A stretch of 45,869 nucleotides of DNA from Zhongshania sp. (lineage in GTDB: Bacteria > Pseudomonadota > Gammaproteobacteria > Pseudomonadales > Spongiibacteraceae). The position numbers and the translations under genes are program-made. The notes under the pieces were generated by a model. The model made no database searches, had not been told where the DNA came from, and saw nothing but the letters and a program-made list of their open reading frames with translations. Below are positions 1 through 45,869 of the stretch, piece by piece (the stretch's first letter is position 1; each line of letters opens with the position of its first letter). The stretch is from NCBI GenBank assembly GCA_018066965.1, contig JAGPVP010000034.1:1-45869 (forward strand). The letters run 5' to 3'.

Positions 1-223
1 CGAAAGGATAAGTATGTAGGTGAGGCGCTTTTTCATTCGATGATTTTATTCTTTCCCTGCTTGAGCTGCAAGACGTTCATTTCAGATGGCTTTTTAGAAT
101 TACCATGAGGAGGTCATAGCTATAACATATCCGATACGGTGCAGTATTGGAAATAGGGCGTGCAGGGTGCTAGAATGCAGATAGCCGATTATATGCTCTT
201 ATCTGTAGATATCAGGAAAATCC

Positions 224-1456
224 ATGGCCATTCCTAAACCCGTCCCGCTGTACCCGACATACAAAGACCTCAAAGAGGTAAAGCTTGAAGAGTTTCCTGA
301 TCTTGCCGCCTTGTTAGCCGACGCTGACCAATGGAAATCTAAGGCGTGGCTCTGGGGCCAGGAGTTTCTATCTTATATCGGTAGAAACAAGTCAGAACAC
401 ACATACACTCGATTTCGTTCTGAGATTGAAAAGTTTCTACTTTGGGCGTTTCTTGTTAAGGATAAGCCCATTGATGAATACCGAAAAGCCGACATTCTCG
501 AATACGCAGATTTCTGCTGGAGACCGCCATTAACTTGGATATCGCTATCTAATGTTGAAAAATTTCATATGAAAGGTGGTCTTTACACAAGTAACACTGA
601 ATGGGCACCCTTCAAACTGATGGTCGCCAAAGGGGACGAATCCAAGCGCGAAAAGAAAAAATACCGCCCCTCGCAAGAAACCTTACAAGCGACGTTCACC
701 GCGCTTAATGCCTTCTATAAGCATCTAACTGATGAAGAATACTGCTACGGTAACCCAGTACAAATCGCGAAAAAAGATTGTCGATACTTAATCAAAGATA
801 CACAGGTAAAGGACGTAAAGCGCTTATCAGAAGACCAGTGGAATTTTCTGCTCGATGTTGCGCATAACATGGCTGAGGACGACTCTAGATATGAGCGAAG
901 CCTGTTTCTCATTGCATCATTAAAAACACTCTTCCTCCGTATTTCAGAATACTCAGATCGCTCAGAATGGTCGCCCGCAATGAGTCATTTTTGGAAGGAT
1001 CATGACAACAATTGGTGGTTGAAAATCTACGGTAAGGGCCGAAAAGTCCGCGATGTAACAGTCCCTCCTAGCTTTCTAAGCTATTTAACACGCTACCGGC
1101 AATACCGTGGTTTAAATAAACTCCCTGTTGCAGGAGAAAACCACCCAATTATCGAGAAAATCCGAGGCCGTGGTGGAATGACAGCGCGGCAGTTATCACG
1201 GTTAGTACAAGAAGTTTTTGATCATGCATACGAACAAATGCAGGCACGATACGGCGAAGACAACGCTAGCAATTTTAAAGAAGCGACTTCACATTGGCTT
1301 CGGCATACAGGTGCAAGTTTAGAAATTGAACGCGGTCGCTCACTTAAAGATGTATCCGAGGATTTAGGCCATGCGAGCATGTCCACCACAGATACAGTTT
1401 ACGTGCAGACCGATGACAAAAAGCGTGCTGCTAGTGGTAGCGACCGAAAGGTTTGA
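224..1456 (+). CDS. Tyrosine recombinase / phage-type integrase
   Basis: Site-specific DNA recombinase of the tyrosine family, 410 aa. The C-terminal catalytic domain shows the expected residues: Arg239 in LFLRISE, a beta-hairpin Lys in GKGRKVRDV, His357-x-x-Arg360 in HWLRHT, His383 in LGHAS and the nucleophile Tyr393 in DTVYVQ, ten residues after His383 as is usual. The N-terminal part (about residues 35-190) resembles a core-binding SAM-like domain. The ATG is preceded by AGGA at a normal distance. All catalytic residues are present, so it looks intact. It has no excisionase, phage or conjugation neighbours, and I could not find a tRNA or a direct repeat that would mark an attachment site. 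It probably marks an integrated or decaying island; whether it mobilised the adjacent biosynthetic genes is unknown. Confidence 0.9.
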   Translation: MAIPKPVPLYPTYKDLKEVKLEEFPDLAALLADADQWKSKAWLWGQEFLSYIGRNKSEHTYTRFRSEIEKFLLWAFLVKDKPIDEYRKADILEYADFCWRPPLTWISLSNVEKFHMKGGLYTSNTEWAPFKLMVAKGDESKREKKKYRPSQETLQATFTALNAFYKHLTDEEYCYGNPVQIAKKDCRYLIKDTQVKDVKRLSEDQWNFLLDVAHNMAEDDSRYERSLFLIASLKTLFLRISEYSDRSEWSPAMSHFWKDHDNNWWLKIYGKGRKVRDVTVPPSFLSYLTRYRQYRGLNKLPVAGENHPIIEKIRGRGGMTARQLSRLVQEVFDHAYEQMQARYGEDNASNFKEATSHWLRHTGASLEIERGRSLKDVSEDLGHASMSTTDTVYVQTDDKKRAASGSDRKV

Positions 1457-1980
1457 TTAGATTGGGATATGCTATAAAAGCAGTTACCATTTCTTAGGAC
1501 GGTTTGTTATTGTCGTCTCTAAAACCTCTAATCAATGCGTAAATTACGATAATTCCTATTTAAATCAATATACTAACGTATTCTATCGCTGAATTAAGCT
1601 TAATCCCGACCAATCCCCATCCATCTGCAATAACTTGCCCGACCATATAAACCGCGAAAGCTTGGGTGAGCACCCTACATGTAGCGGCGCTGTCCAAGTG
1701 GCCAAAAGAAACCATCCTACATGGCGAGTAAATGGATGTGCTTATTGTTGCCCTACCTGTAACACAGGTTGAAACTAAGTAGTTCATCTTTACAACTTCT
1801 CATGGTCAATGGGCGTTGCAGCTTTCAGTCTTAACGCCCCAATCCTTTCCAGCCAAAGAAAGACCTCAATTCTTAAACTCATATCGAAATACCCTACCTA
1901 GTTACAACCAATAATTACTATTTTTCAATGGGTTCCGGAAATTAATGTTGGCAATAGTCTAAATCCTTAGAAAAGCACAG

Positions 1981-2146
1981 CGAGAGCTCGTGTTTCACGA
2001 AATAATTTGATAGGAAGTGGCTAGCACCCCGTCTACGTTCAGACAGAAAACCGTGTCCGGGCGGAAAGAGGGAAGGCACGGAAGGTCTGACGAGACCGAG
2101 ACAACACCTCATCCGTGAGCCTAATAATTGGATATTCGGCTCACGG
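1981..2146 (+). ncRNA. Candidate structured RNA or element end (run of hairpins)
   Basis: Consecutive short inverted repeats are packed here: TCGTG/CACGA (1988-2000, loop TTT), GTCT/AGAC (2031-2044), CCGTG-T-CC/GG-CACGG (2051-2081), GGTCT/AGACC around a GACG tetraloop (2084-2097), and the strongest, CCGTGAGCC/GGCTCACGG (2113-2121 with 2138-2146, 16-base loop). No T-run follows, so the last is not a classic terminator. No reverse transcriptase or transposase lies next to it. It could be a structured RNA, the palindromic right end of an IS200/IS605-type element whose genes are lost, or coincidence. The strand is uncertain. Confidence 0.25.
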
Positions 2147-2216
2147 GGAGCCCTTCAAATACTCAATCAAGAATTTTGAGCCATACCTAAAAACAACACA
2201 ACAATATCCAGTTAAA

Positions 2217-2345
2217 TCAATAGGATAAAGGAAAACGATGAGAGTTATAGGGCGAATTTAGTAAAATACCCAAAATACCAAGTAATATAAGGCCAGCGGC
2301 AGCATAAGTGCGCGCACGCTTGCCCATATAAGGGAACAAAAACAT
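2217..2345 (-). CDS. Small hypothetical membrane protein (42 aa)
   Basis: A 42-codon frame starting with ATG at 2345 behind AGGAAA with eight bases of spacing, a good ribosome binding site. It begins MFLFPYMGKRARTY, continues into one hydrophobic segment (AAAGLILLGILGILLN) and ends with a short polar tail. The positive residues before the helix suggest a single-pass membrane protein. It lies 64 bases downstream of the His/Cys-rich secreted-protein gene in the same direction, so the two could be cotranscribed. I do not recognise a family. It may equally be the surviving tail of a larger deleted membrane protein, since the reading frame stays open five codons upstream of the ATG to a TAG. Confidence 0.3.
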   Translation of the reverse strand: MFLFPYMGKRARTYAAAGLILLGILGILLNSPYNSHRFPLSY

Positions 2346-2408
2346 AGCAATAATTTCCTGCTAAATAAAATCGAATACCGAGAAAAATCAGCCGTTTTTT
2401 GGCAAGAA

Positions 2409-2744
2409 CTATGCGATGGGAGGACGGTACAGCGAACTACTTACTTGGGTGGGATACTGCGTTAAAGCGTCAAACTTGGGAGCGGGTTTCCCGAACAAGC
2501 CCATGTGAGCGTGTGAGGGCGGCACTACAGACGTAGTCATACCGTGGCAATGGCAGCAATGATGGCAGTCTAGCAAATCACTTTGCTGTTCAACGGCATC
2601 CACGGTGTCAAGCGCGTGGAGGTGTTCGCTAATGGCTTCATGTTGATCGTTGGCTTGATGGAATTGGTGCGCATCCGCTACCGCCGCAAAAGATTGCAGC
2701 AGAATAACGATTGCTAGAAATATGCGTATAGACGCGCTTCGCAC
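2409..2744 (-). CDS. His/Cys-rich secreted protein, CzcI/DUF2946-like
   Basis: 111-aa protein with an N-terminal signal peptide (about residues 1-25, IFLAIVILLQSFAAVADA) followed by a His-rich segment and a dense metal-binding cluster DCHHCCHCHG with Cys60, Cys63, Cys64 and Cys66. It ends in SSSLYRPPIA, almost the same tail as the protein at 15986-16390 in the copper locus, so the two are probably paralogues. The architecture recalls small periplasmic proteins found beside czc/cop metal-efflux genes (CzcI, DUF2946); I am confident of the type, not the metal. The start appears to be GTG at 2744, with only a weak upstream AGG. No efflux pump lies next to it here. A short dyad, CCGTAG-T-CTATGG, at 2777-2789 lies just upstream and could be an operator. 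Confidence 0.65.
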   Translation of the reverse strand: MRSASIRIFLAIVILLQSFAAVADAHQFHQANDQHEAISEHLHALDTVDAVEQQSDLLDCHHCCHCHGMTTSVVPPSHAHMGLFGKPAPKFDALTQYPTQVSSSLYRPPIA

Positions 2745-2975
2745 CTGATAACAAACCTATAACTGAACGATTGAGACCGTAGTCTATGGCAAACTCGCGA
2801 AAGTTCAAGCTTGAAATGACTAACTCAGCGAATATGACCGCCGGATTTCTAGCGCTGCTAGCGCGGTAATGTTAACGGAGTCTGGTTTTTCCTTGCCTTA
2901 TTTGCGTACACTGCCCCAAATTTTTAGTTCTCATATCAGTGTTCTAATCGAAATAAGCCGTTACCGAGCCACTCC

Positions 2976-3968
2976 ATGAAACAGCGCAGCAACCCGAACT
3001 TTCCCACTGAAAATGAAGATCAAGCCCTTTTAAGCGCGATACAAGACCTGCCAGTTAGACCAATATTCATTATGGGACTGCACCGTTCAGGAACGACATT
3101 TTTGTATGACACCGTGGCCAAATCATTTCCCCTCGCCCACTTAAGTCTATACCACCTACTCTATTTTGATCGCCTTCTTAGTAATAAACAGAACGGCACA
3201 GAACAACGCGATAAAAACCTGCTTAACCTCTTTTTTTCTGTGCAAGGTATTAGCGACAGAAACATTGACGGCACCCATATTGACGCCGATGCCGTAGAGG
3301 AATACGGATTTTTATTAAGAAAAAAGACCGGCACATTTAAATTGAACGATAGTAATACCGACTTATTTAAAAATCTATGTCGAAAATTATTAGCTGTTCA
3401 AACTGATAAAAAAGCGGTGTTACTAAAAAATCCTTGGGACACCGGTAATGCCCAAAGAATATTAAAGTACTGTCCCGAGGCGCGTTTTATCTATATCTCC
3501 CGCGAACCCATTGCGGTATTAAATAGCATGTTGAACGCCCTTCTCGCCTATATAGAAGGCCCTCAGGACTATCTTGAAATTCTATTAGATAACGGCAAAG
3601 GTCGCAGCGCGTATCGCACCGGCTACCTTGCCTGGATGGTATTGCGAGGTGTGCGTAAAGTACTTGGCCGCAATATTAGCGCACGCTTAGCGCGTGGTTT
3701 ACTTGCGAAAGATGTCGCCCGCCAAGTTGTAGTTTATCGTAAAGAGATTGCAGCATTACCTTGTGATCGGGCAATAGAAATTGACTACACAAGTTTAGTA
3801 GCCGACCCCGTCGCAACAATGCAAAAACTACAGGGGTTGCTCGACTTGACGGTAATCAACAATGCCCCGAGCAATGAGCTTAAGCAGCGGACTCAGTTGA
3901 ATCCTGTATTGCAAGGTTACGAACAAGCATTGCAACATTTAATCGATACACACGACGGAAGTTCTTAG
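2976..3968 (+). CDS. Sulfotransferase family protein (PAPS-dependent type)
   Basis: 330-aa protein predicted to transfer sulfate from PAPS to a hydroxyl or amino acceptor. The 5'-phosphosulfate-binding loop is clear: IMGLHRSGTTFLY with Arg37, Ser38, Gly39, Thr40 and Thr41. The 3'-phosphate site also fits, FIYISREPIAVLNS, where Arg176 and Ser184 have the eight-residue spacing seen in the family. No signal peptide or membrane segment is visible, so it should be cytosolic. It lies 561 bases upstream of the NRPS gene on the same strand, which makes sulfation of the NRPS-derived product a reasonable inference, but the gap means it may have its own promoter and substrate. Family membership is solid; the acceptor is unknown. 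Confidence 0.75.
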   Translation: MKQRSNPNFPTENEDQALLSAIQDLPVRPIFIMGLHRSGTTFLYDTVAKSFPLAHLSLYHLLYFDRLLSNKQNGTEQRDKNLLNLFFSVQGISDRNIDGTHIDADAVEEYGFLLRKKTGTFKLNDSNTDLFKNLCRKLLAVQTDKKAVLLKNPWDTGNAQRILKYCPEARFIYISREPIAVLNSMLNALLAYIEGPQDYLEILLDNGKGRSAYRTGYLAWMVLRGVRKVLGRNISARLARGLLAKDVARQVVVYRKEIAALPCDRAIEIDYTSLVADPVATMQKLQGLLDLTVINNAPSNELKQRTQLNPVLQGYEQALQHLIDTHDGSS

Positions 3969-4529
3969 CATCCCGCCGACCCGTTGCTTAGCTTGGAGCA
4001 TCACCAAGATACGCGACGGCGCTTCACCCCTCCAACTAATTTACGACGTACTAGTTGTTATTGCGCTGGCTTATATGCTCGCCTGTAGAAACGTCCAAGA
4101 GTCTATTGATGCCCCACTGAAATGCCGCCATATTTCATCTACGACACACAGCCACTACTGCACACATATAAAATATGAGCACTTCACATATCTATATATA
4201 TGTGAAATACCGGCTAAAATTACGGATTTCTATGACACTAATTTCTTTTGATGAGCACTATGTCACACTGTAGTGTAGGTATAAATACGTATTATGCTTC
4301 CGCAGCCAACAGCAGAATAGCGCAAGATTAATCAGGACATGCTCGGGCTGTAAGCCTATTTTTATGTTGCCAGCTTATGCAGCCCAAAAATAGTTGCGCT
4401 CTAAAGAAGTGCAAAAACCGACTATGTTCGATAACGATTAATCTGCGCCTATCTTGCCTCTGCATATTTTCGGCATGAGTTATTAACTTTTATGCCTTTA
4501 ATTAAATCGTATCTATATCTGCCATCGAG
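3969..4529. other. Long intergenic region before the NRPS gene
   Basis: No convincing gene. It contains a 24-base palindrome at 4183-4206 (listed separately), a smaller dyad ACACT-GT-AGTGT at 4265-4276, and at 4430-4443 the string GATAACGATTAATC, which resembles two imperfect Fur hexamers about 90 bases before the NRPS start. The stretch is AT-rich toward its right end. It probably holds the promoter and regulatory sites of the biosynthetic operon. Confidence 0.5.
4183..4206. promoter_or_regulatory. Perfect palindrome, candidate operator
   Basis: TTCACATAT and ATATGTGAA form 9-bp perfect arms around a six-base centre, about 325 bases upstream of the NRPS start. Size and symmetry suit a dimeric HTH regulator. 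It is not T-tailed, so it is a poor terminator for the upstream sulfotransferase gene. No regulator gene is adjacent, so the binding protein is unknown. Confidence 0.4.
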
Positions 4530-7500
4530 ATGAGTCAAATGACCGAAAGTATCGCAGCAAAATCACGCCCAAAAGCATCGCAACTTGCTGACAATGACCG
4601 ATATCTAGCCATTGATGTGCAGACCTACAAGGAGTCTAAAATCAAGCTGGCGCCGCTGACAGTTAAGCCTATCGTCTCGCCCGACACCCAATTTTTACCC
4701 CTTGCTCAGTCACAACGCGGGCTATGGTTTGGTGAGAAAATCGGCCCTAAAGACGCCATTTATAATATTGCGGAATACTGCGAAATCCTTGGCGACATCG
4801 ATCCGGATATTTTTATTGCCGCGCTGAAGCAAATAACCCAAGAAGCGGAAACCACCCGCGTCGAACTCCACGACACCGAAGATGGCCCCAAACAAATCAT
4901 ACTTGATAGCTATAAGGGTGAATTCCCTTTTGTTGATATGAGCGATGAAGTTGAGCCCCGTGCAGCAGCCGAAGCGTGGATGATGAATGAGCTAAGCGCG
5001 CCTATGGACCTAGCCTGTGATCCGTTATGGTTTTGCGCATTATTCAAAATTAACGATGCATGTTTTTTGTGGTATCAGCGTAGCCATCATGTCGTTCTCG
5101 ACGGATTTGGGGCGGGTATTATCTCGCGGCGCTGCGCAGATATTTATAATGCCTTACTTGAAGGACGCGACATTGGTCCAAGTCCATTTTTACCACTGCG
5201 CGATCAACTACAACAAGAAGCTAATTACCGACAATCAAGCCGCTATGAACGCGACCGTAGTTACTGGCTAGCGCAACTTCAATCTCTGCCAGACCCCGTC
5301 TCCCTGACTCGTCATAACGCTATTCGCGCCGGCGGCTTGCGCAGAAGTACGGCTCGCCTCTCCCAACACTCTAGTAGAACATTGCGACAATTTGGCAAAG
5401 ATGCCGGTGCAAGTTTGCCCCAAGTGCTTATCGGCTTATTTGCTGCTTATATTTATCGAATGACGGGCGCAGACGATTTGGTATTTGGTATGCCAGTTAC
5501 CGCACGCGCCAACCGCGATATGCGCAGCATCCCGTCTATGATGGCCAATGCGGTTTCTATTCGCTTGGCAATGCAGCCCGATCTAAATTTGACTAGCTTG
5601 ATTGCGCAAGTGTCAAAAGTAGTTCGCCAATCCTTGCGTCATCAGCAATTTCGTTACGAAGATCTGCGCCGCGAATTAGGTCTGCTTGGCCAAGGCCAAC
5701 AAATTTCGTGGGTGGGTGTGAACATTGAGCCTTTTGACTATGACTTGAAATTTGGCGGCCATCAGTGCCTTGCGCAAAACGTCTGTAACGGTACCGTCGA
5801 AGATTTAACCGTCTTCATTTATGACCGTGGCGACGATGAAGGTCTCCGCATAGACTTAGACGCCAACCCGGCGCTCTACACACAGTTTGATTTAGATGTG
5901 CATAGAGATCGCTTTGTACGCCTTATCAATGCAGTATTAGCAGAGCCGAACAGTGCGATTGGTGAGTTAAATCTACTATCACAAACTGAAAAGCACCAAC
6001 TATTAGATGAGTGGAACCGCACTGATCAAGCACTACCCAATACAAATTTTCCCGCGCTATTCGACGCCCAGGCAAACAAAACCCCAGCTGCAATTGCACT
6101 GTGTAGCGGCGATACATCGATTAACTACCAATCCTTGCAGCGCAGTGTAAATGAGCTGACACAGCGATTAATTGCCAATAATGTTGGTGTTGGCAGCCTA
6201 GTTGCCATCGCCCTCCCTCGCAATGAATTAATGCCTATAGCCTTGTTAGCAATTATGAAAACGGGCGCGGCCTACTTACCCCTTGACCCCGCCGCACCCG
6301 CTGAACGTGTGGCCATGATTTTGGACGAAGGTAAGCCAACACTGATTATTTCAAGCACAGAAATAAGCACAAAATTGTTCAGCAACACCAGCGCAATACT
6401 CAATTTAGACACTGCCGAACTAAATAACTCGGATTCAATACCAGCCTCACAAGCAAACATTAATGCCACTATCGATGGCGATACCAGTGCCTATGTGATC
6501 TACACCTCTGGATCTACAGGGCGCCCGAAAGGCGTTGAAATTAGCCATGCCGGTTTACTGAATTTTCTGCTGGCAATGCAAGACGAATTACAGATTCAGC
6601 CCAGCGATAAATTATTGGCATTAACCACCGTAGCCTTCGATATTGCCGCGCTAGAATTGTATCTGCCGTTAATTGTGGGGGCGCAAGTGGTAATTGCCAG
6701 CCGCGAGATTGCCAAAGATCCATCGGCATTAGCTCAGTTAATTAGCACGCAAAATATTAGTGTTATGCAAGCCACGCCATCGCACTGGCAAGCCCTACTT
6801 ACGGATCATGCTGAGCATTTACACAATGTGCGGCCACTGGTTGGCGGCGAAGCCCTGCCCGCCCAGCTCGCACATAAAATGCGTAAATTAGGGCATCCGA
6901 TTATCAACCTCTACGGCCCGACCGAAACCACAATTTGGTCAACTATTATGCGTTTAGATGGCGATAATTTAGATTCGCCGCCAATTGGCCGCCCCATTAA
7001 AAATACTCAGGTATACGTACTTGACCAAGCTATGCAGCCAGTCCCGCTGGCCGCTATTGGTGAACTTTATATTGGGGGTGCTGGCGTGGCCAAGGGATAT
7101 CTCCATCGCCCTGAGTTAACGGCAGAACGTTTTATTCCTAATCCATTTGGCAGCGGCCGCCTATATAAAACTGGCGACTTAGCACGCTGGCGTTCGGATG
7201 GCGTTCTTGAGTATTTAGGACGCAACGATTTCCAAATAAAAATTCGTGGATTCCGAATTGAGGCAGAAGACGTAGAAGCCAATATTCAACATTGCGACGG
7301 CGTTTCACAGGCCGTGGTCACCCTTCGCGAAGACCCCCGCGGCGAAAAAAAGCTCGTCGCTTATCTGATTCCAAGTATTCTTGAAAATGGCGAATCTGTA
7401 GAGCTTGATACCGCGGTACTACGCAAACGCTTAGAGCAAACACTGCCCGATTATATGATTCCTTCGGTCTTTATTTGCGTCGATGCATTTCCGACCAATG

Positions 7501-8633
7501 TGAATGGCAAGCTCGACCGCAACGCCCTACCCGCACCAAGTTGGCAGTATACGCATGACTATGTGGCTCCGCGCACAGATTTAGAAGCCACGCTGGCTGT
7601 CTTATGGTGTGAGGTGTTTGAACTAGATCGGGTTGGCATTCACGATAGCTTTTTTGATCTTGGCGGAGATTCACTCACCGCCGCCAGAATGGTGTCACGC
7701 CTGCGTGAATTAATGAAACGTGATATTCCCTTAGCCGCAATATTCGAGGCCAATACTATTGCCGAGCTTAGTGAACAGCTCGAGCACCAACAAACATTCG
7801 ATCCGCTCGGCATGATGTTGCCGCTAAAATCTACTGGCACCACCGCGCCGCTGTTCTGCATTCACCCAGTTATTGGCTTAAGCTGGGCCTATAGCGGTTT
7901 AACGCGTTATATAAGCACTGAGCAGAATTTATACGGTGTGCAGGCTAGAGGTTTAGCGACAGAATACCAACACAGCCATGCCGGTAATCTTCCACAAAGT
8001 ATTGGCGAAATGGCGAGTGAATATATTGACCATATCCGTCGTGTTCAACCCGCTGGGCCATATAAATTACTGGGGTGGTCACTAGGTGGATTATTAGCCC
8101 ATGAGATTGCTAGGCGATTAGAGGCCGACGGCGAAGACATCAGCTACCTTGCAGTGCTAGATGCCTACCCGTACGTTCAAGAAGCGCAGGTCGCGAATGA
8201 AGCGCAGCTAGTAAAAAGCGCGCTAACATTTATGGGATTATCTGCAGACTCGCTTCCCAAAGGCTCTGAGAACATGGCGGAACTAACGTCCTTGCTGTGC
8301 CAAGAATACGATATTTACAACCTGCCCTTTGTGAAAGAAATGCAGCAAAGCAACAGTAATATCATTGAGAGCGTTCGCCAAATTATTGAGAATAATCTAA
8401 TTATTTCTCGTAATTTTATCCCCGGAAACATTAAGGCCGATATGCTTTTTATTGCCGCGACCCAAACCGCCGAAGCCGATGTGGGTGACGTGCTACAAAA
8501 CAATGCCGAGGTATGGCGCAATCACGTAGGGCGGCTCAATGTTCACAGCGTGAATTGCCATCATCAAGAGATGTTTGATGCCGACGCATTAGCGCAAATT
8601 GGCCCATTAATCGCTAAAACACTTAGGGTCTAA
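4530..8633 (+). CDS. Single-module NRPS, EntF-like C-A-PCP-TE, predicted glycine
   Basis: 1367-aa nonribosomal peptide synthetase with one complete module. The condensation domain (about 55-480) opens with LPLAQSQRGLWFGEKIG and carries HHVVLDG with His187 and Asp191; it resembles the EntF condensation domain. In the adenylation domain (about 505-1000) YTSGSTGRPKG starts at Tyr658, with NLYGPTETT, YKTGDLARW and NGKLDRN. Specificity positions D704, I705, L708, Q747, L770, G772, L794, I802, W803 and K994 give DILQLGLIWK, the published glycine code. The carrier domain has Ser1048 in LGGDSLT. The C-terminal thioesterase has GWSLGG (Ser1184), Asp1211 and His1345. EntF (1293 aa) loads serine and cyclises through its side chain; glycine has no such group, so release should be by hydrolysis or transfer. 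There are no dihydroxybenzoate genes nearby, so the acyl donor for the condensation domain is unidentified. The downstream PPTase should activate Ser1048. Confidence 0.93.
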   Translation: MSQMTESIAAKSRPKASQLADNDRYLAIDVQTYKESKIKLAPLTVKPIVSPDTQFLPLAQSQRGLWFGEKIGPKDAIYNIAEYCEILGDIDPDIFIAALKQITQEAETTRVELHDTEDGPKQIILDSYKGEFPFVDMSDEVEPRAAAEAWMMNELSAPMDLACDPLWFCALFKINDACFLWYQRSHHVVLDGFGAGIISRRCADIYNALLEGRDIGPSPFLPLRDQLQQEANYRQSSRYERDRSYWLAQLQSLPDPVSLTRHNAIRAGGLRRSTARLSQHSSRTLRQFGKDAGASLPQVLIGLFAAYIYRMTGADDLVFGMPVTARANRDMRSIPSMMANAVSIRLAMQPDLNLTSLIAQVSKVVRQSLRHQQFRYEDLRRELGLLGQGQQISWVGVNIEPFDYDLKFGGHQCLAQNVCNGTVEDLTVFIYDRGDDEGLRIDLDANPALYTQFDLDVHRDRFVRLINAVLAEPNSAIGELNLLSQTEKHQLLDEWNRTDQALPNTNFPALFDAQANKTPAAIALCSGDTSINYQSLQRSVNELTQRLIANNVGVGSLVAIALPRNELMPIALLAIMKTGAAYLPLDPAAPAERVAMILDEGKPTLIISSTEISTKLFSNTSAILNLDTAELNNSDSIPASQANINATIDGDTSAYVIYTSGSTGRPKGVEISHAGLLNFLLAMQDELQIQPSDKLLALTTVAFDIAALELYLPLIVGAQVVIASREIAKDPSALAQLISTQNISVMQATPSHWQALLTDHAEHLHNVRPLVGGEALPAQLAHKMRKLGHPIINLYGPTETTIWSTIMRLDGDNLDSPPIGRPIKNTQVYVLDQAMQPVPLAAIGELYIGGAGVAKGYLHRPELTAERFIPNPFGSGRLYKTGDLARWRSDGVLEYLGRNDFQIKIRGFRIEAEDVEANIQHCDGVSQAVVTLREDPRGEKKLVAYLIPSILENGESVELDTAVLRKRLEQTLPDYMIPSVFICVDAFPTNVNGKLDRNALPAPSWQYTHDYVAPRTDLEATLAVLWCEVFELDRVGIHDSFFDLGGDSLTAARMVSRLRELMKRDIPLAAIFEANTIAELSEQLEHQQTFDPLGMMLPLKSTGTTAPLFCIHPVIGLSWAYSGLTRYISTEQNLYGVQARGLATEYQHSHAGNLPQSIGEMASEYIDHIRRVQPAGPYKLLGWSLGGLLAHEIARRLEADGEDISYLAVLDAYPYVQEAQVANEAQLVKSALTFMGLSADSLPKGSENMAELTSLLCQEYDIYNLPFVKEMQQSNSNIIESVRQIIENNLIISRNFIPGNIKADMLFIAATQTAEADVGDVLQNNAEVWRNHVGRLNVHSVNCHHQEMFDADALAQIGPLIAKTLRV

Positions 8634-8681
8634 TGTGTTCATTTCAGTCCCGCTGCTGCGCGACGACTAAATAGGTTAGCA

Positions 8682-10028
8682 ATGAATATCACAATATTTA
8701 GCATTGGCACCCAAGGTGATGTGCGCCCCTTTATTGCCCTTGGCTTGGGTTTGCAAGCCGCTGGGCACAAGGTATGCATTGCCAGTGGCAAAACCTGCGA
8801 AGCACTGGTGGTAAGTCACGGCCTTGCCTATTCACCACTAACTGCGGATTTTCTGGAAGTAATGGCAAAAGATCCCCGCGCACTTCAGCGCGGGCTAAAT
8901 CCATTAGCATTAATGAATACCGCGCGCCGTCACCTTAAAGATATGTCGCAACATTGGGCCACCGAAGGCATCGCCGCGGCCCAAGGCGCCGACCTATTAT
9001 TAGGCAACGGAATGATGGCTGTGCTGGCGAACTCCCTTGGTGAAGCACTAAATATTCCCATGGTAGAAACACATTTACAGCCGGTCACACCCTGCCCCGA
9101 TATTCCGCCAATGATGCTAGCCCCGCCGGCAAAGCCTCGTAACGGTCTTATCAATGAAATGCTTTACCATGTATTACGCGGAATCACTTGGCGTATGCTT
9201 AGCGCCGCTTACGGGCCAGTACGCAAATCCCTAAACTTACCGCCATTGCCATGGTATGGGCCGTACTATCGCCAAAAAAAGCAAGATCGCAGAATTTTAT
9301 ACGGCTATAGCCCTGCGCTGCTTGCACCTTCAAAAAGTTGGCCCACCGGCGTGCAGGTCACAGGAAACTGGTTTTTAAATGGTGAATCACATTGGCAGCC
9401 TTCTACGGCTTTAGCGTTGTTTTTAGCACGTGGTGATAAACCTATCTATATTGGTTTTGGAAGCATGTTAAGCGATGACACCGACAATCTCAGCGCCATT
9501 ATTTACGAAGCCTTAGCGCTCAGCGGTCGTCGTGCTGTCATCGCCACTGGCTGGGGCGGCCTTGCGGCGCAGGCTCAAAACAACCCCAATATCTTTGTTA
9601 TAGACGCAGCACCGCACGACTGGCTATTTCCGCAAGTCGCGTTGGCGGTACACCATGGCGGCGCGGGAACCACCGCTGCCACTATTCGTGCGGGTATTCC
9701 CTCGGTTGTGGTGCCCTTCTTTGGCGACCAGCCTTTTTGGGCCTGGCGGTTAGAACAAAGCGGCGTTGCACCTAAACATCTTATACGTAAAACATTGTCG
9801 GCAGAGCCGTTGGCAAAAGCTATTGCAGACGCCAGTACAGGCAAAATGCGCATCGCCGCTGCAGAGCTAGCTCAACACGTAGCCAAGGAAGACGGCGTTA
9901 AAACAGCAATAACGCTGCTTGAGCAATGGGGATTACTTAATAAGGGCCCAGCGCAAAATTACAAAAGCGAAACCGCTATAAATACATCCCATAAAAGTCC
10001 AAGCCCCTCAGCAGTAACCCCTAGTTAA
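8682..10028 (+). CDS. GT1 glycosyltransferase (sterol/lipid glucosyltransferase-like)
   Basis: 448-aa cytosolic or membrane-associated glycosyltransferase with the GT-B fold of family 1. The N-terminal acceptor domain starts IGTQGDVRPFIALG, a hallmark of sterol- and lipid-type UDP-sugar transferases. The C-terminal donor domain has VHHGGAGTT (His324, Gly326, Gly327) and PFFGDQPFWA (Asp349, Gln350), which contact the nucleotide sugar. There is no signal peptide. The tail after about residue 425 is polar and Ser/Pro-rich and probably unstructured. The gene starts 48 bases after the NRPS stop, behind AGG, and is followed at once by the PPTase gene, so the three form an operon. The natural inference is that it glycosylates the NRPS product or a lipid carrying it; donor sugar and acceptor cannot be read from the sequence. 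Confidence 0.85.
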   Translation: MNITIFSIGTQGDVRPFIALGLGLQAAGHKVCIASGKTCEALVVSHGLAYSPLTADFLEVMAKDPRALQRGLNPLALMNTARRHLKDMSQHWATEGIAAAQGADLLLGNGMMAVLANSLGEALNIPMVETHLQPVTPCPDIPPMMLAPPAKPRNGLINEMLYHVLRGITWRMLSAAYGPVRKSLNLPPLPWYGPYYRQKKQDRRILYGYSPALLAPSKSWPTGVQVTGNWFLNGESHWQPSTALALFLARGDKPIYIGFGSMLSDDTDNLSAIIYEALALSGRRAVIATGWGGLAAQAQNNPNIFVIDAAPHDWLFPQVALAVHHGGAGTTAATIRAGIPSVVVPFFGDQPFWAWRLEQSGVAPKHLIRKTLSAEPLAKAIADASTGKMRIAAAELAQHVAKEDGVKTAITLLEQWGLLNKGPAQNYKSETAINTSHKSPSPSAVTPS

Positions 10029-10048
10029 ATGCGGCTTTGCTAAGTGTG

Positions 10049-10765
10049 ATGTCGGCATTTTCCCAATTTATTACAAGGGTAGACAATCTTTCGCTCCGCG
10101 CCTTTAGTGGCGTGGGCATACATTGTCGCTTTGACGAGACCCGCTATTCTGAGTTACTTTTTCCCGCTTACGAAATAGAACTTCCTGCTGTACTAGCTGC
10201 TGCAAGCAATACTCGTAAAGCCGAATTTCTCGCCGGCCGTGTTGCAGCCAAATATGCTTTAACTGAGTTGGGTTTGATGCCTGACACTATCGGCATCGGC
10301 AAGCATCGCAATCCGCTGTGGCCCCATTCGGTACTGGGTTCAATCAGTCACCATCGCGGTAATGTCTTTTGTTTAATGATGCGTCGCCCCGTCACCGGTG
10401 TACTGAATATTGCGCTTGGCATTGACGTCGAATCAATGATGTCGCTTGATGATGCTATGAGGCTCGGCGCTAGTGTTTGTTCAGCTGACGAGCGCAGGCT
10501 AGCAGCCCAACATTTCTCTGACCAAACCTTAAGTCTAACGCTCATATTTTCTGCTAAGGAAGCTTTATTTAAAGCACTTTACCCGCTTATCGGCAGTTAT
10601 TTTGATTTTCTCGATGTGCGAGTATCGGGAATTAATATTCCACGCAAGGAGCTACAACTGACCTTAAATCGGGATCTATCTTCATGTCTATTAAGGGGGC
10701 AAACTATGACTGCACATTGGCGAGAAACGCCTAAATCGGTAATGACTTGGGTGCATCCGAACTAA
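10049..10765 (+). CDS. 4'-Phosphopantetheinyl transferase, EntD type
   Basis: 238-aa enzyme that transfers the phosphopantetheine arm of coenzyme A to a serine of carrier domains. Family motifs are present: GSISHH, GIDVES with the metal-binding Asp126 and Glu128, and FSAKEALFKALYP with Lys170 and Glu171. The length suits the EntD group rather than AcpS. The first plausible start is ATG at 10049, twenty bases after the glycosyltransferase stop; a TTG twelve bases earlier is possible but less likely. Its position at the end of the NRPS-glycosyltransferase operon makes NRPS Ser1048 the likely substrate, so the locus carries its own activation enzyme. Confidence 0.9.
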   Translation: MSAFSQFITRVDNLSLRAFSGVGIHCRFDETRYSELLFPAYEIELPAVLAAASNTRKAEFLAGRVAAKYALTELGLMPDTIGIGKHRNPLWPHSVLGSISHHRGNVFCLMMRRPVTGVLNIALGIDVESMMSLDDAMRLGASVCSADERRLAAQHFSDQTLSLTLIFSAKEALFKALYPLIGSYFDFLDVRVSGINIPRKELQLTLNRDLSSCLLRGQTMTAHWRETPKSVMTWVHPN

Positions 10766-10918
10766 GCTTTAATGCATAAACTCAAAGAATCCTATCGATT
10801 TGTCGTCACACAGTTAATCTCTTTGCGTTGCTGAATATCACAAATCACTTTTCTACCCGCCTTAAAGCGCTTACCCTCATGCTTAAGGAAAAGCCATCCT
10901 TCTAACGTGGGATTAACT

Positions 10919-11839
10919 ATGCATGACCACCATCATCACCACAGCGCCTCGGAACGAATCGGCTGGGCTTTTGCGCTGAATTTTTGCTTTACCATTATCG
11001 AATTCATTGGCGGTTGGTTGACCAACAGCACTGCGATTATGGCTGACGCGGTTCATGACCTTGGCGACTGCCTGGCGATTGGCATGGCATGGTGGCTAAA
11101 TAAATTGGGCGCCAAAGAAGCAGATGCCCGCTTCAGCTATGGATTTAGTCGCTTTTCACTATTAGGCGCTTTAATCAATGGTGTGATTTTGGTTATCGGT
11201 TCGGCATGGGTTCTTAGCGAAGCCATTCCTCGCCTAGCAGATCCACAGATGCCGGACGCGACCGGCATGCTGGGCTTGGCAATACTAGGTGTAGCGGTTA
11301 ACGGTTATGCCGCGTTTAAGCTCAGTGACGGCAAAACCCTTAATGAGCGTATGCTGAACTGGCACTTACTTGAGGATGTTTTGGGCTGGGTCGCGATTCT
11401 ATTAGTGTCGATTGTTTTAATGTTTGTGGAGCTACCCATACTCGACCCACTTTTATCGGTGGGTTTTACACTATTTATTTTGTTTAACGTGGTCAAAAAT
11501 CTTAAGGAAACGCTGCGCCTATTTTTACAAGCGACCCCTGACCATGCACTGCGCGAAGAGCTTAAGGAAAAGCTATCGGCTATTGATCATGTCAGCGATA
11601 TTCATCATCTTCATTTATGGTCACTCGACGGCGAGCAGCATGTGCTCACCGCGCATCTGCTATTAAAGCAAGACTATGCGCAAGCAGAATTAGTTCGCTT
11701 AAAATCGATTATTGCCGAGACCATGCAAAACTATCCCCTGAGCCATACGACAATAGAATTTGAATTTCCAGATGAGTCCTGTCGCGATGACGCGGCCTCC
11801 AGCAACTCAAGTAGTGTGACGCCACACCACCACCATTGA
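10919..11839 (+). CDS. Cation diffusion facilitator (Zn/Co/Cd exporter, CzcD/ZitB-like)
   Basis: 306-aa inner-membrane cation/proton antiporter of the CDF family. It has six predicted membrane segments, with the metal-site residues in TM2 (ADAVHDLGD) and in TM5 (HLLEDVLGWVAIL), and a C-terminal cytosolic domain that includes DHVSDIHHLHLWSLDGEQHVLTAHL. Both ends are His-rich: a HDHHHHH run at the N-terminus and HHHH at the last residues, probably metal-sensing or buffering tails. The ATG at 10919 is chosen because GGGA lies at a proper distance; a GTG twelve bases upstream is an alternative. It stands between the NRPS operon and the copper genes. Zinc is the most frequent substrate of this subgroup; the metal here is inferred. 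Confidence 0.9.
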   Translation: MHDHHHHHSASERIGWAFALNFCFTIIEFIGGWLTNSTAIMADAVHDLGDCLAIGMAWWLNKLGAKEADARFSYGFSRFSLLGALINGVILVIGSAWVLSEAIPRLADPQMPDATGMLGLAILGVAVNGYAAFKLSDGKTLNERMLNWHLLEDVLGWVAILLVSIVLMFVELPILDPLLSVGFTLFILFNVVKNLKETLRLFLQATPDHALREELKEKLSAIDHVSDIHHLHLWSLDGEQHVLTAHLLLKQDYAQAELVRLKSIIAETMQNYPLSHTTIEFEFPDESCRDDAASSNSSSVTPHHHH

Positions 11840-11933
11840 TTTATTAAGCGCCATTCAGCATGCCGATTCTATTTCAGCTGCCGCTAAACATACTAGCATC
11901 AGCTATAAAACCGCCATGTTAATGAGTGAGTAA
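11820..11933 (+). pseudogene. Truncated ModE-like helix-turn-helix fragment
   Basis: After a TGA at 11817-11819 a 37-codon frame runs to a TAA at 11931-11933. Its centre reads IDLLSAIQHADSISAAAKHT followed by SISYKTAML, closely matching the N-terminal winged-helix domain of the molybdate regulator ModE (pattern LLxAIxxxGSISAAAxxxGxSYKxAW). There is no ATG or GTG at the front, the frame overlaps the CDF gene end by 20 bases, and nothing of the molybdate-binding domains follows. It is therefore a relic, not a working gene. It faces the orphan modA gene, as if a modE-modA unit had been rearranged and eroded. Confidence 0.6.
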
Positions 11934-11941
11934 CTAAATAT

Positions 11942-12700
11942 TTATTCTAGGATTTGATATCCATAAGATAGGATGATTTTCTGCGCTTTAACGCCTTTTA
12001 AAAACGCCATAAACTCTTTCGCGGCGGTATTATCTTCTGCCTTCTTGAGTAAAACCGCATCTTGCTTTATGGCGCGGTAAAGATTTGTGGGTACTCGCCA
12101 GGCTGAGCCACTGCTAATCTGGCCATCTTTCATAATTTGTGACAAGGCTACAAAGCCCATATCTGCATTGCCGGTACTAACAAACTGGTAGGTTTGGGCA
12201 ATATTCTCGCCTGTCACTAATGAATTACGTATTGATTCTTCTAAGTTTAAATGCCGTAACACGTCCATCGCAGCAACGCCGTAAGGTGCGAGCATGGGGT
12301 TGGCAATCGCTAACTTATTAAATTTTCCGGTTCTTAATATATTGCTCTGTGCATCGATCAAATTGGGATTTGGCGACCACAGCGCCAAGGTGCCCACCGC
12401 ATACGTCATTTGGCTTCCTGCAACTACAAATCCCGCTTTATCTAACGCGCTTGGCTTAGTTTGATCTGCTGACAGGAATATTTGGAACGGCGCGCCGTGG
12501 CTTATCTGAGCGAAAAATTTACCAGAAGAACCAAAAGACAAATTCAAGGTATGGCCAGAGGTTTTCTCAAACTCGGCACTAATTTGACGCATTGGTGCAG
12601 TGAAGTTTGAGGCCACTGCAACGTTTAGCTGCTCCGCAAAACTTAGTTGAGCCATACATAAAAAGAACAAGCTAGGGATGAGTCGACGATAAAAAATCAT
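11942..12700 (-). CDS. modA: Molybdate-type ABC transporter substrate-binding protein ModA
   Basis: 252-aa periplasmic oxyanion-binding protein. A signal peptide (LIPSLFFLCMAQLSFA) precedes the mature start EQLNVAVASNFTAPM, and the family features LSFGSSGKFFAQISHGAPFQIFLSAD, IANPMLAPYGVAAMDVL and GNADMGFVALSQI follow in order. ModA normally delivers molybdate or tungstate to the ModBC permease, but no modB or modC is present; the downstream side holds only the ModE-like relic. It must therefore work with a permease encoded elsewhere, or is left over from a disrupted operon. The ATG at 12700 is preferred because it places the signal peptide at the very N-terminus; a GTG at 12721 would add seven residues. 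Confidence 0.85.
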   Translation of the reverse strand: MIFYRRLIPSLFFLCMAQLSFAEQLNVAVASNFTAPMRQISAEFEKTSGHTLNLSFGSSGKFFAQISHGAPFQIFLSADQTKPSALDKAGFVVAGSQMTYAVGTLALWSPNPNLIDAQSNILRTGKFNKLAIANPMLAPYGVAAMDVLRHLNLEESIRNSLVTGENIAQTYQFVSTGNADMGFVALSQIMKDGQISSGSAWRVPTNLYRAIKQDAVLLKKAEDNTAAKEFMAFLKGVKAQKIILSYGYQILE

Positions 12701-13042
12701 AGTTATATTTGCATAGACCACTTAATGTAAAAGAAATTATTCGCCTGACTTGCACAGACCTTTATGTCGTGGAGTATACAAAAATGTTTTCAATACCTAA
12801 CACGAGCTCTTCATACTACACGAGCTAGCCGGTTTATTTATCTACTTACCACCTTAATCAACACCTCACCTAGTCTGCGGTGGAATTTTAAGGCGAGCTG
12901 CCACTAATCTGCAATCGTTTCAATCCCGCCTTAGAAGCCCCAAATGGCACTAAATTCGGCTAACAGTCATTACCTGCCTAGCCAAATTAGTTATACCTTT
13001 TAATGAAATGAGTTCCGGTGTGTTAATAGATTTAGCAAATGC
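12701..13042. other. Divergent intergenic region between modA and copA
   Basis: About 340 bases without a gene, containing the start regions of two divergent units. I found no clear ModE box and no terminator. The only recognisable element is the CueR-type promoter immediately to its right. Confidence 0.5.
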
Positions 13043-13073
13043 TTGACCCTCCCCCCGTTGGAGACATTATCTT
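13043..13073 (+). promoter_or_regulatory. CueR-type copper-responsive promoter of copA
   Basis: A -35 box TTGACC (13043-13048) and a -10 box TATCTT (13068-13073) are separated by exactly 19 bases, the over-long spacing typical of MerR-family activated promoters. The spacer holds the imperfect dyad CCCTCC...GGAG seen in CueR operators of copA genes. It lies 41 bases before the copA ATG, and cueR itself is in the same cluster. Confidence 0.85.
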
Positions 13074-13113
13074 TAGATCCATAAGGTGAATACAAACCTG
13101 TGGAGAAGAATTT

Positions 13114-15516
13114 ATGGCAAGTCCTACGGAGATTGAATTACCCATTAAGGGCATGAGCTGCGCGTCTTGCGTCGGCCGCGTCGAAAAGTCCTTACGCGCA
13201 TTAGACGGCGTTGAATCAGTACAAGTGAATCTGGCCACGGAGTCAGCCTACATTACGGTACAACGGGATATTCCACTTCACACTCTGTGCTCGGCTGTTA
13301 AGCAGTCAGGCTATACCGTTGCCACTGAGGAATTCCAATTAGGCATTAGCGGTATGAGCTGCGCATCTTGCGTTGGGCGTATCGAAAAAGCCATTAACAC
13401 CCTACAGGGCATAGTTGAAGTTACTGTGAATTTAGCGACGGAATCTGCGCATATAATCGCGATAAAAGGTCACATTAATGCCCCCCAACTGATTGCTACC
13501 ATTAACGCATCGGGATACACCGCAAGCTCAGCGGATGATCCTAAACCAGTTAACGACGCTAATAACGACGACATCGGCAAAGAGACTCGACATCTAATTA
13601 TTGCTGCAGTTTTATCCGCTCCCTTGGTGTTAGGGATGATCTTGTCGGCGATAGGCGTAGATCTTATGCCGCCACCATGGCTGCAACTTATACTGGCCAC
13701 CCCAATACAGTTTTGGCTCGGCGCACGCTTCTATCGCGCCGCGTGGTATGCCGTTAAAGCCCATACCGGCAATATGGATTTACTGGTCGCCATCGGTACT
13801 ACCGCGAGTTATGGTTTAAGTGTATTTGAATTACTACGGCAGTATTTGACACCCGCCGCTCACGGTATGGGGCACTTTTATTTTGAGGCTTCTGCTGTTG
13901 TAATTTCGTTGGTGCTTCTGGGTCAATGGCTGGAGCGACGGGCCAAACATCAAACTGCCGCTGCCATACAGGCATTGCAAGCGTTAAGGCCTGCGACCGC
14001 GAGAATCCGCGAAAACAAACAAGACCGAGACGTGGCGATTGCAGAAATACGCCGTGGCGATATTGTGGTGGTAAAACCCGGCGAACAAATTCCCGTCGAC
14101 GGTACTATCATCGAAGGCGATGGCCATTTAGATGAGTCAATGATTACCGGCGAGAATATGCCGGTTCACAAATCAGCTGGGGATTCCGTTGTCGGTGGCG
14201 TTATCAACACCGACGCACTGCTATTAATAGAAACCACGGCAGTGGGAACAGAAACCACGCTAGCGCGTATTATACGGCTGGTGGAAAACGCCCAAGCGGC
14301 AAAAGCCCCAGTGCAGCGCCTCGTCGACAAAGTCAGCATGGTGTTTGTGCCGGTGGTTCTCGCCATCGCCATTGCCACCTTGGTAAGTTGGTATTTGTAT
14401 AACGGCAATATTCAGGAAGCGATTATCAATGCGGTGGCAGTGCTTGTCATCGCCTGCCCCTGCGCGCTGGGTCTTGCCACACCCGCTGCCATCATGACCG
14501 GCACCGGCGTTGCCGCACGCCACGGCATCTTGATCAAAGACGCTCAAGCACTCGAGATTGTCCATAACATCAATACCGTGGTGTTCGATAAAACCGGCAC
14601 TTTAACCGTGGGAAAGCCGAGCTTACGGGAATATATCGCCTGCAATGACGACACCAGCCAACTATTAGGGTTGGCGGCCGCACTCCAACAAGGTAGTGAT
14701 CACCCCTTAGCGCAGGCAGTGCTTAATGAAGCTGAACAACAAAATGTCTCCATCGCTACTGCTCGCGATTCTAAAGCCTTGGCTGGACGTGGCGTGTCAG
14801 CCATAGTGAATGATCAGCGCTTGTTGCTGGGCAACACTCGGCTTATGCAGGAGTCTGGTGTTTCACTCACCTCCTTAGAGGAAAAAGCCGGCGAGTTTGA
14901 ACACCAAGGTAGTACTCTTTCTTGGCTCGCCGAAGCGGGCGATACGCCTCGCCTTATCGGCTTACTGGCTTTTGGCGATGAAATAAAACCGACAGCAAAA
15001 TCTGCTATACAACGCCTGCAAAATGCCGGTATAAAAACAGTGATGATAAGCGGCGACAATCAAGGCAGCGCCCGGGCGGTCGCTGCGACCTTAGGTTTAC
15101 AAGATTATATCGCCAACGTTCTTCCAGATGGCAAAGCAGACGCTATTCGCGAATTACGTAGCACCAACAATATTGTTGCCATGGTAGGTGATGGCATTAA
15201 CGACGCCCCTGCTCTGGCGGCAGCTGACGTTGGTATCGCCATGGCGACTGGCACCGATGTCGCCATGCATACCGCAGGAATAACGCTAATGCGTGGCGAT
15301 CCGGCATTGGTGGCCGATGCGATTGATATCTCTCGGCGCAGCTACCAAAAAATTCGCCAAAATTTGTTTTGGGCCTTTATCTATAATTTGATGGGGATTC
15401 CCTTGGCCGCGAGCGGTTTGCTAAGCCCCGTAGCGGCCGGTGCGGCAATGGCTTTTAGCAGTGTTAGCGTTATTAGCAACGCGCTATTGCTAAAACGCTG
15501 GGAACCCAAGCCGTAA
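13114..15516 (+). CDS. copA: Cu(+)-exporting P1B-type ATPase CopA
   Basis: 800-aa inner-membrane pump that hydrolyses ATP to export Cu(I) from the cytosol. Two N-terminal heavy-metal-associated domains each carry GMSCASC (Cys16/Cys19 and Cys83/Cys86). Eight membrane segments are expected; the transmembrane metal motif CPC is Cys448-Pro-Cys450. The phosphorylated Asp492 is in DKTGT, His530-Pro531 forms the SDHPLA motif of heavy-metal ATPases, and GDGINDAPAL starts at Gly692. GGAG stands eight bases before the ATG. It is the first gene after the CueR promoter and is followed by cueR after 47 bases. This is a typical CopA, not a zinc or cadmium pump, given the CPC motif together with cueR. Confidence 0.96.
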   Translation: MASPTEIELPIKGMSCASCVGRVEKSLRALDGVESVQVNLATESAYITVQRDIPLHTLCSAVKQSGYTVATEEFQLGISGMSCASCVGRIEKAINTLQGIVEVTVNLATESAHIIAIKGHINAPQLIATINASGYTASSADDPKPVNDANNDDIGKETRHLIIAAVLSAPLVLGMILSAIGVDLMPPPWLQLILATPIQFWLGARFYRAAWYAVKAHTGNMDLLVAIGTTASYGLSVFELLRQYLTPAAHGMGHFYFEASAVVISLVLLGQWLERRAKHQTAAAIQALQALRPATARIRENKQDRDVAIAEIRRGDIVVVKPGEQIPVDGTIIEGDGHLDESMITGENMPVHKSAGDSVVGGVINTDALLLIETTAVGTETTLARIIRLVENAQAAKAPVQRLVDKVSMVFVPVVLAIAIATLVSWYLYNGNIQEAIINAVAVLVIACPCALGLATPAAIMTGTGVAARHGILIKDAQALEIVHNINTVVFDKTGTLTVGKPSLREYIACNDDTSQLLGLAAALQQGSDHPLAQAVLNEAEQQNVSIATARDSKALAGRGVSAIVNDQRLLLGNTRLMQESGVSLTSLEEKAGEFEHQGSTLSWLAEAGDTPRLIGLLAFGDEIKPTAKSAIQRLQNAGIKTVMISGDNQGSARAVAATLGLQDYIANVLPDGKADAIRELRSTNNIVAMVGDGINDAPALAAADVGIAMATGTDVAMHTAGITLMRGDPALVADAIDISRRSYQKIRQNLFWAFIYNLMGIPLAASGLLSPVAAGAAMAFSSVSVISNALLLKRWEPKP

Positions 15517-15563
15517 AATGAGTCCAATAATATGGGTAGCTAACAGGCAGTGTTGGAGCAACG

Positions 15564-15974
15564 ATGAATATTGGCCAAGCAGCAAAAGCCAGCGGTATAT
15601 CAGTTAAAATGATTCGGCATTACGAATCATTAGGGCTCATTAAAGAAGCAGCACGTAGCACCGCGGGCTACCGGCTGTATTCCGCTAACGATGTGCACAA
15701 TCTTAGCTTTATAAGAAGTGCGCGCTCACTGGGATTTTCACTGGCTCAAATAGAACAGCTTTTGTCGCTGTGGGCAGACCGAGATCGCGCCAGTGCAGAT
15801 GTAAAAGCGCTCGCTATAAACCATATTGAAGAGTTGGATGATAAAATACGCGAACTGACTACCATGCGAAATTTACTTGCAGAATTGGCCGGAAATTGCC
15901 ATGGTGATGGCCGTGCCGACTGCCCAATTTTATCGGGCTTAGAAAATGATCACGTCTGTAACGCATCAAAATAG
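15564..15974 (+). CDS. cueR: Cu(I)-responsive MerR-family regulator CueR
   Basis: 136-aa transcription activator. The N-terminal winged helix (IGQAAKASGISVKMIRHYE) binds DNA, a long dimerisation helix follows, and the metal loop has Cys112 and Cys120 in CHGDGRADCPIL, the same positions as in E. coli CueR and diagnostic for Cu(I)/Ag(I) rather than Hg or Zn. It should bind the dyad at 13043-13073 and twist it into an active promoter when copper rises. Since it is transcribed in the same direction just after copA, it probably regulates its own production as well. Confidence 0.95.
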   Translation: MNIGQAAKASGISVKMIRHYESLGLIKEAARSTAGYRLYSANDVHNLSFIRSARSLGFSLAQIEQLLSLWADRDRASADVKALAINHIEELDDKIRELTTMRNLLAELAGNCHGDGRADCPILSGLENDHVCNASK

Positions 15975-15985
15975 ATGAACTGAAA

Positions 15986-16390
15986 ATGAGTGCTCGCACT
16001 AGCAAACAAATAGCCTATTGGATTTTGCTGATGCTCTTCAGCAAAATGGCCTTTGCTATTGCGCAGCCATTATCGACAAGCGCCATGCCGTCGACGCATG
16101 AACATCAAACTCAACAACATCAGACCCAACAACACCAAGTAGTCTCGTTATCAATAAAGAGCCATTGCGAATCTAACGATGCCCACGGCGTAGCTCAACA
16201 CTCCGCCGCTAATATGACCCATTGCGATACAAAATGTGATTGCTGTACTGGCCATTGCAATGCACCAGCGCTACTACCGGTGGTTTTCAATAATAGTGAA
16301 AAGCGTCCCCAGCGCGTGCGCAGCCATTCCCTTCTCACTCAGGCATTAACGCTTAGTTCCCCGCTATATCGTCCCCCGATACAAGCCTAA
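15986..16390 (+). CDS. His/Cys-rich secreted protein, CzcI/DUF2946-like
   Basis: 134-aa protein with an N-terminal hydrophobic signal (about residues 8-26, IAYWILLMLFSKMAFAIA), a His/Gln-rich stretch (THEHQTQQHQTQQH) and a Cys cluster CDTKCDCCTGHC (Cys80, 84, 86, 87, 91). The tail SSPLYRPPIQA matches the tail of the protein at 2409-2744. It starts 11 bases after the cueR stop and is clearly in the copper operon, so a periplasmic copper-binding or buffering role is a fair inference; the precise function is unknown. Sequence between the signal, the Cys cluster and the tail is poorly conserved between the two copies. Confidence 0.65.
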   Translation: MSARTSKQIAYWILLMLFSKMAFAIAQPLSTSAMPSTHEHQTQQHQTQQHQVVSLSIKSHCESNDAHGVAQHSAANMTHCDTKCDCCTGHCNAPALLPVVFNNSEKRPQRVRSHSLLTQALTLSSPLYRPPIQA

Positions 16391-16579
16391 ACAGCCTTAT
16401 TACGCCTGTCGATTAAGTGTTTGTGATTAATGTCGCAGCGGCCTTTCATCGGCTACCAAGTGCAACGAGCATGTCTAATATTTATTTCTAGCGTACACAA
16501 CGATGGCAAGGTTTCGCCTTTAAAGCCCATCCGCGCAGATTGCCCGTTACCAAGTAAGCCTTATTTTTAGGACATAACA

Positions 16580-18499
16580 ATGAAAACCACTCCCACATTA
16601 ACGCCAACTTTATCGACGCTCAATCAATCGCGAATATCGCGCCGCCGCTTTGTACAAGGCGCTGCCAGTGCCGGTGCATTAATAGGTTTAGGTGGCGCAC
16701 CACTCAGCTTTGGCGCCAACAGTACGCCCCCAATGAAAACGCCAGAAATACTTAGCGGGCGTCATTTCGAATTAAATATAGGCTATCAAGACGTCAATTT
16801 TACGGGGCGTGACCGTATTGCCACCGCGATTAATGGCAGCGTACCTGGCCCTATTTTGCGCTGGAAAGAAGGCGAAGATATTAGCTTGCGAGTGCATAAC
16901 CACCTCCACCATGACAGTTCTATCCATTGGCACGGCATGATCTTGCCAACCGGTATGGACGGTGTGCCGGGCCTAAGTTTTGCGGGTATAAAACCCGGTG
17001 AATATTTTGACTATGCATTTAAAGTTCAGCAAAACGGCACCTATTGGTATCACAGTCATTCGGGGTTTCAAGAGCAAACAGGTGTCTATGGGGCGATAGT
17101 GATTGAACCCGCCAATCCAGACCCAGTTAGTTACGACCGCGACTACGTAGTGCAACTTTCTGACTGGTCAGATCAAAGCCCAGAAGACATTTATAGCACG
17201 CTCAAAAAGCGTGGCGATTACTATAATTTTAAGCAACGTACTGTCGCTGACCTATGGAATGACATTAAAGCAAACGGTCTAGCGCGTAGTTGGGCTGAGC
17301 GTGGCATGTGGAATGAAATGCGTATGAGCCAGTCGGATATTGCCGATGTTACTGGCGATACCTATACCTATCTCATGAACGGCAATACGCCGGAACAAGG
17401 CTGGAACGCATTATTTAAATCGGGTGAAAGAATCCGTTTGCGATTTATTAATAGCGCGGCGATGACTATTTTTGATGTGCGTATTCCAGGTCTAAAAATG
17501 ACTGTCGTCGCCGCTGATGGACAAAACATCGAGCCAGTTAGTGTGGACGAATTCCGTATTGGCGTAGCAGAAACCTACGACGTTGTAGTTACTCCTAGTG
17601 ACGACAGCGCCTACTGCGTATTTGCACAGAGCATTGACCGTAGCGGCTATTGCCGTGGCAATCTTAGCCCAAATCCACAATGGCAGGCTGACATACCCAA
17701 GATGGATTACGACCCAGTGCTCGGCCATCGTGATATGGGTATGGGCATGGCGGGAATGCACGGCATGCACGATATGTCGTCGATGAACGCCATGACGCCT
17801 AAAAACACTATGAAAGCCATGGATCATAGCGCTCATGATATGTCTGCTATGACAAATCCGAGCATGAACAAGGACCATAGCACCCATAATATGAAAGGCA
17901 TGAATATGCCTGCGACAGATAAACCCGCGCCTGCCGGAATGGGAAGCCAGCGAGATATTGCGCATGAAAAAACTGAATTTGGCCCCCATGTAGATATGCG
18001 CGCAGCAACACCAATGAATGGCTTGGATGATCCCGGCATTGGCTTGCGAGATCATGCACAACGCTACGGTCGCCGGGTGCTGCGCTATGCGGACTTACGG
18101 AACCTCTATAAAACGGAAGATCGCCGTGATCCTAGCAGAGAAATCCAGCTGCATTTAACCGGTAATATGCAACGGTATATGTGGTCCATGGACGGAATTC
18201 CTTTTGCAGATGCCGCGCCGCTGCAGTTCAAATACGGCGAGCGCCTACGCATTGTATTAGTAAACGATTCAATGATGACCCACCCTATTCATATGCATGG
18301 TGTGTGGAGTGAATTAGAAACCGGCGAAGCAATGTATCTTCCTAAAAAGCACACAATCCTAGTTCAACCCGGCTCAAAAATTAGTTACTTAGTGAGTGCA
18401 GATGCAGTGGGCCGCTGGGCCTACCATTGTCACCTGCTTTACCACATGCCGGGGATGATGCGAGAAGTACACATCACCGAAGGCGGGGTGCAGTCATGA
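16580..18499 (+). CDS. pcoA: Multicopper oxidase of copper resistance, PcoA/CopA family
   Basis: 639-aa periplasmic copper oxidase. A twin-arginine signal is present (SRRRFVQGAASAGALIGLGG), so it is exported folded. Copper ligands are in place: HWH at 116-118, HSH at 158-160, HPIHMHG at 568-574 and HCHLLYHMPGM at 616-626. Between domains, residues about 385-455 form a Met/His-rich segment of the MxGM/MDHS type that binds copper in this family. It probably oxidises Cu(I) to less toxic Cu(II). It follows the CzcI-like gene after 189 bases and overlaps the next gene by ATGA, so PcoA and PcoB are translationally coupled. In Pseudomonas this protein is called CopA and should not be confused with the ATPase. 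Confidence 0.95.
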   Translation: MKTTPTLTPTLSTLNQSRISRRRFVQGAASAGALIGLGGAPLSFGANSTPPMKTPEILSGRHFELNIGYQDVNFTGRDRIATAINGSVPGPILRWKEGEDISLRVHNHLHHDSSIHWHGMILPTGMDGVPGLSFAGIKPGEYFDYAFKVQQNGTYWYHSHSGFQEQTGVYGAIVIEPANPDPVSYDRDYVVQLSDWSDQSPEDIYSTLKKRGDYYNFKQRTVADLWNDIKANGLARSWAERGMWNEMRMSQSDIADVTGDTYTYLMNGNTPEQGWNALFKSGERIRLRFINSAAMTIFDVRIPGLKMTVVAADGQNIEPVSVDEFRIGVAETYDVVVTPSDDSAYCVFAQSIDRSGYCRGNLSPNPQWQADIPKMDYDPVLGHRDMGMGMAGMHGMHDMSSMNAMTPKNTMKAMDHSAHDMSAMTNPSMNKDHSTHNMKGMNMPATDKPAPAGMGSQRDIAHEKTEFGPHVDMRAATPMNGLDDPGIGLRDHAQRYGRRVLRYADLRNLYKTEDRRDPSREIQLHLTGNMQRYMWSMDGIPFADAAPLQFKYGERLRIVLVNDSMMTHPIHMHGVWSELETGEAMYLPKKHTILVQPGSKISYLVSADAVGRWAYHCHLLYHMPGMMREVHITEGGVQS

Positions 18500-19203
18500 A
18501 ATTAATAATTAATAACGTAATCGCATTGGCATTAATGATTGGCGCCCCACTCGTTTGGAGCCACCCCGACGCAGATCCCGTGATAAGCATGCTATCGTTC
18601 AAGCAGTTTGAACAACGCAAAAGCGGTGACGAAACAAATATCAGTTGGGATGTAGACGCTTGGCTTGGCAAAGATTTACATAAGTTATGGATTAAATCTG
18701 AAGGCGACTACCGCGACGGGCAACGTGAGAGCAGCGAAGTCGAAATACTGTATAGCAAAGCTGTAGCCTCGTTTTGGGACGTGCAAACGGGTTGGCGCAG
18801 CGACTTTAATGACACTGAAAATCGTCAGTGGTTTGCCCTAGGTTTACAAGGTCTAGCACCCTATTTTTTTGAAACCGAGCTGACCTTCTACCTGGGTGAA
18901 AACGGCCAAACTGCGTTTAGAATCGACACTGAATACGAGCTGCTAATAACGCAACGCCTTATATTGACGTCGGAGTTAGAAGCGAATTTTTACGGCCGCA
19001 ATGACCGCGCAACAAACACCGGAAGTGGCCTATCTGAAATCGAAACAGGACTTAGGCTGCGCTACGAAATTCGCCGCGAGTTGGCGCCCTACATCGGCGT
19101 AAATTACCGTAAAGCCATAGGCAAAACAGCCGATTATAGCCGTGACATGGGCGAAATAAGCGAAGCCACAGAATGGCTTGTTGGCATCAAGTTTTGGTTT
19201 TAA
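18496..19203 (+). CDS. pcoB: Copper resistance outer-membrane protein PcoB/CopB
   Basis: 235-aa predicted outer-membrane beta-barrel that works with PcoA. The signal peptide (IINNVIALALMIGAPLVWS) is followed by FKQFEQRKSGDETNISWDVDAW, characteristic of CopB, and by alternating amphipathic strands such as YELLITQRLILTSELEANF, ending in aromatic VGIKFWF as barrel proteins do. The start is ATG at 18496, overlapping the pcoA stop by four bases; a longer frame from 18427 has no signal peptide and is rejected. It is shorter than PcoB (about 296 aa) because the usual Met/His-rich N-terminal segment is missing. Confidence 0.9.
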   Translation: MKLIINNVIALALMIGAPLVWSHPDADPVISMLSFKQFEQRKSGDETNISWDVDAWLGKDLHKLWIKSEGDYRDGQRESSEVEILYSKAVASFWDVQTGWRSDFNDTENRQWFALGLQGLAPYFFETELTFYLGENGQTAFRIDTEYELLITQRLILTSELEANFYGRNDRATNTGSGLSEIETGLRLRYEIRRELAPYIGVNYRKAIGKTADYSRDMGEISEATEWLVGIKFWF

Positions 19204-19214
19204 TAACGGGTGAT

Positions 19215-19254
19215 TTTTACGTGGCGTTTAAGGTGTCTTAAACGCCACGTAAAA
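19215..19254. terminator. Strong bidirectional hairpin terminator
   Basis: Perfect 18-bp arms (19215-19232 with 19237-19254) around the tetraloop GTGT, beginning with TTTT and ending with AAAA, so a U-run follows the stem only for transcripts on the minus strand while the stem itself has A/U-rich ends on both. It lies just after pcoB and before the minus-strand gene ending at 19368, and should separate the two convergent units. Confidence 0.8.
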
Positions 19255-19367
19255 TATGTTCACTGCAATGCTGGCGTTTACGTAGCGAGCTTATTCTGCA
19301 TGCCATTATTGATAAGTTAGAAACGCAGATTAGATGCTGCATTTCAGATCAAACACGTCAAATTAAC

Positions 19368-20450
19368 TTATTCAATTGGTGTTGGTACGTCTGCTTTACT
19401 GACGTCTTTTTCATCAGAAATTATTTTGGCTTGTTTACGATCTTCACTATCAGTCTGTATACCGTTTTGCTCGGAACCCCTAACGGGGTTATATACAAGC
19501 TCGGTAAAAAGTGGAAAGTGATCCGATCCAATCGATGGTAAACGCAGTATCCTTTTTACGGTAAAGTGCGAACTATGAAACAGATGATCCAAAGGCCAGC
19601 GTAAAAAGGGGTAATTTGCATGAAAGGTATTAAACATACCGCGCCCTACGCGCGGGTCTAGCAAGCCACTAATTTTACGGAAAAGCCGCGTCGTCGCAGA
19701 CCAAGCAACATCATTAAGATCACCGGTAACAACAACGGCCTGCTCAGTATCGGCAACACTTCTGGCAATTGTGATTAACTCCGCATCCCGTTCGGTGGAC
19801 TCCTCGTTTTCAGTCGGACTTGGTGGTGCTGGATGAACAAAATGCATTTGTACATTATCGTCTGTGCGCAGCGTTAATAATAAATGTATAGAGGGAACAT
19901 CTTTTTCAACTAAAAAGGAGATTTCCTCTTCGCTAAAAGGCAGCCTTGAATAAACATGCATGCCATATAAATTATCAAGGGGGCACTTTACGCTATACCG
20001 CATATCCGCATCCAACACATTCAGCCTGCCTTCCCACCATGAATCGGATTCAAGCGTGACTAAAATATCCGGTTGATATTTGCTAACAAGATCAATGAGC
20101 GCGCCACTATTGTGATTCGTTTGGAGCACATTGGCCGTCATCACACTAAAAGTACTGTTGTGATTTGTAACTTTTGATGTTTTAACTTCCTTACGCCAAA
20201 AAACGGTATACGGTAATACCCACCATAATTGCCATAGCAAACAAAGCGTGGTTGCACAAATAAACAAGTAAGTGACGTTCAATGTCAGATCGAGAAAAAT
20301 CACATGTACTAAAAGCAACGCCCCGGCAAGAAAAGCGATTTGTAGACGTGGGAAATCCATTCCTCTAACGATCCAATGCTTAAATTTGAACAGTGGAAGA
20401 ACAGTAACGACCGTAATTAATAGTGTTGCTACTGTAGAAATGATTAACAT
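19368..20450 (-). CDS. Membrane-anchored endonuclease/exonuclease/phosphatase family protein
   Basis: 360-aa protein with three N-terminal hydrophobic segments (about 1-21, 38-57 and 59-81) and a C-terminal EEP-fold domain (about 105-330). Catalytic motifs are visible: TANVLQTN, LVTLESDSWW with the metal-binding Glu, HPAPPSP, TGDLND with the Asp/Asn pair, and GSDHFPL with the final Asp-His. The class hydrolyses phosphodiesters or phosphomonoesters; with this membrane topology the catalytic domain is likely periplasmic and could act on lipids or extracellular nucleic acid, but the substrate is not known. It is a single gene flanked by a terminator on one side and a 234-base gap on the other. 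Confidence 0.8.
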   Translation of the reverse strand: MLIISTVATLLITVVTVLPLFKFKHWIVRGMDFPRLQIAFLAGALLLVHVIFLDLTLNVTYLFICATTLCLLWQLWWVLPYTVFWRKEVKTSKVTNHNSTFSVMTANVLQTNHNSGALIDLVSKYQPDILVTLESDSWWEGRLNVLDADMRYSVKCPLDNLYGMHVYSRLPFSEEEISFLVEKDVPSIHLLLTLRTDDNVQMHFVHPAPPSPTENEESTERDAELITIARSVADTEQAVVVTGDLNDVAWSATTRLFRKISGLLDPRVGRGMFNTFHANYPFLRWPLDHLFHSSHFTVKRILRLPSIGSDHFPLFTELVYNPVRGSEQNGIQTDSEDRKQAKIISDEKDVSKADVPTPIE

Positions 20451-20684
20451 ACTACTTCTAATGTCGCATTTTTATGCATGATTACAGGGCTCTCCGTGCG
20501 TCGAAAAAAATTTTGTTCAGCGAAATAAGCATAAATCTTGACGTTCTAAAAATATACTCCCTATTTAAATAACCATTCAAATTCAGAAATGGATAGCATA
20601 GCGCTCCCAGACGCTTGCACTAAATAGGAGAGGATATTCAGTGCTTGCGGCTCAGTTATAGTATTAACTCATAAGATACGGTGT

Positions 20685-22133
20685 TTATTTCTTGTCATTA
20701 AGCGCGCAATGCAGTGCTGCGCTTGCGTCACTTACCCACTCGTCCGAGCTCGAAAACTCAGTTTCATCACCGTGCGTTGCAATCCCCAATGCGAGCTCAA
20801 TGGGTCGCTGCCATTTACTACCTTGGACTATATGTTCCGTCATCGTTTGCAACAAACGCTGCCCGAGTAAGCTTGCGTCGCCTTTCGTGGTGTCGTGTAG
20901 CAAAATCAAAAATGTACTGTCCTTGTAACGAGAAATGATATCACCCGCTCTAAGTTTGGACTTTAGCAGCATCGCGACGCCAGCAAGATAGCTATCCGCT
21001 TCGTCACCCAGCGCTTTACGAAGTCCGCTTAAATTTCTAATATCGATTAATACAATGCTTAATACCCGCCCAGACCGACAGGCTAAATTAAAGGCATCGG
21101 GTAAAAAGTCATTGATGAACTCTCTAGAAAACATCCCCGTGACGGGATCTAAGCGTCGCGCCGCGCTGATTTCAGGTGCTCGTTTTGCTTGATTACGGCG
21201 ATGAGTTAAATTTTGTAAACTCAACTCTGCCAAGGTTTCATTCGCCTGCTCCAATAACTCAGACTGACTGGTACTTTCGGTTAGCTTTACATCAAACAAG
21301 GCTTCCATTTCTGGAATTCTGTCATGCAAAAATGAAATTAAACCTTCGACTTTGGCCGGCGCAAGTCCCAAGACTCGCTGGGATTGTAAATACAGTTGTT
21401 TGCTTGCGTCTACTGATTCACCAAGAATGACGTAGTCTGCGGCGACACCGGACACGCCAACACAGCGCACAAACTGGCCATCGGTATCGGTTTTAGCAAA
21501 GGTGCCCGGTTTATGGCTGGTCGCAATGGCGAGGGTTGTTCTATCGGCTAACCCCCAGTGCTTACTTAGCCAGGCACCCGCTTCAGCGTGATCACCACCC
21601 ATGCGTTCAATTTCGTATTCACGCACTCGTTGATGGAACACTTGGTCACTGCGCAAGGCGGTGTAAAAATCGGGGTAGAGCCGATCTATCGCTATCATCC
21701 CTATATCTTGTAGCAAGCCGGCAATAAATAGCTCTTCTAAACTTCGCTCGCCCAGTAGGCGGCCAAGTTCCCGCGCGGCGGCAGCAGCGATAAATGAGCG
21801 TCGCCACAGCAATGGGTAATGTAAGCCGGAGTGCGTTTGTTCTTTTAACGAGGACGAAAGTGAAAAACTTAAGGCTAGATTCACCGTGGTGTCTAAACCC
21901 AAAAGGACAATGGCGCGACGCAAGTTTTCTATTTTGTGTTCGTTGGCGTACATAGGTGAATTAGCGAACTGGAGCGTTTTGGCGGCGAGTGCGGGGTCGC
22001 TAGCAATCAGCGTAGCTAAATTCTGTATATCTACTTCACCCGATCTCGCCAGCTCGACAATTTTACTCACTACGCGGGGAATAGACGGCAAGCGTGCCGT
22101 ATTTTCAATAAAGGGCTTGAGATCAATCGCCAT
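20685..22133 (-). CDS. HDOD domain protein with degenerate GGDEF domain
   Basis: 482-aa signalling protein. The N-terminal HDOD domain (about 10-210) has LPSIPRVVSKIVELARS and LIASDPALAAKTLQFANSP, and a phosphohydrolase-like helical bundle without a full HD metal site. A linker helix leads into a GGDEF-like domain (about 330-480) starting with RLDPVTGMFSREF. The signature that should read RYGGDEF is RYKDSTF, so diguanylate cyclase activity is almost certainly lost; it may bind GTP or serve as a partner module. Such proteins act in stress, motility or biofilm signalling. It is an isolated gene, and regulation cannot be inferred. Confidence 0.85.
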   Translation of the reverse strand: MAIDLKPFIENTARLPSIPRVVSKIVELARSGEVDIQNLATLIASDPALAAKTLQFANSPMYANEHKIENLRRAIVLLGLDTTVNLALSFSLSSSLKEQTHSGLHYPLLWRRSFIAAAAARELGRLLGERSLEELFIAGLLQDIGMIAIDRLYPDFYTALRSDQVFHQRVREYEIERMGGDHAEAGAWLSKHWGLADRTTLAIATSHKPGTFAKTDTDGQFVRCVGVSGVAADYVILGESVDASKQLYLQSQRVLGLAPAKVEGLISFLHDRIPEMEALFDVKLTESTSQSELLEQANETLAELSLQNLTHRRNQAKRAPEISAARRLDPVTGMFSREFINDFLPDAFNLACRSGRVLSIVLIDIRNLSGLRKALGDEADSYLAGVAMLLKSKLRAGDIISRYKDSTFLILLHDTTKGDASLLGQRLLQTMTEHIVQGSKWQRPIELALGIATHGDETEFSSSDEWVSDASAALHCALNDKK

Positions 22134-22237
22134 GTATTACACCGAATGGGATGTTAACCCCCATATAAACCCGGCGCGGTATTAACTGACAATACGGATT
22201 AGCCGCGCTTTGATCTGGTTTTATACGGATTTAATCC

Positions 22238-23044
22238 TTATTTCTCAAATACCGTAGCAACCTGCCGACTAAACATAACCGCCTTGCCATTTGGCCCCCA
22301 CACGGTCGCGTAATTATTAAAGTAGCCATCGCCAGCCGCTTGACTGCGGTAGTCGTAATACCACCAATCAGACATATCTGCCCCCGTTACTGCCGTTGGG
22401 AACTCTAAATACCAACTTAAAGAGCTACCCATACCAGGGGCTTTAATCATGTTTAAGCCCGGCATAGGGGGCATATCGGCCAAGGCGATTAACGCGGCCA
22501 AATCTGCAGAACCCGACTGTTTAAAACGTAACCACACTGAAAAATCAGCGGATTTTGCCTGGCTAAAAGGTAGCGCGCCACTACAAATACGCATATCGAA
22601 ATGCTGTGTAAAGGTTGGCGTTAAACCCTCTATAAACGGTAGTGCTTCAATGTTTTCAGGGGCAGCTACAGCAGCGGGCATAGCTGGCCCTGCCAAGGTC
22701 ACCGCTGATTGACGATTTTTCCCAAATGCTGCACTCACGGTGGCGGCTACCTCACCCTCACACACCATGTCACCTTGAATATGGGTTACAGAACCCCCTG
22801 AACGTAGTTCACGAAGCAAAATACGATGTTCGCCTGCTGGCACTGGGCCGACAAACATAACTGCCAACGAGCGCAAGCGGCGATCAGCAGGTATTTGTTG
22901 AAGCATGGCTTTTACAACTAAGGCCGCACTTAAACCACCGAAAGCTGTTCGGCCCTGCAACCACGACTCGTCGATACACGCGGTGTATTGGTTTGCCTGC
23001 TCTGTCGCTTTAACACTGCCAAGCAGGGTTTGAAAATCCATCAT
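22238..23044 (-). CDS. Acyl-CoA thioesterase, TesB-like double hotdog
   Basis: 268-aa enzyme expected to hydrolyse acyl-CoA to free acid and CoA. It has the two-hotdog layout: the first half has WLQGRTAFGGLSAALVVKAM and LRSLAVMFVGPVPAG, the second half FSVWLRFKQSGSADLAALIALADMPP with the conserved Asp, and a terminal GPNGKAVMFSRQVATVF typical of the family. It lies 57 bases downstream of the acyl-CoA ligase gene on the same strand, so the two form an operon controlling acyl-CoA pools. Substrate chain length cannot be read. Confidence 0.8.
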   Translation of the reverse strand: MMDFQTLLGSVKATEQANQYTACIDESWLQGRTAFGGLSAALVVKAMLQQIPADRRLRSLAVMFVGPVPAGEHRILLRELRSGGSVTHIQGDMVCEGEVAATVSAAFGKNRQSAVTLAGPAMPAAVAAPENIEALPFIEGLTPTFTQHFDMRICSGALPFSQAKSADFSVWLRFKQSGSADLAALIALADMPPMPGLNMIKAPGMGSSLSWYLEFPTAVTGADMSDWWYYDYRSQAAGDGYFNNYATVWGPNGKAVMFSRQVATVFEK

Positions 23045-23101
23045 CCGCCAACCTCTTATTACTAGCGTAAATAAAACTCTTATGCAGCTGAAAACCGCCC
23101 T

Positions 23102-24727
23102 CTAAGTCGGCCAGGTAAAATCTGCGTATTCTGCTCGAATGTCTTTTTTACTCAATTTACCGGTCGCGGTATGGGGTAAAGCATCGACAAACAAACACTC
23201 TTCTGGAATCCACCATTTTGCTACTTTGCCGTCAAACCATGCGAGCATCTCTTCCCGCGACAAGCTCTCCCCCTCATTTAATATAACCAACAACAATGGC
23301 CGCTCGCTCCATGTCGGGTGCGGCATACCAACAACGGCAGCCTCAGCTACTTTGGGATGATTGACTGCACAGTTTTCTAGCTCAATTGAGCTTATCCACT
23401 CGCCACCAGATTTGATTACGTCTTTAACGCGGTCGGTGATTTGCATATAACCGTATTCGTCGATACTGGCCACGTCGCCGGTTTCAAACCAGCCGTCATC
23501 ATCCAGCGTTTGACCGTCGTAACGGTAATACTCGTTAATAATCCATGGCCCCCGCACCTTTACCGCGCCGGCACTCTTGCCGTCCCAAGGTAAAGCCTTG
23601 TTGTCGGCATCGACTATTTTCATTTCCACCCCAAATACCGGCCGCCCTTGCTTTAAGCGCATTTTGTCGTATTGCTCGGCGGGCATATCACTAACTACCG
23701 CTGGGGCATTACCATTAAATGTGCCCAGCGGGTTCATTTCCGTCATACCCCAGCCCTGCTGTACATCTACGCCGTACTTGCTACGGAAATCATCGAAAAT
23801 AGTGAAAGGACAGGCCGCGCCACCAACAGTTAAGCGATTTAGCGTGTCGATGGTGCTGCCAGTTTTCTTTAGGTAATCCAATAAGGCGAGCCAAACGGTG
23901 GGAACACCCGCAGAAACGGTGACCTTCTCTTCGTTAATCAATTTACAAAGGGTTTCACCGCAACCCATCTTGGGGCCGGGCATGACTAATTTTGCACCGG
24001 TCATAGGCGCGGAATACACCATGCCCCAGCCGTTTACGTGAAACATAGGAACAATCGGCAGCGCCACATCTTTTACCGACAAACCAAATACATCCGGCGC
24101 GATACTCGCGTAGCAGTGCAGCAGGGTTGAACGATGGGTATACATTACACCTTTGGGATTACCGGTGGTGCCAGAGGTATAACACAGCGCTGAGGGGGTG
24201 TTTTCATCTAGCTCTGGCCAAGCAAATTCCGCTGACTGTGCGGCCAATAACGTCTCGTAGCAATGGGCATTTGGAAGACGGGTGTCTGGCATGTGGGCTT
24301 GATCTGTCATCACCACAAAGCCCTTAACGTCAGGCATCAGATGCTGCAAAGATTCCAGCAGCGGCACCATCGTTAAGTCTAAAAAGATCCACTGGTCGCG
24401 GCCATGATTAACAATATATTCGATTTGTTCTGGGAATAAGCGCGGGTTAATTGTGTGGCATATCATGCCGCTGCAAGACACCGCGTAGTAAATCTCTAAA
24501 TGACGGTAATCATTCCACGCAAACGTCGCCACGGTATCGCCCTGCTCTAGGCCGAGCGCAGCTAAGGCATTTGCGAGCTGTCTCGCTCTGGCGAAGGCAT
24601 CACGGTAGGTGTATCTGTGACGCGGGTTATCTGCTGTGACGGATACCACTTCAATTGCGCCGTTGATTTGCTCCGCGTGCTTCATTAGAGACGTAATAGT
24701 GAGCTGGGTGTTCATCATGGGGATCAT
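23102..24727 (-). CDS. AlkK-like medium/long-chain acyl-CoA ligase
   Basis: 541-aa AMP-forming acyl-CoA synthetase. Core motifs are YTSGTTGNPKGVMYTHRS (P-loop), GWGMTEMNPLG, GWFETGDVASIDEYGYM and DRVKDVIKSGGEWISS, with the catalytic Lys in TGKLSKKD near the end. Length and N-terminal sequence (LTITSLMKHAEQINGAIEVVS, CHTINPRLFPEQIEYI) resemble AlkK, the fatty acid ligase of alkane-degrading Pseudomonas. It activates carboxylic acids for beta-oxidation, next to the dehydrogenase gene that diverges from it. Several ATG codons cluster at the start; the first, with TAGG about nine bases upstream, is kept. Confidence 0.87.
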   Translation of the reverse strand: MIPMMNTQLTITSLMKHAEQINGAIEVVSVTADNPRHRYTYRDAFARARQLANALAALGLEQGDTVATFAWNDYRHLEIYYAVSCSGMICHTINPRLFPEQIEYIVNHGRDQWIFLDLTMVPLLESLQHLMPDVKGFVVMTDQAHMPDTRLPNAHCYETLLAAQSAEFAWPELDENTPSALCYTSGTTGNPKGVMYTHRSTLLHCYASIAPDVFGLSVKDVALPIVPMFHVNGWGMVYSAPMTGAKLVMPGPKMGCGETLCKLINEEKVTVSAGVPTVWLALLDYLKKTGSTIDTLNRLTVGGAACPFTIFDDFRSKYGVDVQQGWGMTEMNPLGTFNGNAPAVVSDMPAEQYDKMRLKQGRPVFGVEMKIVDADNKALPWDGKSAGAVKVRGPWIINEYYRYDGQTLDDDGWFETGDVASIDEYGYMQITDRVKDVIKSGGEWISSIELENCAVNHPKVAEAAVVGMPHPTWSERPLLLVILNEGESLSREEMLAWFDGKVAKWWIPEECLFVDALPHTATGKLSKKDIRAEYADFTWPT

Positions 24728-24955
24728 TATTATTAGCCTATTTTATTTAGCGTAAATATTCTGTTCGGCACTTGCGCGACAAATCATGTAAGCAGAGAAT
24801 ACATCAGGGATCAATCTTATGTGAATGCACCCGATATTAGCAATACAACCATTACACAATATCGCAACTGGGCGTAAGGCCTAATTCACTCCAACACGCA
24901 AAAACAGCAGTAATAAGACGGATCAAAATTCATCTAATAATGCAGACCCAAGCCT

Positions 24956-26761
24956 ATGAGCACTACCCTATTAAATAGTCGCGACCTCGATTTTTTACTT
25001 TACGAACTGCTTGATACTGAAACGCTTCTCAAAAGGCCGAGATACCAAGACCATTCAAGAGAGGTTTTTAATGCCACGCTAGATACCGCCCACACGATTT
25101 CTCAGCGCTATTTTGCTAATCACAACGCCAAAGGCGATGCCAACGAGCCCCATTTTGACGGCAAAGCTGTGCAGATGATTCCAGAAACCAAAGCAGCCTG
25201 GGATGCCTTGGCAGAAGCGGGCTTTTTAGCCGCCCATTACGACGCCGATGAAGATGGCTTACAACTGCCAGAAATTATTTTACGGGCGGCAATGGCGTAT
25301 TTTAACGCTGGCAATATTGCCACCTCAGCCTATCCTTTTTTAAGTATCGGCGCCGCCAACCTTATTCACTCCTTTGGCAGTGACGAACAAAAAGCGACCT
25401 ATTTACCGGCCATGCGCGAAGGACGATTTGCCGGCACCATGGCGCTCACTGAACCTAATCAAGGTTCTGCCTTAGCCGATATCACCACCACAGCGAGCCC
25501 GCAGCCCGACGGCAGCTACCATCTACGTGGCCAAAAAATGTATATCTCTGGTGGCGATCAAAACATCACCGAAAACATTATTCATCTGGTATTAGCCAAA
25601 ATTGACGGTGCGCCGGTCGGCACCAAAGGTATCTCGCTATTTATATGCCCTAAAGTCTTAGTCAACACAGATGGATCACTTGGCGAACGCAACGACGTGG
25701 CCCTAGCTGGTTTGCTGCACAAAATGGGTTACCGCAACACCACCTCGACGGTATTAAGTTTTGGCGAAAATGGCGGTGCCAAAGGCTATTTAATCGGTGA
25801 AGCCCATAAAGGGCTCAACTACATGTTTCAGATGATGAACGAGGCCCGTATTGGGGTTGGTCTTGGCGCCGCGGTTCTGGGCTATCAAGGTTATAACTAC
25901 TCGCTAAATTATGCGCGCGAGCGCCCACAAGGCCGCCTGCCGTCAAACAAAGATCCAAAGTCTGCACAAATTAATATTATCCAGCACGCCGACGTGCGAC
26001 GCATGTTGCTCGCACAAAAATCCTACGTCGAAGGCGCACTCGCATTGTGCTTATATGCAACATCCCTGTATGAAGATTCGCGTACCGCCGACACCGAACA
26101 TCAGCGTCAACAAGCATTTTTAGTACTCGACCTTATTACCCCCATAGTGAAATCTTGGCCATCTAAATACGGTTTAAAAGCCAATGAAATCGCCATTCAA
26201 GTGCTGGGCGGCGCCGGTTATATTCGCGAATACCCAGTAGAACAGTATTACCGTGATAATCGCTTAAACCCAATCCACGAAGGCACCGAGGCTATTCACG
26301 GCATAGATATATTAGGCCGCAAAGTGTTGTTGCATAATGGCGCTGGCTTAACACTTTTCAACGAAACCGTTGCAACTAGCTTGGTAGAAGCCGAGAAACA
26401 TCCTGAGCTAAGCACCCTGATAACACCGGTATCTGACGGGCTTCAAACCCTCAACAAGGTAACGACAACACTGATTTCCAACATGGCTGAAAACACCGAT
26501 CTCAGTTTGGCTAATGCCACTGTGTATCTCGACTTATTCGGTCGCGTGTTGGTGTCGTGGCTGTGGTTAAAGCAAGCGCTGACCGCGGCTCGCGGGCTTG
26601 CTCAGAAGAACATCCATGAGTCGGATGAAAACTTCTACCAAGGGAAAATTCAGGCCGCTCGATATTACATTCAGTGGGAACTGCCAGAAATTGGCCCGCA
26701 AGCCGATTTACTGTGCCGCTTTGATGATGTGCCTTTCACGATGAAAAACGAGTGGTTTTAA
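24956..26761 (+). CDS. Large-type acyl-CoA dehydrogenase with C-terminal extension
   Basis: 601-aa FAD-dependent dehydrogenase introducing the alpha-beta double bond into an acyl-CoA. The central domain has MALTEPNQGSALADITTTA and KMYISGGDQN, and the C-terminal domain has GGAGYIREYPVEQYYRDNRLNPIHEGTEAIHG with the probable catalytic Glu. The extra C-terminal region (about 450-601, ending QADLLCRFDDVPFTMKNEWF) is typical of the 600-aa group that includes DmdC of methylmercaptopropionate breakdown, but no other dmd gene is present, so a fatty-acyl or steroid-side-chain substrate is as likely. It is transcribed away from the AlkK-like ligase across a 228-base intergenic region with no recognised operator. 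Confidence 0.88.
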   Translation: MSTTLLNSRDLDFLLYELLDTETLLKRPRYQDHSREVFNATLDTAHTISQRYFANHNAKGDANEPHFDGKAVQMIPETKAAWDALAEAGFLAAHYDADEDGLQLPEIILRAAMAYFNAGNIATSAYPFLSIGAANLIHSFGSDEQKATYLPAMREGRFAGTMALTEPNQGSALADITTTASPQPDGSYHLRGQKMYISGGDQNITENIIHLVLAKIDGAPVGTKGISLFICPKVLVNTDGSLGERNDVALAGLLHKMGYRNTTSTVLSFGENGGAKGYLIGEAHKGLNYMFQMMNEARIGVGLGAAVLGYQGYNYSLNYARERPQGRLPSNKDPKSAQINIIQHADVRRMLLAQKSYVEGALALCLYATSLYEDSRTADTEHQRQQAFLVLDLITPIVKSWPSKYGLKANEIAIQVLGGAGYIREYPVEQYYRDNRLNPIHEGTEAIHGIDILGRKVLLHNGAGLTLFNETVATSLVEAEKHPELSTLITPVSDGLQTLNKVTTTLISNMAENTDLSLANATVYLDLFGRVLVSWLWLKQALTAARGLAQKNIHESDENFYQGKIQAARYYIQWELPEIGPQADLLCRFDDVPFTMKNEWF

Positions 26762-26815
26762 GGGCCAATACCGCGATTACGCGCTAATCACAGTATTTGC
26801 CGTCATAACCCAGAA

Positions 26816-27187
26816 CTAGGGGGTAGTCATATTCTGTTCGCCCCAGAACGCCCGCATGGCGATAACTTTGTTGTCGTCATTAAAGGTGAACTGATCAATG
26901 ACCTCAATACGCATTTCGCCATTGCCTGGGTTTAGCTCAACCACAAAGGGAAACACCGCGTGATTAGCCGCGAATCGAACTGAGCCGTCTAGCCGTGCAG
27001 AAATTCCGGAACTAAATGCGACCTCATAGAATCGTATGATAGCTGCCTTGCCCTTGAGTGGCTCGCTACCAACTGGGTCTTCAACAGTGGCATCATCGGT
27101 ATACAAGTCAGTGATAGCCGCCATATCGTGATTCGTTAAGGCACTAATATATTGCTCTACTGCGGCTAGTTTCGGGTTTTTACTCAC
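26816..27187 (-). CDS. Steroid delta-isomerase (ketosteroid isomerase)
   Basis: 123-aa NTF2-fold enzyme that moves the delta-5 double bond of 3-ketosteroids to delta-4. The segment DDATVEDPVGSEP is nearly identical to Comamonas ketosteroid isomerase, and the three catalytic residues are conserved at equivalent places: Tyr13 (Tyr14 in Comamonas), Asp37 (Asp38) and Asp98 (Asp99). It is cytosolic, without a signal peptide. It converges with the acyl-CoA dehydrogenase gene. No other ring-degradation genes are visible in the window, so a role in bile-acid or sterol catabolism rests on this enzyme's family. Confidence 0.85.
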   Translation of the reverse strand: MSKNPKLAAVEQYISALTNHDMAAITDLYTDDATVEDPVGSEPLKGKAAIIRFYEVAFSSGISARLDGSVRFAANHAVFPFVVELNPGNGEMRIEVIDQFTFNDDNKVIAMRAFWGEQNMTTP

Positions 27188-27406
27188 GTAAATTGCTCCA
27201 TTTCACTTGTAAATTAGCGTATACAAATAGTGTAACGCGGGAAATCATTTAGGAATATGTCGATTTTGTTAATGAAAACCGACCAAAAACGCAGAAAACG
27301 TAAGATTTATACCCCGCGTATAATTTTGACCCTGTTTGAAGTGTCCGTCAGACCTGCATTCAGCACGCTGGCGGTGTAACATAGTAACGTCCACCTAGAC
27401 TTTGAG

Positions 27407-29563
27407 ATGCGGTATTCAATGTTAACTATAAAATCCTCTCGCAATGGCAATTTTACTGGCGCGATTATCGTCGCCTTATTTTTGTCGATATTCAGCCTAT
27501 CTGTTGTTGCTGACAGCGCGCTCAAACCCCTAGAGCCGGAGAAATCGCACAAGACCGCTGTTCACGATATGGTCGAGCAGCTCAATAGCCGCCACTATGT
27601 GAAGCTATCTTTAAATGATGAATTCTCAGGCAAGTTATTAGACGCCTTTCTGGATGACTTGGACCCAAATCGTTTGTTTTTACTCAAGAGCGATATCACC
27701 GAGTTTCAAAAATATCGCAAGGAATTAGACGACGAACTTAAAAAATCTGATTTAAGTGCCGGCTTTTTCATCTTTAATCGCTACCGCGAACGCATGATTA
27801 CCCGAATGCAAAATACCTTGGACACCTTGCCCAAGAGTGTCGAAGCCATGGATTTCAGCGTTAACGAAGACATTGAACTTGATCGCGACAAGGCTAATTG
27901 GCCAGCGAATGAAGCAGAAGCTGATGAGATTTGGCGTAAGCAAATTAAAAATCGGGTATTGGGACTGCGGCTCGCCGATAAAGACGACAAAGGTATTATC
28001 GAGTTACTGACTAAGCGTTTTAAAAACCAAATTAAACGCATGAAGCAATTAGAAGCGGAAGACGCGTTTCAAATTTACGCCAACGCCTTTGCTTCACTAT
28101 ACGACCCCCACACTGACTATTTTTCACCACGTATTTCTGAAAACTTTCAGATTAATATGAGCCTTAAATTAGAAGGTATTGGTGCTGTTCTGCAAATGGA
28201 AGACGACTACACCAAAGTTGTGCGTTTAGTCCCCGCCGGCCCGGCCGACAAACAAGGACAGCTACAACCTGCCGACAGAGTTATTGGCGTAGCCCAAGGT
28301 AAAAAAGGCGAAATGCAGGACGTGGTGGGTTGGCGTCTTGACGATGTGGTTGACCTTATACGCGGCGCTGCAGGCTCATTTGTGCGCCTAGAAGTTATTC
28401 CCGCCATTGCCAAAAGCGACGAAACTCGCCGTGAAATCATTATTGAGCGCAATGAAGTTAAGTTAGAAGACCAAAGCGCTAAAGGTGAAATGATCGACAT
28501 CACCGACAGCAACGGCGAAGTTCATCACGTAGGTGTGATAGACGTTCCGACCTTCTATTTAGACTTTGAAGCCTATCGTATGGGCGATACAGAATTCCGT
28601 AGTACCACCCGCGATGTGCACCGCATTTTAGGCGAGTTGCTTAGCCAAGGCGCAGAGGGAATCGTTATTGATTTACGCGATAATGGCGGTGGTTCTTTAG
28701 CCGAAGCGAACGGAATGGTCGGTCTATTTATAGAGTCTGGCCCAACAGTGCAAATTCGCCAGTCTAACTCTCGTGTTCTGCGCGAAGGCAAACGCCGCAG
28801 CTCACCCTACTACACTGGCCCTTTAGCGGTATTAATCAATCGCATGAGCGCCTCGGCCTCTGAAATTTTTGCCGGCGCCATACAAGATTATCAGCGCGGA
28901 CTGGTCATCGGCACACAATCGTTTGGCAAGGGTACTGTTCAATCGGTAAATGAATTAAGCCACGGTCAGTTAAAATTAACCGAGTCTAAGTTTTACCGTA
29001 TTTCAGGCGATAGCACCCAGAACCGTGGTGTTATACCTGACATCGCCTTCCCTCCTTTGTACAACCAAGAAGATATTGGCGAAAGCGTGCTAGACAATGC
29101 CCTGCATTGGGATCGCATTCCACAAGCGAATCACCGCTACTACTTTGATTTAAAAGCCGGTCTCGATACCTTGCAACGTAAACACGACAAACGTATTGCT
29201 AAAGACCCCGACTTCCAGTTTTTACAGGAACAAATCTCGGTTATCGAAGCAATGCGTAGTAAAACGCACGTATCGCTTAATATTGATCTTCGGAAAAAAG
29301 AGCGTGATGCGCAAAAAGTTCAGCAACTTGCGATGGAAAACCGCCGCCGTGTTGCCAAAGGCGAAGAGCCTCTAGAGGCGCTTGAAGAAGAAGCCGCAGC
29401 GGAACTAGCCATGACAGATGAAGAGCTAGAGGCTAAAGCTGAAAGCGAAAAAGATGACAAGGAGAAGGAAAAAGAACCCGATCCACTTCTGACTGAAGCG
29501 AGCCACATTCTTGTCGATGCCGTCCCCTACTTCGAACCAGAGCGTTTAGCCAGACGCCCTTAG
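27407..29563 (+). CDS. prc: Tail-specific protease Prc (S41A)
   Basis: 718-aa periplasmic serine protease that degrades proteins with nonpolar C-termini and trims cell-wall enzymes and lipoproteins. A signal peptide (IIVALFLSIFSLSVVA) is followed by the Prc-specific helical domain, a PDZ domain (about 235-325, KLEGIGAVLQMEDDYTKVVRL) and the catalytic domain with IDLRDNGGGSL, RMSASASEIFAGA (nucleophile Ser483) and FGKGTVQS (Lys508), which are 25 residues apart as in E. coli. The C-terminus has a Glu/Lys-rich coiled segment. Slightly longer than the 682 aa of E. coli Prc. A terminator overlaps its stop codon. Confidence 0.95.
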   Translation: MRYSMLTIKSSRNGNFTGAIIVALFLSIFSLSVVADSALKPLEPEKSHKTAVHDMVEQLNSRHYVKLSLNDEFSGKLLDAFLDDLDPNRLFLLKSDITEFQKYRKELDDELKKSDLSAGFFIFNRYRERMITRMQNTLDTLPKSVEAMDFSVNEDIELDRDKANWPANEAEADEIWRKQIKNRVLGLRLADKDDKGIIELLTKRFKNQIKRMKQLEAEDAFQIYANAFASLYDPHTDYFSPRISENFQINMSLKLEGIGAVLQMEDDYTKVVRLVPAGPADKQGQLQPADRVIGVAQGKKGEMQDVVGWRLDDVVDLIRGAAGSFVRLEVIPAIAKSDETRREIIIERNEVKLEDQSAKGEMIDITDSNGEVHHVGVIDVPTFYLDFEAYRMGDTEFRSTTRDVHRILGELLSQGAEGIVIDLRDNGGGSLAEANGMVGLFIESGPTVQIRQSNSRVLREGKRRSSPYYTGPLAVLINRMSASASEIFAGAIQDYQRGLVIGTQSFGKGTVQSVNELSHGQLKLTESKFYRISGDSTQNRGVIPDIAFPPLYNQEDIGESVLDNALHWDRIPQANHRYYFDLKAGLDTLQRKHDKRIAKDPDFQFLQEQISVIEAMRSKTHVSLNIDLRKKERDAQKVQQLAMENRRRVAKGEEPLEALEEEAAAELAMTDEELEAKAESEKDDKEKEKEPDPLLTEASHILVDAVPYFEPERLARRP

Positions 29564-29580
29564 CGGCTGGCTTTTCCTTT
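29548..29580 (+). terminator. Rho-independent terminator of prc
   Basis: AGCCAG (29548-29553) pairs with CTGGCT (29567-29572), extended inside by CGC/GCG with one A/G mismatch, and is followed by TTTCCTTTTT. The stem spans the prc stop codon at 29561-29563. Confidence 0.6.
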
Positions 29581-29593
29581 TTGGGTAATAAGT

Positions 29594-30946
29594 TTAGCGG
29601 CTAGCGTCCCGCATAGTCACAAACTCTTCCGCCACTGTGGGGTGAATACCAATAGTCGAATCAAAATCGGCTTTGGTCGCCCCCGCCTTAATTGCCACTG
29701 CCAAGCCCTGAATAATCTCGCCAGCGTCGTCACCCATCATGTGGGCACCCACCACTTTGTCGCTCGCTTTATCGACTACAAGCTTTAAAAAGGTCTTGGT
29801 TTTGTTGCCGCTTAAGGTGTGTTTTAAGTGCGTAAAACGTGAGGTATATACTGCAATATCGTCGTAGCGTTCGCGGGCATCTTCTTCACTCAAGCCGACC
29901 GTTGCGAGATTGGGCTGTGAAAAAATCGCGGTAGGAATATAGTTGTAATCAAGCAGCGTTTTATCACCCTTAAACAAACGCTTGGCCAAATTCATGCCCT
30001 CGGCCAAGGCCACCGGTGTTAACTCCATACCACCAGTCACATCACCGACGGCATAAATAGACGGCTCGTTAGTTTGAAAACCCTCATCAACTGCAATATA
30101 ACCTTTGTCGTTTAGACTGACCTTGGTATTTTCTAATCCCAGTCCATCGAGCAGGGGTTTACGGCCAGTTGCGTACAATACTTTATCTGTTAATAGGCTT
30201 TCACCGTTTTCTAGGCTCAATAGATATTGACCATTTTGTTCGGTGATCGCGGTGACATTTTCATTAAAACGCAGCTTCACGCCCTTGGCCGTCATTTCTT
30301 CAGCCAATTGCTCGCGTATTTCAGTATCAAAGCCTCGCAGGAATAAATCACGACGATAAATTTGCTCTACCTCGACGCCTAAGCCATGGAGTATTCCCGC
30401 AAATTCAGTCGCTATGTAACCGCCGCCGACAACGACAGCGTGCTTGGGTAGCGTGTCTAAATAAAATACTTCATTAGAACTAATCGCCAATTCGCGACCG
30501 GGAATATCCGGAATAAATGGCCAACCACCAACGGCAATAAGAATATTTTTTGCGCGGTATTTTACGCCGTCAACCTCAACGGTATTGGCATCTACAATTC
30601 GCGCATGGCCGTTAATTAATTCAACGCCGGCATTGCTTAACAGATTGCCGTAGATACCATTGAGGCGTTCTATTTCCTTAGTTTTATTGTCCCGCAGGCG
30701 TGGCCAGTCGAGCGCCTCTACCGAACTATCCCAACCAAAACCTTGCGCATCGCTAAAATCTTCGCGGTAATGTGCAGCATAGCTAAATAGCTTTTTGGGA
30801 ACACAACCAACATTTACGCAAGTACCACCTAAATAGCGCGACTCGGCTATGGCTACTTTAGCGCCAAAGCCAGCGGACATTCTTGCGGCGCGCACCCCAC
30901 CAGACCCAGCACCAATAACAAATAGATCGTAAATGGTTTCGCTCAC
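29594..30946 (-). CDS. gor: Glutathione-disulfide reductase
   Basis: 450-aa cytosolic flavoprotein that reduces GSSG with NADPH. FAD-binding GAGSGG is at 12-17, the redox disulfide is Cys43/Cys48 in [13 protein letters not shown], and the NADPH domain has [12 protein letters not shown] followed by [12 protein letters not shown], whose Arg residues favour NADPH over NADH. The C-terminal dimer region provides the catalytic His-Glu pair in [14 protein letters not shown]. The length matches the family. It converges with prc, with a short gap that contains the terminator. Confidence 0.95.
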
Positions 30947-30986
30947 GCTAACTCCTCTTGCTTTATAACCATGATGTAGAGAGGTC

Positions 30987-32390
30987 TTAAACCTTATCGG
31001 TCGCTAAATCGTATTTCTCATACCATGCCAGCTTTTCGCGCAATTTAACCACCTCGCCAACAATAATTAAGGTGGGCGCCCGCACCGGCTCATTTTTTAA
31101 TGTATCAACCATCGTTGCCAAAGTAGCTACCACCACTTTTTGATCTGGTGTGGTGCCCTGTTGCACAACGGCAATGGGGGTATCGGCTGAACGGCCAAAT
31201 TCAATCAGCTTTTCGCAAATACTCGGCAAGCCCACCAAGCCCATATAAAACACCACGGTTTGCGCGGGGCGTACTAACTCTTCCCACGGCAAATTAATGC
31301 TGTGATCTTTAAGGTGGCCGGTAACAAAACGCACCGATTGTGCATAATCACGGTGTGTTAACGGAATGCCTGCGTAGCTGGCACAACCCGCCGCCGCGGT
31401 AATGCCGGGAACAACTTGGAATGGAATATTGTGCTCTGCAAGCTCTTCTATTTCCTCGCCACCGCGACCAAATATAAATGGATCGCCGCCTTTTAGACGC
31501 GCTACTTTTTTGCCCTCTTGGGCATATTTCACCAGCAACTTATTAATATCTTGCTGTGGAACAGCATGATCTGCCCGCGCTTTACCAACATAGATACGTT
31601 CGGCATCTTTACGACACATATCCACAATCGCTGGCGCCACCAAACGGTCATATAACACTACATCTGCGCGCTGTAGTAAGCGCAGCGCTTTAAACGTCAT
31701 TAAGTCTGGGTCACCGGGCCCTGCGCCGATTAAATATACTTCGCCGCCCGGATCTACGGTGCCATTTTTAATGGCATCGCCCAACATGGTAGCAGCGGCT
31801 TTTTCGTTACCAGCAAACACCATTTCAGCCACTGGGCCCTGCAGGGTTTGCTCCCAAAAATGACGACGATCTTCAATATTATCAAAGCGTGTTTTAACTG
31901 CGTCGCGAAATTGCCCCACCAAATGCGCTAAACGTCCGTATGCAGCGGGAATAGTTGACTCCAACCGCGATCGCATCATGCGCGCTAGGACGGGGCTTTT
32001 ACCGCCGCTACTCACCGCTATCATCAATGGCGAGCGATCAATAATTGCAGGCAAAATCACACTGCATAAATCGGGACTATCAACCACATTAACGGGGATG
32101 TGGCGCGCATGACACGCAGTAGAAACACGGCTATTGATTTCATGATCGTCAGTTGCGGCAATAACCAAAAACACGTCGTCCAGAAGGTGATCGCCGTAAT
32201 CACCACGAATACATTCACCGCCAGCGTTTAAACACAGCGTCGATAGCTCCGGTAGAATATCGTGGGCAACCAAGCGCAATTGCGCACCCGCTTTACATAG
32301 CAGGGTCGCTTTACGCAAAGCAACCTGACCACCGCCAATCAGCAAACACGGCTTATTTCGAAGGTCCGTAAACAGCGGAAGAAAATCCAT
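30987..32390 (-). CDS. cysG: Siroheme synthase (trifunctional CysG)
   Basis: 467-aa fusion enzyme making siroheme for sulfite and nitrite reductases. The N-terminal half (1-200) is the precorrin-2 dehydrogenase/ferrochelatase with NAD-binding [15 protein letters not shown] and the serine-containing [16 protein letters not shown]. The C-terminal half (from about 215) is the SAM-dependent uroporphyrinogen-III methyltransferase with [33 protein letters not shown] and [22 protein letters not shown]. Both parts look complete. It starts four bases after the serS stop on the same strand, an arrangement common in related gammaproteobacteria. Confidence 0.96.
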
Positions 32391-32394
32391 TAGC

Positions 32395-33735
<1,341 letters not shown>

Positions 33736-33739
33736 TTAC

Positions 33740-34111
33740 TTAACGAGCCAGACTCATTCCTAACCAGCAACCAATAACGCAGCTAGCCAAGGTTGCCGAC
33801 ATATAAAGTAATGCTAAGGCAACTTTCCCTGCCTCCAACATTGCCACTGACTCTAATGAAAAAGTCGAAAACGTAGTGAATGCCCCCAAAAAACCCACCA
33901 TCAGCACGTAGCGCCAGTCGGTATGTATTGTCGATTTTTCGGTAATCAAGACGTAGAGCGCGCCAATAGTAAATGAGCCGGCAATATTGACCGCAAATGT
34001 CCCTAAGGGCCAGTGCACTTGTGCTAAATAGATGTTCACAGCACGGCCGATACCATAACGGCTTAAAGCGCCGCAGGCACCACCTAAGGCGATTAGTAAA
34101 TAGACTTGCAC
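33740..34111 (-). CDS. crcB: Fluoride ion channel CrcB/Fluc
   Basis: 123-aa inner-membrane channel exporting fluoride as a dual-topology dimer. It has four hydrophobic segments, the N-terminal GGACGALSRYGIGR, the Asn in FAVNIAGSF, and GFLGAFTTFSTFSLE, whose Thr/Phe residues line the fluoride pore and sodium site. No fluoride riboswitch was recognised in the 44 bases before it. It lies between rarA and serS on the same strand. Confidence 0.93.
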   Translation of the reverse strand: MQVYLLIALGGACGALSRYGIGRAVNIYLAQVHWPLGTFAVNIAGSFTIGALYVLITEKSTIHTDWRYVLMVGFLGAFTTFSTFSLESVAMLEAGKVALALLYMSATLASCVIGCWLGMSLAR

Positions 34112-34155
34112 GAGTTTGGTCTCCGATTTAGGCGCTCTATTCTACCGTATTCGGC

Positions 34156-35457
34156 TTAACGATAGCGTGTGTGCGGCGCTGCCGCATCACGTTGACGCAA
34201 ATATCGCATTTTTTCAGCGATTTTTTTCTCTAAACCGCGTTCAACCGGCTGATAATAGACATTGTCTTTAATTTCTTCTGGCAGATAATTCTCGCCGGCC
34301 GCGTAGGCATCCACTTCGTCGTGGGCATAGCGGTAACCCTCGCCAAAGCCCTGAGTCTTCATCATTCCCGTCGGCGCATTGCGTAAATGCATGGGAACGT
34401 CATAGCTCGGTGCAGCGGCAATATCGCGCCGAACTGCATTGTAGGCAGCGTATACGGCATTGCTTTTAGGGGCAGCGGCCAAATAACACACGGCCTGAGC
34501 CATTGCTAACTCGCCCTCTGGACTGCCTAAGCGCTCTTGCACATCCCAAGCGTCTAAACAAATTCGCAGCGCGCGGGGGTCGGCATTGCCAATATCTTCA
34601 CTGGCCATTCGCACCAACCGCCGCGCGATGTACAAAGGCTCGCAACCGCCGTCCAGCATGCGGGCAAACCAATACAACGCACCGTCAGCCGAGCTACCCC
34701 GTACCGATTTATGCAGAGCTGAAATTTGCTCGTAAAAGAGATCGCCACCTTTATCAAATCGGCGGGGCTGGCCATTTAATATCTGATCAACAATATGCTC
34801 ATTGAGCACGCGCTGATCGCCTAGACTCAGCACCATATCGCCAGCGAGCTCGATGAGGTTTAAGGCTCGCCTCGCATCACCATCAGCATGTGCGGCTATA
34901 CGTGTAATTTGTGTGGCATCTATTTCCCAGCGTTCGCGCTCCGCAGCATGTTGAATAATGCGCGCTAGAGCCTCGTCATTCAGGGCTTTTAACTGATATA
35001 CCCGCGCCCGCGACAGCAGTGCATTATTAATTTCAAAGGACGGGTTTTCAGTTGTTGCGCCAACAAAGATAACCGTGCCGTCTTCTACATAGGGCAGGAA
35101 TGCGTCTTGCTGCGCCTTGTTGAAACGATGAACTTCATCAATAAACAAAATGGTTCGGCGCTGAAAGAACTGCTGCTTTTTAGCTTCTTCCACCGCAGCG
35201 CGAATATCTTTTACCCCCGCCAGTACTGCGGAAATACTGATAAAGTGCGCATCGCAAAGCTGCGCAATGAGTTGCGCCAAGGTGGTTTTACCCACGCCCG
35301 GCGGCCCCCAAAAAATCATCGAATGAAGTTGACCTGAGTCCAGCGCCCTACGTAGGGGTTTGTCTTCTGCTAAGAGGTGCTCTTGACCAAGGTAGTATTC
35401 CAGCGTTTGCGGCCGCATCCTTGCCGCCAAAGGCATAGCTGATGGTGCATCACTCAA
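34156..35457 (-). CDS. rarA: Replication-associated recombination protein A (RarA/MgsA)
   Basis: 433-aa AAA+ ATPase related to clamp loaders and acting at stalled replication forks. [20 protein letters not shown] is the family opening, with Walker [13 protein letters not shown], Walker [13 protein letters not shown], sensor [12 protein letters not shown], and the C-terminal tetramerisation domain containing [21 protein letters not shown]. The start seems to be TTG overlapping the lolA stop by two bases with GAGG ten bases upstream; an ATG seven codons further in would leave the protein beginning at MPLAARM. It is translationally tied to lolA. Confidence 0.95.
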
Positions 35458-36056
35458 GGCAGGCGCGCCTCAGCCTCGTTAAACTCAAAGGTTTTGGCGT
35501 CAAATTTAACGTTGTATTTTGGTTGAACAAAATCAATTTGGGTCGTTTGCTCAAGTGTGTCGGTCAAGCGCATGCCAGCCAGCTTGCCCATATTAAAAAA
35601 CAGCCGCATCTCTGTAAACGCGCCCTGCTGTTTTGGGATTAAAACAAATTCCCGGGTATTCCCCGACTTGATGACATTGACCTTATAGTCTGCAGCAAGT
35701 TGATCAATCGATGCACCAATAATCATAGCTGGCGTTTGCGACAGCTCTGAATCAAAAGGATCGGTATTTAATTGATCTAGGTCTGCATCGTATCGCCACA
35801 CCGTTTTGCCGTTACTCACTAGCAAATACCGAAAGGGCTCTAGGCTTTCCCAGCGGATATTATTAGGTCGCTTTAGGGCAATAGTCCCCTTGCTCTCCTG
35901 CAGTAACTCGCCACTGGCATCGCGCACTTGCTGAACAAATTTGGCGTTCAGGCTCTGCGCGCCAGAAAGGTGTAAATGTAGCTGGGCAACGTCGCCTTCG
36001 GCATGGGCTGAAAGCTGCAACAAAGATAAACATAAAAAAAGAAACAACTTACGCAT
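35454..36056 (-). CDS. lolA: Outer-membrane lipoprotein carrier protein LolA
   Basis: 200-aa periplasmic chaperone that accepts lipoproteins from LolCDE and passes them to LolB. The signal peptide (RKLFLFLCLSLLQLSAHA) is followed by the LolA beta-sheet fold with SLNAKFVQQVRDASGELLQESKGTIALKR split across strands and IRWESLEPFRYLLVSNGKTVWRYDADLDQ containing the conserved lipid-cavity arginine region. The ATG at 36056 is preferred over a GTG nine bases upstream because the signal peptide then begins at once. It sits 11 bases after ftsK and overlaps rarA, the usual ftsK-lolA-rarA unit. Confidence 0.93.
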   Translation of the reverse strand: MRKLFLFLCLSLLQLSAHAEGDVAQLHLHLSGAQSLNAKFVQQVRDASGELLQESKGTIALKRPNNIRWESLEPFRYLLVSNGKTVWRYDADLDQLNTDPFDSELSQTPAMIIGASIDQLAADYKVNVIKSGNTREFVLIPKQQGAFTEMRLFFNMGKLAGMRLTDTLEQTTQIDFVQPKYNVKFDAKTFEFNEAEARLP

Positions 36057-36067
36057 GGTTCTCACTT

Positions 36068-38392
36068 CTAATCACGTGGCGGTGGTGCCAGCACTTCTCG
36101 ACTTCCGTTGCTGGCCATTTCAGTTACGACACCAGCGGCTTCCATTGTTTCAATTAATCGTGCTGCACGATTGTAGCCGATACGCAATTTACGCTGTACT
36201 GCCGAGATTGAGGCGCGTCGACTTTGTGTTACGTACTGCACCGCCTCGTCGTAGAGCGCATCGCTTTCGCCGTTATCACCGCCGCCTTCTGGCGGCATTC
36301 CTGGCATCGCGTCGGTGGTGCTGCCCTCTTCTAACAGGCCATCGATGTATTGCGGCTCGCCGCGCCGTTTCCAGTCTGCCACCACGCGATGCACTTCTTC
36401 ATCTGACACAAACGCGCCGTGAACTCGAATAGGAATACCCGCGCCCGGCGGCAAATACAGCATGTCGCCATGGCCCAAAAGCTGTTCCGCACCGCCTTGA
36501 TCTAGAATTGTTCGAGAATCGATTTTAGATGAGACCTGAAAGCCGATACGAGTTGGCACGTTAGCTTTAATCAAGCCGGTAATAACATCCACCGAGGGGC
36601 GCTGCGTGGCGAGCAACAGGTGAATACCTGCGGCACGAGCTTTTTGAGCGATACGGGCAATTAACTCTTCAACTTTTTTACCAACGATCATCATCATGTC
36701 GGCAAATTCGTCAATCACCACCACTATCGATGGCAGCACTTCTAAATCTGGCGCCTGCGCTTCTTCTAGCCCAGCTTGATAATGATCTTCTGGCTTCCAC
36801 AGCGGATCTTTAATCGGCTCGCCAGCCAGAATGGCGTCTTTGATCTTGCGATTAAAACCGGCCAAATTACGGACGCCCATTTTCGACATTAACTTATAGC
36901 GCCGTTCCATCTCCGCCACGCACCAGCGCAAGCCATTCGCCGCATCCTTCATATCAGTAATAACCGGCGTCAGCAGATGTGGAATACCGTCATAGACCGA
37001 TAATTCCAGCATTTTCGGGTCAACCAGCATCAAGCGCACTTCTTCCGGCGTTGATTTGTAAAGCAGGCTAATCAGCATAGCGTTAACACCCACTGACTTA
37101 CCCGAACCGGTAGTACCCGCAACCAATAAGTGGGGCATTTTGCCTAAATCCGCACACACCGGCTCGCCGGAAATATCGTGACCAAGCGCAAGTGTTAACG
37201 GCGACTTGCAGGAATCAAAGGCCTCGGAAGATAGCACATCGTGAAAATTCACTATCTCACGATCTTCGTTGGGGATTTCTATGCCCACATAGGGCTTACC
37301 GGGAATAACCTCGACCACACGAACACTCACTACAGCGAGCGAACGTGCCAAATCCTTAACTAAGTTAGAGATCTTACTGACTTTTACACCGGCATCTGGC
37401 TCAAGCTCAAAGCGGGTAATAACCGGGCCAGGAAACACCGCGATAACTTTTGCAGACACGCCAAAATCTAATAATTTAATTTCGAGTAAGCGCGACATGG
37501 CCTCTAAGGTTTGTGGTGAAAAACCACGCTCCGGATTATGAACTGCCTTATCTAGCAGATTTAACGAGGGCAATGTGCCGGTAACTGGGCCGTCGAACAA
37601 AGAAGCTTGGCGCTCTTTTTCAGGACGCGCCGACTTAGCGACCGGTTTTGGTGGCGGCGCTATTTGCGGTGGAATTCTAGTTTTTTGAATTTCAGTTTTG
37701 GTAGTAAATGCCTCGTGACGCTCCCTTGCCACAGTTGCTGCTTTTTTGCGCTCAGCACGGGCTTGGCGATAGCGATAAACTGCATCATTGGCGCGGTCGT
37801 AAAGGCGCAGGGTTAAGGCGCCAACCGCATCCATTAATTTTATCCATGACAAATCGGTAAATACCGTTAAGCCAAATAGCAAAATCGCTATCAATAATAA
37901 GCGACTGCCAAATTCATTAAAGGATGCCAAGGTGGCATGCCCTACCGCGTCGCCTAAAACACCGCCAGCCCCAAAAGGTAAGCCGCTAGTGCCAAAATCA
38001 CCATTCGCTGCTAGCCCAGTGCTCGATATCATCACTAATATCAAGCCAATAACACGCAGAGAAAATATCAGTGAATCAAACTGAGGGGGACGGTAGCGCG
38101 ACTTAAATAAGCGCCACGCCCTAAACGCTAACATGCTAGGAAACAAATAGGCCATATAACCAAACAGGGCAAAAAACACGTCTGCAAGCCAAGCCCCAAC
38201 TGGCCCACCGGCATTCATAACGCCATCGCCATTGCCGGTTCTAGACCAACCGGGGTCATTTCCGCTGTAGGTTAAAAGAGATACAAAAATGTAAATGCAC
38301 ACCGCCACAAAGGCGATTAACAAGCCTTCGCGAAGGCGCAAATGCAAGATTTCGCGGTTGTCCGCGGCTAATGTTTTTGTCGGTTTAGGCAA
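36068..38392 (-). CDS. ftsK: DNA translocase FtsK
   Basis: 774-aa septal DNA pump that aligns chromosome dimers at division and activates XerCD. Four N-terminal membrane segments lie in about residues 25-185, a short linker (about 195-290) follows, then the RecA-like motor with Walker [14 protein letters not shown] (Lys432), [12 protein letters not shown] as Walker B and [12 protein letters not shown]. The C-terminal gamma winged helix (about 705-770, [25 protein letters not shown]) reads KOPS sites. The linker is much shorter than in E. coli FtsK (1329 aa) but normal for Pseudomonas-type proteins. The start is TTG. Confidence 0.96.
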
Positions 38393-38640
38393 AAGAAAAC
38401 AATTTCCTAGTTACTTCTAACGTAAACGGCTATCTACATCGTCTACGATGCCGTCGTGAGAAAAAATAATATGCTGACAACGCGGCGATAAGCCTATTGA
38501 AAATACTAAATCGGGCCCAATATTAGCACTATGTCAGGGCATTTGTCGCCGCACAGAGATTTTGATGCGGATAACAAATTCCCCTATGATATGCGCCTTA
38601 TATCAGTCATTTTGGAATGAACCAAGTTCACTCCCCCTGA

Positions 38641-39609
<969 letters not shown>

Positions 39610-39627
39610 GATATCGCAGCTTATCTC

Positions 39628-40353
39628 ATGCCGACAATCCCTTGGCTCGACATCGATAAGCTGAATTTCCCTGACGTCGACAATGCCTTAGACGACCCCA
39701 ACGGCTTACTGGCCGTTGGTGGCGATCTCAGTCGCGAACGTATTTTAGCCGCCTATCGACGCGGTATTTTCCCTTGGTACGAAGAATCTCAGCCGATTTT
39801 ATGGTGGTCTCCGCAACCAAGAGCAGTGCTATATCCTGAACAGATTTATATCAATCGCAGTTTACGTAAAGCACTGCGCCGCGACGATTACTCTGTTAGT
39901 TTTGACACCGCCTTTAACGACGTGCTCGACGGCTGCGCGGCAATAAGCCCCAAGCGTCCCGGCACTTGGATAACTGATGATATGCGCGCTGCTTATCAGG
40001 CCCTCCATCAAGGCGGATGGGCCCATTCCATTGAGGTTTGGCGCGCCGACAAATTAATTGGCGGTCTTTATGGCTTGGGCATCGGCCGCGTATTCTTTGG
40101 CGAATCCATGTTTAGCCGCGAGGCTAATGCCTCTAAAATTGCGCTGGTGCACCTTTGCGGGCAACTTCACGAATGGGGATATCCACTCATTGATTGTCAG
40201 GTGGGAAATGACTACCTTGACAGCATGGGTGCTCAAGAAATCAATCGCGATACCTTTAAACAGCATCTTGAGCAATACACCCACGCGGCAGGTAAGCCGG
40301 TAGGTGCTTGGAATATGAATTGGCGTTACGGACACCCCACGCCCGCGGAATAG
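39628..40353 (+). CDS. aat: Leucyl/phenylalanyl-tRNA-protein transferase
   Basis: 241-aa enzyme that adds Leu or Phe from aminoacyl-tRNA to N-terminal Arg or Lys of proteins, making them ClpS/ClpAP substrates. Typical sequence is LLAVGGDLSRERILAAYRRGIFPWYEESQPILWWSP split around the active region, GGLYGLGIGRVFFGESMFS and DCQVGNDYLDSMGAQEI. It starts 18 bases after trxB and ends two bases before bpt. Confidence 0.95.
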   Translation: MPTIPWLDIDKLNFPDVDNALDDPNGLLAVGGDLSRERILAAYRRGIFPWYEESQPILWWSPQPRAVLYPEQIYINRSLRKALRRDDYSVSFDTAFNDVLDGCAAISPKRPGTWITDDMRAAYQALHQGGWAHSIEVWRADKLIGGLYGLGIGRVFFGESMFSREANASKIALVHLCGQLHEWGYPLIDCQVGNDYLDSMGAQEINRDTFKQHLEQYTHAAGKPVGAWNMNWRYGHPTPAE

Positions 40354-40355
40354 GC

Positions 40356-41063
40356 ATGACAGATTCAACAGAAATAAAACTTTACGCCACCACCCATCCC
40401 CATCCTTGCAGCTATTTTAATGAGCGAGAAGCCAAGACGATTTTTATCGACCCAGAGATGGTGCCCTCGCCGACCTTGTATAGCGAGCTGTCTCGACGCG
40501 GATTTAGGCGCAGCGGAAATCATATCTATCGCCCCGACTGCAAGCGCTGCAACGAGTGTATTGCCAGTCGAGTGCCAGTAAATACCTTTGCGCCAACCCG
40601 CGGCCAGCGGCGCACCATCAATCGCAATGCCGATTTACGCACTGAAATATTAACTGCGCCGTCAGCACAGGCTTATAATTTATACGAACGCTACATCAAC
40701 GGTCGCCACCGTGACGGTGATATGTACCCACCATCGCAAGAACAGTTCGATAGCTTTCTTGGTCAAAGCAACGCAACCACGATGTACCTTCACTTTTACG
40801 CGGAAGGTAATTTAGTCGCGGTTGCAGTAACTGACGTGCTCGACGACGGCTTATCGGCGATTTACACGTTTTATGATCCCGCTTTAAACCGGCGCAGCTT
40901 GGGTGTTTACGGTATTCTTTGGCAAATTGAGCACGCTAAATCCCTTAATTTGCCCTATGTTTACCTTGGATATTGGATTCGCGACTGTCAAAAAATGGCT
41001 TACAAAACCGACTACCGGCCCATAGAACTGCTAATAAACAGCCGCTGGGTTCGACTTATCTAA
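40356..41063 (+). CDS. bpt: Aspartate/glutamate leucyltransferase Bpt (ATE1-like)
   Basis: 235-aa aminoacyl-tRNA-protein transferase of the arginyltransferase family; the bacterial Bpt group attaches leucine to N-terminal Asp or Glu, extending the N-degron pathway. Features are HPCSYFNEREAKTIFIDP, a cysteine-containing YRPDCKRCNECIASRVPV near the N-terminus, GHRDGDMY-like NGRHRDGDMYP, and VYLGYWIRDCQKMAYKTDYRP. The ATG at 40356 is two bases after the aat stop; a frame open from 40308 is only overlap with aat. In older annotation this gene is called ate. Confidence 0.93.
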   Translation: MTDSTEIKLYATTHPHPCSYFNEREAKTIFIDPEMVPSPTLYSELSRRGFRRSGNHIYRPDCKRCNECIASRVPVNTFAPTRGQRRTINRNADLRTEILTAPSAQAYNLYERYINGRHRDGDMYPPSQEQFDSFLGQSNATTMYLHFYAEGNLVAVAVTDVLDDGLSAIYTFYDPALNRRSLGVYGILWQIEHAKSLNLPYVYLGYWIRDCQKMAYKTDYRPIELLINSRWVRLI

Positions 41064-41212
41064 GCAGTCAATTCAGCCACCACTCAACAATCCCTGATGT
41101 AAATTGCCAAGCACGGTAAATTAAGGCAAAATGCGCGCAGTTTTGACAGCCCGCCGTGGCCTCAGTGCTTCTCAATTATTAATTCTTAAAGACTTTCGAG
41201 GATAGTTGCCGA

Positions 41213-41431
41213 ATGGCGAAAGAAGACCAGATAGAAATGGAAGGCGAAGTCATTGATACCTTGCCAAACACCACTTTTCGCGTGCGCTTAGAAAATGGCC
41301 ACGTTGTGACCGCTCATATTTCAGGCAAAATGCGTAAGCATTACATCCGGATTTTAACCGGAGATAAGGTCAAGGTTGAATTAACACCCTATGACCTTAG
41401 CAAAGGCCGCATCACTTTCCGCGGCCGTTAA
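41213..41431 (+). CDS. infA: Translation initiation factor IF-1
   Basis: 72-aa S1/OB-fold protein that occupies the ribosomal A site during initiation. The sequence [46 protein letters not shown] and [17 protein letters not shown] is essentially that of other gammaproteobacterial IF-1 proteins. GAGGA lies 11 bases before the ATG. A 149-base gap with a plausible promoter separates it from bpt. It converges with clpA; a GCGATT/AATCGC hairpin at 41434-41450 lies between or over the two ends. Confidence 0.97.
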
Positions 41432-41442
41432 GCGCGATTAGA

Positions 41443-43722
41443 TCAATCGCAGGTCTGGCTCTCCTCCTCATCGACCGTATCTGCGGTTAGAGCTAGACCA
41501 TCACCTTTAACAGTGATGTTCACGGACCCACCCCGCTTTTCCAAACTGCCGAACAACACCATTTCAGCCAGCGGCTTTTTAATGTGTTGTTGAATAATGC
41601 GTGCCATTGGCCGCGCACCCATAGTTTTGTCGTAACCATTGTCGACTAACCAGCGGCGTGCAGCATCGTCTACGTTCAGCACCACCTTCTTGTCGTCTAA
41701 CTGGGCCTGCAACTCAACCAAGAATTTATCGACAACCGTTAATATAACGTCGGACTCCAGCGGCGCGAACGAAATCACACTGTCTAGACGGTTGCGGAAC
41801 TCTGGCGTGAACAAGCGATTAATCGCTTCAGTCGAATCAGTTTGATTATCCTGTTCGGTAAAGCCCATTGAGCGCCGACTCATACTTTCAGCCCCAGCAT
41901 TGGTCGTCATCACAAAAATCACATTGCGGAAATCTGCTTTGCGGCCATTGTTATCGGTAAGCGAACCGTGATCCATAACCTGCAACAGCAGATTAAACAA
42001 ATCAGGATGCGCCTTTTCGATCTCATCCAGCAACACCACAGAGTGTGGATGCTTGGTGACAGAGTCCGTCAGTAAACCGCCCTGATCAAAGCCTACATAG
42101 CCTGGTGGCGCACCAATTAACCGCGATACGGTATGGCGTTCCATATATTCAGACATATCAAAGCGAATCAGCTCTAGACCCAGTAGCTTGGCAAGCTGGC
42201 GGCAAATTTCAGTTTTACCCACACCTGTTGGCCCGGCCAGCAAGAAACTACCAATTGGCTTTTCAACAGATTTCAGCCCAGCACGCGCAAGTTTAATTGA
42301 GGCACTAAGTTCAGAGACCGCCTGATCTTGACCGAAGACCACCATTTTAAGGTTGTCTTCCAGCTTGGCGAGTGATGCCTTGTCGTCTGACGACACACTC
42401 TTAGGCGGAATACGCGCAATTTTTGCAACGATCGCCTCAACTTCAGCAATGTCTATTTTTTCAACTCTGTTCTCAGGCTTTTGTAGCCGCTGATACGCGC
42501 CCGCTTCATCAATCACGTCGATGGCTTTGTCGGGTAAAAAGCGATCATTAATATAACGCGCCGACAATTCCGCCGCTGAACGCAGGGCACCATCGGTGTA
42601 TTTAAGATCGTGATGACTTTCAAAGCGTGAACGCAGACCTTTCAAAATTAAGAAGGTGTCTTCTACCGACGGCTCATTGATATCGACTTTTTGGAAGCGC
42701 CGACTCAAAGCACGATCCTTGTCGAAAATGCCGCGGTATTCTTGGAAGGTGGTTGAGCCTATGCAGCGCATCTGCCCAGAGCTCAGTAAAGGCTTTAGCA
42801 GATTCGATGCATCCATCACCCCACCAGATGCCGCACCGGCACCTATAATGGTGTGGATCTCATCGATAAACAAAATTGCGCCTTCGCGTTTTTTAAGATC
42901 TGCAAGCAAACCTTTTAAGCGCTTCTCAAAGTCGCCGCGATATTTAGTGCCGGCAAGCAAAGCGCCCATATCTAATGAATACACCACACTGCCAATAAGG
43001 ACATCGGGCACTTCACCATCGACAATACGTTTAGCCAAGCCTTCAGCGATAGCTGTTTTACCCACACCAGATTCACCCACAAGCAGCGGGTTGTTTTTAC
43101 GGCGACGGGTAAGAATTTGCGCTACACGCTCTACTTCTTCGGCGCGCCCAATTAACGGGTCGATGCGACCAGCTTTAGCTTCTTCGTTCAGATTGGTAGC
43201 AAAGTTTTCCAATGGACGCTGCTCTGGGTCAGCATTTTCTGCGTCTTGATCCTGCTGCTGGTCGTGTTCAAGACCTTCAGCACCAGACACTTTAGAAATG
43301 CCGTGGGTAATATAATTGACCACATCAAGGCGATTCACATTTTGAGATTTCAAAAAGTAAACGGCTTGACTTTCTTGCTCGCTAAAGATGGCGACCAGCA
43401 CATTTGCCCCAGTCACTTCTTGTTTGCCAGAAGATTGCACATGAAATACCGCACGCTGCAGCACACGCTGAAATCCAAGCGTTGGCTGAGTGTCGCGCTC
43501 GGCGTCATCGTCGGGGATACGAGGCGTTGTGGCCTCTACAAACTCTTTCAGCTCGCCTTTGAGCTGGGTTAAATTGGCACCGCAGGCCAGCAGTACTTTT
43601 ACAGCCGCCTCATTATCGGCCAGAGCCAGCAACAGGTGTTCGACGGTCATAAATTCATGCCGACGACTACGAGCCGATTTAAATGCCTGGCTCAATGTTG
43701 TTTCGAGATCTTTGCTCAACAT
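41443..43722 (-). CDS. clpA: ATP-dependent Clp protease ATP-binding subunit ClpA
   Basis: 759-aa AAA+ unfoldase that feeds substrates into ClpP. The N-domain (about 1-145), with MLSKDLETTLSQAFKSARSRRHEFMTVEHLLLAL broken into its two Clp repeats, binds ClpS. D1 has Walker A GESGVGKT (Lys222) and ILFIDEIHTIIGAGA; D2 has GPTGVGKT (Lys503) and VVLLDEIEKAHPDLFN. There is no middle coiled-coil domain, which separates it from ClpB. Downstream of clpS, as usual, with 31 bases between them. Confidence 0.97.
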   Translation of the reverse strand: MLSKDLETTLSQAFKSARSRRHEFMTVEHLLLALADNEAAVKVLLACGANLTQLKGELKEFVEATTPRIPDDDAERDTQPTLGFQRVLQRAVFHVQSSGKQEVTGANVLVAIFSEQESQAVYFLKSQNVNRLDVVNYITHGISKVSGAEGLEHDQQQDQDAENADPEQRPLENFATNLNEEAKAGRIDPLIGRAEEVERVAQILTRRRKNNPLLVGESGVGKTAIAEGLAKRIVDGEVPDVLIGSVVYSLDMGALLAGTKYRGDFEKRLKGLLADLKKREGAILFIDEIHTIIGAGAASGGVMDASNLLKPLLSSGQMRCIGSTTFQEYRGIFDKDRALSRRFQKVDINEPSVEDTFLILKGLRSRFESHHDLKYTDGALRSAAELSARYINDRFLPDKAIDVIDEAGAYQRLQKPENRVEKIDIAEVEAIVAKIARIPPKSVSSDDKASLAKLEDNLKMVVFGQDQAVSELSASIKLARAGLKSVEKPIGSFLLAGPTGVGKTEICRQLAKLLGLELIRFDMSEYMERHTVSRLIGAPPGYVGFDQGGLLTDSVTKHPHSVVLLDEIEKAHPDLFNLLLQVMDHGSLTDNNGRKADFRNVIFVMTTNAGAESMSRRSMGFTEQDNQTDSTEAINRLFTPEFRNRLDSVISFAPLESDVILTVVDKFLVELQAQLDDKKVVLNVDDAARRWLVDNGYDKTMGARPMARIIQQHIKKPLAEMVLFGSLEKRGGSVNITVKGDGLALTADTVDEEESQTCD

Positions 43723-43753
43723 AGACTACGTCCGCCTTTTGACATTACAAACT

Positions 43754-44107
43754 TCAAGCATCGCTTTCTTCTATCTCAGCAAGTAGCGGGTGCCCATTAT
43801 CTCTTGCGTATTGGTTTACCTGTGCAGCTTTGGTTTCAGCGATATCTTTGGTAAACACCCCGCACACCCCTTTACCTTTGGTGTGCACTGCAAGCATTAC
43901 TTGGGTGGCGCGATGCCGGTCCAAATAAAAGAAATCCTCTAAAATTTCGACAACAAACTCCATAGGAGTGTAATCATCATTTAAAAGCACCACCGCATAC
44001 ATACGCGGCTTCTTCAACTCCGGTTTTGACTCCTGTATTGCCAAGCCATTACCGTGATCTTCGTCTGACTTATCACCTGAGTTTTGTATATTAATGTTCA
44101 TTTTCAC
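43754..44107 (-). CDS. clpS: ATP-dependent Clp protease adaptor ClpS
   Basis: 117-aa N-recognin that delivers proteins with N-terminal Leu, Phe, Tyr or Trp to ClpA. The core has [43 protein letters not shown] and the terminal [22 protein letters not shown], including the Asn-Asp and His residues of the binding pocket. The first 30 residues are a polar, flexible tail used for ClpA engagement. A GTG at 44107 has AGG at a suitable distance; an ATG two codons later is the alternative. It is divergent from cspD. Confidence 0.95.
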
Positions 44108-44293
44108 TGGCTTTACCTGAGCTTATCACCACTATAACCCCGCGCAATAGGGAAATTCACCAACTCACCATTTACATCTTCTTCACTTGACGACGGGGCC
44201 GGACTGTTTTAAAAATGGGGGCTAAGTCGCAAAATACAAGGTTGTTTGCGTAAATATGACAATAACTATAACGACAATTAAGGATATAAAGCT

Positions 44294-44506
44294 ATGCAGC
44301 AAGGTGTTGTAAAGTGGTTCAATAACGCCAAAGGCTACGGTTTCATCGTTTCGGAAAATAGTGAAGATGAAGTTTTTGCGCACTATTCCGCTATTACTAT
44401 GGAAGGCTATAAAACCTTAAAGGCGGGTCAAAGCGTGAAATTTAGTGCGGAGCCTGGCCCAAAAGGACTTCATGCCACAGACATTCAAGCATCTGACGAA
44501 GTATAG
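44294..44506 (+). CDS. cspD: Cold-shock-like protein CspD
   Basis: 70-aa OB-fold nucleic-acid-binding protein. The RNP motifs are GVVKWFNNAKGYGFIV and DEVFAHYSAI, and the acidic, YKTLKAGQ-containing sequence plus position beside clpS-clpA fit CspD, the stationary-phase inhibitor of replication, better than a CspA-type chaperone. AAGGA lies nine bases before the ATG. Assignment to the cold-shock family is certain; to CspD it rests on context. Confidence 0.9.
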   Translation: MQQGVVKWFNNAKGYGFIVSENSEDEVFAHYSAITMEGYKTLKAGQSVKFSAEPGPKGLHATDIQASDEV

Positions 44507-44535
44507 AAAGAAGAGAGTTTCCAGCTTTAGAAATA

Positions 44536-44561
44536 TTGCCACCGGCTAATGCCGGTGGCAA
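44536..44561. terminator. Bidirectional terminator between cspD and icd
   Basis: TTGCCACCGGC and GCCGGTGGCAA form an 11-bp perfect stem with loop TAAT. On the minus strand it is followed by TATTTCT, a U-rich tail for icd; on the plus strand by AAC. It sits between the convergent ends of cspD and icd. Confidence 0.75.
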
Positions 44562-44568
44562 AACGGCT

Positions 44569-45825
44569 TTACGCCATATGCTTAATAATTGCATCACCAA
44601 ATTCTGAACACTTCAGCAAGGTAGCACCTTCCATCAAACGCTCAAAATCGTAGGTTACTGTCTTAGCTTGGATCGCGCCGTTCATACCGTCAATAATCAG
44701 GTCTGCCGCTTCGTTCCAACCCATGTGACGCAGCATCATTTCCGCAGACAAGATCAAAGAACCTGGGTTTACTTTGTCTAGGCCTGTGTACTTAGGTGCC
44801 GTGCCGTGAGTCGCTTCAAACAGGGCAATGTTATCACTTAGATTTGCACCCGGTGCGATACCAATACCACCAACCTGTGCAGCCAGTGCATCAGACAGGT
44901 AATCACCGTTCAAGTTAAGCGTGGCGATAACGCTGTACTCGTCTGGGCGCAATAGAACTTGTTGAAGCATGGCGTCAGCAATCACGTCTTTAATAATGAT
45001 TTCTTTGCCGTTGTTTGGGTTTTTAATGCTAACCCATGGGCCGCCATCGATCAGCTCGCCACCAAACTCTTCCATCGCCAGCTCGTAAGCCCAGTTTTTG
45101 AAAGCACCTTCGGTGAACTTCATGATATTGCCTTTGTGCACGATGGTCAGTGACGGCAAATCTTGATCGATAGTGTACTGAATGGCCTTACGAACCAAAC
45201 GCACAGTACCTTCTTTAGATACTGGCTTAACACCAATGCCGCAATCCTGTGGGAAACGGATTTTAGTCACGCCCATTTCTTCTTGGAAGAATTCGATCAC
45301 TTTATTGGCTTCTGGTGTACCTGCTTTCCACTCGATACCGGCGTAGATGTCTTCGGAGTTCTCGCGGAAAATAACCATATTGGTTTTGCCCGGCTCTTTT
45401 ACCGGAGAAGGCACGCCTTCAAACCAACGTACCGGACGCTGACAAACATACAGGTCCAATTCTTGACGCAGTGCCACGTTCAAAGAACGGAAGCCGCCAC
45501 CAACTGGTGTAGTTAGTGGACCTTTAATGCCGACTACGTAGTCTTTAATTGCATCTAGAGTCTCAGCGGGGAACCAGTCTCCGTCATATAACTCTGCTGC
45601 TTTTTCGCCGGTGTAAATTTCCATCCAGCTAATTTTCTTAGTGCCTGAGTAGGCTTTTTCAACGGCTGCATCAACTACGTTGATCATCACCGGAGTAATG
45701 TCGACCCCGATGCCATCACCTTCGATAAAAGGAATAATTGGCCGATCGGGTACATTGAGGGAAAGATCCGCATTAACGGTGATTTTCTCGCCCGCAGTAG
45801 GTACCTTGATATGTTGGTATCCCAT
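44569..45825 (-). CDS. icd: NADP-dependent isocitrate dehydrogenase
   Basis: 418-aa TCA-cycle enzyme converting isocitrate to 2-oxoglutarate. The sequence shows [29 protein letters not shown] with the regulatory/substrate Ser, [50 protein letters not shown] and [14 protein letters not shown], the NADP-site loop. It is the homodimeric Icd type close to that of Pseudomonas. The ATG at 45825 is preferred since GGAG stands seven bases before it and the protein then begins MGYQHIKVP like its relatives; an upstream ATG at 45837 would add four residues. Confidence 0.95.
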
Positions 45826-45869
45826 TTTTGACTCCATGGTTTATCAGTTAGTATCTGTGCTCGTGCTCG

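Follow-up and report, generated by a model that had tools for sequence, protein, structure and literature searches.

A sulfotransferase linked to a glycine-type peptide synthetase and a glycosyltransferase in Zhongshania: a probable variant of the glycine-glucolipid type of locus

Gene content and layout of the locus

The stretch of Zhongshania DNA that we analysed (45,869 nucleotides, here called the window) harbours four intact genes, all on the plus strand. They encode a Sulfotransfer_3 enzyme, a nonribosomal peptide synthetase (NRPS) of the C-A-PCP-TE type, a GT1 glycosyltransferase and an EntD-type phosphopantetheinyl transferase. The features are as follows:

2976..3968, plus strand: PAPS-type sulfotransferase (ST; Sulfotransfer_3), 330 aa, assigned by Pfam PF13469
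3969..4529, no strand: gap between ST and NRPS, 561 bp, given by the ORF ends
4530..8633, plus strand: single-module NRPS, C-A-PCP-TE, 1367 aa, assigned by Pfam domains, motifs, code and C/A type
8682..10028, plus strand: GT1 glycosyltransferase (GT) of the sterol-glucosyltransferase type, 448 aa, assigned by Pfam and PDB match
10037..10765, plus strand: EntD-type 4'-phosphopantetheinyl transferase (PPTase), 242 aa, assigned by Pfam and EntD match

The four plus-strand genes had been placed in a preliminary description of the locus; its positions agree exactly with the ORF coordinates, and the Pfam families were all found above their cut-offs. The tight spacing that it had noted for the last three genes was also recovered. 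Measured between ORF ends, NRPS and GT are separated by 48 bp and GT and PPTase by 8 bp, whereas 561 bp lie between ST and NRPS, so that NRPS, GT and PPTase form a tight group to which the ST does not belong. The PPTase ORF starts with TTG, with an ATG 12 bp further in. Over the 16 ST-bearing loci described below, the ST-NRPS gap ranges from 193 to 656 bp between ORF ends. A separate promoter for the NRPS is likely. In the window, the gap contains one perfect palindrome with arms of at least 8 bp (4183-4206), which is absent from the 14 other ST-NRPS gaps compared (L077 left out). Other palindromes with 8-bp arms are present in four ST-NRPS gaps. No RhlA-like or other acyl-supply gene was found among the four genes of the window.

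The ST reached 72.7 bits against Pfam PF13469 (cut-off 27). Its loop MGLHRSGTTFL is identical in all 16 locus homologues, and R176 and S184 of the putative 3'-phosphate motif are kept in all 16 as well; these would be the 5'-phosphosulfate loop and the 3'-phosphate Arg/Ser pair, respectively. A search by sequence gave no significant PDB relative of the ST (best E 0.49), and its predicted structure, built on a three-row alignment, has a mean pLDDT of 43.7. The PPTase contains 4PPT_N and ACPS, both above cut-off, and matches EntD (7bcz, E 1.6e-21), which supports its earlier assignment to the EntD type. A second, distant PPTase is encoded elsewhere in the genome.

The synthetase and its relatives

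The NRPS was proposed to be complete, and its Pfam domain order (Condensation, AMP-binding, AMP-binding_C, PP-binding, Thioesterase; all above cut-off) bears this out, with C at residues 54-492, A at 511-994, PCP at 1021-1083 and TE at 1107-1350. The motifs HHVVLDG, LGGDS and GWSLG are intact, and the condensation domain is the only one detected in the genome. The ten-residue pocket code of the A domain reads DILQLGLIWK, with positions set by motif anchors. This code was found in 13 of 17 loci, window counted, and the other four carry one conservative change. The solved structure nearest to the A-core was DhbF (5U89, 131.7 bits), and the third was 4ZXH (84 bits). A review lists both as glycine-activating and places D, Q and W in the pocket of DhbF (PMC11253843). 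In the open-access literature searched we found no published occurrence of the string DILQLGLI, and we read DILQLGLIWK as a probable glycine code, with DhbF in support. The code and the nearest A-core thus support the earlier designation as a glycine NRPS.

For the C domain, the top two groups of solved relatives were the RzmA-Cs entries (307 bits) and CdaPS1-C (206 bits), which are described as lipoinitiation domains (PMC7804268). By this similarity ranking, rather than by a clade test, the C domain is predicted to be of the starter type and N-acylating. The combination of a glycine-type A domain with a lipid-starter-like C domain fits a glycosylated N-acyl-glycine as product.

Two synthetases were rejected as identities of the NRPS: enterobactin synthetase EntF (688.6 bits, NCBIfam equivalog cut-off 2400) and myxochelin synthetase MxcG (748 bits, cut-off 2300). 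The C-A-PCP core is common to these proteins, and EntF aligns over the whole window protein, but the window NRPS differs by its glycine-type code. The EntF-like overall score would be in line with a metal-binding acyl-glycine, that is a metallophore or a copper-related lipid, instead of a surface glycolipid. Furthermore, the window locus adjoins copper-resistance genes, and f207 NRPS relatives with the same glycine code lie near a FecCD permease, a periplasmic binding protein and a cupredoxin. However, these f207 loci have no adjacent GT and no ST, and the four genes of the window include no aryl-acid or hydroxamate enzyme. In addition, no homologue of the window's CzcD, P-type ATPase or CueR was present in the stretches L071-L079, where other flanking genes are partly annotated. 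For this last reason we set a copper-linked function low, and we consider the metal-binding reading very improbable.

The preliminary description knew of no pathway with this gene set. For the core of three genes this does not hold, since ABO_1784/1783/1782 as well as XALc_0364/0365 had been published: Royer et al. (2013) reported a trio of NRPS, GT and PPTase for Alcanivorax borkumensis, and for Xanthomonas albilineans they reported pairs of NRPS and GT (PMC3849588). Compared by published description, the trio of A. borkumensis SK2, ABO_1784 (NRPS), ABO_1783 (GT) and ABO_1782 (PPTase), is like the window in its one-module C-A-PCP-TE; its GT overlaps the NRPS end and its PCP-type PPTase is contiguous (PMC3849588). 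The X. albilineans pairs XALc_0364/XALc_0365 and XALc_1145/1144 likewise consist of a short C-A-PCP-TE NRPS with a starter C domain and a GT overlapping the NRPS end. XALc_0364 has a glycine signature, as in the window, and the product predicted for XALc_0364/0365 combines glycine, a beta-hydroxy acid and a glycosyl group; a contiguous PPTase, unlike in the window, is not stated in the account of these pairs (PMC3849588). The window thus has the features of the short NRPS-GT(-PPTase) class represented by ABO_1784 and XALc_0364, namely one module, a putative starter C domain, a glycine-type A domain and a GT, here 48 bp downstream. In contrast to the window, a sulfotransferase is not mentioned for the A. 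borkumensis and X. albilineans loci in the main text of PMC3849588. The new element is the sulfotransferase, the NRPS-GT-PPTase core being already described.

A. borkumensis produces a glycine-glucolipid (PMC10684412, PMC10710537) with the structure glucose-(3-hydroxyacyl)4-glycine (PMC10684412). Its authors proposed that assembly begins with glycine, on the basis of a trimeric aglycone that carries glycine (PMC10684412). ABO_1783 is the proposed or candidate glucolipid GT (PMC10710537, PMC6223728), and the pathway is described as still unelucidated (PMC10710537). The Rouxiella glucoselipid is also a glucose-bearing fatty-acid lipid, but its operon encodes an acetyltransferase, an acyltransferase and a HAD phosphatase, and the paper does not mention a peptide synthetase (PMC12299268).

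A second pair of relatives was found in Sphingomonas trueperi DSM 7225 and Sphingomonas sp. NFR04. Their NRPSs are ~42% identical to that of the window and carry the code DILQLGLIWK, and a GT (43-45%) lies directly downstream of the NRPS, as in the window. Unlike in the window, neither an ST nor a PPTase match was found within the compared loci. The NRPS-GT pair of S. trueperi is flanked by luxI/luxR-type genes.

Linkage of the glycosyltransferase and sulfotransferase

We compared 37 NRPS loci (the window, L004, L005 and L064-L097), leaving out L002 and L003, which lie on the same contigs as L064 and L068, and L006, a weak partial match (23%). The search thresholds differed between NRPS (1e-180), GT (1e-50) and ST (1e-20), and the flanks compared were ~5-8 kb per side, less at the contig end of L096, so that genes farther away would escape. 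The order sample comprised 390 genomes from 142 genera.

A GT adjoins the NRPS in 19 of the 37 loci, and at 6 of 17 measured loci their reading frames overlap. The ST was found at 16 of these 19 loci and at none of the 18 loci without an adjacent GT, while a PPTase is present at 13 of the 19. The repeated co-occurrence that had been proposed as support for a single pathway was thus observed, and this recurrence in related genomes argues against a chance arrangement of the four genes. The ST-bearing NRPS-GT loci are spread over two families and five or more genomic contexts, with varying flanks. NRPS, GT and ST were found together in 16 genomes of the 390-genome order sample; 15 of these belong to one genus, and the locus counts are therefore not independent. 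The presence of a GT in 17 of 17 loci (the window and L064-L079) is no test, since this set was in effect picked for the GT. In the same set, the PPTase lies beside the GT in 13 loci and is absent in four. Two of 17 congeners (G655 and G672) lack NRPS, GT and ST, as well as any condensation domain.

The GT scored above cut-off for EryCIII-like_C, Glyco_transf_28 and UDPGT, and among PDB entries it matches a sterol 3-beta-glucosyltransferase best (5xvm, E 3.1e-57), in support of the sterol/lipid-type GT1 assigned earlier. Together with the best NCBIfam match, the rifamycin glycosyltransferase Rgt, this could mean that the GT acts on another acceptor, such as a sterol/hopanoid-like lipid or a xenobiotic like rifamycin, and is merely an operon-mate of an acyl-glycine synthetase. 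In line with this, a GT homologue of Rhizobium lusitanum (47% identity) stands alone, with no ST and no matching NRPS within ~8 kb, and G489 has a GT homologue separate from its NRPS. However, the antibiotic-inactivating enzyme Rgt was rejected as the identity of the GT, as it reached 122.9 bits against an equivalog cut-off of 800. Moreover, the GT lies directly 3' of the NRPS at all 19 loci, with the frame overlaps noted above, and a GT1 gene also follows a longer NRPS on a Variovorax plasmid. We therefore give hardly any credence to an unrelated acceptor. GT homologues at 32-35% were present in G692, G478 and G506; their loci have no adjacent locus-type NRPS and no ST, with two fragmentary NRPS matches (27-28%) at L145 and none at L146 and L147.

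The ST lies on the opposite strand in G684 and is missing at L074, the second locus of G576, and no ST match was obtained in either Sphingomonas genome with NRPS-GT, in a search run without a positive control. Five further Sulfotransfer_3 genes are found elsewhere in the genome of the window. Four f199 genomes that gave no NRPS or GT match hold distant ST homologues (41-46%), whose neighbours are lpt, EPSP-synthase-family and his genes at L130 (and at L127, judged by shared clusters) or a ketoacyl synthase at L128, instead of an NRPS. These observations, the large ST-NRPS gap and the silence of the trio paper's main text on sulfotransferases would all agree with a trio that, like the one in Alcanivorax, yields a glycine-glycolipid with no sulfate, next to an ST with an unrelated substrate, for instance a cell-surface polysaccharide. 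Against this, the ST accompanies the NRPS-GT pair (16/19 versus 0/18) in at least five different contexts, and the three genes are jointly missing in the two congeners. We regard an independent ST as unlikely. NRPS operons consistently without GT or ST had been named as evidence against a common pathway, and this was seen in part: in the two Sphingomonas genomes for the ST, and in the glycine-coded NRPSs of f207 for the GT. Glycine-coded NRPSs without an adjacent GT occur at L080, L081 and L088.

Proposed pathway and product

Taken together, we propose, with a probability of roughly two in three, that the locus belongs to the glycine-glucolipid type of biosynthetic loci, as a variant that includes a sulfotransferase. 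Domain order, glycine code, starter-type C domain, intact motifs and conserved linkage, on which this reading draws, are taken from sequence. The PPTase would put phosphopantetheine on the PCP, and the A domain would load glycine onto it. The starter-type C domain would then acylate the glycine, most likely from a 3-hydroxyacyl-CoA or -ACP, and the TE would release N-(3-hydroxyacyl)-glycine, to which more hydroxyacyl ester units might be added, either before this release or later. The GT may glycosylate the acyl chain at its free hydroxyl, and the ST may sulfate a free hydroxyl from PAPS, most simply on the sugar, giving an anionic cell-surface amphiphile. In this scheme we infer the acyl chain, the sugar, the order of steps, the sulfation and the surface role. 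An acyl-glycine that is glycosylated, possibly sulfated and served by its own PPTase had been suggested before; code, starter C domain and linkage favour this chemistry, with sulfation as its inferred part.

The consistent linkage of the ST leads us to predict a sulfated anionic biosurfactant. If sulfation is true, the linked ST would provide a sulfated version of a detergent-like surface lipid; a limited search of the open-access literature gave no description of a sulfated anionic biosurfactant of this kind. As a more tentative proposal, which we hold to be possible but somewhat doubtful, Zhongshania, together with one bacterium from a different family, might make an undescribed lipid class, sulfated glycosyl-(3-hydroxyacyl)-glycine, in which the ST would supply another negative charge next to the glycine carboxylate. 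The Alcanivorax surfactant type would thus have a genetically encoded sulfo-glycolipid branch, and the only kind of NRPS in the genus would build an envelope lipid, not a secreted peptide.

The glycine-glucolipid is reported to aid an oil-degrading bacterium in attaching to oil droplets (PMC10684412). A glycine-coded, lipid-starter-like NRPS fixed to a GT in a second marine genus would allow the joining of glycine and sugar to hydroxy fatty acids to be tested directly by genetics.

The gene set and its predicted product

The NRPS, glycosyltransferase (GT) and PPTase genes of this locus form a core of a known kind, and the stably kept sulfotransferase (ST) is its new feature. The preliminary description had called the set of four plus-strand genes, with its glycine NRPS, unfamiliar. 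All four were confirmed as intact ORFs at the positions assigned there, with Pfam matches above the curated cut-offs.

Genes of the locus, with Pfam matches
2976-3968, +, ST, 330 aa: Sulfotransfer_3
4530-8633, +, NRPS, 1367 aa: Condensation, AMP-binding, AMP-binding_C, PP-binding and Thioesterase, in this order
8682-10028, +, GT, 448 aa: EryCIII-like_C, Glyco_transf_28 and UDPGT
10037-10765, +, PPTase, 242 aa: 4PPT_N and ACPS

The ORFs are separated by 561 bp (ST-NRPS), 48 bp (NRPS-GT) and 8 bp (GT-PPTase). In the window's Zhongshania genome (family Spongiibacteraceae; 3.66 Mb; 127 contigs, with the window as C126; reported completeness 84%, contamination 6%), this NRPS was the sole source of a detected condensation (C) domain. 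Among 17 Zhongshania genomes, 14 had one C domain above the cut-off, G655 and G672 had none and G576 had two, both at loci of the window type.

The adenylation (A) code of the window NRPS, DILQLGLIWK, was identical in 13 of 17 NRPSs (the window and the compared neighbourhoods L064-L079), the other four carrying one conservative substitution. Among 29 aligned NRPSs, 22 had a code of this kind, six were DVWH-type and one was different. The A-domain core was nearest to the solved structure 5U89, with agreement at nine of the nine code residues within the printed alignment, and 4ZXH ranked third. In a review (PMC11253843), 5U89 is given as DhbF with Gly, with D, Q and W among its pocket residues, and 4ZXH as a Gly-activating C-A-T-TE module. 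LgrA ranked higher in a whole-domain search, where its score sums two A domains. For the C domain, the top solved structures were the 7C1H/7C1K group (307 bits) and CDA synthetase I (206), followed lower down by ObiF1 (190), EntF (159) and Txo2 (106). The 7C1 entries are described as the RzmA starter C domain, and CdaPS1 likewise as a lipoinitiation domain, in PMC7804268. All 17 NRPSs retain HHxxxDG, the PCP serine motif and GWSxG. Given the Gly code, the DhbF-like A core, the lipid-starter-like C domain and these intact motifs, the best reading from sequence is that glycine would be N-acylated and then released.

The closest solved relatives of the GT were sterol 3-beta-glucosyltransferases, followed by GtfA/GtfB/GtfD, which are glycopeptide GTs. 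The window PPTase is EntD-like. Eleven of the 13 Zhongshania genomes with an adjacent PPTase hold a second, distant one, and in G556 and G636 the adjacent PPTase was the only one detected. G690 and G596, which have no adjacent PPTase, each have one elsewhere, as do the NRPS-free G655 and G672. The phosphosulfate loop was kept in 16/16 ST homologues at the loci; a sequence search of the PDB gave no significant relative of the ST, and its predicted-structure model was of poor quality.

Linkage of the genes across genomes

We compared 37 NRPS loci (window, L004, L005 and L064-L097). In 19 of them (the window, all of L064-L079, and L004 and L005 from Sphingomonas) the GT adjoins the NRPS. Sixteen of the 19 also have the ST, the exceptions being L074, L004 and L005; the 18 compared loci without an adjacent GT all lack it. 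A PPTase lies downstream of the GT in 13 of the 19, and five of the 18 GT-less loci have weaker PPTase matches (30-34%). Copper/efflux genes flank the window-like group; other flanks are those of L071/L079 (common upstream only), of L072 with L073/L075/L076 (common downstream), of L077 and of L078. Counted conservatively, the linked genes occupy at least five distinct contexts. L077 belongs to G684, a genome of family f188 and not of the window's family, and has its ST on the opposite strand; the GT was found in none of the other 21 f188 genomes searched (E 1e-50). Pairwise protein distances of the four genes correlate at 0.85-0.94, as expected from joint descent and plain vertical descent alike.

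In the 390-genome order sample (thresholds 1e-180 for NRPS, 1e-50 for GT and 1e-20 for ST), 27 genomes passed for NRPS, 17 for GT and 20 for ST. All three were present in 16 genomes, namely 15 of the 17 Zhongshania and G684, and all were absent from G655 and G672. There are counter-cases: NRPS and GT are separated and ST is absent in G489, and four f199 genomes have an ST (41-46%) without NRPS or GT. In L130 the f199 ST has lpt, EPSP-synthase-family and his genes as neighbours, and so, judged by shared clusters, does the one in L127; L129 has a VTT-domain protein next to its ST, and L128 a ketoacyl synthase. Ten genomes had the NRPS without the GT; six codes were read, four DVWH and two Gly-type (G708, G498). 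Because most positives belong to one genus, they do not amount to a large independent sample; the case for linkage leans on G684 and on the variety of gene contexts.

G576 carries two NRPS-GT loci, L074 and L076, with ST and PPTase at one only (L074 lacks the ST). Within this one genome, the two loci could be set against each other to judge what the ST does.

Known systems and related loci

Related loci of Xanthomonas albilineans and Alcanivorax borkumensis SK2 were described by Royer et al. in 2013 (PMC3849588). In X. albilineans, two short C-A-PCP-TE NRPS genes each overlap a GT gene; both NRPSs have a starter C domain and one has a Gly signature. A. borkumensis SK2 has the same arrangement plus a contiguous PPTase (ABO_1784/1783/1782). 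In separate work, A. borkumensis was reported to make glucose-(3-hydroxyacyl)4-glycine, and a trimeric aglycone bearing glycine led its authors to propose an assembly that starts with the attachment of glycine and ends with that of glucose (PMC10684412). ABO_1783 is named as candidate GT in PMC10710537 and PMC6223728, the former calling the pathway not elucidated. The ABO_1784/1783/1782 trio may be what makes this glycine-glucolipid, a link between the two lines of work that we draw ourselves. As an explanation of the whole, we favour, at roughly two in three, that our locus belongs to the glycine-glucolipid type as a variant that carries an ST. That its product is indeed sulfated and also of an undescribed class is a joint claim we hold to be somewhat less likely than not.

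Like the window, Sphingomonas sp. NFR04 and S. trueperi have a Gly-coded NRPS (42%) with a GT (43-45%) directly downstream; unlike the window, they gave no ST match at the locus or in the genome. On the Variovorax paradoxus plasmid CP063167.1 (L150), a longer NRPS gene of ~7.5 kb lies upstream of genes for a family-1 GT and an MbtH protein, making this locus a larger relative of the pair. Thus, the NRPS-GT pair extends beyond Zhongshania, and the ST looks like a lineage-level addition to it.

In S. trueperi (L005, 6849-14090), the pair has a luxI-type autoinducer synthase on one side and a luxR-type regulator on the other, which suggests quorum control there. L080 (G708) and L081 (G489) have a Gly-coded NRPS (46%) and no adjacent GT. 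Annotated near the L081 NRPS are a FecCD permease, a periplasmic binding protein, an ABC ATPase and a cupredoxin (in L080 by shared clusters); these NRPSs possibly represent an acyl-glycine metallophore branch.

Surroundings of the window locus

The ST-NRPS gap contains a perfect palindrome (4183-4206; 9-bp arms, 6-bp spacer), which is absent from the 14 other such gaps examined. Two small Cys/His-rich, secreted-looking proteins (2409-2744, minus strand; 15986-16390, plus strand) both end in LYRPPI(Q)A. The homologue of the 2409-2744 protein in L064, L066 and L068 is followed by three genes, of 355-426, 304-307 and 1036-1041 aa, which may form an RND efflux set; instead of these, the window has an integrase gene (224-1456) and a stretch without ORFs of at least 90 aa. 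Positions 10907-19203 hold a copper-handling region with a cation efflux protein, a two-HMA P-type ATPase, CueR, the multicopper oxidase CopA and CopB.
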